A DNA stretch of 49,293 nucleotides from Deltaproteobacteria bacterium (GTDB taxonomy: Bacteria > Desulfobacterota > Syntrophia > Syntrophales > UBA8958): contig JAPLJZ010000190.1 of assembly GCA_026388335.1 (NCBI GenBank), positions 1 to 49,293 on the forward strand, read 5' to 3'. Below are positions 1 to 49,293 of this stretch, one piece after another. The position numbers were made by a program, and so were the translations under genes. Below the pieces are notes generated by a model. The model had not been told where the DNA came from. It was given only the letters and a program-made list of their open reading frames with translations, and searched no databases. How positions within the stretch are numbered: position 1 is the first letter of the stretch; each line of letters opens with the position of its first letter.

Positions 1-256
1 CAGTCAGACTGTTCCAGTTCCTGGCCAGGGTCCGCTTCCCAAGTTCGACATCATTGAACATTTGTTCATAGATGGCGCGAAGCTTTTTCTTTTTGATCTC
101 TTTGGCCGATTCGCCCTTGAGCTTTGGATCTCGCAACACATCCAGCACCTTGTTCACGTTGGCCTGAACCGTATTCATGGGCACGCCTGCGTGCGCCGGC
201 AGAGTGAACAGTAAGATCATCAGAATCGTTAATAGAGCGTTAAACGGTCTCCTCAT
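1..256 (-). CDS. mlaC: MlaC-like phospholipid-binding periplasmic protein, partial (3' end outside window)
   Basis: Only the N-terminal ~85 residues are in the window. They show a signal peptide (MRRPFNALLTILMILLLTVH) and then a segment (VNKVLDVLRDP, YEQMFNDVELGKRTL) typical of the MlaC/Ttg2D family, which shuttles phospholipids through the periplasm between the outer-membrane and inner-membrane parts of the Mla system. The ATG overlaps the stop codon of the MCE-domain gene by four bases (ATGA), so the two are translationally coupled and this is the last visible gene of an mlaE-F-D-C operon. The protein's lipid-binding pocket cannot be checked because the gene runs off the window. Confidence 0.85.
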   Translation of the reverse strand, partial: MRRPFNALLTILMILLFTLPAHAGVPMNTVQANVNKVLDVLRDPKLKGESAKEIKKKKLRAIYEQMFNDVELGKRTLARNWNSLT

Positions 257-741
257 GGTTTTCCTTTCTTGGCCGCGTTAGACTCTTCCGGCTTCTTTAC
301 ATCGCCGAAGGCATATTTGCTGATTAGAGCGGCGATGTCCACGGCGGGTTGCGTTTCCGTGATGGATTCGCCTGGTTTAAGGGGGTTGCCTCCGCCGCCG
401 GGGTCAATGCTGAGATACATGTCACCGATCAATCCCTCCGTTTTAATGGAGGCCATGGCATCATCATAAATCTTGATATCTTTCCGGATGCGAATCTCCA
501 CGATGGCCTTCTGATTTTCCTGGTCCATGGTGAGCCGCTCCACACGCCCGACCTCAATGCCTGAAATATAGACCAGGCTGCCGGCTCTCAGGCCTGTTAC
601 GGTCGTGAAGCGGGCAAACAGCGAATAGGCGTTGTCGCCAAGCAGGGATATATGACCGAGTTTCACCGTCATATATCCAATGCAGAGGAGCCCGAAGACG
701 AGAAAAATGCCAACAGTGGTTTCCATTGTGTATTTTTTCAT
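253..741 (-). CDS. mlaD: MlaD-like MCE-domain lipoid transport protein
   Basis: A 162-residue protein with one N-terminal membrane anchor (about residues 8-28, VGIFLVFGLLCIGYMTVKLG) and a single MCE domain (about 38-118; ARFTTVTGLRAGSLVYISGIEVGRV is its usual start). In the Mla system MlaD forms a hexameric ring on the periplasmic face of the MlaE permease and channels phospholipids. The length and single-MCE layout match proteobacterial MlaD. The gene starts four bases after the ATPase gene stops and has a G-rich ribosome site (GGGGGT) inside the upstream gene. The C-terminus is Lys/Pro-rich and probably disordered. Confidence 0.9.
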   Translation of the reverse strand: MKKYTMETTVGIFLVFGLLCIGYMTVKLGHISLLGDNAYSLFARFTTVTGLRAGSLVYISGIEVGRVERLTMDQENQKAIVEIRIRKDIKIYDDAMASIKTEGLIGDMYLSIDPGGGGNPLKPGESITETQPAVDIAALISKYAFGDVKKPEESNAAKKGKP

Positions 742-745
742 TGAC

Positions 746-1990
746 CTACCCCCTTACATCGCACCGCAGGCGGGCGATTTCTTTTTGATTTGATTTTGCC
801 TCATCGATGACGGCCTCTATTTCAGCAAATGGCTGACCCTGAGCTATTCCCGCCCTGATGACGAGTTCGATGCAACCCCCCGAGGCTTTCCGTCTTTCCT
901 GGCCCTCAAAATTATCTTGCAGGCCTCGTTCCTGGAAATCATGGGCAAAATCATTAAGGATGTTTTGCGCTTCCGCCAGGTCAGAATAGGGGAGCACCGT
1001 AACAAATTGGTTGGTGTGGCGTCGCGTGGAAAAGCCCCCAATCGCGCCGAAGTGTTTATCGATATATCTTCCCATGCTCCGGATAGTCTTCCGCGCCGTT
1101 TCATGGCTTGAGCCGGTCATGATGACATCCAGATCGTCCAGCGCAAAAACCACCAGGGAGTATGTTTCCCCGCGTGTCCTCTGGGTCAGTTGAGCATGGT
1201 GCATGACCTTGAACTGCCGCTTGGAATACAGCCCCGTTAATTCCTGCTGAAGTCCTTCCAGACTGCGGATGACTTCATCCTTGAACGGGTGGTCGAAATT
1301 TTCCAGTTCCTCCGGAGTACCTTGAAAAACGATGGCTCGGTCATAGAGCGCCAGAATGCGGTTGGAGATAAAATAAACATCCGGTATCTCGTGGCTGACC
1401 ATGATCGCCGTAAACCCGAATTTCCTCTGATACTGGGCAATCATACTCAGGATGGCGTTCTTCCGGACGGGATCCTGGCCGGATGTGGGTTCATCGAACA
1501 GGACAATGTGGGGGTCCGTAACCAAAGCCCGGGCCAGGGCGGCGCGTTTCTGCATGCCACCGGAGAGTTCCGAGGGATACTTGTGAGCCGCATCTTTAAG
1601 TTCTGTCTGTTCGATTCTGGCCATCACCCGGCTGTCGATTTCAGTTTTGCCCAGGTTCGTCGTCTCCCGGAGGGGGAGGGCGATATTTTCGTAGACCGTC
1701 ATGGAATCGAAGAGGGCATTGTCCTGAAACATATAGCTTATCTGTGCGTGTTTGGCCGTCCGCTCCGATTTTGTCATTTTGAGCATGGGTTGGCCCTGGA
1801 AGAGAATCGTCCCCTCATCCGGCTCGAGGAGCCCGATGATATGCTTGAGGAGCACACTCTTACCCGAACCGCTGAGGCCGATAATAGTTGTGACCTGTCC
1901 CTCGTAGATTTTCAGGTTAATGTGATCAAGGATTATCCGGGAACCGAAACGCTTGGTGACATCCTTGAATTCGATCAACGGGGCATCCAT
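746..1990 (-). CDS. mlaF: MlaF-like ABC ATPase with a C-terminal GGDEF-like extension
   Basis: The first ~260 residues are a standard ABC ATPase energising lipid transport through MlaE: Walker A GLSGSGKS, signature LSGGMQKR, Walker B IVLFDEPTSG, then the H-loop region MVSHEIPD. MlaF proteins usually end near here. This one continues for ~150 residues (about 265-414). The extra part begins LVVFALDDLDVI, has an R-rich turn followed by NQFVTVLP, and ends with GIAQG and a helix with AKSNQ. That order resembles a GGDEF domain whose GG(D/E)EF loop has been replaced, so I infer a non-catalytic sensory or regulatory fold. The ATPase call is firm; the extension's fold is a guess from pattern. Confidence 0.87.
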   Translation of the reverse strand: MDAPLIEFKDVTKRFGSRIILDHINLKIYEGQVTTIIGLSGSGKSVLLKHIIGLLEPDEGTILFQGQPMLKMTKSERTAKHAQISYMFQDNALFDSMTVYENIALPLRETTNLGKTEIDSRVMARIEQTELKDAAHKYPSELSGGMQKRAALARALVTDPHIVLFDEPTSGQDPVRKNAILSMIAQYQRKFGFTAIMVSHEIPDVYFISNRILALYDRAIVFQGTPEELENFDHPFKDEVIRSLEGLQQELTGLYSKRQFKVMHHAQLTQRTRGETYSLVVFALDDLDVIMTGSSHETARKTIRSMGRYIDKHFGAIGGFSTRRHTNQFVTVLPYSDLAEAQNILNDFAHDFQERGLQDNFEGQERRKASGGCIELVIRAGIAQGQPFAEIEAVIDEAKSNQKEIARLRCDVRG

Positions 1991-1994
1991 GGGG

Positions 1995-2849
1995 CTATCC
2001 TCGAATAAGTAGAGATGTCACCACGTAATCCGACACCAGGATCAGGACGCAGGAGATCACGACGGCCGACGTTGTGGACAAGCCGACGGCCTTGGCGCCA
2101 TGGCTGTCCGTGCGCATGTGCGCGAAATAGCCCTGGTAACAGCAGACGGTGGAGACGATGAAGGCAAAAACAATCGACTTGATGAAACCGTCCGTGACAT
2201 CTTTCATGTCCATGCTGGCCTGAACACGATACACATAGGTACCGGCATTTGCCCCCAGGAGCAGGACACCAGATATGTAGCCGCCGATGATGCCGACGAT
2301 GTCGAACACCGCCGTGAGGATGGGAAAGCTGATGATGGATGCGGCAATTCTCGGGCTGATGAGGTAGCGGAGCGGATCGATCCTCATGGTGTCCAGGGCG
2401 TCAATCTGTTCGGAGATGCGTTGAATGCCGATTTCTGCGGTGATGGCTGAACCTGCCCTGGCGGCGATCATGATGGCCGTGAGCACGGGCCCCAATTCCC
2501 TGACCAGCGTCAGGGCGACCAGTGTCCCGAGCGCCCCCTGGGCGCCGAATTTGACTAGGGCCGTGTAGGATTGCAGGCCCAGAACCATGCCGGTAAACAG
2601 GCTGACCAGCAGGATGATCATCGTGGAACTGGCCCCGATATAATAGATCTGCTGAATGATCTTGCCCCATTGCTTGGGGTGCAGAATTTTCAGGAATGCC
2701 AGCATGAGGAAAATGGCCGAAGCGCCTAAATTACTGACCCAACTGATTGTGGATTGGCCGAAACAGGCGAACGGCTTTGTCAACAACATGCTGATCCGCC
2801 ACGGTGGTTTGCTTCCCGGGAGGTTATGACTGTTTGCATCGAGTGCCAT
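1995..2849 (-). CDS. mlaE: MlaE-like ABC permease
   Basis: Polytopic inner-membrane permease of the MlaE family, the membrane core of the phospholipid transporter. It shows an amphipathic N-terminal helix, about five or six hydrophobic segments, and the family's coupling-helix motif (ISEQIDALDTMRIDPLRYL). I chose the ATG at 2849 (284 residues) because it has an AGGGA site nine bases upstream and because a perfect hairpin (2879-2903) would otherwise lie inside the coding sequence. An in-frame ATG at 2912 would add 21 residues with no membrane or family signal. First gene of the operon; five bases before mlaF. Confidence 0.87.
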   Translation of the reverse strand: MALDANSHNLPGSKPPWRISMLLTKPFACFGQSTISWVSNLGASAIFLMLAFLKILHPKQWGKIIQQIYYIGASSTMIILLVSLFTGMVLGLQSYTALVKFGAQGALGTLVALTLVRELGPVLTAIMIAARAGSAITAEIGIQRISEQIDALDTMRIDPLRYLISPRIAASIISFPILTAVFDIVGIIGGYISGVLLLGANAGTYVYRVQASMDMKDVTDGFIKSIVFAFIVSTVCCYQGYFAHMRTDSHGAKAVGLSTTSAVVISCVLILVSDYVVTSLLIRG

Positions 2850-2878
2850 ACAAGGATGTCCCTGCGTTTTATGCCGAC

Positions 2879-2903
2879 TTCCCCCAAAGATCCTTTGGGG
2901 GAA
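2879..2903 (-). promoter_or_regulatory. Perfect 11-bp stem hairpin in the mla leader
   Basis: TTCCCCCAAAG and its exact complement are separated by a 3-base loop. It lies between the mla promoter (start near 2951) and the preferred mlaE start at 2849, so it would form in the 5' leader of the mRNA. It has no following U-run in the direction of transcription, so it is not a plain terminator. It could be an RNA stability or processing element, or part of a dispersed repeat. Confidence 0.5.
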
Positions 2904-2957
2904 TGCTTCCATAGCGTTCTTTTTAATGCTCGTAGATTATGCGACGCTCCACTGTTA

Positions 2958-2987
2958 ATAATATCCTGATTTGCCGGAATTTGTCAA
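2958..2987 (-). promoter_or_regulatory. Sigma70-type promoter of the mla operon
   Basis: On the minus strand a consensus -35 TTGACA (2982-2987) is followed after 18 bases by a -10 TATTAT (2958-2963). Transcription would begin near 2951, about 100 bases before the preferred mlaE start. Close to the sigma70 consensus, but unsupported by experiment. Confidence 0.6.
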
Positions 2988-3079
2988 TGAAAATACTGAA
3001 TAACGGCCTTGATAATGGTTCATTGTATTCATGGGCCGGGGTAACGGCGCTACTCGGCATGCGCTTTCGCTTTATCTCA

Positions 3080-3209
3080 TGATAAGAACTTCCTTTTTCG
3101 TGGTGGGGTATATGAAGAAAGATTTTGTGTGTCAAGATGATTTTGACCGCAAAATATGAAGTGTGTTGCCGATCATTGTAAGAGTGATGTATCAAGTCGG
3201 CTGTCTTTT
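3080..3209. repeat. Dispersed repeat, copy A
   Basis: Roughly 130 bases that align, at an estimated 75-80% identity, with 10623-10752 in the same orientation. Shared blocks include CGTGGTGGG, GTGTGTCAAGA and GATTTTGAC. It lies in the otherwise gene-free stretch 2913-3534. Short frames in it contain no recognised domain. The element is probably a degenerate interspersed repeat or remnant of a decayed gene. Confidence 0.55.
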
Positions 3210-3212
3210 TTA

Positions 3213-3335
3213 ATCCGGGAGACCCTGGGCGACCATATTTTTGATAGATTTATCAAAAACAAGAAGGTGGAATGGGACCGCTTCCGGACCCACGTCAGTC
3301 AGTACGAAATCGAACGGTATCTCCCGCTACTGTAA
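3213..3335 (+). pseudogene. Remnant of a glutamine synthetase gene (C-terminal end only)
   Basis: Forty codons read IRETLGDHIFDRF, then NKKVEWDRFRTHVSQYEIE and RYLPLL followed by a stop. This is the typical C-terminal tail of a type I glutamine synthetase. No start or upstream domain is present: the sequence directly upstream is the dispersed repeat 3080-3209. It is a 3' stump left by a deletion or rearrangement. The identification is by recognition of the tail motif. Confidence 0.65.
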
Positions 3336-3385
3336 GGTTTGACTTGGCGGTCGTCCTCGAACTCTCTCCTTTCCTGGGTGCTAAT

Positions 3386-3426
3386 CCTTGCCCTCCCTCT
3401 CCCGCCAAGGGAGAGGGAGGGCAAGG
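3386..3426. repeat. Perfect 18-bp inverted repeat (REP-like hairpin)
   Basis: CCTTGCCCTCCCTCTCCC, five bases (GCCAA), then the exact reverse complement. It sits between the glutamine synthetase stump and the 3' end of the CoA-transferase genes. A very stable stem on either strand but without a T-run, so it looks more like a genomic palindromic repeat than an intrinsic terminator. The surrounding 3336-3534 holds no gene. Confidence 0.6.
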
Positions 3427-3534
3427 GTGTTAAACAATTTTCAACTTACAATTATCCCTGTCACCGAAAAAGCTCTTAAATTAAGCGGGCTGAAGATACG
3501 CTGCAGTCCTCTTAATTTATTTTAACAAGAAATT

Positions 3535-4878
3535 TCAGATAACGCCGCCGGCTTTCAATTTTCCCAGCTTTGAAGGCCCGATCCCGAGATACTTCCGGTA
3601 AACAAACTCATTGTCGTGACCTATGGGACGGCATACCCATTTTGTTCGGATGGGTGTTTCGGTCAGCTTATATTGGGCCTGCGCAACGACGATTTCACCA
3701 TATACCGGATCATTCACGGGCATGAAAACGCCTCTTTCGTTCCAATTCGGATCTTTCATGGTGACTTCCGGTGACACGATCGGTGCGACGACCGGCGTTA
3801 TGGGCGCCAGTCGACCATTCTTGCCATATTCCAACGACATTTGAACAAGTTCCTCGCTCGTGTGCCGCGATGTAAACTCAACGATTCCCGGCCAGTATTT
3901 GAGACGCACTTCCATCTTCATGAAAGGTCCCAACTCCTTCCACGAACCTACATCCCACTCATCCCACTTCCCCATGATATCACAGAATGCCTGCCACATC
4001 TCCAACCTTAAGCCGCCCAGAAACACACCGCCGTTCTTGGTCGGGGCAAACGTATAGAGCCATATGGCGTTGTCCAGACCGGCCACTCTCTCGGTAATGT
4101 TTTGACCTCCCTGATACCAGAGGTGCGTATAGTCATCGAACCGCATGTAGGCTTCAGTAGAGGAGATATCGAGGGCCTGCCCCTCACCCGAGAATTTTCG
4201 CCAATGCAGTGCAGCCAGGATGCCAACCGCCATGAATGAGCCTGATATGCACCAAGCAGACCACGGTCCTGCTTTGGTCGGAACGGCCCATTCGGGCGCG
4301 TTATCCGCTGTCATTCCTTCGGGAATCATTTCACCTGTGGCGTATTGGATGCCCGACCTCGCCTGAGCAACATTGTCGTAATCGGGCATATTGCTCTTGC
4401 TCAGGGGCCCGAACTGGCCGTAGTTCGTGATGGAAGCGAAAATCAACCTGGGGTTGACTTCCTTGAGCTGCTCATAGCCGAGGCCGATTTTATATAATGT
4501 ACCGGGCTTGAATGTGTCCAGAAGCACATCGGCCTGGCTGGCAAGGTCCCGCACGACATCCCTGCCTTCCTCGGTTTCGAGATTGACGGTAACATGAAGC
4601 TTGTTCCTTCCCTCCGTCAGATAGTTCAGCCCCTCTCCCTTGTGGTAAATTCCATACGGTGTGCAGGTACGCAGGAAGTCGCCTCCCGGCGGCTCGATCC
4701 TGATCACTTCAGCCCCGAATTCGGCCAGGAGTGAGGAACAATAGCACCCCGCATAGTTGTTATAACTAAGATCCAGAACAAGTATATCGTCCAATGCCTC
4801 GGGTTTGCCGTGAGCGAGCTTCGGATCGTCAAGCGCCCTCACTTCATCTGCCCAATCTGCCCATTTAGGTCTGGTCAT
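3535..4878 (-). CDS. Family III CoA-transferase subunit lacking the usual catalytic Asp
   Basis: A 447-residue CaiB/BaiF (family III) CoA-transferase: DILVLDLSYNNYAGCYCSSLLAEFGAEVIRIEPPGGD at the start, DTFKPGTL, LIFASITNYGQFGP and GILAAL are family landmarks. These enzymes move CoA between carboxylic acids. In formyl-CoA transferase-like members an Asp lies 15 residues before the end of GILAAL (GDSNSG); here that position is Trp (WCISG). The adjoining paralogue keeps the Asp, so this may be the non-catalytic partner of a heterodimer, as in benzylsuccinate CoA-transferase BbsEF. I start at ATG 4878 because AAGGAG lies just upstream; 4941 is possible. The substrate is unknown. Confidence 0.85.
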   Translation of the reverse strand: MTRPKWADWADEVRALDDPKLAHGKPEALDDILVLDLSYNNYAGCYCSSLLAEFGAEVIRIEPPGGDFLRTCTPYGIYHKGEGLNYLTEGRNKLHVTVNLETEEGRDVVRDLASQADVLLDTFKPGTLYKIGLGYEQLKEVNPRLIFASITNYGQFGPLSKSNMPDYDNVAQARSGIQYATGEMIPEGMTADNAPEWAVPTKAGPWSAWCISGSFMAVGILAALHWRKFSGEGQALDISSTEAYMRFDDYTHLWYQGGQNITERVAGLDNAIWLYTFAPTKNGGVFLGGLRLEMWQAFCDIMGKWDEWDVGSWKELGPFMKMEVRLKYWPGIVEFTSRHTSEELVQMSLEYGKNGRLAPITPVVAPIVSPEVTMKDPNWNERGVFMPVNDPVYGEIVVAQAQYKLTETPIRTKWVCRPIGHDNEFVYRKYLGIGPSKLGKLKAGGVI

Positions 4879-4904
4879 GATAAATTCTCCTTTCGTGATT
4901 TCAG

Positions 4905-6236
4905 CTACGCCAGCGCGTTGATCCCGGATTTTCCATCCCATCCCGGAGGAGGACGGCGTCCAGCCCTATCGGCCCATTTGCCTACAGCCTTACATTCATA
5001 CATATTTTTGACCTCTTCTTCTGTCTTTCCGAGGATGCTCTTCAGAATATACTCATTGTCAAAACCGACGGGCCTGGCAGTCCATTTCTTCTTCGGCGGC
5101 GTTTTGCTCATCATGACGGGGAATTCATGGTCGAGGTATTCGCCGTAAAGCGCATCATCGACCTGCGTCATGAATCCCCGCTCTTTGAGATGGGCGTTCT
5201 CGTTGATGTCTTTCGCGTTCATCACGTGGGAGGCTGCAAAACAGTGCTTTTCCGCGAGGCTCTCAATCTCCTTAACCGTTTTTGTTTTTGCCCACTCGGC
5301 GATGATCTTGAGGAGCACCGTCGCGTTTTCCTGCTTCAGGCGGACGTTATGGTCCTTAAATCGCAGATCTGTAGCCATCTCCGGTTTGCCCATGGCCGTG
5401 CATAAACCCTTGAACTCCTCCGGTGTTGCCGCCGCCAGTGCTATCAGGGCGCTGTCTGATGTCCGGAACGAATCGGCAGGACATATTGACACATCTCTGT
5501 TCCCTGCCGGTTGAGCGCCTTTGCCGGTGAGATACTGATAAGGCCAGATCCAGGACATGGTTCTGATAATCGTCTCTGTTTGTGATGCCTCGATATACTG
5601 GCCTCTTCCGGTTCTTTCACGGTAATGGAGCGCGCTCAGTACGGCCACCTCCGTCAACAGCGCGCCATACATATCGCAGGCGTAAATCATTTGTTTGACC
5701 GGCGGCTTGTCCGGAAAAGAGGACATCCAGGAAAAACCTGAGAAGGCCTGCGCAGCGCCGTCATTCGACGGACGACCTTCCTCTGCATACTGACCCCACT
5801 GACCGAACCCATTCTTCTCAACGTAGATAATACGGGGATTGATATTTTTTACCTGTCGGTATCCAACGTTCCAGCGTTCCATAACCCCGGGCCTTAAATT
5901 ATCCTCGATAATATCCGCTTTGCGGGCAAGTTCGAGGAAAATTTCCTGAGCCGCAGGCAAATGGAGATCAAGTCCGAAATAAAGCTTGTTCACATTGTCA
6001 TGCATAAATAACGGGCTCTGTTCCTTAAACAGGAAACCGGCACAGCTCAACGCCCGCTCCACGTCTCCCAAGGGAGGTATCTCGCACTTGATGCTCTCTG
6101 CCCCCATTTCCGCCAACCAGCTTGGACCGGAAGGTCCGAAAACCAGCGTGCACACTTCCAGAACCCTTATCCCCTTTAAAGGTTTGGGACTGCCTGCTTT
6201 CTTCCTCACATAGTCCTTCCATACAGCTTCACTCAT
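4905..6236 (-). CDS. Family III CoA-transferase subunit with catalytic Asp
   Basis: A 443-residue CaiB/BaiF-family protein (PLKGIRVLEVCTLVFGPSG, LGLDLHLPAAQEIF-like region, IIEDNLRPGVMERW, ALHYRERTGRGQYIEASQ). The residue aligned with the formyl-CoA transferase nucleophile is Asp (ACDMYGALL), as expected for an active subunit. It is the first gene of a two-gene minus-strand operon, 26 bases before the paralogue, and has a strong AGGAGGG site before its ATG. The pair probably forms a heterodimer activating an aromatic or aliphatic acid by CoA transfer. No other pathway gene is nearby to fix the substrate. Confidence 0.87.
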   Translation of the reverse strand: MSEAVWKDYVRKKAGSPKPLKGIRVLEVCTLVFGPSGPSWLAEMGAESIKCEIPPLGDVERALSCAGFLFKEQSPLFMHDNVNKLYFGLDLHLPAAQEIFLELARKADIIEDNLRPGVMERWNVGYRQVKNINPRIIYVEKNGFGQWGQYAEEGRPSNDGAAQAFSGFSWMSSFPDKPPVKQMIYACDMYGALLTEVAVLSALHYRERTGRGQYIEASQTETIIRTMSWIWPYQYLTGKGAQPAGNRDVSICPADSFRTSDSALIALAAATPEEFKGLCTAMGKPEMATDLRFKDHNVRLKQENATVLLKIIAEWAKTKTVKEIESLAEKHCFAASHVMNAKDINENAHLKERGFMTQVDDALYGEYLDHEFPVMMSKTPPKKKWTARPVGFDNEYILKSILGKTEEEVKNMYECKAVGKWADRAGRRPPPGWDGKSGINALA

Positions 6237-6493
6237 AAGTTTCCCTCCTTCTTAGCTACTGATGAAAGTACAGCCATCCATATATGCTTGCATAAGCAAA
6301 CACACACCCATTATCTGATACACATATAGCAGGGCCTTAAATGTGGCAATCCCAGACGGATACACGAGTAATGCGAGGATTATTTGTTAATCGCGGAATT
6401 AAGGAAGGGGGTATTTGCTGGAGCTAAATGTTGGGACACGAATGCGCTTCCTGCTCATGACCGGATAATTGCTGTTTCTTACAGTAATAACTG

Positions 6494-7624
6494 TTATTCC
6501 GTGAGCAAAACAGAATGCAGGGTCGCCCCTTTGTTTTTAAGGCCGATCTTTTGCCTGATTATGGAGCGGTGGTAATCCACACCCCTGGGCGTGAGATTCA
6601 TCAATGACCCGATCTCTTTTGATGATTTGCCCTCCTTGATAAGCTGGGCGATTTGTATCTGTTTTTGTGTGAGATTCGAGCATCTGAAGCTCAGCATCTG
6701 AAGAAACGGGGATACGATTTCATTTAAATTCTTTTCCAGCAAGGCCAGTATGACATTCTGATCAGCAGTGAGCCTGCCCGCTTTCATTCGCTCGATCAAG
6801 GGGATAATGCTATCCCGAACGTTCAAAAGGATTTTTTCCTCCATCTCTTTTTTATCATTTTCGCGCTTTCTAAGTAGGACATTCAAGGCAGTGTTCGCTT
6901 CTTCGAGATTGCGTGTCTTGATCTGCAGCTCCTGCTTTCTCGTCTGTAGGTCTTCTTCCGTTTTTTTTCTAAATTCTATTTCTTTTTTGATCTGCTCAAT
7001 ATACCTGACATTCATAATAGCCAGACCGATCGTCTTTCCCATTGATAATAAGGATTCTTCCTCGATCTTTGAAAGGGATGGTTTCTCTTTGAATATCAGG
7101 TTGATTACCCCCATCACCTGGTTGTTATAGAGCAAAGGCACCGAGATGATCGATTTACGACCTTCCTTCAAAAGCTCATCTTTTACTGCCGGCTCAATTC
7201 GGCTGTCCTGCTTTATATCCCGGCAAAATATTAATTTCTTTCCAGCCACCGTGTGTCCGCTTAAGCTCCCGTCCAACGGCAAGACGCTTGCTTTTCGCCG
7301 GGAGCCCGGTTTGAATCCTAAAGAATGTACCATTTCCAGATTACGTTTATTTTCTTGCAGTATAAAAAAGGCAACGCCCAGAGAACGGCTGTAATCCATC
7401 ATCGAGGACACCGCCCGTTTAACCAGGGTATCAAAATCCAGAGATGTATAGAGGCTGTCTGCTGTTCTGTTGATTGCTTCAAGTGACTTGTTTCGTTTTT
7501 TAAGCTCATCCTGATTTGCTCTAGTGGATGAACTTTCCCGCATGATAATGTCTTCAGATTCCCGGAGGCTGGCTATTGCATCCTCCAGTTTCTGCATCTT
7601 TTCTCTGAATTTTTGTATGCTCAT
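6494..7624 (-). CDS. GAF-domain LuxR-type transcriptional regulator
   Basis: Predicted order: N-terminal coiled coil (about 1-50), GAF-type ligand or redox sensing domain (about 50-200; SVPLLYNNQVMGVINLIF is its usual core), a second coiled coil (200-300), and a C-terminal LuxR/FixJ helix-turn-helix (about 320-376; LTQKQIQIAQLIKEGKSSKE, GVDYHRSIIRQKIG). The HTH starts LTQKQ rather than LTxRE, a common variant in Desulfobacterota. ATG 7624 is preferred over the TTG at 7636. It lies upstream of the CoA-transferase operon in the same orientation, so it could regulate it; this is inference. The 257 bases between them hold no gene. Confidence 0.8.
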   Translation of the reverse strand: MSIQKFREKMQKLEDAIASLRESEDIIMRESSSTRANQDELKKRNKSLEAINRTADSLYTSLDFDTLVKRAVSSMMDYSRSLGVAFFILQENKRNLEMVHSLGFKPGSRRKASVLPLDGSLSGHTVAGKKLIFCRDIKQDSRIEPAVKDELLKEGRKSIISVPLLYNNQVMGVINLIFKEKPSLSKIEEESLLSMGKTIGLAIMNVRYIEQIKKEIEFRKKTEEDLQTRKQELQIKTRNLEEANTALNVLLRKRENDKKEMEEKILLNVRDSIIPLIERMKAGRLTADQNVILALLEKNLNEIVSPFLQMLSFRCSNLTQKQIQIAQLIKEGKSSKEIGSLMNLTPRGVDYHRSIIRQKIGLKNKGATLHSVLLTE

Positions 7625-7721
7625 TTGTCTTCTCAAAGGCTGCTCTTACTTGAAAAATTGCACAGACCTGGATTAAAAGTCAATATTTTTCAGTAGAAGC
7701 AATATTCTTTTAATTCAAAAT

Positions 7722-7883
7722 CTGGTGCTGGTGCTATTCCTGTCTAATACCCTCTGGGCGGTTGTCGCCGCCAGGCTGAGCGGGCCGCTGAAACGGTGGC
7801 TCGCGTGACAAAACCCGATTTACGAAGAACTGCGCATTAAAGTGAAAAGCCTCCGGGATGCAGGGGGCAAGGCGAAGGCATGA
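7722..7883 (+). pseudogene. Possible C-terminal remnants of host genes
   Basis: Two short open tails follow each other: 7722-7808 encodes a hydrophobic end (SNTLWAVVAARLSGPLKRWL, stop) and 7815-7883 encodes NPIYEELRIKVKSLRDAGGK, then a stop. Both look like real protein C-termini with no start or body. They may mark an old deletion between the regulator and kinase genes. Family not recognised; could be chance. Confidence 0.25.
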
Positions 7884-7895
7884 GAAAAAAGCTGG

Positions 7896-9647
7896 TCAAC
7901 AGGTAATTTTATTGATCACTTCAAAGAGAGCGGCTTTTTTGATCGGTTTGACGAGGTGTCCGTTGCATCCGGCGTCAAGACTTTTCTGTTCATCCTCTTT
8001 CAGGGCGAAAGCTGTCAGGGCAAAGATGGGAACAGAGGGAAGCCCCTGGTCCTGTTCCCACCGCCGGATCTCCTGGGTTGCCGTATAACCGTCCATGACG
8101 GGCATCTGCATATCCATGAAAACCAGGTCATAGGTCCCCGTCTTAAACATCTCCACACCGACAGCGCCGTTTTCCGCCATTTGAAGTTGATGAGGCGTGC
8201 TTTTCAAAAAAGTCCGGATCAAAAGGCGGTTATCTTCGTTATCCTCGACCAGGAGAATCCTGAGGGATCGCTGCATGCCGGGGCCGTCGAGTTCGACCAT
8301 CGGTTTCGTCTCCGCCATCTGTGCCTTTCCCAGGGCCGCACTGATCGCCTCCCACAGATCTCGCCGTTTAACCGGTTTGTAGAGGAATTGATCAATGCCG
8401 ATTTTTTTCGCTTCCGTCAGATCCTCTTTTGGATAGCCCGATGAAAGCATGATGATTACCGTGGACGACAGGCTGGGATCCTCGCGAATCTCCGCTGCCG
8501 TCGCGAAGCCGTCCATGACGGGCATGTGATAATCTAAAATTATGAAATCATAGGGTTTATTGGATGATTTAGCCTCTTTCAGCGTTGTGATGCCGGACCA
8601 GCCGTTGTCCGCCGTCGTCACAACGGATCCCCATCCCGTCAGCATCTCCCGGACAATCATCCGATTCGTGGCGTTATCATCAATGACAAGAGCCCGTCGT
8701 CCCGTGATATCGGTAAAAACAGATTCCTCCTCTCTGACGGGTCCTTTTTGCACAGTGAAGGGGACCGCAAAGGAAAAAACGCTTCCCTTTCCCAGCTCGC
8801 TTTCTACCCCAATCGTTCCTCCCATGAGTTCGACGAGGTATTTGGCAATCGTTAAACCGAGGCCCGTCCCTCCGTATTCACGCGTTGTGGAGGAATCGGC
8901 CTGTATAAACCGTTCAAATACGTCCCTCATCTTTTCCTGAGAAATCCCGATGCCCGTATCGCACACGGAAAAAACCAACTCCACCGTATTCTCATCGTCT
9001 CGCGTAACGGACGGCGGCGTCAACTTTATGTCAAGTACCACCTCTCCTACTTCGGTAAATTTGATGGCATTGCCCAGGAGGTTGACGATTACCTGACGCA
9101 GCCGAATGGGATCGCCCCGCAGATACGCCGGGACATCCGGCGTCACATGGCAGGTCAGTTCAACCCCTTTGTTGTTGGCCCTGACGCACATGATCTCGCC
9201 GATCCTTTCGACCATTTCCCTGAGATCGAAGTCAATATGCTCAAGATGGACGTGACCGGCCTCCACCTTGGAAAGATCGAGGATGTCGTTGATGATGCCC
9301 AGAAGATTTTCTCCCGCATTATTGAAAACTCGCACATATTTCTGTTGTTCTTTCGTCAAGGGGGTTTCGGCCAGGAGTTCCGCCATCCCGAGGATGGCGT
9401 TCATCGGCGTCCGAATCTCGTGACTCATACTCGCCAGAAATTCGCTCTTGGCTTTATTGGCCACCTCGGCCGCCTCTTTGGCCTTATGTAACTCTTCCTC
9501 CACCTCTTTGCGCTTGGCAATCTCCGCGTAAAGCTCGTCCGTCTTTTCCAGTACGCTCTTCTCGTACACATCGAGCAGTTGTTCCAGAGCCGCTATTTGA
9601 GACTTGAGAAGCCGATTCTCAACGGTTGCAGGTCCGTCATTCTCCAT
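7896..9647 (-). CDS. Hybrid histidine kinase with two receiver domains
   Basis: A 583-residue soluble hybrid kinase: N-terminal coiled coil (1-70) with no sensor or membrane domain, HisKA with phospho-accepting His ([14 protein letters not shown]), HATPase_c ([22 protein letters not shown]), then receiver 1 (VIDDNATN, phospho-Asp in [11 protein letters not shown]) and receiver 2 (LVEDNEDN, Asp in [11 protein letters not shown]). It autophosphorylates on His and passes the phosphate to Asp. Lack of a sensor domain suggests input from a partner, plausibly the protein encoded 45 bases upstream at 9693-10442, with which it shares an operon. No HPt domain is visible. GGAG lies before the ATG. Confidence 0.93.
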
Positions 9648-9692
9648 ATGCCTCGTCTCCTTCCGTCGCCTTCAGTAAGCGAACCTTCCCGA

Positions 9693-10442
9693 TTAAGCGA
9701 ACACCGTATTTTCAAATGGCAATACCGCCAGTTTTATGTTCAGCGACAGGTTCTTGAAAATATCGGCCGCTTCCCTTGAAATTGAGGCCTTAAGGAACAT
9801 TATAATCACAAAGATGTCCAGCGAGGGGAGCATGCCGCCAAATCCCATTACCGACTTTATCCCATAGGGAACAATAAATTCTTTCTGGGCCGGGATATAA
9901 GGGCTGCCTAGCGCTTCCGGAACAACAAACACATTATAGGTCTTCTGCTCCATATCCAGCATGAGCACCGGGTCCGGTTTCACAACCGAGCGCACGCTCA
10001 GTCCCAACTGCTTGATGAGATTTCGCATCATAGGAATCTGATGCACTACCTCCTCGCTCGGTAGCGGAATCGCCTTATGCCCCTTCGATGTTCCTCTCAG
10101 GTTCCATTCCTGATTTTCTCCAACAGTCCCTAAAAGGGTCAGGCATTTCATCTCCGGCAAGGGAGTGCTCCCTCCGAGCATGTTCAGAGCAAAGTCTTTA
10201 AGTTCATCATCGAGATATTCGTAGGCATGGGTCTTGAAAAAACGGATCAGAGAACAGGCCCGCGCACCGGTCTGTCCATCGATCAGGGTATCGTGCAAGT
10301 ATCTCACGATCCTGCCTGCCACCTCCTCCATACTTGAAGCCCCCACACCCATGGTCCGCATCGCTCTTCCACATTCCGTCATCTCCCGAATGGTAAAATT
10401 TGTCACGTCGTAGGTTGTCGGTCCTTCATTCTGATTGCTCAT
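9693..10442 (-). CDS. Uncharacterised GAF-like protein, possible sensor for the hybrid kinase
   Basis: A 249-residue soluble protein of no family I can name with confidence. It begins with a helical segment (REMTECGRAMRTMGVGASSMEEVAGRIVRYLHD) and has an alpha/beta part with FVVPEALGSPYIPAQKEFIVPYG and SLDIFVIIMFLKASIS, a layout reminiscent of a GAF or heme-NO-binding-associated sensory domain. It precedes the sensorless hybrid kinase in the same direction and 45 bases away, with a GGGAGG ribosome site, which suggests it supplies the signal. Cys and His residues are few, so metal or heme binding is not obvious. Confidence 0.6.
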   Translation of the reverse strand: MSNQNEGPTTYDVTNFTIREMTECGRAMRTMGVGASSMEEVAGRIVRYLHDTLIDGQTGARACSLIRFFKTHAYEYLDDELKDFALNMLGGSTPLPEMKCLTLLGTVGENQEWNLRGTSKGHKAIPLPSEEVVHQIPMMRNLIKQLGLSVRSVVKPDPVLMLDMEQKTYNVFVVPEALGSPYIPAQKEFIVPYGIKSVMGFGGMLPSLDIFVIIMFLKASISREAADIFKNLSLNIKLAVLPFENTVFA

Positions 10443-10622
10443 CTTCTAATCCCTCCCTTCTCATCTGCCCTCGCAGCTGATATATTAAAGGTTCCCGATG
10501 GTCCTAATTCAATTCCATAGGAAAGCTTTCCGATTTTCTCCGCGGTTAATGTTGTGATACGATCGATTTTGTCCCCATACCGGTCGGGCTGGTGAACACG
10601 CAGTTAATTGATTGAATTGAAT

Positions 10623-10752
10623 TGATAAGATCTTACTTTTCCGTGGTGGGAGTATATGAAAAAGAGATATTGTGTGTCAAGAGGATTTTGACTGCAAAAT
10701 GTGGGGTGCGGTATCGGTGATGATGGAGGATGTGTATCGGGTTGGTCAATCT
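10623..10752. repeat. Dispersed repeat, copy B
   Basis: Second copy of the ~130-bp element at 3080-3209, same orientation, estimated 75-80% identity. It lies in the gene-free 10443-11106 between the kinase operon and the prophage. No conserved reading frame is shared by the copies. Confidence 0.55.
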
Positions 10753-10823
10753 TCCGGTTGAGCAAAACGATTTTGGGATGTTTCACCTGCTACGAAGGGC
10801 TCTTTCGGCAGATTTCAGGCAGA

Positions 10824-10966
10824 CCTATCCTTCATGCCTCAATTTAGCTTCGCTGATTCTTCGAATTCTCAAAGCGTTATGCCTGGATGTACTCGTCCCA
10901 GGAGTATTCATGGTTCCGATAGAGGTGCTCGTCATTGATGGGAAGTTGACAACAGACGTCATCCAT
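10824..10966. repeat. 143-bp direct repeat flanking the prophage, left copy
   Basis: Matches 47223-47365 over 143 bases with nine substitutions and no gaps (about 94%). A frame is open through both copies, but eight of the nine substitutions change the encoded residue, so it is probably not a conserved coding sequence. Either a host repeat family member or a boundary of the island containing the prophage and the methyltransferase gene. Confidence 0.85.
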
Positions 10967-10980
10967 CTGGCGTTTTCCCC

Positions 10981-11014
10981 GTGAGATATTGCTGTAGGAT
11001 CCGTAATATCTCAC
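10981..11014. repeat. 10-bp perfect inverted repeat sharing GTGAGATA with the phage termini
   Basis: GTGAGATATT and AATATCTCAC flank a 14-base loop. The first eight bases equal the first eight of the prophage terminal inverted repeats (GTGAGATAAC) 126 bases away. It may be a transposase-related site, a relic of another end, or a chance hairpin. Confidence 0.45.
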
Positions 11015-11106
11015 CATCTACTCGCCCCGGTTCGTAATATCAAGCCCTGTCAATTGGGGGCGTTCTAAAACCGCAACCACACCACCATTTCGGGCCATGT
11101 GGAGGG

Positions 11107-11147
11107 GTGAGATAACTAAGTGTGGGAAATTGCGATAACTGACTTAC
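11107..11147 (+). repeat. Left terminal inverted repeat of the prophage
   Basis: Aligned with the reverse complement of 46381-46421, 30 of 41 positions match: GTGAGATAAC at the outside and AAATTGCGATAACT inside. GATAACT occurs twice in this end, as expected for tandem transposase-binding sites. A further direct repeat ATGGTTTAC follows at 11151-11159, with TGGTTTAC again at 11163-11170. The 230 bases to the first gene hold no ORF, only AT-rich sequence with ATGAGTTTTGAT repeated at 11198 and 11326, possibly repressor or transposase sites. Confidence 0.75.
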
Positions 11148-11377
11148 ACGATGGTTTACGAATGGTTTACAGGAGGGAGATTTTGACCCGCAATCAAATG
11201 AGTTTTGATTATTTGTCCGTCGCCTTTTTTGTCGATGATTTTTGTTTTTCCTTCTTGCGTAGGTGAAAACTTTACAAGCACAGCGATGTAAACTTAAACG
11301 TAAAAAATGGTGATTTTGTCAACTAATGAGTTTTGATAAAAAAAGCGTCGCGATCATTCTTTGACGATTTTCACTTA

Positions 11378-12430
11378 TCAGTTCCATTTATACGCGATGG
11401 TTTTCTGCCCTACGTCTTTAAGAGATACCTTCACTGACGGGAGTTTCTTTATGTCGTCAATATTTTTAAAAGTGTGGCGCAACTTCAATTCATAACCTTC
11501 AGTTCCCATAAAAAAGCCAACGGAATTTTGACCAGCATTTCTATACACGAGTTCACTCAAATGAATCCATATAACGTCCCGTTCAGGATAATCTCTTTTA
11601 TCTAAATACTTGTCATATACCCGGAACGGTTTAAGTCTAAACTCCCCTTCCGGCAATTCACAAATCATCGTTACTTGCCGGGGCATTATAATATAGTTGT
11701 TGAACTCCTCATGAAAATAAATCCGTTCACCGGTGATTTCAAAACTCCATTTATCAGACTCCCCACCAATGTTGTAATTTATGATGATATGGTTTTCACT
11801 GGCGTAGCGGCTGTGATTGCTTCCGATCTGTCGTACAACTTCATAGTACGTGTTCCAAAGAAAACTATTCGGGGCGATTCTGAATTTCAGAACAACGTCC
11901 GCCGATGTTGTACCGGCATTGAGTATTTCGTATCCGGCAAAATCGACCTTATAAAGTTCATCAAGCGGGCGGGAGCTGATTGATTTTAATATCTCTGCGT
12001 ACTTCCTATTTCTTTCCGCAATGGAGGATATGGAAGCATAGTCTTTGAGAGCATCTTCATAGGTTGTCGTTTTCATGTCTCTTTTGATTGCCGACTTTAT
12101 TGCCGCCGTATCAACGGACACATTTAGCTTCACAAAAAAGACTCCTTCGCTTTTCGATTCCGCCAATATCTTGAAGTCTTTTACATAACCCCTGCTTGCC
12201 GTAACAATTTGATCCTTAACCAGTCTGAAATCTCTAATTTCCGATGCGGAATAAACAAAAACACCTGTGGCGGACTCGACAGCATTTCGGATGGCGTCCT
12301 GGATCGCTTCATCCTTCGTGGCGCCCTGGCCGATCATGACGACGGAGGGATAATCGGTAGCCCAAGAGCAAATAGTAAGGGATAATACAAAGACAACAGC
12401 CATGAAGCTTGAAAGAATTATTCTTTTCAC
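11378..12430 (-). CDS. Phage-borne exported protein with FlgT/LPP20-like N-terminal domain
   Basis: 350 residues with a clear signal peptide (MKRIILSSFMAVVFVLSLTI, cleavage after SWA). The following stretch (GQGATKDEAIQDAIRNAVES, ATGVFV, then a YVKDFKIL strand) resembles the domain found in flagellar protein FlgT and LPP20-type envelope proteins. The remaining ~230 residues are not recognised. GTG start with GAGGTG before it. It is transcribed leftward between the phage left end and the repressor, a usual place for cargo, with a lipoprotein gene 13 bases upstream. Both are more AT-rich than the structural genes. A cell-surface role in the lysogen is inferred. Confidence 0.6.
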   Translation of the reverse strand: MKRIILSSFMAVVFVLSLTICSWATDYPSVVMIGQGATKDEAIQDAIRNAVESATGVFVYSASEIRDFRLVKDQIVTASRGYVKDFKILAESKSEGVFFVKLNVSVDTAAIKSAIKRDMKTTTYEDALKDYASISSIAERNRKYAEILKSISSRPLDELYKVDFAGYEILNAGTTSADVVLKFRIAPNSFLWNTYYEVVRQIGSNHSRYASENHIIINYNIGGESDKWSFEITGERIYFHEEFNNYIIMPRQVTMICELPEGEFRLKPFRVYDKYLDKRDYPERDVIWIHLSELVYRNAGQNSVGFFMGTEGYELKLRHTFKNIDDIKKLPSVKVSLKDVGQKTIAYKWN

Positions 12431-12443
12431 GATTTCACCTCAG

Positions 12444-12887
12444 CTATTTGAACTTTTTTATATATTTTGCCTGGATCACCGGCCATGTCATGGAAGCTCC
12501 CATCCTATTTTGTCCATCCATCGTACCCGCTCCATCCCCATAAACTCTGATTAAATCATTCTTGTAAAAACCTGTATTGCCTTCATAGAAAACAATAACG
12601 GAATCGAGATCATCTGAAATATACATTTGTATAAAGGTTCGCCCATTATTTTCCTCAATTCCAAGTATTTTTCCAGGGATATTTAGTCTTGTATCTTTAA
12701 ATTTAGAAGGGTTCTTTAAAAAATCTTTATAATAAATGCCGTTAGAACTCTGTTTTTGAACGATCGCTTTTGTAGAAGCGATATACTCCTCTTCTGTAAT
12801 GGATGGAATAGAGATTTTCTTTTCAATCTTTGAATCACAGGATATCAAACAAAGCATGATGAAAAAAAATGGGAGAATCTTTTTCAT
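12444..12887 (-). CDS. Phage-borne lipoprotein, OB-fold-like
   Basis: 147 residues. MKKILPFFFIMLCLISC is a lipoprotein signal with lipobox LISC, so the mature protein would be lipid-anchored through the Cys. The rest (YYKDFLKNPSKFKDTRLNIP followed by GKILGIEENNGRTFIQMYI, then VIVFYEG, NDLIRVYGDGAG) resembles small OB-fold-like lipoprotein domains. It precedes and probably shares a transcript with the exported protein gene. Phage-encoded surface lipoproteins are often superinfection-exclusion factors; that role is a guess. Confidence 0.6.
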   Translation of the reverse strand: MKKILPFFFIMLCLISCDSKIEKKISIPSITEEEYIASTKAIVQKQSSNGIYYKDFLKNPSKFKDTRLNIPGKILGIEENNGRTFIQMYISDDLDSVIVFYEGNTGFYKNDLIRVYGDGAGTMDGQNRMGASMTWPVIQAKYIKKFK

Positions 12888-13000
12888 GAATTCGCGGTCT
12901 CATAGGAATGATCAAGCGCAAAGGCTAATCATCTGTTTTACAGTATGATAAATCTCTTCATAAGAGTTTGTTAAGATGAGCCTGATCATCGCAAGATAAA

Positions 13001-13627
13001 TTACATTGCCTGATTTTCTGTATTTGTGATTCGTCCATCTGCTCCATCGGGGTCCTCGTAAGTGGCTTTCAATCGATTGTTTTCCGTTTGTAGCACCCTA
13101 TTCTCCGTATGCAATAACTCCAGCTTGTTTTCCATCTCTTGAAGTCTGGTTTGCATTTGATCTTCAAATATCTGGTTTCGCGCCTCCAAATCGGCCAGCT
13201 TTTTCTCGATGATAGCGTTTCGGGCTTCGGCTGAAACAGCCCGGTCAAAATGCTGAATATTGAGATACAGGGCCGTAGCGTAGGATGTGCCCGATTCAAG
13301 GACGCGTGCGCACATTGTGAGGGCATCGGAGACGCGAAATTCTGATTGATAAGTGCCCTGGATCACCGGGGTGCTTTGTTCCGGCTGTTTTACAGATGCA
13401 TTATTAAGCCTGGAAGCTTCTACGCCTTCACTGTTCATCAATTCATTAAGGGAGATATTACCAAGTTCACTAATTTTTTTCAATCTGTTAATATCTGGCT
13501 CCCTCTTGTTTTTTTCATATTGAGAAATAGCGACGGCTGATTCAAGCCCAATTTCAAGAGCAAACTGCTTTTGATTGAGTTTCAAGGTTTTTCTGACTGC
13601 TCTTATCTTAGCTCCGAGAGTGTTCAT
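13001..13627 (-). CDS. Xre-family prophage repressor with coiled-coil tail
   Basis: 208 residues. Residues 1-65 are a Cro/C1-type helix-turn-helix (LGAKIRAVRKTLKLNQKQFA, ISQYEKNKREPDINRLKKIS). The C-terminal third is a leucine-zipper-like coiled coil (LEARNQIFEDQMQTRLQEME and onward), likely for oligomerisation. There is no LexA-type peptidase domain, so induction is not by RecA-driven self-cleavage. It diverges from the early genes across a ~100-bp control region, the position of the lysogeny repressor c in Mu-like phages. The 113 bases between it and the lipoprotein gene hold nothing visible. Confidence 0.85.
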   Translation of the reverse strand: MNTLGAKIRAVRKTLKLNQKQFALEIGLESAVAISQYEKNKREPDINRLKKISELGNISLNELMNSEGVEASRLNNASVKQPEQSTPVIQGTYQSEFRVSDALTMCARVLESGTSYATALYLNIQHFDRAVSAEARNAIIEKKLADLEARNQIFEDQMQTRLQEMENKLELLHTENRVLQTENNRLKATYEDPDGADGRITNTENQAM

Positions 13628-13642
13628 TATGAATAAATTCTC

Positions 13643-13671
13643 TTGACAAATATTCTCATTTTGAGTATTTC
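13643..13671 (+). promoter_or_regulatory. Early promoter and operator region
   Basis: Consensus -35 TTGACA (13643-13648), 17-base spacer, weak -10 TATTTC (13666-13671), directed to the early genes. The spacer holds a TTCTCA...TGAG dyad and TTCTC repeats (13638, 13653) likely to be bound by the divergent Xre repressor. A weak, low repressor cap on the -10 would fit a regulated promoter. Confidence 0.5.
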
Positions 13672-13729
13672 CCTAACCGTTATCAATTGTCACAAAATAA
13701 ATAGACCTCAAAACCACCAGGAGGAAGCC

Positions 13730-13987
13730 ATGAAACATCGGTCACAATATCTGATTCTATACGTCCTCATCCTGATTTTTGATCTCCTCATCGTCGGTTT
13801 ACAAATACAAAAAATGTGCGTGGACCCGGTATTTAACCGCGCCCCGCTTCTATTCTGGGTGCCCACCATCCTGCTCATCTTGAGCACAATCCCTTACTTT
13901 TTCTTTGTTTATGCGGCGATCCGCGGCGCGGTCAATGATCGCGATCCGCTCTTTAAGTTCCTCAAAACAACAAGGAGGAAGCCATGA
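13730..13987 (+). CDS. Small early membrane protein
   Basis: 85 residues with two hydrophobic segments (YLILYVLILIFDLLIVGLQI and LLFWVPTILLILSTIPYFFF). A perfect GGAGGAAGCC precedes the ATG. First gene right of the repressor control region and overlapping the next gene by ATGA. No family recognised; early membrane proteins of temperate phages may modify the host envelope, but nothing here proves it. Confidence 0.6.
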   Translation: MKHRSQYLILYVLILIFDLLIVGLQIQKMCVDPVFNRAPLLFWVPTILLILSTIPYFFFVYAAIRGAVNDRDPLFKFLKTTRRKP

Positions 13988-14247
13988 TCTGTATAGATTT
14001 TTCCGAACACTTTTTACGTTGGACGATTGCCATCGCCGTCACGACCATTCTTTTTGTGCAATGCGTTGTACTCGTCTTGGTAGCTATCAGAATATGCTTT
14101 CCGAAAAAGACTGCCCACAATAAAGGCCCCGCCCAGGTTCAGCACAACCATCGCGAACCAGGACAGCCAACTGCTTCCGTAAATTCCCAATACAGTGACA
14201 CAGACAAGCCAGACGATAGTCACGGCGGCCAAGCCGGTGGCCGTTAA
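13984..14247 (+). CDS. Small early membrane protein (overlaps an antisense ORF)
   Basis: 87 residues: one hydrophobic span (TIAIAVTTILFVQCVVLVLV) then a polar tail rich in Gln, His, Asp and Gly. It has the same AGGAGGAAGCC site as the gene before and overlaps it by four bases, which argues for translation. An antisense ORF (14014-14277) covers most of it and looks at least as protein-like in its membrane half, so one of the two may be spurious. Confidence 0.5.
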   Translation: MICIDFSEHFLRWTIAIAVTTILFVQCVVLVLVAIRICFPKKTAHNKGPAQVQHNHREPGQPTASVNSQYSDTDKPDDSHGGQAGGR

Positions 14248-14277
14248 ATTGACCGCTATGCTTTTAAGGAAGTCCAT
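14014..14277 (-). CDS. Alternative antisense small membrane protein
   Basis: 87 residues with two strong hydrophobic segments (GLAAVTIVWLVCVTVLGIYG and FAMVVLNLGGAFIVGSLF) and a basic tail (LHKKNGRDGDGNRP). Codon choice (GTC, GGC, CTG, GCC) resembles neighbouring genes. It lacks a good ribosome site and opposes the early transcript, so it is uncertain; if real it would be expressed against the early operon. Confidence 0.35.
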   Translation of the reverse strand: MDFLKSIAVNLTATGLAAVTIVWLVCVTVLGIYGSSWLSWFAMVVLNLGGAFIVGSLFRKAYSDSYQDEYNALHKKNGRDGDGNRPT

Positions 14278-14314
14278 ATCAAGTCAAAACACCTATGATT
14301 AAAGGATCGTGAAC

Positions 14315-14563
14315 ATGACACCCGCCGAAATTCAAGACGCACTGAAGGAAAATAATGCGACCCAGAAGGTCATTGCCAAGGAGCTTGATCCGCCTGTTGC
14401 AGAGATGACCGTTTCCAAGGTCATCCACCGGATCATCGTTTCCGACCGGATCATGCGGGCCATCGCTTTAAAGATCAGGCGTCCGCACACGGAAGTATTC
14501 CCCGAATATTACCTGCAGCCGCCGAAGCGGTCCACATCCAAGGTGGAACGACAGGCGGCTTAA
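14315..14563 (+). CDS. Small helix-turn-helix regulator, Ner-like position
   Basis: 82 residues if started at ATG 14315 (AAAGGA eight bases upstream; the GTG at 14309 is an alternative). MTPAEIQDALKENNATQKVI and AEMTVSKVIHRIIVSDRIMR form an HTH-like helical pair. Placed just downstream of the early promoter where Mu has ner, the negative early regulator. DNA binding is inferred. Confidence 0.65.
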   Translation: MTPAEIQDALKENNATQKVIAKELDPPVAEMTVSKVIHRIIVSDRIMRAIALKIRRPHTEVFPEYYLQPPKRSTSKVERQAA

Positions 14564-14605
14564 CTTTTCGGAAGAAATTAATAACCGTTATGAAAGGATA
14601 AGTCA

Positions 14606-15100
14606 ATGTCTAAAAAGCGAATAAATATAGACCCCAATCAACGCTCTTTCGATTTTGACACTTCTATTCAGGAGTACGAAAACCTTCGGCTGAAGCTGTT
14701 GGCAGTGCCTGAGAAACCTCACCGGATGGAGAGTTACGAGGAGGCATGTATCGAAATTGCAGCCACATTGAAAAGTGACATCCGCGAGTGGGGCGGAAGC
14801 AGGGAGGAACTTGTCGATGGGATCAATGCCTACTTCGGGGTTTCCGAAAAGAAAAAGTTGAGCATTCACATGCTTAATCATTACCTAAGCAAACCTGTTG
14901 AATACCCCGTGCCCGCAGTCCTGATCTATGCGATCCAGCACATAACCGGCCGTTTGGGGACAACTGCGGCCCTGGCGCAGGCTGAAGAGGCGCGAGTAAT
15001 CGACAAGAACGAAGTGCGTAAGCTTGCCATCGGCAAGTTGGATGACGCGATCGCGGAAATGCAGCGGCTGAAGAAGGAATTCAGAGGAATCAAAAGATAG
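14606..15100 (+). CDS. Early phage protein, unknown function
   Basis: 164 residues, mostly helical and charged, no signal or membrane segment. SYEEACIEIAATLKSDIREW and REELVDGINAYFGVSEKKKL suggest a DNA-binding or regulatory helical protein, and the C-terminus is Lys/Arg-rich (MQRLKKEFRGIKR). It lies between two HTH proteins before the transposase, as small unknown proteins do in other Mu-like phages of Desulfobacterota. Function not recognised. Confidence 0.65.
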   Translation: MSKKRINIDPNQRSFDFDTSIQEYENLRLKLLAVPEKPHRMESYEEACIEIAATLKSDIREWGGSREELVDGINAYFGVSEKKKLSIHMLNHYLSKPVEYPVPAVLIYAIQHITGRLGTTAALAQAEEARVIDKNEVRKLAIGKLDDAIAEMQRLKKEFRGIKR

Positions 15101-15109
15101 GAGACGCAT

Positions 15110-15403
15110 ATGGAAAAGAATAATCGTTATCGGATTGAGGCGGTTTACCAGGCGGGGCAGATCCTACGGGCCGTTGCGGAAAGTAAGGGCGCTATTGGCT
15201 CGTCCGACATTGCAAAGTCTTTGGGAATCACGGTCAACACGGCCTTTCGGATGTGCGTGACCCTGGAGGAATTGGGATTCTTGAGGCAGATCGGCGACAA
15301 GTACGAACTCGGCATGGGGTTGGCGCTCTTCTGGGCACGGAAAAAGGCGACGCTGGAGGCGGAAAAGTCAGGAATAGAAAGGGATCTTTTATCCTTGGAA
15401 TAA
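15110..15403 (+). CDS. IclR-type winged-helix DNA-binding protein
   Basis: 97 residues matching only the N-terminal winged-helix half of IclR regulators (AVYQAGQILRAVAESKGAIG, SDIAKSLGITVNTAFRMCVT, LEELGFLRQIGDKYELGMGL). The usual C-terminal effector domain is absent, so it is a minimal DNA-binding protein. TAGGAGACGCAT precedes the ATG, nine bases after the previous gene. Probably a phage early regulator. Confidence 0.8.
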   Translation: MEKNNRYRIEAVYQAGQILRAVAESKGAIGSSDIAKSLGITVNTAFRMCVTLEELGFLRQIGDKYELGMGLALFWARKKATLEAEKSGIERDLLSLE

Positions 15404-15425
15404 TAAAATAATTGGGAGGAGAGAC

Positions 15426-16409
15426 ATGGCAAATAAGCCGAAAGAGCAAAAAACAACGGATGCGCAGTACGAGGCGGCTAAAGAGATTTATAATGTCGCC
15501 AAGAAAGAGGGTGATGTGGAGATTGCACGGCTGAATTCGGAGATCGAAGCAGTACGGGAAGAAAGCAGATTCGAGGGAATACTTGATAAAATTGATTATG
15601 ACATCGCCCACAATGAATTCTTAAAGGTTCTAACTCTCTATAGGGTCAAACAAAGTAAGGATTACAAAAAAGGCGGCAAAACATGGGATGAGTTCTGTGA
15701 TGCTCACGGATATGTGAGAAAAACGGCAGACCGTTTAATCGAAGAACTTAAACCTCTCTTCGGACAATTTTCGGACAAATTGTCCGGTTTGTCCGGTATC
15801 GGTTTCAATAAAATCAGGCTCTTAGGCCGTTCAGTTTCGGACAATTTGTCCGGAATTGATGATGGTTGCCTGATTTATGGTGACCAAAAAATCCCCCTCA
15901 CCCCGGAATACAAAGACGAGATCGAAGCCGTCATCGACCAGATCAAGGATGAGGCCGAAAACGCAAAAAAGGAGCAGGCCCTCGACGCCAAGGCTAAGAA
16001 TCGGGTGCTCAAAGAGAAGGAAAAAACCATTAACAAACTCCACAAAGCCCTGGAGGTCCTCGAAGGCCAGGCCAAGGAAAAGAACCTCACTCCGGAGGAG
16101 GAGGGGTTTATGAAGAAAGTGGACGGTTTGCGATTTGGTTTTGACGGCTACCTGCTCCAGCTTGATCCGGAACGGATGGAGGATTTGTCCTTCGACACGG
16201 ACCCTGCTCCCACACCCCGCATGAGAGCGATTTATCTTGCCTCTCTCGACTACATGAAAAAGCAAATCCTGGTGGCATATGAGCGGGCGACCGAGATGTA
16301 CGGGAATGCCATTATGTGTCCGGAGGCTGCCTGGAAGCCGGGTATGGGTGTCGCTTTGACAGCGGTCGGAACGGAACCTGCGGATAAATCATCGACAATG
16401 GAAACCTGA
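15426..16409 (+). CDS. Phage protein of unknown function with coiled coil, carrying operator-like palindromes
   Basis: 327 residues. The N-terminal part contains FLKVLTLYRVKQSKDYKKGG and FCDAHGYVRKTADRLIEELK, resembling a domain seen in proteins next to Mu-like transposases. The middle (about 170-225) is a Lys/Glu-rich coiled coil. A strong GGAGGAGAGAC site precedes the ATG. Directly upstream of the transposase gene, gap 15 bases. The DNA for residues ~112-143 holds two identical palindromes (see 15761-15852). Function unknown; possible regulator or transposition accessory. Confidence 0.65.
   Translation: MANKPKEQKTTDAQYEAAKEIYNVAKKEGDVEIARLNSEIEAVREESRFEGILDKIDYDIAHNEFLKVLTLYRVKQSKDYKKGGKTWDEFCDAHGYVRKTADRLIEELKPLFGQFSDKLSGLSGIGFNKIRLLGRSVSDNLSGIDDGCLIYGDQKIPLTPEYKDEIEAVIDQIKDEAENAKKEQALDAKAKNRVLKEKEKTINKLHKALEVLEGQAKEKNLTPEEEGFMKKVDGLRFGFDGYLLQLDPERMEDLSFDTDPAPTPRMRAIYLASLDYMKKQILVAYERATEMYGNAIMCPEAAWKPGMGVALTAVGTEPADKSSTMET
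15761..15852. promoter_or_regulatory. Pair of CGGACAA-W-TTGTCCG palindromes inside a gene
   Basis: Two 15-bp palindromes (15772-15786 and 15838-15852) differ only in the central base and are 66 bp apart. Extra half-sites lie at 15761-15767 (CGGACAA) and 15789-15795 (TTGTCCG). They look like protein-binding operators within the coding sequence upstream of muA, or a transposition enhancer as Mu has. Codon repeats (SDKLSG, SDNLSG) are another explanation. Confidence 0.45.
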
Positions 16410-16424
16410 TGCGGAGAGAGAACG

Positions 16425-18107
16425 ATGTGGCAAGAAGATCTGGCAGCGGAGTTGAAGGAAGCCAACCCAAGGGAACGGAAGACAGTTATGGCAAAATACC
16501 GGGATCTGGCCGGAATGTCGGAGCAACATCTTTACCGGGTCGCCGCCGAATACGGTTTTGAATCGGGACGGAAACGACGGGTTGATTGCGGCATTCTGAA
16601 AACGGGATTGACGGACCGGCAGATCGAACTCGTAGGCGCCCTGCTCTACGAGACGGGCCGTGAAAACAAGGGGCCGATCATGCCGGTGGAACGGGCGATA
16701 CAAATCGCCGAGATGAATGGATACCTGGAGCCTGGTCAGGTTACGCCGGGCACCATGAACCGGATACTCCGGGAACGGCAGATGTCCAAAGCCCATATGA
16801 AAACCGACACGCCTTACACGCCCATGAGATCCCTCCATCCAAATCATACCCACGTTTTCGATGTTTCCGTCTGCATTCAGTACTACATGAAAAACGGAAA
16901 GATGGGCATCATGGACGAACGGGACTTCTACAAAAACAAGTTCGATAATTTTGCCAAGATCAAGACCAGACTATTACGATACGTCATTGAGGATCACTTC
17001 AGCGGGGCCTTTAAGGTGCGCTATTACGATACCACCGGGGAAACAGCGGATAACCTCTGGAACTTCTTGAAATGGGCATGGGGCGGGCAGGCCCATGAAA
17101 AGCTGCCCTTCCGGGGTGTTCCTTTTATTCTCCTCATGGATACTGGCTCTGCAAATAAATCGCATGCCATCCTGGGCTTTCTGGAGCGCCTGGGCGTCGA
17201 GGTTCCCAAGGGACTTCCTTACAATCCGCGCCGCCAGGGATCGGCGGAAACCTCTCACACCATCATCGAACAATGGTTTGAGTCGAGCCTTCGCATCCAG
17301 CCCGGCACGACGGAGGAACAAATCAACGCCTGGGCGTGCGACATGGCGGCCTGGCATCAGGCATTCAAGGTCCACACACGCCACGGAATGCCCCGGACGC
17401 CCTGCTGGTTGTTGATCAAGGAAAGTCAATTCCGGGAACTTCCGGAAGAACGTATTCTCCAGGAGGTTTACCAAGGCAAGGTGGAAACGAGAACCGTAAG
17501 CGGAGCGTATGCGATCCAATGGGACGGCAAGGAGTACAATGTGAAACATGTGCCGGGAATACACAAGGATGCGACGGTCCGCGTGATCCGGAAACTCTAT
17601 AAAAAACCGCTGATAGACGTGGAGTGGCAGGGCGTCTTGTATGAGGCGACACCAATTGAAACATTGCCGGCCATTCAGGGCGGATTCCGGGCGGATGCGG
17701 TTATCATCGGGCAGACATACCGGGCACAGCCGGAAACGCAGACTCAGAAGGCCGTTAAGCGCTTCGACAACATGGCTTACGGCGAGAAGAAAGGTAAAAA
17801 AGATGTGCCGTTTGAGGGGATGCACGTTTTCGGCGGTTTGGCCGATCAGATCGGCGTGGACTTTATCACCAAGAAAGGAACTCCGATCGAGGTTAACCGG
17901 GGAATACTGGAGACGCACATATCGGTGGAGGAGCTTTTGAAACGCCTGTTTAATCAGATCGGTCGGATCAAACCAGAGATAAACCAGGGGCTGCGAGCGC
18001 AATACGGCACGAGCATCAGCGTAAAGGAAGCGGAGGAGGTGATTCAAGGCATTCAGGACGGGACATGGGCGGTGGAAGAAAGCCGGGGCATGGAAGCGAC
18101 TGGGTAG
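16425..18107 (+). CDS. MuA-like DDE transposase
   Basis: 560 residues. N-terminal DNA-binding helices (1-60), a catalytic RNase H-like core with D146 (HTHVFDVSVC), D239 (FILLMDTGSANKS) and a Glu in GSAETSHTIIEQWFE (E282 most likely), then a beta-barrel (about 380-445; PLIDVEWQGVLYEATP) and a C-terminal helical tail for MuB contact. This layout and the neighbouring MuB-like gene mark it as the transposase that cuts and joins the phage ends during integration and replication. It is shorter than Mu A (663 residues), mainly at the N-terminus. Confidence 0.93.
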   Translation: MWQEDLAAELKEANPRERKTVMAKYRDLAGMSEQHLYRVAAEYGFESGRKRRVDCGILKTGLTDRQIELVGALLYETGRENKGPIMPVERAIQIAEMNGYLEPGQVTPGTMNRILRERQMSKAHMKTDTPYTPMRSLHPNHTHVFDVSVCIQYYMKNGKMGIMDERDFYKNKFDNFAKIKTRLLRYVIEDHFSGAFKVRYYDTTGETADNLWNFLKWAWGGQAHEKLPFRGVPFILLMDTGSANKSHAILGFLERLGVEVPKGLPYNPRRQGSAETSHTIIEQWFESSLRIQPGTTEEQINAWACDMAAWHQAFKVHTRHGMPRTPCWLLIKESQFRELPEERILQEVYQGKVETRTVSGAYAIQWDGKEYNVKHVPGIHKDATVRVIRKLYKKPLIDVEWQGVLYEATPIETLPAIQGGFRADAVIIGQTYRAQPETQTQKAVKRFDNMAYGEKKGKKDVPFEGMHVFGGLADQIGVDFITKKGTPIEVNRGILETHISVEELLKRLFNQIGRIKPEINQGLRAQYGTSISVKEAEEVIQGIQDGTWAVEESRGMEATG

Positions 18108-18115
18108 AATGAACA

Positions 18116-18301
18116 ATGGAAATATCGACTGTACCAGTAGAAAAATTTGTAGAGCGTGTGGCGGGCCAAATGGGCATGTGCCCTGCCTGTTTCAATATCG
18201 GTTGGGACACATACCTGGATCTATTCGGGATATGCTTACGGTGTGGATGGGAGTTGGGAGTAAAAACGCAGGAGGTGAGCGCTTGGGAAGGCCAAAAGTA
18301 A
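18116..18301 (+). CDS. Small zinc-ribbon protein between muA and muB
   Basis: 61 residues with CPAC and CLRC pairs 18 residues apart, the pattern of a zinc ribbon. Eight bases after muA stops, overlapping the start of the MuB-like gene in another frame, so it would be coupled to it. No strong ribosome site. The alternative frame over the same DNA (18109 on) would add an unrelated 58-residue head to MuB and looks spurious. Confidence 0.55.
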   Translation: MEISTVPVEKFVERVAGQMGMCPACFNIGWDTYLDLFGICLRCGWELGVKTQEVSAWEGQK

Positions 18302-19530
18302 ATGCAGCAACGCCATATCAGTTATCGTTTGAACCAATCGTTTTAAAGGAGCTTTGTGTGGACTGCGGGATCAGTCAGGCCAAGATCGGCCAGGAGACGG
18401 GGCTGTCACGTCCCTCGATCAACCTGACATTGAACCGAGGATACATCCCCAAAGAGCGGCCGGAGTTTGTAGCTAAGGTAGAGGCCATGATCCAATCAGA
18501 CCCGCGGGCCATGCAGTGGCTAACATCCCGGCAGATGAAGGTTTCAGATATTTGGCAGCCCCTGGGCAAGGATTTGCGGCATGTGAGCCCGGCGGCGGAC
18601 AATCAGAAAATGTGGGCGACAAGACGGCATCCGGCAATGGTGCCGGGAGATCCGGAACGATTTATTCCCAAGGAGGTGGAAATGATCAGCCAAGAAGCGA
18701 TGAAGTATTTTAAGATTTCCAGGAATCCTTTTATTGACGACATCCAGAAGGATTCGGACATTTTCATGAGCGAGGAGCACCGCTACATAGAGGCGGCGAT
18801 GATCGATGCGGCACGGCACGGCGGGTTTCTGGCCGTAATCGGCGAGGTGGGGTCGGGAAAGAGCGTCATGCGGCGGAAGGTTGTGGAGCAGCTCAAGAAG
18901 GACGGCGACGTCATCGTCATCTTCCCGCAGATGATAGACAAGACGCGGGTAAACGCGGCCAGCATCTGCGATGCCATCATCATGGACCTGTCGGAGCAAA
19001 AACCGGTCATGAAACTGGAGGCAAAGACGAGACAGGTCCACAAACTACTCTTAGAGCGGGCCAAACAGGGCTTCAGAGCCGTCCTTATCATCGAAGAGGC
19101 TCACGACCTGCACACCAATACCCTGAAGTACCTTAAGCGTTTCTATGAGCTTGAAGACGGCTATCGGAAGCTCCTGGGGATCATCCTTGTCGGCCAGGTG
19201 GAACTGAAAAACCTCTTTAACGAGACGACGCATATCGAAATGCGGGAGGTTATCCGCCGGATCCAGACGGCAGAGATCAAGGGGTTGAACGGCAACACCA
19301 AGGAATACCTAACCATGAAGTTCAAGCGGATCGGTGCAAAGGTAGCCGATATTTTTGAAGACGGTGCTTTTAATGCCCTGAGCCATCGCCTGACCACGAA
19401 GGACCGCCGGAACCAGATAATAAGTCACGCCTATCCGCTCATCGTGAACAACTATGCGGCCAGAGCCATGAACATGGCCTACGAAATGGGAGAGAAGAAA
19501 GTAACGGAAGCAGTAGTGATGGTGATCTGA
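18283..19530 (+). CDS. MuB-like AAA+ ATPase, transposition target-DNA selector
   Basis: 415 residues starting at TTG 18283, chosen because AGGAGGTGA sits seven bases before it. N-terminal helix-turn-helix (ISQAKIGQETGLSRPSINLT) as in MuB, then an AAA+ domain with Walker A GEVGSGKS and Walker B VLIIEEAH. MuB binds target DNA as ATP filaments and delivers it to the transposase. Longer than Mu B (312 residues) by an inter-domain stretch. Immediately downstream of the transposase and zinc-ribbon genes. Confidence 0.92.
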   Translation: MGRPKVNAATPYQLSFEPIVLKELCVDCGISQAKIGQETGLSRPSINLTLNRGYIPKERPEFVAKVEAMIQSDPRAMQWLTSRQMKVSDIWQPLGKDLRHVSPAADNQKMWATRRHPAMVPGDPERFIPKEVEMISQEAMKYFKISRNPFIDDIQKDSDIFMSEEHRYIEAAMIDAARHGGFLAVIGEVGSGKSVMRRKVVEQLKKDGDVIVIFPQMIDKTRVNAASICDAIIMDLSEQKPVMKLEAKTRQVHKLLLERAKQGFRAVLIIEEAHDLHTNTLKYLKRFYELEDGYRKLLGIILVGQVELKNLFNETTHIEMREVIRRIQTAEIKGLNGNTKEYLTMKFKRIGAKVADIFEDGAFNALSHRLTTKDRRNQIISHAYPLIVNNYAARAMNMAYEMGEKKVTEAVVMVI

Positions 19531-19543
19531 AAGGAGCGAGGCC

Positions 19544-19696
19544 ATGATGAAACGAATCGTAAGGTACATTGAGAACGAACCGTGGGAAGCCGAGCTGCTA
19601 AAAAAGGAGAAGAGGTGGAAGGCCGCATGTTGGGCTGTCATCATTATTGCGGCTCTTTATTTTGGTCCGCGCTGCCTGGCGGCTTTAATGAGATGA
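19544..19696 (+). CDS. Small single-span membrane protein
   Basis: 50 residues: charged N-terminus (MMKRIVRYIENEPWEAELLK) then a hydrophobic span (AACWAVIIIAALYFG). GGAGCGAGGCC precedes the ATG. Unknown function; part of the early operon. Confidence 0.55.
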   Translation: MMKRIVRYIENEPWEAELLKKEKRWKAACWAVIIIAALYFGPRCLAALMR

Positions 19697-19707
19697 AGGG
19701 ATTTGAG

Positions 19708-19932
19708 ATGAAACGAGAAAAACGATGGGCGAAGAAAAATGAAAAGCCGCGTCGAACCGAAGCGGGAACCGGTCAGCCCGATCTCTTTGCGGGGGTCACG
19801 GGCGAACGGCGCATCGGCAATGGAACCCACTGCCAGGTGCGAAGCGAGCGGATCGACACGGCGGTATGTATTGTACAACAAACCCGCGATCCCGGCAAGT
19901 GCCGAGGATGCGGTCAATTCAGGAAAGGATGA
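19708..19932 (+). CDS. Small Cys-rich phage protein
   Basis: 74 residues, basic N-terminus, then a C-terminal motif CIVQQTRDPGKCRGCG in which three or four Cys could bind zinc. AAGGGA lies before ATG 19708; an earlier in-frame ATG (19693) overlaps the previous stop. Similar short Cys-motif proteins occur in early regions of Mu-like phages. Function unknown. Confidence 0.55.
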   Translation: MKREKRWAKKNEKPRRTEAGTGQPDLFAGVTGERRIGNGTHCQVRSERIDTAVCIVQQTRDPGKCRGCGQFRKG

Positions 19933-19936
19933 TGTC

Positions 19937-20155
19937 ATGCCCAAGAAGCGACTCTGGCGCCGCAAGGTTAAGGCAGAAATCTGGCCCTGTGCCGACGGCA
20001 AGTCTTGGAGTTGGTCGATCATGGCCAGCGCGTTTTATATGGAATGCGGACCGAGGAGAAATCCAAAAACTGAGGAAGAGGCAAAAGCAGATGCCAAATT
20101 CGTCTGCGATAACATGGGCCTGATGATTACCGACTGGCATATGCTTAAAAATTGA
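19937..20155 (+). CDS. Small early phage protein, unknown
   Basis: 72 residues (MPKKRLWRRKVKAEIWPCAD, AKADAKFVCDNMGLMI). Basic, Trp-rich, no signal. AGGAAAGGATGATGTC precedes the ATG, which is five bases after the previous gene. No family recognised. Confidence 0.6.
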   Translation: MPKKRLWRRKVKAEIWPCADGKSWSWSIMASAFYMECGPRRNPKTEEEAKADAKFVCDNMGLMITDWHMLKN

Positions 20156-20183
20156 CGACAACAAAACAAGAAAGGATGAGACC

Positions 20184-20711
20184 ATGAATTTAGTAGACCT
20201 TGACGGATTGACAAAGGATTTTTCTTCTGCGCGGGAAGTGCTGACCGGCCGGGTCCGTGAATTGGAGAATCTTATTACAACGATCAAGCGGCGTCGGTTG
20301 CCGGGCATAAAGACCGCTGTGAACGCTGTCATGGAGAAACAGGCAAGCCTGAAGGCGGCCATCGAGGAAAGCCGTAGCCTGTTTGTACGGCCCAAGACGA
20401 TGATCATGCATGGCATCAAGATCGGTTACCAGAAGTCCAAAGGCAAGATCGCCTGGGCAGATGATAATCAAGTAGTGAAGTTGATCAAGAAACACCTACC
20501 CGACCAGGCGGACGTCCTGATCAAGACAACGGAAAAGCCGGTCAAGGACGCCCTGCTGAACCTCAGCGCCGCCGATCTGAAGCGGATCGGCGTCACGGTC
20601 AGCGACGACAGCGACCAAGTCGTGATCAAGAGCACGGACTCTGAGATCGACAAGTTCGTGGATGCGCTCCTGAAGGAAGATGACCTGAACGAGGAAAAGG
20701 TGGCGGCATGA
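20184..20711 (+). CDS. Gam-like host-nuclease inhibitor (DNA end protection)
   Basis: 175 residues. A helical N-terminal half with long coiled-coil segments, then SLFVRPKTMIMHGIKIGYQK and KIAWADDNQVVKLIKKHLPD, matching the Mu Gam/Ku-like family that binds DNA double-strand ends and blocks host exonucleases. The length equals Mu Gam (174). Position after MuB and small genes is the expected one. Overlaps the next gene by ATGA. Confidence 0.9.
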   Translation: MNLVDLDGLTKDFSSAREVLTGRVRELENLITTIKRRRLPGIKTAVNAVMEKQASLKAAIEESRSLFVRPKTMIMHGIKIGYQKSKGKIAWADDNQVVKLIKKHLPDQADVLIKTTEKPVKDALLNLSAADLKRIGVTVSDDSDQVVIKSTDSEIDKFVDALLKEDDLNEEKVAA

Positions 20712-21127
20712 ACTCATACGTCGTTGGGTTTGCCTTTGATCACGGTAAAGAACATGTTCTCTTGATCAAGAAAAATCGGCCTGAATGGCAGAAAGGTCGC
20801 TACAACGGTATCGGGGGGCATATTGAGGAGGGTGAGAGACCCATTGATGCTATGATACGGGAATTTGCGGAGGAAACGGGCTATCTAACCTCAGAATTTC
20901 GCTGGCACCCCCTTTTGAAAATCATCGACAACTCTCCGTTGCACCCAGGGGAGATTTTCTTCTTTTATGCCGAATTGGACATCGAAGAGTGCCGATCCAT
21001 GACTGACGAAACATTGCTGATATTCCCGGTGGTAATGATGGATGCCCTGGACACCATCAAAAACGTTCAATGGCTGATTCCGATGGCCGTGGATGAGGAT
21101 TTCAAAGAGACGTTTTCAATCACATAG
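20708..21127 (+). CDS. Nudix (MutT-type) hydrolase
   Basis: 139 residues with a full Nudix box: GGHIEEGERPIDAMIREFAE then ETGYL (G-x5-E-x7-REF-x-EE-x-G). Nudix enzymes hydrolyse nucleoside diphosphates linked to another moiety. Placement in the early operon and 4-bp overlap with gam suggest clean-up or remodelling of nucleotides or NAD-type molecules during phage growth; substrate unknown. Nudix genes occur in some temperate phages and are not part of the Mu core. Confidence 0.88.
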   Translation: MNSYVVGFAFDHGKEHVLLIKKNRPEWQKGRYNGIGGHIEEGERPIDAMIREFAEETGYLTSEFRWHPLLKIIDNSPLHPGEIFFFYAELDIEECRSMTDETLLIFPVVMMDALDTIKNVQWLIPMAVDEDFKETFSIT

Positions 21128-21165
21128 GAGGCGGAGCAGCCACCTATCAGAAAGGAGGAAGCATA

Positions 21166-21702
21166 GTGAATTTAATAATAATGCGAGAGGCCGGATATCA
21201 GGAAGCGATCGTTGGTTTGTCATTGTCCCATGGAATTACGATCGAACGTGCTCGGGAAGTGGCTGTTAAGCTGGCCCCGAAAGATGGTGGTCACAACAAG
21301 GTCTTGGAATCGATTAAGGTATGGCTTGATGTATTGGCTCCGCGCTACTGGTGGCAGGAAGCGGACACATACCGGCTGAGCACCAAGCAATCCGGATCCA
21401 CGATGCATACGATCCAGAAAAAGCACCTTGAACAATATGATTTTGAGGCGCCAATTTATCCGCCTACCCTTTTACATCTGAATGCCCTGGTCAATGCGTA
21501 TATGGAAAGCAAGTCCGTCGAGGATCTGGTTAAGCTCAAGAACGAGCTACCCGAAGGCTTTTTGCAGCGGCGGATTTGGGTGATGAACTACAAGTGCCTG
21601 AGAAATATCCTGCTGCAGCGGACCACACACCGGCTCCCCCAGTGGAAAGCGTTTTGCGCCCATATCAGGGAGTACTCCCTGTATCCCGAATTGTTGCCGT
21701 AA
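21166..21702 (+). CDS. Phage protein of unknown function, faintly ThyX-like
   Basis: 178 residues starting at GTG with AAAGGAGG nine bases upstream. It has SGSTMHTIQKKHLEQYDFEA and NYKCLRNILLQRTTHRLPQW, resembling uncharacterised phage proteins that share features with flavin-dependent thymidylate synthases, but the ThyX RHR motif is absent. If related it may bind a nucleotide; confidence in function is low. Confidence 0.6.
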   Translation: MNLIIMREAGYQEAIVGLSLSHGITIERAREVAVKLAPKDGGHNKVLESIKVWLDVLAPRYWWQEADTYRLSTKQSGSTMHTIQKKHLEQYDFEAPIYPPTLLHLNALVNAYMESKSVEDLVKLKNELPEGFLQRRIWVMNYKCLRNILLQRTTHRLPQWKAFCAHIREYSLYPELLP

Positions 21703-21731
21703 GGGCAAAATAGACATCAATGGAGGGCATA

Positions 21732-22022
21732 ATGGAAATAATAGACAGAAAGTTTGAAATTTTAGCGGTAAACCCGGTTAACGGGCATTTCTACACAGAA
21801 CAGAATTCCTTGCTGCTTTGCGCCAAAGATAGGGCTGTGCCAGCCGCGCTTGAAGCTTATAAGGCAGAATGTATCAAAATCGGCGCTAATCAGGAACACA
21901 TCCAAAGCATCGAGCTGCTGATTGGTCGAGTTGAGCAATATCAACGGAAAATTGCTTGCCGCATCCCTGATACAGTGGGTGACGAAATACAGCGGTGTTT
22001 ACATGGAGTGGAGGCAACCTGA
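21732..22022 (+). CDS. Small phage protein, unknown
   Basis: 96 residues, acidic and helical (AALEAYKAECIKIGANQEHI). ATG 21732 chosen because GGAGGG is properly placed before it. Its TGA overlaps the next start by one base. No recognised domain. Confidence 0.6.
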   Translation: MEIIDRKFEILAVNPVNGHFYTEQNSLLLCAKDRAVPAALEAYKAECIKIGANQEHIQSIELLIGRVEQYQRKIACRIPDTVGDEIQRCLHGVEAT

Positions 22023-22525
22023 TGCGGTTGGTTTGTCCAAGTTGTGGGGCCGTGGCCAGCGCGGAGGCATGGGTGAACGATTCGGCCATTCGGTATTTCT
22101 TTGATGCCCTGGTGCAGTTGCCGTCGCCGGTGTTGCGCCAGAGCCTCGCTTACCTGGGTTTGTTCCGCCAGGGGACGAAGGCCCTCCCCTGGCGGCGCGC
22201 TCTGGTGATTGCCCGCAGCCTGAAGGATCTGGTCGAAACGGGAACCGTTCACTGGCAAGGAGGCGAGACACGGCCCTGCACACCGGAGATCTGGGGCAAG
22301 GCAATGGAGGCCACGATCGCCAGCGGACCGAAGGGACTGAAAAATCATAACTACCTGCGGCATGTGGCCTGGGAGACGGCGGCGGAATTGGCAGCTAAGG
22401 TGGAATCAGACCGGGAAGCGGCCAGACAGAGGCGCCACCAGGCGAGAGAGGATGAGCCGGAGCCATTGTCCAACGCATCCCTCCAGGCCATTGACGATCT
22501 CAAGAAAAAGTGGGGGCAGAAATGA
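22022..22525 (+). CDS. Zinc-finger phage protein of unknown function
   Basis: 167 residues, N-terminal CPSCGAVASAEAW suggests a partial zinc-binding loop, followed by helices (RRALVIARSLKDLVETGTVH, YLRHVAWETAAELAAKVESD). The arrangement is common in Mu-like phages just before gemA, where function is unknown. Overlaps both neighbours (ATGA), so it is translated as part of the run. Confidence 0.65.
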   Translation: MRLVCPSCGAVASAEAWVNDSAIRYFFDALVQLPSPVLRQSLAYLGLFRQGTKALPWRRALVIARSLKDLVETGTVHWQGGETRPCTPEIWGKAMEATIASGPKGLKNHNYLRHVAWETAAELAAKVESDREAARQRRHQAREDEPEPLSNASLQAIDDLKKKWGQK

Positions 22526-23013
22526 CATACGCAAAGATGATAGAACCGAAACAGGTACAATTAATCCATATAGCAAAGGCCCAATGCTGTCTATCTAAAG
22601 AGGACTATGAGGAAATTATTGAAGCGCATACTAAAGGCAAAAAATCATCCAGCAAAGATCTGACGTACTTCGAGGCGGACGGAGTCTTAAATTACTTTGT
22701 TAAGACCTTGGGCTTCAAGATTCAATCCAATTATATCCGTACAAGCGGCGCGGCCAGGCGCACCCGCTGGCAACCGGCAAATGACCGTAAACGTGTCCAG
22801 CAGAATCCGCCTAACGTGATTCGCATGCCGTCGAGGGACCAACTGGATATGATCGATATCCTGGTAAAAAAGATCGCCTGGAAGGTTGAAGACGGATACA
22901 AACTGTGGCGGCGGAAATATATGAAGATTGACCGGATCAAAACGGCCCAACAGGCGAATGATACAATCGAGGGGCTCAAGGGTCTACTTGACCATCAGAT
23001 TCAGGGGGCATAA
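22522..23013 (+). CDS. gemA: GemA-like regulator (Mu gp16 family)
   Basis: 163 residues. QLIHIAKAQCCLSKEDYEEI, SSKDLTYFEADGVLNYFVKT and the C-terminal helix set match the gp16/GemA family (DUF1018), which in Mu modulates host gene expression and DNA topology. Order gam ... gemA-mor is retained. Start overlaps the previous stop (ATGA). Confidence 0.85.
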   Translation: MTYAKMIEPKQVQLIHIAKAQCCLSKEDYEEIIEAHTKGKKSSSKDLTYFEADGVLNYFVKTLGFKIQSNYIRTSGAARRTRWQPANDRKRVQQNPPNVIRMPSRDQLDMIDILVKKIAWKVEDGYKLWRRKYMKIDRIKTAQQANDTIEGLKGLLDHQIQGA

Positions 23014-23014
23014 A

Positions 23015-23341
23015 ATGTCGGAGACTTGGCGTGATTACATCAAAACAGAAAATCTTCCTGAAGATTATCAACTCATAGCTGGCGCGATCGGGTTGGAGAA
23101 TACCATCAAACTGGCACAAACTCTCCCGAGCATCTACATTTACCTTCTGAGCCCGGACAGACTGTTCAAACCCGCCAAGGTCAAATACATACTCGAACGC
23201 TACGCCCAATCCTGCCCGGAAAAACCTTTTAACCATCGCCGTATTGCCTTGGAAACGGGCCTGTCCATCCGCGAGATTTACGATATCATTGCCGCCCGCA
23301 AGGAAGAATCGAAACAGCAGTCCCTATTCGATGATGCTTGA
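23015..23341 (+). CDS. mor: Mor-like middle transcription activator
   Basis: 108 residues: IAGAIGLENTIKLAQTLPSI and HRRIALETGLSIREIYDII form the dimerisation part and helix-turn-helix of the Mor/C family, which activates middle and late phage promoters. Start ATG 23015 follows GGGGGC. It ends the early operon, closed by the strong terminator at 23380-23416. It probably acts on the late promoter for the lysis/head operon. Confidence 0.8.
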   Translation: MSETWRDYIKTENLPEDYQLIAGAIGLENTIKLAQTLPSIYIYLLSPDRLFKPAKVKYILERYAQSCPEKPFNHRRIALETGLSIREIYDIIAARKEESKQQSLFDDA

Positions 23342-23379
23342 CTTTTTCCGCTGATAAGGCAATAAGCCAATTCGTAATC

Positions 23380-23416
23380 AAAAAAAGCCCCTTCATCACC
23401 TGAAGGGGCTTTTTTT
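23380..23416 (+). terminator. Strong intrinsic terminator ending the early operon
   Basis: A7GCCCCTTCA, five-base loop TCACC, then TGAAGGGGCT7. Perfect 16-bp stem including the A/T ends, so it works in both directions. Lies 39 bases after mor. Confidence 0.9.
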
Positions 23417-23484
23417 GTGCACACCGCAAAAGACGTCTGTTTCGTAATCTGCCATAACCTTTCCCGCGCATACTTCCACAAATA

Positions 23485-23554
23485 GCCTGTTTCGGTTTCG
23501 ACCGGAAGACGATCTGTCCATGCTCAGAGCCACAGTCCGGTCGAACCGACAGGC
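23485..23554 (+). ncRNA. Unexplained long-stem hairpin between early terminator and lysis gene
   Basis: GCCTGT (23485-23490) and CGGTTTCGACCGGA (23493-23506) pair with TCCGGTCGAACCG (23536-23548) and ACAGGC (23549-23554), with small bulges and a ~29-base loop. It is not a tRNA (no cloverleaf). It lies in the 150 bases that should contain the late promoter. Candidate phage sRNA, leader element or binding site of Mor/C-type activator. Confidence 0.4.
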
Positions 23555-23572
23555 CCCACTAATCGTGAAGGA

Positions 23573-24097
23573 ATGATGAAGACTGAACACAAAAGAATTT
23601 TCGAGTTGCTTGCAGATTGGCAGCTACTTGGCCTGAATATCGAACGCGAAGCCAGCACGGAACCTTACGAGGGCCGGGTAGCCATTGCGACCATCGTATT
23701 TGAAAGGGTCGATCATCGAGGGTGGGATGGAAGAACGATCATGGAAGTCATCCTGAAACCCTGGCAATTTAGCTGGACGATGCCGGAAGCCGGGACGGCT
23801 TATTACGAGAAGGCGGTATGGATCGCCGCGACATGGGTGGACGCATATCGAACCATGCCGGCCCTCCAGGAGTGCTGCGAGATAGCAACAGGGATGATCG
23901 CGCATAATATTCCCAGGGATCCGGATCTCGCCCGCGTCCACTGTTGCCAATACCTGACGAGCGCCTTGCGAAAACTCACTGACCGGCAATGGGCGGAAGA
24001 AACGGACCCGGTGAAAAAGGCAAAGATCGACGCAAGGCGATGGTGGAAGGATATGAAGCTTATCAAGACAATAGGGGCGCATGAATTCTATGCGTAG
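23573..24097 (+). CDS. SleB-family cell-wall hydrolase (endolysin)
   Basis: 174 residues. EREASTEPYEGRVAIATIVF followed by EVILKPWQFSWTM matches the SleB/Hydrolase_2 fold, with the catalytic Glu in EREASTE (E26). These enzymes cleave the glycan backbone of peptidoglycan. Its place at the head of the late operon, before small membrane proteins, makes it the lysis enzyme. No signal peptide, so it needs a holin. An ATG at 23576 is an alternative start. Confidence 0.85.
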   Translation: MMKTEHKRIFELLADWQLLGLNIEREASTEPYEGRVAIATIVFERVDHRGWDGRTIMEVILKPWQFSWTMPEAGTAYYEKAVWIAATWVDAYRTMPALQECCEIATGMIAHNIPRDPDLARVHCCQYLTSALRKLTDRQWAEETDPVKKAKIDARRWWKDMKLIKTIGAHEFYA

Positions 24098-24107
24098 AGG
24101 ATGAGTA

Positions 24108-24503
24108 ATGAAAATCACGAATCTTCCTGACATATTTTTAACCGATCTTGTCTTGCGGTGGGTAGCAGATGGAAAATGGGCGGTACATGAGCCGTTCATC
24201 ATCAATAGTAAGATCGTCGGGCGAATCGAGGTAACCGTTGGCACTCTTACCGATGGCCCCAGCATCCCGAAAATTCCCGTTCTCTATGAAAAATTCAGAG
24301 ACAGGGCATGGCCTGCTGCTGTTCCTCATGATTTCGGATATGACGATGATTGCCCCTATGATTTCCCTCGTGAGGTTTGGGATGATGTTTTCCACGAGCT
24401 CATGGATGCCTTATATCCGGGCTGGATTGACAGAATCAGAAATGACGAGGAGTGGGCCGGGGTACGCCTCGGTGGTGAATCACATTTTAGGGTTGAAGAC
24501 TAA
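24108..24503 (+). CDS. DUF1353-like phage protein
   Basis: 131 residues. VTVGTLTDGPSIPKIP and AAVPHDFGYDDDC match DUF1353, a small family in phages near lysis genes with no known role. The conserved HDFGYD suggests a metal-binding or catalytic site. Ten bases after the hydrolase gene. Confidence 0.8.
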   Translation: MKITNLPDIFLTDLVLRWVADGKWAVHEPFIINSKIVGRIEVTVGTLTDGPSIPKIPVLYEKFRDRAWPAAVPHDFGYDDDCPYDFPREVWDDVFHELMDALYPGWIDRIRNDEEWAGVRLGGESHFRVED

Positions 24504-24513
24504 GGAGGATAAT

Positions 24514-24699
24514 GTGGGTTGGTTGAAAAATTGGAAAACGACATTAGCTGGATGCGTTACAGCAGGAGGATATGCCGCCCTGACAGCCGCCCAGCAAGGC
24601 AACATTGAACCTAATCAATTGGCTATAATCGTCGGTATCGCGGCACTTGGGGCATTGGCAAAAGACCATAACGTCACCGGCGGATCGGTCGAGCAATAG
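24514..24699 (+). CDS. Small membrane protein, candidate holin
   Basis: 61 residues starting at GTG, with AAGGAGG upstream. Two hydrophobic stretches (TLAGCVTAGGYAALTAA and LAIIVGIAALGALA) and the tail KDHNVTGGS are common in short proteins near phage lysis genes. Holin role inferred from position and size. Confidence 0.6.
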   Translation: MGWLKNWKTTLAGCVTAGGYAALTAAQQGNIEPNQLAIIVGIAALGALAKDHNVTGGSVEQ

Positions 24700-24713
24700 A
24701 CGGAGCCAGGCAT

Positions 24714-25040
24714 ATGACCCCTGAGCAGATAGCGACACTCACGGCCATTGCGGAAATCGTCTCCAAGATCGGAACCTGGCCCATCGGTTACATCATCTGC
24801 GCCGTGGTTTTAGGCCCCTGGATCATTCTGGTGCTTGTATCCCGGTCCATGGAAAAGCGTCACGAAGCGGCGATGGCCATGTACAAGAGTAACGTCAAGT
24901 TGGTCGAGTCTTACGAGATAGTGGCCTCCGAGCAGGCCGATACCATCAGACTCAGCACTGCGGCGACAGTCGAACTTACTACATATCTGCGGAACAAGGT
25001 CCCATGTCACGAACGAATTGCCGAAAGGTTGCCTAAATGA
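24714..25040 (+). CDS. Phage membrane protein in the lysis module
   Basis: 108 residues with one transmembrane span (IGYIICAVVLGPWIILVLVS) and a cytoplasmic or periplasmic helical tail (MEKRHEAAMAMYKSNVKLVE and onward). Small single-span proteins here often form part of the lysis complex (holin or spanin-like). Overlaps the next gene by ATGA. Confidence 0.6.
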   Translation: MTPEQIATLTAIAEIVSKIGTWPIGYIICAVVLGPWIILVLVSRSMEKRHEAAMAMYKSNVKLVESYEIVASEQADTIRLSTAATVELTTYLRNKVPCHERIAERLPK

Positions 25041-25282
25041 GCATACAAAACGAAATGCGACGGGTGAAGCTCACCAATTTAGAACATGGCGTCAAGCGCC
25101 TCCGGATGGAGATCGAGAGTTTAGCGCGAACCATCTGCATCAATCTGGATTGCAGCCTGAGACGGCCTGAAGAATTGCCCATCGGCGAGGTGGACAGCCA
25201 ATTTGACGAACTGAAATCAAAATGGGCGGACCTTACCGTATCGCTGGAAGAGATCAAACGGCTGGAAGAGGAGCTGAAGTAA
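25037..25282 (+). CDS. Small coiled-coil phage protein
   Basis: 81 residues, heptad-rich (NLEHGVKRLRMEIESLARTI, EEIKRLEEELK). Often found between lysis and terminase genes of Mu-like phages; unknown role. Its stop overlaps the terminase small subunit start. Confidence 0.6.
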   Translation: MSIQNEMRRVKLTNLEHGVKRLRMEIESLARTICINLDCSLRRPEELPIGEVDSQFDELKSKWADLTVSLEEIKRLEEELK

Positions 25283-25779
25283 TGGCCGATAAAGGCGCTC
25301 GCCCTCAATTGGAGCCCGTAGCCCGGCAGATGTTCATCGACGGGCAATCGTTGACAGCCATAGAGACCGCCCTGGGCGTTTCCCGCCAAACCCTCTCGGT
25401 CTGGAAGGGACAAACTAAAAAGCCCGACGAGGAGTTTGATGAATGGGACAAGGCCAGGGCACGCAAGGCATCCTTCGGCCTTCGGATGGAATCGCTTTTG
25501 GAACGCGAGTTGACGTTCGCCGAGGAGCGGCAGCCGGGCGCGATTGAAGGCGGCACACTGGACAATCTTTCAAAGCTGGGTGCCCTGGTCGTAAAGTTCC
25601 GGGCGCAAGATGCTCAGGGGGCGGGATACGACAAGGCCAAGGTGTTTTTGGAAAACCTGCAATGGATGGTTGCCTGGCTGCGGGAAAACGATCCGGAGGG
25701 GCTCAAGACGCTGGCGGCGGACTTTGACGCCATGACGATGCAGTTTAAAACGGAGTGCATGAATAATGGCAATGCGTAA
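25282..25779 (+). CDS. Small terminase-type DNA-packaging protein (Mu gp27-like)
   Basis: 165 residues with an N-terminal HTH (MFIDGQSLTAIETALGVSRQ, TLSVWKG) as in gp27/DUF1804 packaging proteins, then helical oligomerisation region. It recognises the phage end for packaging. Overlaps its upstream neighbour by one base and the large subunit by 14 bases. Confidence 0.82.
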   Translation: MADKGARPQLEPVARQMFIDGQSLTAIETALGVSRQTLSVWKGQTKKPDEEFDEWDKARARKASFGLRMESLLERELTFAEERQPGAIEGGTLDNLSKLGALVVKFRAQDAQGAGYDKAKVFLENLQWMVAWLRENDPEGLKTLAADFDAMTMQFKTECMNNGNA

Positions 25780-27307
25780 GCGCCAGAACCTATCTGAGGC
25801 GCAGTTTGACGATTATGTTGCCGCATTGCGCAAGCAGATCGCCGACAGCGTCTCGCCGTTCGAGGATGATACCCCGGCAAAGAAGCGGGAACGCGTTGAG
25901 CGTTGCGCCGATCCGCTGGAATTCATGCGCACGTATATGCCCCATTACTTCCCCTCGGAACCTGCGTCCTGCCATGCGGAATGGTGCGAGATCGCCGATA
26001 CACCCGGCTTCAATCTGATCGGCGCACCTCGTGATCACGCCAAGACCACCGTTGTGACTTTCGGCCTGCGCGTCTACCGGATCGCCAAGAAGCTGCGCAA
26101 GTATATCATGCTGGGCTCCAACATCCACGACCAGGCCAAGAGGTTCAGCGTTTCGATCAAGGTCGAGTTGGAGGATAATCCCCGCCTGCGTCACGATTAC
26201 GGCGACGCGGTCGGCAAGACCAGGACCTGGTCCGATGATCTTTTCGTCACCAAGGGAGGGACAATGGTCGAGGCGCTGGGGCGCGGCGACCAGTGGCGGG
26301 GAAAGAAATTCGGCCCTCACCGGCCTGACGATATCGGGCTCGATGATATGGAGGATAATGCCACGGTTAAGAGCCCGAAAGTCACCGACGCTACTATAGA
26401 GTTCATCCAGGGTGAGGTCCTCGGCTGCATCGAGGGGGATTGCTCGGCCACTATGGTGGGGAACGTCTTTCACGCCAAGAGCGCCCTGTCGCAATTGATT
26501 GCTGCGGAAAATGAAGAAACTGGAGAGAAGCTTTACAACTCCAAGGTCTACGATGCCGTGGTAGATGAAGAAAACCATATCACCCTGTGGCCTGCGCGCT
26601 GGCCCTGGGATAAACTGATACGCAAAAAGACACTGGTCACCACTCGTATCTTCAACAAGGAATACCGCAACAAATCGACAGACGAGGACAGCCCTTTCCC
26701 GCAGGAAATGGTCACCTACTATGAGCGTGTTGAGGTCATCACCCGCACGCTGATCTTCGCCCACGGCGTCGATCCGGCGAGCACTGCAAGCAGCAGCAGC
26801 GACTTCCGCTCCGTTTGCACCTGGGGCCTGGACCTAAAGGAAATGGTTTTCTTCTGCATGCACGCCTGGATCAAAAGAAGATCCATCGGCGAATTCTTTG
26901 CCGCTACCTATGCCCAGCATGATCAGTATCCGGGACAGGTGATTGTGGAAGAGAACATGCTCAAGGATTTTCTCCACGACGCGATTCAGAACTATGCCAA
27001 GCAGGTCGGCCGATATCTTCCCTGGCAGCCTATCCATCACACGACCAGCAAGATCGACTCGCGCATCATCGGCACCTGCGAGTATCTCTGGGAATACAAG
27101 AAGATGCAATTTGAAAAACGGCACAGCGATCAAAAGGTTCTTGAAGAGCAATTCGTCTATATCTTGAATTCGACGGTTCACGACGACGGTCCGGACGCCT
27201 CCGAGATGGCCATCAGCCATCTGCAACGGGCGAATGGTATGTCCGTCAGCTATGAGACAATTCAATCTCGGGATTCGTTCCGCGGTATGAGAAGGGGAGC
27301 ATGGTAA
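25766..27307 (+). CDS. Terminase large subunit (Mu gp28-like)
   Basis: 513 residues. Walker A-like NLIGAPRDHAKTTVV, Walker B around DDIGLDDMED, and a C-terminal nuclease part with Asp/Glu-rich segments (VDPAST, EENMLKDFLH). This motor packages phage DNA into the prohead and cuts it by a headful mechanism from the integrated end. Length fits gp28 of Mu-like phages. Confidence 0.9.
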   Translation: MAMRKRQNLSEAQFDDYVAALRKQIADSVSPFEDDTPAKKRERVERCADPLEFMRTYMPHYFPSEPASCHAEWCEIADTPGFNLIGAPRDHAKTTVVTFGLRVYRIAKKLRKYIMLGSNIHDQAKRFSVSIKVELEDNPRLRHDYGDAVGKTRTWSDDLFVTKGGTMVEALGRGDQWRGKKFGPHRPDDIGLDDMEDNATVKSPKVTDATIEFIQGEVLGCIEGDCSATMVGNVFHAKSALSQLIAAENEETGEKLYNSKVYDAVVDEENHITLWPARWPWDKLIRKKTLVTTRIFNKEYRNKSTDEDSPFPQEMVTYYERVEVITRTLIFAHGVDPASTASSSSDFRSVCTWGLDLKEMVFFCMHAWIKRRSIGEFFAATYAQHDQYPGQVIVEENMLKDFLHDAIQNYAKQVGRYLPWQPIHHTTSKIDSRIIGTCEYLWEYKKMQFEKRHSDQKVLEEQFVYILNSTVHDDGPDASEMAISHLQRANGMSVSYETIQSRDSFRGMRRGAW

Positions 27308-27309
27308 TC

Positions 27310-27447
27310 ATGGAAAACAGCATAAAGGCTAAAATGCCCCAGGATCGATTTTGGGACCTGCCCGGCCACGATGAGCCGCTCTTTTCGTTGACACTGTTTA
27401 TAACTATGTCAACGGGCCTTGTGGGGGTGAATTTGACATGCTCTTAG
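27310..27447 (+). CDS. Small ORF before the portal gene
   Basis: 45 codons between terminase and portal genes (MENSIKAKMPQDRFWDLPGH and a hydrophobic end TLFITMSTGLVGV), overlapping the portal start by ten bases. GGGGAG lies ~12 bases before the ATG. No family recognised; may only couple translation. Confidence 0.35.
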   Translation: MENSIKAKMPQDRFWDLPGHDEPLFSLTLFITMSTGLVGVNLTCS

Positions 27448-29627
27448 ACCAGTTTGGCAGGGAGATCAAATCGAATAAACCGATTTTGGAGGAAGTAGCC
27501 GTCCAAACCATTCGGGACCGGTATGCATCATACCCGTCCCAGGGGCTTACACCGCAACGCCTGGCGAGCATTTTCAAGGAAGCAGACCAGGGGGATGTGA
27601 TGCGCCAGGCGGAACTGTTCGAGGAGATGGAGGAGAAGGATCTGCACCTGGGCGGGATTCTGCAAACGCGGAAACTGGCCGTAACGGGTCTGGACTGGGA
27701 GATGCTCCCGGCATCCGATTCGGCAGAGGATAAGAAGATCGCCGCTGCCGCCAAAGAGATGATCGAGTATATCGAAAACTTGGAGGACGCTCTCAAGGAT
27801 ACAATGGATGCCGTCGGCAAGGGCTTTGCCGTCCAGGAGATCCTCTGGGACATGTCCGAAGGGCAGGTCTGGGCTAAGGAGATAAAGTGGATACATCAAC
27901 GGCGTTTTACCTTTAACACCGCCACAGTGCTTTTGGAGCATCCCCGCCTTCTCACGGACGCCAGCCCGACCTGGGGCGAGGAACTGCTTCCCAACAAGTT
28001 CATCGGTCACAAGTACCGCGCCAGATCCGGGGCGACGGCCCGCGGCGGATTGCTGAGGCCATGCTCCTTTATGTACTTGTTCAAGAATTACGACATCAAA
28101 AACTGGGTCATCTTTAACGAACTGTTCTCCGTTCCCATGCGGGTGGGGAAGTATAAACCGGGCGCGGGTAAGGAAGAAAAAGAAGCTCTCAAACGAGCCG
28201 TTTTCAACCTGGGCGTCGATGCCGCCGCAGTGATCTCGGACAATACGATCATCGAATTACTCGAGTCGGCGCGCCGGGGGGATGCCGGTGTATATTCCGC
28301 CCTGGCCGAGTTTTGCGATAAGGCCATGTCCAAAGGAGTGCTGGGGCATACGGGCAGCTCCGACAGTACGCCGGGAAAACTGGGTGGCGAGGACCAGGCT
28401 AAACTGGTTCGCCAGGATCTCAAGGCTGACGATGCGAAGGCGCTCACGAAAACATATAAGTTCCAGCTCCTGAAACCCTGGGTCGCCTACAATTTCGGCC
28501 CTGATAAGGGCATCCCGATATTGAAGTTCCATTATGAGGATGAAGGAGATCTGGAAAAGATTGCCAAGATCTATGGGGTCCTTGTCAAAGATGCCAATTT
28601 TGAGGGCATACCGGAGACACACGTGAATGAACGCTTCGGAATCCCTCGGGCAAAACCGGAAGAGAAGACCCTGCGGGCGGCACAGCAGCCTCCCGGCATT
28701 TTGGGATTGAACGCAAACAAAGACCATCTATTCTTGCCGAGACAACATGCAATATTAGGGTTGGCGAGAAACAGGGAACTACAGATCATGGCCAATATGG
28801 CCGGGGAGATCCCCGATGGTCGCGATACTTTTGACTGGGTCTCCGTTTACATGGAACGGCTCGGACCGACACTCCGTAACGTGAAAGCGACGGCCCTCGA
28901 CGACATCGAGGAGTGGCTGCAATCCCTCTCCGCTCCGCCCGTACAGGCAGAATTCATTACAAAGATAGAAGGTATGCTCGGCGCTTCCTTCGCCGCTCTG
29001 GATCGTAAGGTTATCGCCGATACGGTTACCGATATCTACCGTGCCTACCGGACGGCCCCCGGCATCGATCTGGCTTTCGGCGGTCCGGATCTGCGGGCGA
29101 CGAAGTTCCTGGCCAAGCTCGATCATTTTTACATCTCTTCATATCTCAAGAATCCCGAAGCCCAAAAGGCGACGCAGGATTTTTTACAGGAACGCTACCT
29201 CAACCAGGGTGCGGGCCTTTTCGGACGGGGTAAGCCGGAGGACGTCCAAGCATTCAGGGACCTTTTTGGCCAGAAGCTCTCCGACCTGGAAGAATGGCAG
29301 ATCCGGAGGATCGCCGATACCTCCGTCCAGCGCACGCGCAATTGGGCAAGCGTCGCCCAGTTTCAGGAAGCTGCCATTTTGGAAATCGAAATCTACGAGC
29401 CGACCAGGGATTGCGATTTTTGCCGCAGCATGAACGGCCGGGTCATCAGCGTGCCCATCGCCTACGGGAAAATGATGAATCAGGCCGCCATGACGGCAAA
29501 GGAATATGAGAACGATATGCGGGGCACTGTCCCAACGGTCGAGAACATAGACAAGTTCGTCGGGGCCGGGACATTGCCGCCGTACCACCCCTTCTGTCAC
29601 GGTATGGTGCTCCGGAGGGTCAAATGA
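27438..29627 (+). CDS. Portal protein fused to MuF-like minor head protein
   Basis: 729 residues. Residues ~1-430 match the gp29/DUF935 portal (QAELFEEMEEKDLHLGGILQ, TGLDWEM, GKGFAVQEILWDMSEGQVWA, WVIFNELFSVPMRVGKY), forming the DNA entry ring of the head. Residues ~450-729 match gp30/MuF-SPP1 gp7 minor head proteins (IRRIADTSVQRTRNWASVAQ, DCDFCRSMNGRVI, YHPFCHGMV). In Mu these are two genes, so here they are fused. CxxC and PxHPxCH-type residues may bind metal. Confidence 0.88.
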   Translation: MLLDQFGREIKSNKPILEEVAVQTIRDRYASYPSQGLTPQRLASIFKEADQGDVMRQAELFEEMEEKDLHLGGILQTRKLAVTGLDWEMLPASDSAEDKKIAAAAKEMIEYIENLEDALKDTMDAVGKGFAVQEILWDMSEGQVWAKEIKWIHQRRFTFNTATVLLEHPRLLTDASPTWGEELLPNKFIGHKYRARSGATARGGLLRPCSFMYLFKNYDIKNWVIFNELFSVPMRVGKYKPGAGKEEKEALKRAVFNLGVDAAAVISDNTIIELLESARRGDAGVYSALAEFCDKAMSKGVLGHTGSSDSTPGKLGGEDQAKLVRQDLKADDAKALTKTYKFQLLKPWVAYNFGPDKGIPILKFHYEDEGDLEKIAKIYGVLVKDANFEGIPETHVNERFGIPRAKPEEKTLRAAQQPPGILGLNANKDHLFLPRQHAILGLARNRELQIMANMAGEIPDGRDTFDWVSVYMERLGPTLRNVKATALDDIEEWLQSLSAPPVQAEFITKIEGMLGASFAALDRKVIADTVTDIYRAYRTAPGIDLAFGGPDLRATKFLAKLDHFYISSYLKNPEAQKATQDFLQERYLNQGAGLFGRGKPEDVQAFRDLFGQKLSDLEEWQIRRIADTSVQRTRNWASVAQFQEAAILEIEIYEPTRDCDFCRSMNGRVISVPIAYGKMMNQAAMTAKEYENDMRGTVPTVENIDKFVGAGTLPPYHPFCHGMVLRRVK

Positions 29628-30073
29628 AGATCCATTTTAAAATCACACCGGACCTGGACAAACTGCCGCGCAACCTCGAAGGCAATGTGGATGGCGCAAG
29701 GCGGGCAGGAATGACCAACGTCGTTACGACCATTGAGGCGACGGCTCGGAAAGATGCTCCTGTTAAAAGATCGAATCTGGCCAACTCCGGAACAAGCAAG
29801 ATCGAAGATGACGGCAGCAAGGGCATCATCAAGTTCACGGCTCCTTATGCCGGATATGTTCACGAGGGAACCGGACTATATGGTCCTCACAGGACAAAAA
29901 TCGTCCCGAAGTCCAAAAAGGCCCTTTTCTGGCGGGGAGCGGCTCACCCGGTTAAATCGGTTCGCGGCATGGTTGGCAAGCCATTTCTGAAAAATGCGGC
30001 GGAAAAGGCCAACATCCCGAGTCTCTTCGCGGAAGGGGCCAATAATTACCTGACGCAGCATGGAGGTCAATAA
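29624..30073 (+). CDS. HK97 gp10-like virion morphogenesis protein
   Basis: 149 residues with the pattern of HK97-gp10 neck/tail-completion proteins: DAPVKRSNLANSG, APYAGYVHEGTGLYGPHR, PFLKNAAEKA. It takes the place of Mu G (gp31). Overlaps the portal gene by ATGA. Confidence 0.82.
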   Translation: MKIHFKITPDLDKLPRNLEGNVDGARRAGMTNVVTTIEATARKDAPVKRSNLANSGTSKIEDDGSKGIIKFTAPYAGYVHEGTGLYGPHRTKIVPKSKKALFWRGAAHPVKSVRGMVGKPFLKNAAEKANIPSLFAEGANNYLTQHGGQ

Positions 30074-30075
30074 CG

Positions 30076-31083
30076 ATGGATACATGGATGGTTCTCCTTT
30101 GCAAGGAGCTTTCGGGCACCGTTCCCGAAGAGATTCAGGTGATCCCATACGGGATCGATATCGAAACGCCGAAAGGGAAGTTTACCTGCGATGAAACAAG
30201 CCAGCAGGCCGTTTTAGCCGCCTTTGACGCGCAAAAGAACGACATGGTTATCGATTACGAACATCAGACTCTCCGGGACGTCGAGGCGCCTGCTGCCGGA
30301 TGGATCAAAAAGGCAAAACTGATCAACAAAGGCAAAGAGGGCATCTGGGCCGTAGTCGATTGGACGGAGAAAGCCAGGCAATATATTGCCAACAAAGAGT
30401 ACCGTTATGTGTCTCCCGTCTTTATAACGCGAATCTCCGATAACCGGGTCGTGCGCCTCATAAACGTAGCCCTTACCAATCAGCCGAATATCGACGGGAT
30501 GGTCCCGTTGATCAATAAATACATGGAAAATCAACTTGAACTTAACAACCAACATAAGGAGGACGGCAATATGACGTGGAAAGAATTGTTGAAGCTCCTC
30601 GGACTGGCCGAGGGTGCAACGGAGGCGGATGCCATCATGGCAGTTAACAAACTGAAAGAGCCGGTGAAGATCGTGGCAAACAAGGGTGTCCTCGATGCAC
30701 TGGGTCTGGCCGAGGGAGCGACGGAGTCGGAGATTACCGGCACTATCATGGCCATGAAACAGTCGCACGGCCAGGTAGGCACCCTGGCCCAGGAACTTGC
30801 TCAGTTAAAAGCCCACCTGGGTAAGAAAGATGCTGGCGACCTGGTGACGATGGCCATGAAGGAAGGAAAGATCACCCCTGCACAGAAGGAATGGGCCGAG
30901 GCATATGCCGAGCGGGATATCGAAGGGTTCAAGGTATTCGTGTCCAAGGCCCCCGTGGTGGTCGTCATGGGTAAGGTCATCGGTGAGGAAAAGCCTGCGG
31001 AGGGCGCTCTGGATGCCACTCAACTGGAAATCAACAAACAGATGGGCATCGATACGGAGACGTTCAAGAAATTCGACAAATAA
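30076..31083 (+). CDS. Phage prohead protease-scaffold (Mu I-like)
   Basis: 335 residues. The N-terminal half resembles the Mu gene I protease (VIPYGIDIETPKGKFTCDET, DMVIDYEHQTLRDVEA, AGWIKKAKL, RYVSPVFITR); the C-terminal half is a helical, charged scaffold-like domain. The protease trims the scaffold during head maturation. An internal start at 30571 would make the scaffold alone. Confidence 0.87.
   Translation: MDTWMVLLCKELSGTVPEEIQVIPYGIDIETPKGKFTCDETSQQAVLAAFDAQKNDMVIDYEHQTLRDVEAPAAGWIKKAKLINKGKEGIWAVVDWTEKARQYIANKEYRYVSPVFITRISDNRVVRLINVALTNQPNIDGMVPLINKYMENQLELNNQHKEDGNMTWKELLKLLGLAEGATEADAIMAVNKLKEPVKIVANKGVLDALGLAEGATESEITGTIMAMKQSHGQVGTLAQELAQLKAHLGKKDAGDLVTMAMKEGKITPAQKEWAEAYAERDIEGFKVFVSKAPVVVVMGKVIGEEKPAEGALDATQLEINKQMGIDTETFKKFDK
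30571..31083 (+). CDS. Nested scaffold protein (Mu Z-like) in frame within the protease gene
   Basis: In-frame ATG 30571 has a textbook AAGGAGG eight bases upstream (30556-30562), inside the protease gene. The 170-residue product is helical and charged (KELLKLLGLAEGATEADAIM, repeated LGLAEGATE). Mu uses the same arrangement, gene Z nested in I, to make excess scaffold. Confidence 0.7.
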   Translation: MTWKELLKLLGLAEGATEADAIMAVNKLKEPVKIVANKGVLDALGLAEGATESEITGTIMAMKQSHGQVGTLAQELAQLKAHLGKKDAGDLVTMAMKEGKITPAQKEWAEAYAERDIEGFKVFVSKAPVVVVMGKVIGEEKPAEGALDATQLEINKQMGIDTETFKKFDK

Positions 31084-31088
31084 CGGAC

Positions 31089-31136
31089 TCCCGCCTGTGC
31101 GGGATGACAGAGACAGCCGGGGTTTTCCAACCCCGG
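31089..31136 (+). promoter_or_regulatory. Two tandem hairpins between scaffold and decoration genes
   Basis: TCCCGC-CTGT-GCGGGA (31089-31104) and CCGGGGTT-TTCC-AACCCCGG (31117-31136), both perfect stems with four-base loops. No T-run follows, so they may stabilise or process the mRNA and set the ratio of head proteins. Confidence 0.45.
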
Positions 31137-31155
31137 ATTGAAAAGGAGAAAAAAT

Positions 31156-32049
31156 ATGACGGCATTGGCGAGGGATAAAAAGACGGAATACAAGGAGGGG
31201 GTGGAAATACCCGCCCCGGTTGAAGAACTCACCATTATTTATGCGGGGGCGCTGGCATGTCTGAATGCAAACGGTTATTTGGTTCCCGGCGCGGATACGG
31301 CGGGTCTGATTTTTCACGGCATCGCCAGGGAGCACGTCGATAATTCGCTTGGCGGCGACGGCGATCTGACCGCCGTGGTGCGGCGCAGGGGGCTGGTCAA
31401 AATGGCATTGGGCCATGCCATCACCCAGGCCAACATGGGCGACAATGTTTTTATCGTGGATGATCAGACCGTTGACTTGGCGGCACATGTAGCAAACGCC
31501 ATTTTCTGCGGTGTCATCGCCGAGTTTATCGACACTACACACGCCTACATCGACATTGAACCGGCCATCGTCCAGGGAGACGTGGCCACGCATATCGCCG
31601 ACACAAGCGGGGCGCATGCCGCGTCGGCCATTTCGACAACGGATGCGGGCGATCATTTCCCGGCCGCCACGGACACTGTGGAAGAGCAGATTCAGGATCT
31701 GGCCAAGGGGCCGTTCTTTTTAACCCTGCCCCGCTTCACCGGCTGGACCAAGGACGGCACCGATAAGACGATCGTTCTTCCCGCCGTGGAATCCCCGCTC
31801 CCCGTTGTGGTGAAACGGGCCTATGCCAACCTGGGCACAGCTCCCGGAGCGGGGAAAACCCTGGCACTGAAGTTGAACGATACAGTCCTGGCTTCCATAG
31901 CGGACGCCAATACCCAGGGCGAAGCGGAAGCCCTTGCCATAGCCGTTGCCGCCAACACGGACATGGTGATCAAGGCTAATGAAACAGCGGACGGGGCGGG
32001 AGCAAACTGCGACATCATTCTGGTCATGTACAAGGATGACGGCGAATAA
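31156..32049 (+). CDS. Head decoration protein with extra C-terminal domain
   Basis: 297 residues. The first ~110 match DUF2190-type capsid decoration proteins (IYAGALACLNANGYLVPGAD, GLIFHGIAREHVDN, VRRRGLVKMALG). A linker with HIADTSGAHAASAISTTDAG and TVEEQIQDLA follows, a motif common in phage fibres, then a beta-rich C-terminal domain (VESPLPVVVKRAYANLG, MVIKANETADGAGANCDIIL). Decoration proteins stabilise the capsid; the added domain could be displayed outside. Chosen ATG has AAAGGAG 8-9 bases upstream. Confidence 0.75.
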   Translation: MTALARDKKTEYKEGVEIPAPVEELTIIYAGALACLNANGYLVPGADTAGLIFHGIAREHVDNSLGGDGDLTAVVRRRGLVKMALGHAITQANMGDNVFIVDDQTVDLAAHVANAIFCGVIAEFIDTTHAYIDIEPAIVQGDVATHIADTSGAHAASAISTTDAGDHFPAATDTVEEQIQDLAKGPFFLTLPRFTGWTKDGTDKTIVLPAVESPLPVVVKRAYANLGTAPGAGKTLALKLNDTVLASIADANTQGEAEALAIAVAANTDMVIKANETADGAGANCDIILVMYKDDGE

Positions 32050-32103
32050 TAACAAATAACGAACAGGTGCGGTATGCCGCGCCTCAATCAGAAGGAGGAT
32101 AAA

Positions 32104-32985
32104 ATGATCATCAATCAGGCAACCTTGCAGGGGGCACATAAGACGTTCAAGGTTATTTTCAACCAGGCGTTCGAGGGAGCGCCCAGTCAGTGGGATCTTG
32201 TGGCCATGCAAGTCCCGTCGGTCGGCCGGGAGCAGGGATATCCGTGGCTCGGCGATTTTCCTACCATGCGGGAATGGATCGGCGACCGGGTCATCAAGGA
32301 TCTTTCCGCATTTGACTATACCATCAAAAACAAACCCTATGAAGCCACGATCGGCGTGGATCGTGACGATATCGCGGACGATCTCCTCGGACTCTACAAT
32401 CCGAGAATCCAGGGCCTTGCCGTAGCGGCAAAGGAACATCCGGACATCCTGGTTTTCTCGCTCCTCAAGTTGGGTTTCGCTACCCGCTGCTTCGACGGCC
32501 AGTATTTCTTCGACACGGACCATCCCTGGGGTGACAGTGAGGTCTCCAATTCAGGCGGTGGAGCGGGAGAGCCGTGGTTCCTCATGGATCTGCGCCGCCC
32601 CATAAAACCGATGATCCTTCAGATGCGAAAGCAACCCGAATTTGTTGCTCTGGATCAGCCGGACAATCCGGAAACCTTCATGCGCAAAAAGTTCATCTAC
32701 GGCGTGGATGACAGGAAAAACGTCGGATTCGGTCTGTGGCAGTTGGCATACGGCAGCAAACAGACCCTCGATGAAACCAGTTACGCTGCTGCACGGGCAG
32801 CGATGATGTCCTTCAAGCGGGAAGACGGAGAGACGCCTCTCGGGATCATCCCGACCCATCTCATCCACGGTCCGCTGCTTGAGTCTGCAGCCAAGAAGGT
32901 TGTCGATGCAGCCAACAAAGCAGGTGGCGAGAGCAATATCTGGTACACCACGGCGAAGTCCGTAAACGTCCCCTGGTTGGCATAG
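32104..32985 (+). CDS. Major head protein (Mu T-like)
   Basis: 293 residues of the Mu-like gpT capsid family: TFKVIFNQAFEGAPSQWDLV, FPTMREWIGDRVIKDLSAFD, YTIKNKPYEATIGVDRDDI, GQYFFDTDHPWG. It forms the icosahedral shell. GGAGGATAAA precedes the ATG. Confidence 0.93.
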   Translation: MIINQATLQGAHKTFKVIFNQAFEGAPSQWDLVAMQVPSVGREQGYPWLGDFPTMREWIGDRVIKDLSAFDYTIKNKPYEATIGVDRDDIADDLLGLYNPRIQGLAVAAKEHPDILVFSLLKLGFATRCFDGQYFFDTDHPWGDSEVSNSGGGAGEPWFLMDLRRPIKPMILQMRKQPEFVALDQPDNPETFMRKKFIYGVDDRKNVGFGLWQLAYGSKQTLDETSYAAARAAMMSFKREDGETPLGIIPTHLIHGPLLESAAKKVVDAANKAGGESNIWYTTAKSVNVPWLA

Positions 32986-33055
32986 CCGGGCATAACCGAA
33001 ATTCCAGGGGGACATGGCACAAACATGTCTCCCTGCCGAGAAAGGAGAACAACTC

Positions 33056-33283
33056 ATGATGATATCAGTACGATCCATACCCAAGACGTTCCGCCGGGCC
33101 GGGAAGGAGTTTACGGACAAACCCCGGAAGATCGATGTAGATGAAGAGACCCTGGCGGTTTTGAAGGCTGAGCCGCTCCTTGTGGTCGAGGTGCTTCCGG
33201 AGGAACCTGTCACGGATAATGACAATCCGGAAACAGCCTCGGAGAAAAAGACTAAAACCGGTTCAAAAACCGGGGGGAAATAG
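33056..33283 (+). CDS. gp35-like small head-region protein
   Basis: 75 residues (SIPKTFRRAGKEFTDKPRKI, LAVLKAEPLLVVEVLPEE) with an acidic and Lys-rich tail, like HI1506/gp35 proteins that follow the major head gene in Mu-like phages. AAAGGAG lies ~9 bases upstream. Confidence 0.75.
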   Translation: MMISVRSIPKTFRRAGKEFTDKPRKIDVDEETLAVLKAEPLLVVEVLPEEPVTDNDNPETASEKKTKTGSKTGGK

Positions 33284-33330
33284 AACCTTCCAGGATACGG
33301 TTTTAAGCCTGTCGTTACAGGAGATAAGGG

Positions 33331-33789
33331 ATGCCCTACAGCACACTGACCGACATAAAGAAGCTCCTCACAGAGGGAAAGCTGATCCAGCTTACGGACG
33401 ACGAAAATTTGAAACCGGCGACGATCGACCCGGCCGATCCCGGCCATGCGCCGATGATCGGCCGGGTCGATGAGGCCATTGCGACGGCGGATGCGGAAAT
33501 CGACGGTTACTGCGCGGTAAAGTACACCGTGCCGTTTACTTCCGTCGTACCGCTGGTCAAAGGGCTGTCGGTAGAGATCTCGATCTATTACCTATACAAG
33601 CGGCGCACCGTGCCGGAGAAAGTTGAAAAGGCTTACGACAAGGCGGTGGCCAGGTTGAAGGATATCTCGCGCGGCCTGCTTTCGCTCGGCATCGATCCGC
33701 CTCCGGCGCCGGTCAGTTCCGGAGGGGCCGAGTCGAATAAATCCGTAAGCGACAGGGTATTTACCCGTGACTCCCTGAAAGGATTCTGA
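33331..33789 (+). CDS. gp36-like head-tail connector (DUF1320)
   Basis: 152 residues. IGRVDEAIATADAEIDGYCA and VKGLSVEISIYYLYKRR match DUF1320/gp36 proteins thought to act at the head-tail junction. Overlaps the next gene by one base. Confidence 0.85.
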   Translation: MPYSTLTDIKKLLTEGKLIQLTDDENLKPATIDPADPGHAPMIGRVDEAIATADAEIDGYCAVKYTVPFTSVVPLVKGLSVEISIYYLYKRRTVPEKVEKAYDKAVARLKDISRGLLSLGIDPPPAPVSSGGAESNKSVSDRVFTRDSLKGF

Positions 33790-34304
33790 TGCTGACCGAT
33801 ATCGAAGAAAAGATCGTCGAGCGGCTCGATGCCAAGATTACCGAACCGAAGCGCGTTGACATTGAGGAAGCCCACAAGTCGCTTTCCGTCCCGTCCATCG
33901 ATGTCATCGTGGGCGGCGGGGGATTCGCGAGGGTCGCCCAAAGTTACAAACTACAGGCGAACGTCTTTGTCATCGTCACATTTCAGCATCTGAGGAGCGT
34001 CCGGGATCGGCGCAAGGGTGTTTATCCTTTGTTGGAAGCTATCCTGGCTTCCCTTGTGGGCCAGTCCCTGGGACTGAAAATCGATCGCCTTGTTCCCAAG
34101 CGGCTGGATAATATCACCGAAAAGGAAGAGGCGGAAGACGGCAAAGTCGTCTTTCAAATAGAGTTTGAAACCGGGTTCATTATTAACGAGCTATCCGATG
34201 AGGCAATCACGGACCTGATCACTGTCGGCCTCGGATATTACCTGCGGCTCGAAGACGAAGCCGCCGTCGTCCAGGATACGGTAACCCTGGAAATTGAAGC
34301 ATAA
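33789..34304 (+). CDS. gp37-like tail terminator/connector (DUF1834)
   Basis: 171 residues matching DUF1834/gp37 (VPSIDVIVGGGGFARVAQSY, FVIVTFQHLRSVRDRRKGVY). In Mu, gp37 closes the tail tube. Order gp36-gp37 retained. Confidence 0.83.
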   Translation: MLTDIEEKIVERLDAKITEPKRVDIEEAHKSLSVPSIDVIVGGGGFARVAQSYKLQANVFVIVTFQHLRSVRDRRKGVYPLLEAILASLVGQSLGLKIDRLVPKRLDNITEKEEAEDGKVVFQIEFETGFIINELSDEAITDLITVGLGYYLRLEDEAAVVQDTVTLEIEA

Positions 34305-34316
34305 AGGAGAAAAGCC

Positions 34317-34502
34317 ATGAAAGTTCAGGCAGCGCCGGGTACCATGTGCCCGAAAGAGGGGAAGCCCAGAGCGTACATTACGGACAGCGCCCCTGAGGAA
34401 GTGGCCAACAGCGCCTATTACCGAAGGCTCGTTGCTGACGGGTCGCTGATGGCCGTGGTGGGAACACCCAAAAAGAAGGAGGTAAAGTCTGATGGCCAGT
34501 AA
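34317..34502 (+). CDS. gp38-like small tail-region protein (DUF2635)
   Basis: 61 residues with DUF2635 features (VQAAPGTMCPKEGKPRAYIT, YYRRLVADGSLMAV). Ends overlapping the sheath start by eleven bases; commonly precedes the sheath gene in Mu-like phages. Confidence 0.8.
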   Translation: MKVQAAPGTMCPKEGKPRAYITDSAPEEVANSAYYRRLVADGSLMAVVGTPKKKEVKSDGQ

Positions 34503-35928
34503 AAACATCTCATTTGACCAGATCCCCAGCAGCATCCGCAAGCCTGGGAAGTACATGGAATTCAATACCAAGCTTGCGGTGCGGACCCTGCCCGCCAACC
34601 GGCAGCGAACCCTGATCATCGCCCCGATGCTCTCCACGGGCAGCGTCGCCGAATGTGTGCCGACGACGGTCTTTTCCGACACCGAGGCGGCGGCTTACTT
34701 CGGAACGGGCTCGATCGCACACCTGATGGCACGGGCGGCCATCAAGGCGAATCCATATCTCGATCTCACGATCTGTGCCCTGGCCGATGCGACAGCGGCC
34801 CCCGTCAAACGGGTGGAGACGCTCACCATAACCGGCCCGGCAACCTCGACAGGCGTCATCACGCTATACGTCGGGAATGTCCGGATGCAAATGGGGATCG
34901 CCTCCGCCGACACGGCTATTGAAATTGCTGCGGCCCTCGTCGCGGAACTGGCCAAGTACCCCGACCTGCCCTTCACGGCTGCTGTGGGAACGGAGGCCAA
35001 TACCCACAAGGTCATCTTCACGGCCAGAAATGCCGGGACCGTCCCCAACCAGGTGGATTTCGCCGCAGAGATCACCGCCTCCGGCGTTACGGGAACCTTC
35101 GCCCAGACCACGGCGGGCGCCGTGGACCCGGATATCGAGGATGCCCTGGCTCCTGTGTTCGCTGAGCAATATCACATCGTGGTGTCCCCGTTTAACGACC
35201 AGACATCTCTCGAAGCCCTGCGGGATCACCTCGACAACGTCAGCGGACCGATGGAGCAGCGACCAGGCGTAGGCGTTTACGGATACGACGGCGCTCTCGG
35301 TTCATGTACAACCCTTTCCGGCCTGGTCAACCACGGGCGCATCGTCTGCGCCTATTATCGGGGGACAAAGAGCCCGGCCTATGAACTCGGCGCGGCCTTT
35401 GCCGCCGTCATGGCCTTTGAGGAGGATCCGGCGCGGCCCCTGAACCTCCTGGAGTTGAAAGGAATCGCGGCGCCGCCGATCGATCAGCGCCTCTCCAGGA
35501 CGGAGCAGGAAAACCTGCTCTACAACGGCACAACGCCCCTGGAAGTAGGTCCCGGAGAAAAGAGCCAGATCGTCCGGGCGATTACGACGTACATTCACGA
35601 TCCCCAGGGCATTGACGATATCTCACTTCTGGACGTCACGACCATCCGGACCCTCGACTATGTGCGGGAGGCCATCCGGCAGCGGATCAGCCTGCGCTTC
35701 CCCAGGGAAAAGCTTTCCTCCAAGACGCCACCCCAGGTGCGGGACCAGATCATGGACGTTCTGGAAAAGCTGGAGGAGCTGGAAATCGTGGAAGAGGTGA
35801 CGGCCAACGCCGACGGCGTCATCGTGGAGCGTGACCTGCAGGACCCGAACCGCCTGAACGCGAAGATCCCCGTGGATGTCGTCAACGGGTTGCATGTGTT
35901 CGCTGGCCGGATCGATCTGTTACTGTAA
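34492..35928 (+). CDS. Contractile tail sheath (Mu L-like)
   Basis: 478 residues. FDQIPSSIRKPGKYMEFNTK and LIIAPMLSTG start, a variable middle, and a C-terminal part (IVRAITTYIHDPQGIDDISL, VNGLHVFAGRIDLLL) match gpL sheath proteins. It wraps the tube and contracts at infection. Establishes a myovirus-type tail. Confidence 0.92.
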   Translation: MASKNISFDQIPSSIRKPGKYMEFNTKLAVRTLPANRQRTLIIAPMLSTGSVAECVPTTVFSDTEAAAYFGTGSIAHLMARAAIKANPYLDLTICALADATAAPVKRVETLTITGPATSTGVITLYVGNVRMQMGIASADTAIEIAAALVAELAKYPDLPFTAAVGTEANTHKVIFTARNAGTVPNQVDFAAEITASGVTGTFAQTTAGAVDPDIEDALAPVFAEQYHIVVSPFNDQTSLEALRDHLDNVSGPMEQRPGVGVYGYDGALGSCTTLSGLVNHGRIVCAYYRGTKSPAYELGAAFAAVMAFEEDPARPLNLLELKGIAAPPIDQRLSRTEQENLLYNGTTPLEVGPGEKSQIVRAITTYIHDPQGIDDISLLDVTTIRTLDYVREAIRQRISLRFPREKLSSKTPPQVRDQIMDVLEKLEELEIVEEVTANADGVIVERDLQDPNRLNAKIPVDVVNGLHVFAGRIDLLL

Positions 35929-35944
35929 ACAAACACCCTCGCAT

Positions 35945-35964
35945 CCCCCTTTCCTAAAAGGGGG
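35945..35964 (+). promoter_or_regulatory. Hairpin between sheath and tube genes
   Basis: CCCCCTTT-CCTA-AAAGGGGG, a perfect 8-bp stem in the 66-bp gap. No T-run; perhaps an mRNA stability element adjusting tube versus sheath expression. Confidence 0.4.
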
Positions 35965-35994
35965 CGCGAGAGGCGATTTTAAAAGGAGGCTGTC

Positions 35995-36363
35995 ATGGCT
36001 GAAGAATATGTGTCCCAGGTTAGGTTGGAGGTGGGAGACAAGGGAAGTATCACTGATTTCAAATCGGTGGAAGAAAATGAGTTCGAAGTTTACAAAACAG
36101 TGCCCCTGATGAATTCGACGGGGCATATCAAGACGCGGGAGCGTCACGGTGTAAAGCTGGAGTATGTAGTTCCCAAAGATACGCCGCCCAGCGACTTTTC
36201 GACGGTTAAGAACGCAACGATCAAAATCTATCGCGATAATGGTGCCAATGTCACCTACAGCGGCGTCTATGTCACCAAGATCGGAAGCGTGAAATACGAC
36301 GGCGACAAGGAAGCCACGCAAATGATCGAGTTCTCGGCGAAAAATAGAAAGGTTGGTGCGTGA
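35995..36363 (+). CDS. Tail tube protein (Mu gp40/M-like)
   Basis: 122 residues following the sheath gene. Beta-rich (VRLEVGDKGSITDFKSVEEN, VYVTKIGSVKYDGDKEATQM) as expected of the tube protomer in Mu-like phages. AAAAGGAGG precedes the ATG. Confidence 0.85.
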   Translation: MAEEYVSQVRLEVGDKGSITDFKSVEENEFEVYKTVPLMNSTGHIKTRERHGVKLEYVVPKDTPPSDFSTVKNATIKIYRDNGANVTYSGVYVTKIGSVKYDGDKEATQMIEFSAKNRKVGA

Positions 36364-36683
36364 TGCTGACGGAAAAAGGAACGCTACCCATCGGCGTGGA
36401 ATACGATGGGAAAACCCATAAGGACTTCGAGATTCGGGAACAACTCGTGGCCGATTCTATTGCCATTTACGACGATCCCGATCGGGCCGGGCGTGCCGTC
36501 CGGAATCACGCCTATGCCGGTGTGTGCCTCCTGGCCGGGCAGATCGTTTCCCTGGGCGAGATTCCCAAGGAGGCCCTGACCCCCGAATTGATCATGGGCA
36601 TGCATGACGATGATTTCGAGGAAATAAAAGCGGCGGACAAGAGGCTGACGGAACGTCGCAATTCCTTTCGCGACGGGCGGTAG
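36363..36683 (+). CDS. Tail assembly chaperone, N-terminal product (gp41-like)
   Basis: 106 residues (TLPIGVEYDGKTHKDFEIRE, GVCLLAGQIVSLGEIPKEAL) of the gp41 family, which chaperones the tape measure. Starts at ATG 36363, overlapping the tube stop. The next frame (36661-36843) continues without a stop from inside the end of this gene, suggesting a programmed frameshift. Confidence 0.82.
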   Translation: MLTEKGTLPIGVEYDGKTHKDFEIREQLVADSIAIYDDPDRAGRAVRNHAYAGVCLLAGQIVSLGEIPKEALTPELIMGMHDDDFEEIKAADKRLTERRNSFRDGR

Positions 36684-36696
36684 CGCCCAGCGCCGA

Positions 36697-36843
36697 ATGA
36701 TTCTGGCCCTGCTGGACAGGGGTTTCCGTTATAGGGAGATTTTGGCGATGCCGGAAAGGGAAGCCCTGCAGTATTTAGAGGAATGGCAGGATATGACCAA
36801 ACCGCAGGGATCGGGGAAAAAGTACCGGGTAAAGGGAAAATAA
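36697..36843 (+). CDS. Probable frameshift extension of the tail chaperone
   Basis: ORF of 48 codons (MILALLDRGFRYREILAMPE, REALQYLEEWQDMTKPQG) with no ribosome site. Its frame stays open upstream through 36661, overlapping the end of the chaperone gene in the +1/-2 phase. Tail chaperones in Mu-like phages are made as a short and a frameshifted long form. The shift site would lie between about 36661 and 36683, probably near GGGCGG (36675-36680). The ATG coordinate marks only the certain part. Confidence 0.6.
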   Translation: MILALLDRGFRYREILAMPEREALQYLEEWQDMTKPQGSGKKYRVKGK

Positions 36844-38745
36844 ATGGGCAAGGACATGAAGGTTTTTCTGGAGCTGGACGCGAACGCCGCCAAGATGAAG
36901 GAAGGCGTGCGCCAGGGCGAACAGGCCCTGACCGGATTCCGCGGGGTCGTGAAGGGCCTAAAGAATGACCTTGAGTATGCCACCTCAAAGATCGGCGTCC
37001 TGGGAACGGCAGCGGCGGCCCTCTCCACGGGGCTGGTCGCGAAGCGTCTTTTCTCCATCAAGGATTTCATGCCCATTGACGACTCCCTGGTGACGATCCG
37101 TCACCGCCTTTCCGCCACGGCAGGGGAGATGGATTACCTCCGGAGTAAAATCGCTGCAACGGCTGGTGAAGGCCACAACATGGAGGCCCTGTTCAAGAGC
37201 GCCGAGAAACTCACCTACCTGGGCACGCCCAAAGGCGTTTTGAGCGTCCTTTCTTCATCGGCGATGGTTTCCAAGGCGATGCGTGAAGATCTGACCCTGA
37301 CGACGGAGACTATGTCCCGTCTGATGAAGATCTATGGCATCCCCACCGACAAGGTGGATAGTGTCGCCAAAAAGTTGATCGCCTCCCGGCTCGATCTGGA
37401 AACCCTGAACGTCCTTGTTCAGCGAAATGTTACCAAGGGCGGCGCAAAAAATCTGGAGAGCTTCCTCGCCCTCGTCGGCGGCCTGAAAAAAGCGGGCATC
37501 GACTCCTCCCGTGGCGCCGGGAAACTGATTGAGATGATCAACCAGTTGGAGACCAAAACGGATACACTCCAGAGATCGGGGATCAAGGTCTTTGAAACCG
37601 ATCCTGAGACGGGAAAGAAAACGAAGCGGGACGACGCAGATATCATCAATGACTTGAAAGAGAAGGTGGCCCACTATCGCGCCCTGGGATGGAGTGAGGA
37701 AAAACTGGCCACGGCTCTGAACAAGCTTGCCCCCGGTCTCCTGGAGACGTTGGATTATGTGGAGAAAGCCGGAGCGAAGATCAAAAAGACGCAGGAAGAC
37801 ATGGGAAACGCCGGGGTCATCACCGCCAAGCGCCTGGCCGAGGCCAACGACAAGTGGAGCACGCAACTGGACAAGGTCAAGGGGCACCTGGACGCCGTCA
37901 AGGTAAGATTTGCCTGGATTTATGATATCGCCAAAAAACCGCTCAAAATCGTTGCTGATTCTCCGAACCTTGTCCAAGGGGCCGCTCTCACGGCGGGCGG
38001 GATCTCCGCGGCGATCCTGGCCGGGTTGGCTTATTTCAAAGGGAAGGATTTTTTAAAAAACCTGCCCGGCGGCGGTGCGGGAAGTGCGGCCAAATCAATC
38101 ATCAGTTCCGACTTTCTGAAATCGCGGGCCGAGATGGCAGGCCGTCTGGCCGAGTTCAAGCTGGTGGATACGGGGGCGAAAACAATGGGCGTCGGCCTCG
38201 TGCCCGTATATGTCGTCAACTGGCCCGCAGGTGGTATTGCGACAGGAATGGATATGGCATCGAAAGGGAGCAAGGGCCTGGAAAAAGCCGGAGATATAGC
38301 CACGGGCGCGGCGGCCGCAAAAACGCTGGAAAAGCTTAGCGCAACACGAATGGTACTGGAAAAGCTGAAAACATGGGGCGGTGCGGCCTGGAGAGGCGCG
38401 GGCGGTCTCATGATGAAATACACCCCCCTGTTTCTCCCCCGACAGGTTATCCTTCCTGCGGCCGCGGGATACGGCGCAGGCTGGGCTCTTAACCAGGGCA
38501 GCGGAGCAATAGCGGGATTGATGTCCAGCGGCAAATATCATGGTTCAGGCTGGTTGGGAGAAATGATCTATGATTCCATACACCGTGAGGACGTAATCAA
38601 GAATGCCATAGCAGGCATGAAGCCTCCGGAAGTGAAAAACGATATCGAGATCAATCTTCGGATCGATCAGAACGGTAGCATCATTGGAGACACAGGTAAC
38701 CTGAATACGGATGTCCGGATAAATCTGGACCGGGGCATGTTCTAA
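36844..38745 (+). CDS. Tape measure protein (Mu gp42-like)
   Basis: 633 residues, Lys/Ala-rich and helical, with MKVFLELDANAAKMKEGVRQ at the start, and hydrophobic stretches (AALTAGGISAAILAGLAYF). It sets tail length; begins directly after the chaperone extension's stop (TAAATGG). Location and composition are the basis; sequence similarity of tape measures is low. Confidence 0.87.
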   Translation: MGKDMKVFLELDANAAKMKEGVRQGEQALTGFRGVVKGLKNDLEYATSKIGVLGTAAAALSTGLVAKRLFSIKDFMPIDDSLVTIRHRLSATAGEMDYLRSKIAATAGEGHNMEALFKSAEKLTYLGTPKGVLSVLSSSAMVSKAMREDLTLTTETMSRLMKIYGIPTDKVDSVAKKLIASRLDLETLNVLVQRNVTKGGAKNLESFLALVGGLKKAGIDSSRGAGKLIEMINQLETKTDTLQRSGIKVFETDPETGKKTKRDDADIINDLKEKVAHYRALGWSEEKLATALNKLAPGLLETLDYVEKAGAKIKKTQEDMGNAGVITAKRLAEANDKWSTQLDKVKGHLDAVKVRFAWIYDIAKKPLKIVADSPNLVQGAALTAGGISAAILAGLAYFKGKDFLKNLPGGGAGSAAKSIISSDFLKSRAEMAGRLAEFKLVDTGAKTMGVGLVPVYVVNWPAGGIATGMDMASKGSKGLEKAGDIATGAAAAKTLEKLSATRMVLEKLKTWGGAAWRGAGGLMMKYTPLFLPRQVILPAAAGYGAGWALNQGSGAIAGLMSSGKYHGSGWLGEMIYDSIHREDVIKNAIAGMKPPEVKNDIEINLRIDQNGSIIGDTGNLNTDVRINLDRGMF

Positions 38746-38746
38746 G

Positions 38747-40447
38747 ATGGACGATCTGTTTAAAGACCTGAAGAAAATGGGAGAACAAATCACCGCCCAG
38801 GGGCAGGATATTGTTAAAGACCTGCAGAAACAGGGGCAGGGGATGTCGGCAAAGATCCCCGGCATGGCCAATGATATGAAAGCCCAGATGGAGCCCGCCC
38901 TGATTCAGATGACCGGCATGGGAAAGGGCCTGGTCGATCAGATGAAACCGGCGGCGGAAAATATGTCCCGGTCCGTCTCGAAAGCCATGCCTGATTTGAA
39001 AAAATCCGCATCCGCCGTATCGAGCGCCGCAGCTTCCATTATCGCCGTTCCTAAAGCCATTCCCGATGCCGCCCGGTCGACCATGCCGTCATCTCCCGTG
39101 GCAGGCGAACTGATTCAGCCTATGGAAGGTATGTTCAATGGCCTCTCTCTGGAGATGGAGACGATTGAAGATACCTTTGAGAAGGCCATCGCCCAGTACG
39201 ATTATCCCTATGCCGACGGCGTCGATCTGGAAGATATGGGGCAAAAGGCCCACAAGCTCCGGATGCGCTGTTATTTCTACGATAACGCCGAACAGAAAAC
39301 CTATGGCTATCATATCTTATTGCTCAACGACTTGGCCTCGCGGGATCTGATTGACCTCATGCATCCTAAATATGGACTGCTGGAAGGCAAGATCGAGTCC
39401 TTCATTGTCCAGCATGACGACCGTCAGCGTTGCGCCGTGGTGGATATCGTTTTTGTCGAGCAGATGCGGGCCACATATGAGGGCGGTGCACCTCCCTTAT
39501 ATGTGCAGGCAAAGGTGGAAACAGCCTTTTCCGACGGTCAGAAACAACAGGCGGCAAAACTCGCCTCCGATATTAAAGCGGCGCTGCCCCCGCCGGATAA
39601 AAGTATCATAGAAAAAATCCTTGACCGCTCGAAAGCGCTACTGGCTCAGGTACAGGAATATTCCAACAAAACAAGGGCCTTTGTCGGGGCTGTGGAGGGT
39701 TATATCGCCACATCCGAAGCCATCGTCAACCAGGTCATGAGCCCCGTTAATTCCCTCCAGGCGACGATCAGCTATGCAGAAAATCTGCCTGGTAGAATTC
39801 TTGGCTCCAATGCCGGGATAGTGGAACGGGTTGCCCTCCTTTATACCTCGTTAAAGAATTTTCCCACGCGCTTTATCAAACAACTCGATAGCGCCTTTGA
39901 CGACATGCTGGATTCGCTTACGTCCTTCAATCCGACCGACCCGACGCCAGCGAAGGAAATCATGGCTACTCATCTGGAAATCGCCTGCGCCCAGCGCCTG
40001 GCCCTGGAGGCGGCTCAGATTTATGCCGCCGATGATGATGCTTTCCGGGGCGGAAGCGGCGAAAAATCCGTGGGGATGGTTTACGCCAACGCCGATCAGG
40101 CCGCCGAGGAAAGCAGCGGTAGTATATCGACTTCATCTTTTCAGATCATGAACATTCAGGAGTTGGAAGAAACCCTGGCCATTGTCCGAAATAGAATAGA
40201 GAGGGCCGTAGCCAAGGCCCGCGAGATGGACAGCCTTAAACAGATGGCCGAGGCCTTGCTGATCCAGGTCAACCGGGTCCGTCTGGAACGGGAACGGATG
40301 ATGAAAGTTGTCCTGGACAATCCCATGCCCCTGCACCTGGTCTGCTTGAAATACGGCTTGCCCTATACCGATGCGGAGCGCCTGTTGAAGGTGAACCGAA
40401 TCAGGAACCCCAATTTTACCGCTGGCGAGGTGTATGTTTATGCCTGA
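38747..40447 (+). CDS. DNA circularisation protein N / baseplate component, LysM-like tail
   Basis: 566 residues. A long N-terminal helical part rich in Met, Lys and Gln, then a core domain matching Mu gpN (EDTFEKAIAQYDYPYADGVD, MGQKAHKLRMRCYFYDN, FIVQHDDRQRCAVVDIVFVE), and a C-terminal LysM-like stretch (LKYGLPYTDAERLLKVNRIR). gpN connects tail and baseplate in Mu. The N-terminal ~120 residues before the core are unusual. Confidence 0.86.
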   Translation: MDDLFKDLKKMGEQITAQGQDIVKDLQKQGQGMSAKIPGMANDMKAQMEPALIQMTGMGKGLVDQMKPAAENMSRSVSKAMPDLKKSASAVSSAAASIIAVPKAIPDAARSTMPSSPVAGELIQPMEGMFNGLSLEMETIEDTFEKAIAQYDYPYADGVDLEDMGQKAHKLRMRCYFYDNAEQKTYGYHILLLNDLASRDLIDLMHPKYGLLEGKIESFIVQHDDRQRCAVVDIVFVEQMRATYEGGAPPLYVQAKVETAFSDGQKQQAAKLASDIKAALPPPDKSIIEKILDRSKALLAQVQEYSNKTRAFVGAVEGYIATSEAIVNQVMSPVNSLQATISYAENLPGRILGSNAGIVERVALLYTSLKNFPTRFIKQLDSAFDDMLDSLTSFNPTDPTPAKEIMATHLEIACAQRLALEAAQIYAADDDAFRGGSGEKSVGMVYANADQAAEESSGSISTSSFQIMNIQELEETLAIVRNRIERAVAKAREMDSLKQMAEALLIQVNRVRLERERMMKVVLDNPMPLHLVCLKYGLPYTDAERLLKVNRIRNPNFTAGEVYVYA

Positions 40448-41525
40448 TCAAGTTGTGTTGAAAGTCGGCAACCAAGTGCCCGATCAGATCATCGAGAATT
40501 TTGAAAAATACCAGATCGATGCCGATCTCTATACTCCCGCCGATGCCTTTCACCTGGAGCTGGCCAATCCGGAAACTAATATTACAGCGGGTATGCGTTG
40601 CGATTTGTTTGTCAATGGGAAAAGGGAGCTGACGGGCCTGATCGACAAGGTCCAACGGCGGGTCAATAAACGCGGTGTTTCCCTGACGGTCGCTGGCCGG
40701 GACCTCATGGGGCTCCTCGTCGATTCCTATTGCGAGAAATGGATGACCTTGTCCGGGAAAACCTTGAAGGGTCTGGCGGAGATGCTATTGAAAGACGTTC
40801 CTTTCATCAATCGAAAGGAGATCGTCTATCAGGAAAACATTGTCGGGAAAGGCAAGGGAAAAAAGAAAACGTCGGGCAAGGGAGGCTCTATCTTCGCCCG
40901 TGACGCCGCGCAAAAGATCGCCCAGATTGAGCCGGGCATGACCATATTCGAGGTGCTGAAAACCTATTCTTTGAGCCGGGGACTCCTTTTCTATTCCCTG
41001 CCGAACGGCACGTTCGTGTTTGGCAGACCGCTGGCCCTGGGGGATGCGTCCTTCAATCTGCAACTCCTCCGAAGCGGTGCGGGGAATAACGTCCTCGAAT
41101 CCGACAAGATCGACGATATTTCAAAAAGATATTCCAAGATCACTGTCGTCGGTCAACAGCAGGGGGCCACATCCATCTGGGCAGCCAGCGGGATCAATAC
41201 GAAAACTGCCGCCCCCGTGGTGGATGCAAGCTTCCCGTTTTATAAGCCCTTTGTGGCGACGGACAACAATGACAGCCTGAGCCCGAAGGAACATGCCCGC
41301 ATAATCATGGAAAAGCAGCGGCGAGAGGGACGGCAGTTCCTTTACAAGGTGGGCCGACATAGCCAGGCCGGAGCAAACTGGTCCATCAATGAACTGTGCC
41401 GGGTCAAGGATGAGGTTCAGGAAATCGATGGCGTTTACCTGATATATGGCCGCACCTTTGAGCTGAACAAGAAGGACGGGCCGACCACAAAGCTGAAACT
41501 GGGCGAACCGGGGCTGGTGGCATAA
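40440..41525 (+). CDS. Baseplate hub protein (Mu gpP/gp44-like)
   Basis: 361 residues from ATG 40440, overlapping the previous gene; an ATG at 40434 is also possible. NITAGMRCDLFVNGKRELTG, GVSLTVAGRDLMGLLVDSYC and a C-terminal beta region (DEVQEIDGVYLIYGRTFELN) match the gpP/late-control D family. It forms the hub of the baseplate under the spike. Confidence 0.88.
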   Translation: MPDQVVLKVGNQVPDQIIENFEKYQIDADLYTPADAFHLELANPETNITAGMRCDLFVNGKRELTGLIDKVQRRVNKRGVSLTVAGRDLMGLLVDSYCEKWMTLSGKTLKGLAEMLLKDVPFINRKEIVYQENIVGKGKGKKKTSGKGGSIFARDAAQKIAQIEPGMTIFEVLKTYSLSRGLLFYSLPNGTFVFGRPLALGDASFNLQLLRSGAGNNVLESDKIDDISKRYSKITVVGQQQGATSIWAASGINTKTAAPVVDASFPFYKPFVATDNNDSLSPKEHARIIMEKQRREGRQFLYKVGRHSQAGANWSINELCRVKDEVQEIDGVYLIYGRTFELNKKDGPTTKLKLGEPGLVA

Positions 41526-42046
41526 TGATTCGCGGCATCGTCAAGCAGGTTGCCGAGGGGTTGATCAAGATGTTCTCCGCATCAGGGCGGAGCAATGAAA
41601 CCTTTGATGACCGCGAATATTTCCAGCATTACGGACTTACATCGCGCCCCCTGCCCGGTGCGGAGGTCATTATTATCAACGAGGGCAATCACTATATCGC
41701 CGTCGCCTCCGACGATCGGCGGTATCGGCTGGCCCTTGAAGAGGGGGAAGTGGCCCTCTACACCGACGAAGGTGACTGTGTCCACTTGAAGCGAGACAAA
41801 ACCATTCATATCGTGAGCGGAAACAAGGTGATCGCCGACGTGGCCAATGAAATGACCGTCAATTGTCCTCTGATCAACCTTGGAGGCGAACGGGGATCGA
41901 TCCGTTATCTGATCGATGAGCGGCTATTGGAGTTGTTCAATAACCATGTCCACGCCGGTGTAGAGCCTGGAGGCGGATCGTCGGGGAAACCGTCCGGGTA
42001 CCTGACCCTGGACAATGTATGTACAACCATTACCAAAGCGGGATAA
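41525..42046 (+). CDS. Baseplate spike/assembly protein V (Mu gp45-like)
   Basis: 173 residues: N-terminal OB fold (YGLTSRPLPGAEVIIINEGN), beta-helix with repeated short strands, and an HVH tip near the end (NNHVHAGVEPGGGSSG), where Mu and P2 spikes bind iron. It pierces the outer membrane. Confidence 0.9.
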   Translation: MIRGIVKQVAEGLIKMFSASGRSNETFDDREYFQHYGLTSRPLPGAEVIIINEGNHYIAVASDDRRYRLALEEGEVALYTDEGDCVHLKRDKTIHIVSGNKVIADVANEMTVNCPLINLGGERGSIRYLIDERLLELFNNHVHAGVEPGGGSSGKPSGYLTLDNVCTTITKAG

Positions 42047-42048
42047 TT

Positions 42049-42420
42049 ATGGATTTTGCCCTTGACATCGTTGACCGAAACAGCCTGGCCGGAATGACCT
42101 TCGAGAAGGCCACCACGATCATGAACAACATCTATTTGTCTTTGACGATTGAGCAAGGTTCGTTTTTCGCCGATACGACCTTCGGATCCCGGCTCCATTT
42201 GCTCCGGAGGGCAAAGAACACGGAGACGACGGCACGCCTGGCCGTGGATTATTGCCGCGAGGCCCTTCAGTGGCTCTTGGATACCAAGAAAGCCATTGCG
42301 ATCGATGTCTTTGCCCAGCGGGACCGGACGCAGGATATCCACCGGCTGAAGCTGCTGATCGAGGTGACCCCCATCAGTGGCCCTATAGTGCCCTTTACGA
42401 CCTTTATCGACGTGGTGTGA
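42049..42420 (+). CDS. Baseplate wedge protein gp46-like
   Basis: 123 residues matching gp46 (TTIMNNIYLSLTIEQGSFFA, FGSRLHLLRRAKNTET), a gp25-like wedge subunit. GGATAATT just before the ATG is a weak ribosome site, so translation may be coupled to the spike gene three bases upstream. Confidence 0.85.
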   Translation: MDFALDIVDRNSLAGMTFEKATTIMNNIYLSLTIEQGSFFADTTFGSRLHLLRRAKNTETTARLAVDYCREALQWLLDTKKAIAIDVFAQRDRTQDIHRLKLLIEVTPISGPIVPFTTFIDVV

Positions 42421-42430
42421 GGTAGAAACA

Positions 42431-43420
42431 ATGTCCTTTCAAAAAGAATTTGACGACCTCTTAAACGCCCTTTTAACGGATTACCGCAATCAGTTTCCCG
42501 AGGCGGACACTTCCCAGGGAAGCCTGATTTTCATCAAATCGGCTTGCCTGGCCAGCGCGTTGTGGGGGATCTATAAATACCAGGAATGGATATCCGCCCA
42601 GATATTTCCTGATACCGCCGAGACGGAATTCCTTGAGCATCACACCTGGGTCCGGGGACTTGCCCGGCGAGTCGGGGAGACGGACGCGGAACTGCTTTCC
42701 CGCCTCCTGGATTATATTCGTAGACCTCCGGCCGGAGGTAATAAATATGATTATATCAAATGGGCTTTGACGATCGACAATGTCAGCGCCGCTTATTGTT
42801 TCCCCCTTGGGCAGGGGTTGGGCACGGTGGATGTCGTTATCATTGCCGATCAGGATACCACCGGATCGGAACTGCCTTCCTCGCATGCCAAGATAGGAAC
42901 GGTGACTGATATAGCGACCAATAAGCTTATCGACAGCGCCGCAACTTTTACCGAGCCGACAACTCCTGTGCAAATCGGCGACGTTGCCGTCAACGATGAT
43001 CTGTCCACACGAGCGGTCGTCACGGCGGTCGACAGCGGCACGCAGTTGACACTGGATACGGACATCTTTACGGCATCTGGCCAAGCCTATACCCTGAAAT
43101 CTCTAACGGCACAGGTGAAGGAATATATTGACGACGTCCGGCCTGTGACAGCATCTGTGGTCCGGGTGCTTCCGCCGACGATCGCCGATCAGAATGTTAC
43201 GGTCACAGTCATAGGAACCGGTGTAGATAAGGCCGCGATCGCTACGGAGATTACAGCTTATATGAACGCCTTGATACCAGGTGAAACCCTTTACCTGAGC
43301 CGCATCATCGCCACTGCCATTCAGGCCGGGGCTGCCAATGCGGTTATATCAGTCCCGGTAGACGATGTTACACCTGGCGACTATGAGATGCTCAGGCCGG
43401 GTACGGTCAGCGTTACTTAA
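42431..43420 (+). CDS. Baseplate J-like protein (Mu gp47)
   Basis: 329 residues of the baseplate J family: RVGETDAELLSRLLDYIRRP and PAGGNKYDYIKWAL, ending VPVDDVTPGDYEMLRPGTVS. About residues 150-220 form an inserted beta-domain (DIATNKLIDSAATFTEPTTP, VVTAVDSGTQLTLDTDIF) not found in all J proteins. Part of the baseplate wedge. Confidence 0.9.
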   Translation: MSFQKEFDDLLNALLTDYRNQFPEADTSQGSLIFIKSACLASALWGIYKYQEWISAQIFPDTAETEFLEHHTWVRGLARRVGETDAELLSRLLDYIRRPPAGGNKYDYIKWALTIDNVSAAYCFPLGQGLGTVDVVIIADQDTTGSELPSSHAKIGTVTDIATNKLIDSAATFTEPTTPVQIGDVAVNDDLSTRAVVTAVDSGTQLTLDTDIFTASGQAYTLKSLTAQVKEYIDDVRPVTASVVRVLPPTIADQNVTVTVIGTGVDKAAIATEITAYMNALIPGETLYLSRIIATAIQAGAANAVISVPVDDVTPGDYEMLRPGTVSVT

Positions 43421-43429
43421 GGAAAGTCC

Positions 43430-43978
43430 ATGAATCATCGAGACTCATTGAAACTGCTATTCCCCACTGAAATCGTCGGTGTCTTTGATGACGATATTAC
43501 CCTCGAGGGAAAACATCTTGATGCGGCCCAGGTTTCAGCGGAAGGTCTCCTCGATGAAATGTTTCCCGACCGGACTTACAGTCTGCTCAAGGACTGGGAG
43601 CGCGTCTGCGGGCTGATTCCCGAAACGGACGCGCCGCTGCAGATGCGCCGCAATGCCGTGGTGAAGAAACTCCGGGAGCTGGGAGGGCTGTCCAAGTCAT
43701 ACTTCATCGCCCTCGCGGCGTCGTTTGGCTGGACGATTACCATCGATGAGTTTCTACCCTTTATGTCCGGTTGGAGCCGTGCCGGAGATTGGATCAACGA
43801 TGAGTTGGTCCGCTGGATCTGGCGGGTAAACGTCGATGGCTTTGCCATCTATTCATTCCGGGCGGGCATGTCCGTAACGGGCGAACTGCTCACCTGGTGG
43901 ACGGGAAATGATGCCCTGGAAACCCTGATCGAAGAGCTGAAACCGGCCCACACGGCAGTCATCTTTAATTACGAATAA
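43430..43978 (+). CDS. gp48-like baseplate/tail protein (DUF2313)
   Basis: 182 residues. LLDEMFPDRTYSLLKDWERV and QMRRNAVVKKLRELGGLSKS match DUF2313/gp48, needed for baseplate assembly in Mu. AGGAAAGTCC precedes the ATG. Confidence 0.87.
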   Translation: MNHRDSLKLLFPTEIVGVFDDDITLEGKHLDAAQVSAEGLLDEMFPDRTYSLLKDWERVCGLIPETDAPLQMRRNAVVKKLRELGGLSKSYFIALAASFGWTITIDEFLPFMSGWSRAGDWINDELVRWIWRVNVDGFAIYSFRAGMSVTGELLTWWTGNDALETLIEELKPAHTAVIFNYE

Positions 43979-43990
43979 AAAGGAGGCAAT

Positions 43991-44860
43991 ATGGCCAAAA
44001 CAATTTTTATCGATGGCAATCCTTCCCAGGGAATATTGGGAACCATCGTAAACGCGCTGTTTCTAAACAAAATATTCAATCATCGGCACGACGGAGCGGA
44101 CGCGGACGGATCGGCGCCCATTAACTATGCGGCGGACACAGGGGCGGCTGACGCATATGCGATAGCCCTGACCCCTGCCCTAACGGCCCATGTGCCCGGC
44201 ATGCCCATCGTGTTCAAGGCGGCCCATGCCAACACGGGAGCGTCCACCATCGCCATAAATGGCATGGCGACCGTGCCGATCAAAGATACGGCCGGAGCAG
44301 CCCTGGTGGCGGATGCCATCAAAGCGGGTGCGCTGGTTATGGTCATCTATGACACCGTAAATTATCAGGTAATGAACCTCGATCCCCAAAGTGATGTCCC
44401 TATCGGGGCAGAAATGTTGTGGCCGATAGACACACCTCCTCCGACCCGCTGGTTTGAGGAAGACGGTACTTCCCTTGTACGTACAACCTATCAGGGGCTG
44501 TTCAACATCATCGGCACCGGGTATGGAGCCGTTGACAGCAGCCATTTTAATCTGCCAAGCCCAAGGGGACGACATATTCGTATCTGGGCTCATGGCCAGG
44601 CAACCGATCCGGATCGAGCAAGTAGAACAGCCCCAACGGCGCCTGGCGCGACGATACAGGCTGGAGATCATAATGGAACGGATCAGCCGGATGAGAATAG
44701 GCTTCATTACCATACAGTCCCTACACTTGCAGCAGGGGCAGGTGGGGGATCAAATAGGGATATCTACGGTGGTGCAGGCGACACCTCTACGTTAGGTTCG
44801 GGCGGCAATGAAAGCAGAGGGGTTAACACCAACCGAATGTTGATCATAAAAGCTTACTAA
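43991..44860 (+). CDS. Tail fibre with collar domain
   Basis: 289 residues. The first ~60 attach to the baseplate (NALFLNKIFNHRHDGADADG), then a beta-rich repeat, then a phage tail collar domain (GAEMLWPIDTPPPTRWFEED, GYGAVDSSHFNLPSPRGRHI) and a Gly/Ser-rich end with NRMLIIKAY, the typical end for receptor-binding tips. AGGAGG lies before the ATG. Confidence 0.87.
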   Translation: MAKTIFIDGNPSQGILGTIVNALFLNKIFNHRHDGADADGSAPINYAADTGAADAYAIALTPALTAHVPGMPIVFKAAHANTGASTIAINGMATVPIKDTAGAALVADAIKAGALVMVIYDTVNYQVMNLDPQSDVPIGAEMLWPIDTPPPTRWFEEDGTSLVRTTYQGLFNIIGTGYGAVDSSHFNLPSPRGRHIRIWAHGQATDPDRASRTAPTAPGATIQAGDHNGTDQPDENRLHYHTVPTLAAGAGGGSNRDIYGGAGDTSTLGSGGNESRGVNTNRMLIIKAY

Positions 44861-44871
44861 AGGAGAGAGTC

Positions 44872-45435
44872 ATGAAAATATACCATTGGCACCCAGATAC
44901 TTACGAATATTTAGGCACATCAGAGGCAAGAATCGATCCTCTGGAAACAGCCAAAACGAGAGAGACGGTATATATGATCCCCGCTCATGCGACGCCCGAT
45001 CAACCTCCCCAAACCGGAGCAAATCAGGCAGCCAGGCGAATCAATAATGATGCATGGGAGGTGGTGGACGATTATCGTGGTCAAGAATATTGGGACAAAG
45101 ACACCGGAGAGAAAATTACCATCACTGCGCTGGGAGTGATAATCCCTATTGGAAATCCAACGCAGGCACCGCCTTTGGGCATGTTTGATCCTAAATGGTA
45201 CGAGACAGCATGGGTCGAAACAGCCATCGTATTCCAGGGGACGAAGGTGACGACCAAGGCTGATGTCGATCAAATCACGAGTCAACTGATCATCGCATTG
45301 GGAGAGGCAAAGGCCAAAACGGAAAAATTAATGGCCGGATCTGATCCCTGCCCGATTTGGGATACATTCATCGCTGCAAGGGCGGTCATCCTTCAAGAAG
45401 GCGATGAATACATCATTGCGAACAGTCTGACATAA
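44872..45435 (+). CDS. Tail fibre assembly-like protein
   Basis: 187 residues. IYHWHPDTYEYLGTSEARID and the N-terminal beta region are like tail-fibre assembly or fibre-associated proteins; the C-terminal helices (DQITSQLIIALGEAKAKTEK) are variable. Follows the fibre gene as in many phages. AAAGGAGAGAG upstream of ATG. Confidence 0.7.
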   Translation: MKIYHWHPDTYEYLGTSEARIDPLETAKTRETVYMIPAHATPDQPPQTGANQAARRINNDAWEVVDDYRGQEYWDKDTGEKITITALGVIIPIGNPTQAPPLGMFDPKWYETAWVETAIVFQGTKVTTKADVDQITSQLIIALGEAKAKTEKLMAGSDPCPIWDTFIAARAVILQEGDEYIIANSLT

Positions 45436-45487
45436 ATAAAAGGCGGACAGTATTTCAGGGAGTGCGACCTCCCCAAACCAGGCGATT

Positions 45488-45586
45488 GTGACGCCCGACG
45501 GGATAACCCGCTACCATCCGCACAGTAAGATCGCGCAGGCATATAGCAGGGTGATCCCCAAAAATCAACAACTGGAGGTCACATGA
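45488..45586 (+). CDS. Very short ORF before the methylase
   Basis: 32 codons from GTG 45488 (VTPDGITRYHPHSKIAQAYS, RVIPKNQQLEVT), ending inside the next gene's start. It looks like a protein C-terminus and may be the remnant of a longer gene or coupling peptide. The frame extends upstream to 45440 without an ATG. Confidence 0.3.
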   Translation: MTPDGITRYHPHSKIAQAYSRVIPKNQQLEVT

Positions 45587-46343
45587 ACAGTTTTTTAGCG
45601 TACATGGGCGGCAAATCGCTGCTCGCCAAGAAAATCGTTGCCCGGATTCCCAAGCATAATTGTTATTGCGAAGTGTTCGCCGGTGCTGCCTGGGTATTTT
45701 TCAAAAAGGAAGAGTCGGAAGTAGAAATCATTAATGACATCAATACCGACTTGGTTACCCTCTATCGAGTCGTAAAGCTTCACCTGGAAGAGTTCATCCG
45801 ATATCTTAAGTGGATACTTGTGGCCAGGGATGAATTTGAACGATTTAAGCTGGAGAATCCGGACACATTGACGGATATCCAAAAGGCCGTTCGGTTTTAC
45901 TATTTATTGAAATCTGGATATGCGGCCCGCATCGATAACCCTTCGTTTTCGATCGCCACGTCATCAAAGCCGCGATTGAACCTGTTGCGAATCGAAGAAG
46001 AGCTATCAGCCGTCCACCTTCGCCTCTCCAGGGTATATATCGAGAACAGGCCCTATGATGCGATCATTCAACGATTTGACAAGCCGGACACCTTATTGAT
46101 CCTCCTTATTATGGATGCGAGGACTATTATGGCCGTGGAATATTCAATCGCTCTGACTTCACAAAGCTGAGAGACATCCTGACCCAAATCAATGGCAGAT
46201 TTATTATGTCAATCAACGATGCTGAGGAGATCCGGGATCTGTTCAGGGATTTCAAAATCGAGACGGTAGGAACATCATATTCTGCCGGAGGAGCAAACCG
46301 AAAAAAGCAGGTCAATGAACTTTTGATTAGAAATTACGGATAG
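45583..46343 (+). pseudogene. DNA adenine methylase (Dam-like), frameshifted before DPPY
   Basis: Starts YMGGKSLLAKKIVARIP and EVFAGAAWVFF (SAM-binding motif), and reads as an intact N6-adenine methylase to about 46097. There the frame shifts; the correct continuation begins DPPYYGCEDYYGRGIFNRSD (the catalytic motif IV) and runs to a stop at 46341-46343. The gap is about seven bases or equivalent (a family member would read F-Y-x-DPPY). So catalysis is lost unless a sequencing error is present. Methylases at this site usually protect phage DNA. Confidence 0.85.
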
Positions 46344-46351
46344 ACAATCAA

Positions 46352-46378
46352 AAGTTATTTGATATGATCAAATAACTT
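46352..46378. repeat. Perfect 12-bp inverted repeat near the right terminus
   Basis: AAGTTATTTGAT, ATG, ATCAAATAACTT. AT-rich with a three-base loop, nine bases after the methylase stop. May be a weak terminator or a transposase/regulator site; it shares the GTTAT core with the terminal repeats. Confidence 0.5.
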
Positions 46379-46380
46379 CG

Positions 46381-46421
46381 GGAAGTGAGTTATCGCAATT
46401 TTCGGGGTCGGGTTATCTCAC
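46381..46421 (-). repeat. Right terminal inverted repeat of the prophage
   Basis: Reverse complement matches the left terminus at 30 of 41 positions: GTGAGATAAC outermost, AAATTGCGATAACT inside, then ACTT. GATAAC occurs twice, as in the left end. The terminus of the phage is thus near 46421, before the AT-rich methyltransferase gene. Confidence 0.75.
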
Positions 46422-46444
46422 GCGGCCACAGGGCCAGTATTTCA

Positions 46445-46473
46445 TTGACACGCAATGGTGTTTTGCCTATACC
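46445..46473 (+). promoter_or_regulatory. Sigma70-type promoter for the methyltransferase gene
   Basis: TTGACA (46445-46450), exactly 17 bases, TATACC (46468-46473). Directed to the gene at 46534 and lying just outside the phage terminus, so it belongs to the flank. A weak purine-rich site precedes the ATG. Confidence 0.6.
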
Positions 46474-46533
46474 TTACTCTGGGGAGAGTAAATTATTATC
46501 AAGCAAGTAAACAGAGAAAGAGAATAAAAAAGT

Positions 46534-47178
46534 ATGAAACGATTGACACGTTTGGGAAAATTTTATGGAACTGATAAAGCAACATGCCATAAATACACAG
46601 ACATTTACGAGCCATATTTTGAGAAATATACTGTCCCCAAAATATTAGAAATCGGAGTACATAAAGGAGCATCAATAAAGATGCTAAACGATTTTTTTTA
46701 CAATAAATGTAAAATAATAGGATTCGATAGCGGAGATCAGTTGGAGTTTAAAAATTGCTTTGCCAATGTTAAAATTATCGAAGGAGACCAATCTATCCGA
46801 GATGATTTGAAGAATTTACATCAAGAAGGACCGTTTGATATAATAATAGACGATGGAAGTCATCTCGTTGAACATCAACTCATTTCTTTTGCGGCGCTAT
46901 TTCCACTTCTAAGTGAAAATGGCGTCTATATTATTGAAGATATTCATACATCCCACGAGAAAGTTGCATATCATTTTAACCCCAAAGGATTTATTAATAC
47001 AATAGTGTTTTTGGAACAATTAAAAGTAGGAAAAATTGTAGAAGAACCATTTTTATTTCCTGACGAAATAAAATATATACAAGAGCACACGAAAAGCGTG
47101 CAATTATTTTATCCTAGAGGTCCAATTATTGATCCGGCGGAGGGAAGTGCAACATCAATAATAAAAAAGGTACTATAA
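46534..47178 (+). CDS. SAM-dependent methyltransferase, AT-rich
   Basis: 214 residues: SAM-binding LEIGVHKGASIKML, FDSGDQ, and DIIIDDGSHLVEHQ, as in CmcI/rhamnosyl O-methyltransferase and MycE-type class I methyltransferases acting on sugars or small molecules. The N-terminal KFYGTDKATCHKYTDIYEPY is typical of that group. Its base composition is clearly AT-richer than the phage and host neighbours, a sign of transfer. Single gene with its own promoter, outside the prophage. Confidence 0.82.
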   Translation: MKRLTRLGKFYGTDKATCHKYTDIYEPYFEKYTVPKILEIGVHKGASIKMLNDFFYNKCKIIGFDSGDQLEFKNCFANVKIIEGDQSIRDDLKNLHQEGPFDIIIDDGSHLVEHQLISFAALFPLLSENGVYIIEDIHTSHEKVAYHFNPKGFINTIVFLEQLKVGKIVEEPFLFPDEIKYIQEHTKSVQLFYPRGPIIDPAEGSATSIIKKVL

Positions 47179-47222
47179 ATGAAAATGGTAACCCTCTATG
47201 ACGAATCCGTCGTGTACGTTTG

Positions 47223-47365
47223 CCTATCCTTCATGCCTCAATTTAGCTTCGCTGATTATTCGAATTCTCAAAGCGTTATGCCTGGATATATTCGTCCCAG
47301 GAGTATTCAGGGTCTCGATAGAGGTGATCGTCATTGATGGGGAGTTGACAACAGGCGTCATCCAT
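47223..47365. repeat. 143-bp direct repeat flanking the prophage, right copy
   Basis: Same orientation as 10824-10966, nine substitutions. Starts 45 bases after the methyltransferase gene and ends 49 bases before livM's stop. The two copies bracket prophage plus methyltransferase. Confidence 0.85.
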
Positions 47366-47414
47366 GATGTATGGGGTGGCCTGCCTGTGTCGGGGTGATT
47401 ACGGTGTCCCCGGA

Positions 47415-48350
47415 TTAACCGCCGCCTTTTTTCCTGAAAAAATCAATGATGCCGTTGGGCATGAAAATGGTAACGACAATGAAGAGGGCACCGTAGATGA
47501 TCCGGGCGATTTCCGCCTGGGCGAAGATTGAGAGGCCCTCGTTGACGACGGTCAGGATGACGGCCCCGATGATCGGTCCCAGCCAGGTGCCCCCGCCTCC
47601 GAACATGGCCATGAGGACTATGAGGATGGAGATATTGATGTTGAAGACAACGTCGGCATGGATATAGGTCAGGTAATAGGCGAAGAGACCCCCGGCAATC
47701 CCGGGGAAAAAGGCAGAGAGGATGAAGGCCTGGATCTTGAGTTTTGCCGTCGGGATGGCCATGGTTTCGGCGACTTCTTCATCGGAGCGGATGGCTCTCA
47801 GGCCGGCGCCGAAGCGTGAGCGGCCGAGCCACCAGGCGACGCCGAGGGTGACAACCATGAGGAGGAGCATGACTTCGTACAGGATGGAGCGAGATAGTTT
47901 TTCCGGGATGTCCATGAACTTCAGCCAGATTCCTTCCGCCCCACCTAAAAACTCGATGTTCTTCACGGTCAGCTCTACGACAAAGGCAAAGCAGATCGTC
48001 ACGACTGAGAAGTAGGGCCCCCGGATTTTTAGACACGGATAGCCGACGATCAGGGCGACCAGTGCCGCCAACGCCCCGGCAGGGATCGAGGCCAGGATGG
48101 TCAGGAGGGGAGTCAATTCGAGCAGCGATGCCGCTTTCGCCGTGGCAAAGGCGCCGATCCCGAAGAAGGCCGCGTGGCCGAAGGACAGGTAGCCGGCATA
48201 GCCGCCGATGAAATTCCAGGAGGAGGCCAAAACCACGTACATGAAGACGGAGAACATGAAGGAAAGGTAATAGACCTCAGGTTCGAGGAACGGGAAGGCG
48301 GCGAGCATCACTATCAGGATCGCAATTGCGGCCAGGCGGTATTTTTGCAT
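47415..48350 (-). CDS. livM: Branched-chain amino acid ABC permease LivM
   Basis: 311 residues, about nine hydrophobic spans, with LivM landmarks: SWNFIGGYAGYLSFGHAAFF, GIAGGLFAYYLTYIHADVVF, EAA-like loop GGGGTWLGPIIGAVILTVVN. Inner-membrane half of a branched-chain amino acid or related substrate importer (LivHMFG type). Two bases after livH stops; likely transcribed from further upstream (right). Confidence 0.93.
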   Translation of the reverse strand: MQKYRLAAIAILIVMLAAFPFLEPEVYYLSFMFSVFMYVVLASSWNFIGGYAGYLSFGHAAFFGIGAFATAKAASLLELTPLLTILASIPAGALAALVALIVGYPCLKIRGPYFSVVTICFAFVVELTVKNIEFLGGAEGIWLKFMDIPEKLSRSILYEVMLLLMVVTLGVAWWLGRSRFGAGLRAIRSDEEVAETMAIPTAKLKIQAFILSAFFPGIAGGLFAYYLTYIHADVVFNINISILIVLMAMFGGGGTWLGPIIGAVILTVVNEGLSIFAQAEIARIIYGALFIVVTIFMPNGIIDFFRKKGGG

Positions 48351-48352
48351 TT

Positions 48353-49228
48353 TTATACCCCCTGCTTAAACAGGCCGTGGGGCCGGAAGATGAGAAAGAC
48401 CATCAGGAGCCCGAAGGTAACCAGATTCACCCACTGATAGGGAAGAAAGGCCATAGAGAGTCCCGTGATTACCCCGATGATGAGTCCCGCCAGGGCCGTA
48501 CCGATAACGTTCCCCACCCCGCCCACGATTACCACTAAAAAGAGATAGATGAGCCAGAGATTGTGGGAGTGGGGCTCAAAGGAATTGAGGAGGGCCATGC
48601 TGATGCCCCCGGCCCCGGCCGTGGAGACGGCAAGGGCGAAGGTGATCATGCTGATCCGGTAAAGGTTGACGCCATACAACTGGGCGGCCTCGGGCTGCTG
48701 CCAGGCGGCCCGGACCGCCATGCCCGTATAAGTCTTTTTCAGAAACAGATAAATTGCGGTTATCCCCACGATGGACAAACCGAAGCCGACAAGGTGGGGA
48801 TACTGAAAATAGAAGGGTCCCACAATCAGGGCGCCGCTGGCGTAAGTCGGCGTCAAAACTCGGGGATCGGCCTTCCAGATAAGGACCATGACGTTTTCCA
48901 GAATAATGGCCAGGCCGAAGGTGAGAATCATCGACGCCACAATGACCTCCTTGGCCCTGGTGATGGGCCTGATGAGGAGTTGATAGATTCCGCAGGCTAG
49001 GAGGAACAGGAGCGGCACGGACACCGCCGCCGAAACGACGGGGTCCATACCGAAATACTGTAACAGGCTATAGGCCAGGTAGGCCCCGAGGAGTCCGAAG
49101 GCGGCATGGGAGATGTGGATGACGTGCATGACCCCCCAGGTCAGGGAAAAGCCGACGCTGAGGAGCGCATACACCATGCCCATCATGATGCCGCTGATCA
49201 GGGACTGAGTTAGTAAGACGGCGTCCAC
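48353..49228 (-). CDS. livH: Branched-chain amino acid ABC permease LivH
   Basis: 291 residues starting at GTG, about eight hydrophobic spans. SGIMMGMVYALLSVGFSLTW and GGVGNVIGTALAGLIIGVIT are LivH hallmarks. Paired with LivM to form the channel. One base separates it from the substrate-binding protein stop. Confidence 0.93.
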   Translation of the reverse strand: MDAVLLTQSLISGIMMGMVYALLSVGFSLTWGVMHVIHISHAAFGLLGAYLAYSLLQYFGMDPVVSAAVSVPLLFLLACGIYQLLIRPITRAKEVIVASMILTFGLAIILENVMVLIWKADPRVLTPTYASGALIVGPFYFQYPHLVGFGLSIVGITAIYLFLKKTYTGMAVRAAWQQPEAAQLYGVNLYRISMITFALAVSTAGAGGISMALLNSFEPHSHNLWLIYLFLVVIVGGVGNVIGTALAGLIIGVITGLSMAFLPYQWVNLVTFGLLMVFLIFRPHGLFKQGV

Positions 49229-49229
49229 G

Positions 49230-49293
49230 TTACTTTGTCCAGGCCGGTTTCGGATAGACCGGTTGCTTCGTCTGTACGTTCTTCGGCCAGATC
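49230..49293 (-). CDS. livK: C-terminal end of a Liv-type substrate-binding protein, partial
   Basis: The last 20 codons (IWPKNVQTKQPVYPKPAWTK, stop) match the common C-terminus of LivK-like periplasmic amino-acid-binding proteins. Order livK-livH-livM fits. The rest lies outside the window. Confidence 0.7.
   Translation of the reverse strand, partial: IWPKNVQTKQPVYPKPAWTK

Follow-up and report, generated by a model that had tools for sequence, protein, structure and literature searches.

The window analysed here is a stretch of 49,293 nucleotides from a Deltaproteobacteria bacterium, and the gene near its first base for the ATPase MlaF raises the question of what the additional C-terminal part of this protein is and what it could do for the transporter. 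The original prediction was that MlaF carries a degenerate GGDEF-like domain at its C-terminus and that outer-membrane lipid transport is thereby coupled to a signal. Three lines of evidence support the first part of this prediction: the profile search, the predicted fold, and the mapping of residues. The second part is not demonstrated; the GTP-site residues and the c-di-GMP I-site of the window's domain have both been lost, and a purely structural or protein-binding role is therefore at least as likely as signal coupling. The features of the locus are collected in Table 1.

Table 1. Features of the mla locus, in positions of the window
Feature	Position	Strand	Basis
mlaF, 414 aa: ABC ATPase domain and GGDEF-like C-terminal domain	746..1990	-	ORF, profile and model matches
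MlaF ATPase (NBD), residues 1-235	1286..1990	-	Profile match and BLASTP to E. coli MlaF
C-terminal extension, residues 236-414 (179 residues), predicted GGDEF fold	749..1285	-	
Stretch matched by Pfam GGDEF, residues 250-373	872..1243	-	
Beta-hairpin GFSTRRHTNQFVTVL, residues 319-333, in the place of the GG(D/E)EF loop, here R-R-H-T-N-Q-F	992..1036	-	
mlaE permease, MlaE domain (PF02405) from residue 85 of the longest ORF	1995..2912	-	
mlaD, MCE domain (PF02470/TIGR04430)	253..741	-	
mlaC, 5' part, cut by the first base of the window and contig	2..256	-	

On the minus strand, the genes of the window are arranged in the order mlaE-mlaF-mlaD-mlaC, which is the operon setting of an MlaF protein. 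The truncated mlaC ORF gave an E value of 4.6e-5 and 23.7 bits with PF05494, under the cut-off of 26, and no STAS match was found in the mlaE ORF by the Pfam scan. The translation of MlaF contains the Walker A motif GLSGSGKS and the signature LSGGMQKR and matched ABC_tran of Pfam with an E value of 5e-37. Its top NCBIfam profile was that of MlaF (PRK11831), with a score of 208 bits that lies under the profile's cut-off of 441. Residues 3-235 showed 40% identity by BLASTP to E. coli MlaF, a protein of 269 aa, and the E. coli-type handshake tail was not seen in this alignment, which ends at residue 235. Judged from its sequence, the stretch of the first 235 residues is an ordinary MlaF ATPase. 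Since the alignment stops there, the extra part comprises residues 236-414; the extension had been placed at 746-1210 and is indeed present, but its true extent is slightly longer.

Other parts of the window contain unrelated features. A Mu-like prophage was observed at 27438-43420, with a portal protein (PF06074, E 7e-89), tail sheath, minor tail, GpP-like, and baseplate J proteins; 5 of the 10 ORFs scanned were matched, and the other 5 gave nothing at an E value of 1e-5. Judged by their translations, two adjacent ORFs at 3535-6236 (minus strand) may encode CaiB/BaiF-type CoA transferases. A GAF-LuxR regulator is found at 6494-7636 (minus strand), and the ORF that adjoins it at 7896-9647 (minus strand) encodes what we take to be a hybrid histidine kinase with receiver domains.

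The extension (residues 236-414) matched the Pfam GGDEF family (PF00990) with an E value of 4e-5 and 23.9 bits, a borderline score just over the cut-off of 23.8, and other spans scored just below it (23.1 bits for residues 251-414 and 21.4 bits for the whole protein). The same family was matched at E ≤ 0.1 in 25 of 28 relatives, with a best E value of 1.7e-8. Against a profile built from seven true GGDEF domains, the window's domain scored 51.6 bits, although these seven were picked up by the family profile and thus lean towards the family rather than being a neutral draw. In the shuffle control with this profile, the best of 2000 shuffles of this domain (1552 scored) reached 9.7 bits, a value exceeded by 113 of the 114 family members. 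The clearest GGDEF landmark is ELTGLYSKRQF at residues 250-260, which was absent from the landmarks listed in the original prediction. A PDB sequence search with the extension alone as the query returned nothing meaningful.

An AlphaFold2 model of the extension, built on 45 sequences from the window and relative loci, had a pLDDT of 79 and contained, in order, helices, a strand, helices, a hairpin, a helix, a strand, a helix, and a strand. When it was searched against the PDB with Foldseek, GGDEF proteins occupied ranks 1-42, the best being DgcB (6tts, E 5e-7), and VIA-align superposed it on PleD with a Z score of 12.6 and an rmsd of 2.6 over 126 residues; the predicted fold is thus the nucleotidyl-cyclase fold that had been proposed. 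The full-length model best matched E. coli MlaFB (6xgz, E 3e-28), with MetN among the next matches; its pTM was 0.60, and the position of the GGDEF-like domain relative to the ATPase is uncertain. A GGDEF-fold domain fused to the C-terminus of MlaF is strongly supported.

To describe the residues of the domain, we used the PleD numbering and took the roles of D327, N335, and D344 as known metal- and guanine-binding sites. The residue table was made from 171 copies, which were merged to 114 unique members by removing identical ones; the partial copies L101, L103, L142, L145, L168, L178, L179, and L185 stand outside it. Mapped on true GGDEF domains, the GG[DE]EF motif, whose loop was predicted to be missing, occurs in none of the 114 unique members. 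The window's domain has A, M, and R at D327, N335, and D344. The metal-binding D327 position is T or S in 82 of the 114 members and D in 5, N335 is kept in 7, and no member has D327 and N335 together; the D344 position is Q in 92, and 87 members have E as the fourth residue of the motif. An active diguanylate cyclase was rejected on account of the missing motif and the absence of the metal- and guanine-binding residues in the window, and the domain looks inactive from its residues. Several non-catalytic residues are still conserved in the family: the L-T-G motif, R323, which lies directly before the loop and is kept in 113 of the 114 members, G381, A398, and C410. C410, near the C-terminus, is found in at least 90% of the 45 sequences and in 83% of the 114, despite the lost catalytic residues.

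E. coli MlaF has no such extension, nor do the unfused paralogues inspected, though it is clade-wide in part of the Desulfobacterota; like the fold prediction, this check left the proposed domain unrefuted. In the window's own genome and 99 relatives, the extension profile was matched at E ≤ 8.2e-10 in 51 of 100 genomes; the locus was read in 48 of these, where the MlaF ATPase is in the same frame, the remaining 3 being G006, G065, and G077. A wider profile yielded at least 53 candidate genomes among 395 sampled Desulfobacterota genomes. A single open frame holds both the ATPase and the GGDEF-like domain in 49 genomes (45 + 4) of 18 families, and 4 of the 53 candidates were not counted as fusions (G194, G317, and G441, which are cut or masked, and G395, whose locus was not read). 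An accident or assembly error peculiar to the window was rejected because the same fusion occurs in many other genomes. One narrow peptide pattern led to 65 relative loci, titled mostly Syntrophaceae, Smithella, Syntrophus, or Deltaproteobacteria; one is titled Nitrospirae and one WOR-3, and a Lachnospiraceae locus among them is an ordinary GGDEF. The nearest relative, with an extension 91% identical to that of the window, is a Syntrophus sp. MAG (L051).

A tree was calculated from the ATPase domains with the extension excluded, using a quick method and a midpoint root. It comprises 82 of 156 unique domains, selected by locus: 41 of the 43 unfused and 41 of the 113 fused ones. Left out were L225, which is cut, L222, a protein with two ATPases that is unrelated, and four fused sequences found later. 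All 41 fused rows and one truncated row fall on one branch (SH-aLRT 100), and the fused/unfused label changes twice on the tree, compared with 27.6 times in shuffles. The placement of the fusion in one MlaF lineage within the Desulfobacterota is strongly supported. As the root is a midpoint root, the direction of the two changes is inferred, and one gain followed by one later loss is the simplest reading. Fused and unfused MlaF coexist as separate systems in several genomes. A second mce-type operon in the window's genome (L188, G000 C34, 573-4173) encodes an MlaF-like ATPase that lacks the GGDEF-like domain, an MlaE of 386 aa whose long N-terminal part has no Pfam match, and two products that, as judged by eye, resemble an MCE protein (333 aa) and a lipoprotein (199 aa). 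In genome G231, the fusion occurs twice at L162 (477-1829 and 4731-6062, minus strand), in two different genes separated by some 3 kb, one Syntrophales-like and one of the early-branching type.

The truncated row is L220 from genome G001, which belongs to the window's genus. Its MlaF has 286 aa and retains the first part of the extension; mlaD follows within 50 bases downstream, and then come ORFs that resemble mlaC and mlaA by eye. Most of the domain is lost and the operon looks intact, so in this species, at any rate, the domain is dispensable. This loss is what might be expected of an evolutionary relic without function, as is the finding that the dN/dS of the extension was higher than that of the ATPase domain (0.02-0.16) in 11 of 12 pairs. 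However, the dN/dS of the extension was 0.04-0.45 in all 12 computable pairs of the 13 chosen (one was saturated, and the pairs are not independent), and the extension has been retained over 18 families on one branch. The relic reading is disfavoured by both results, and we consider it highly improbable; the comparison of the sequences strongly supports the view that the extension is kept by purifying selection. Given the age of the fusion and its retention in many species, a role in controlling the transporter or holding it together is probable.

We also compared the neighbours of fused and unfused MlaF. The locus L052, whose extension is 84% identical to that of the window, has the order mlaE-mlaF-mlaD-mlaC-mlaA; no STAS match was found among the ORFs scanned in this operon, and one 268-aa ORF matched no Pfam family. 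STAS_2 was found within 10 kb of the fused MlaF in 0 of 22 genomes and within 10 kb of an unfused short MlaE in 1 of 22, so a missing MlaB is no mark of the fusion. MlaB is also described as sparse in diderms in the cited part of PMC10665443. The window's contig, which ends inside mlaC, carries none of the STAS_2 matches of its genome. The MlaE comparison covered at least 150 rows from 78 genomes, with a limit of 340 aa between short and long that was chosen here. Among the matches listed, the long N-terminal part is missing from 55 of the 56 MlaE genes that have a fused MlaF within 3.5 kb, whereas 49 of the 94 other MlaE rows have it and 45 are short; two of these 45 belong to a fused system split between contigs (G194) and to the truncated one (G001). 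In at least 12 of the 22 genomes of the fused type, another MlaE has a STAS_2 match within its own frame, and the 386-aa MlaE of the window's genome matched no STAS family. A home-made STAS profile, which reached 8 sequences, was set aside. The idea that the GGDEF-like domain replaces STAS/MlaB is thus weakly supported, since the absence of STAS is not specific to the fused systems.

In E. coli, according to the cited part of PMC7367683, the MlaF tail of about 25 aa wraps round the partner subunit, touches MlaB, and is required for function, and a GCN4 dimeriser can substantially substitute for it. The same part states that other ABC ATPases have domains at the C-terminus that associate with each other below the NBDs, whose association they are believed to control. 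The GGDEF-like domain begins at the place of the E. coli handshake tail, which contacts MlaB. Two such domains may associate beside or below the ATPase dimer, and this association would promote closure of the dimer and its attachment to MlaE; the dimer could also be gated through a partner or ligand that binds there, as the C-terminal domains of MetN, ModC, and MalK do. Because of the tail position and the data on the E. coli tail and ABC C-terminal domains, the best-supported reading is that the domain is inactive and serves to dimerise and regulate the transporter motor, and we give it about an even chance of being correct. Against it stand the uncertain position of the domain relative to the ATPase, the loss in G001, the higher dN/dS of the extension in 11 of 12 pairs, and the near-equal lack of STAS genes around unfused systems; the domain may in addition bind a ligand.

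It could also be proposed that the domain is a receptor for c-di-GMP or another nucleotide that switches the transporter, with ancestral binding at the I-site and a later change or loss of the ligand. Binding of c-di-GMP at the I-site is known for other degenerate GGDEF domains, for example that of PelD. We assume that the RxxD of the I-site lies at the position just before the GGDEF loop. It is present there in 6 of the 114 members (L146-L150 and L159), which are early-branching in the tree as drawn, so an ancestral c-di-GMP receptor is possible. Elsewhere in the window's genome, 10 further GGDEF domains pass the Pfam cut-off, all of them as profile matches only, and c-di-GMP signalling is probably present in this organism. 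However, both I-site positions are G in the window's MlaF, RxxD is missing in 108 of the 114 members, only the D of the motif is found in two early-branching rows (L161 and the second L162 gene), and the GTP-site residues are mostly lost across the family. We regard a receptor as unlikely. It appears decidedly unlikely that both situations apply, with the early-branching MlaF binding c-di-GMP at the I-site and the Syntrophales domain re-tooled for another ligand or partner, replacing MlaB.

GGDEF domains without activity are often used for contacts between proteins, and the domain might be a docking module through which the Mla system is switched, in MlaB's place, by a partner; this could be an active GGDEF/EAL protein, for example, or a regulator of envelope stress. 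The conserved non-catalytic residues, from the L-T-G motif to C410, would be consistent with such a role, but no evident partner gene was found among the ORFs scanned in the L052 operon, and this reading seems improbable to us.

A natural, clade-wide MlaF with a folded pseudo-GGDEF domain in place of the handshake offers a direct route to ask whether NBD dimerisation is the control point of the transporter, and the species of the window's genus that has lost the domain provides a natural matched comparison. The control of active MlaB in E. coli is described as an open question in the cited part of PMC7367683. With the fused MlaF, it can also be asked if lipid transport is ever subject to a second messenger; if the c-di-GMP reading is true, outer-membrane lipid transport would be a direct target of second-messenger signalling. 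No description of an MlaF-GGDEF fusion was found in the open-licence literature, as judged by titles and the beginnings of abstracts. ABC ATPases with a C-terminal regulatory domain are a known class, and what appears to be new is that this domain is a pseudo-GGDEF.

Among the closest known systems, the window's MlaF resembles that of E. coli MlaFEDB, with which it shares an ATPase of 40% identity and the neighbours mlaE, mlaD, and mlaC. However, E. coli MlaF has the handshake tail and is accompanied by a separate STAS protein, MlaB (PMC7367683, part cited), whereas the window's MlaF has the GGDEF-like extension of 179 residues and no mlaB was seen nearby. The Mla core without MlaB resembles MlaEFD of Veillonella parvula, where, according to the cited part of PMC10665443, MlaF closely resembles its counterpart in model diderms but has a shorter tail, and MlaC and MlaA are absent. 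The extension is similar to the GGDEF domains of PleD and DgcB in predicted fold and profile match, but the family lacks the GG(D/E)EF loop, and the window's domain lacks the metal- and guanine-binding residues and the I-site. The overall architecture, a folded regulatory domain appended to the NBD, is that of MetN, ModC, and MalK, whose C-terminal domains are described as ferredoxin-like or TOBE folds rather than GGDEF (PMC7367683, part cited); MetN aligns with the full model of the window's MlaF over about 360 columns, but with an rmsd of 10-12.
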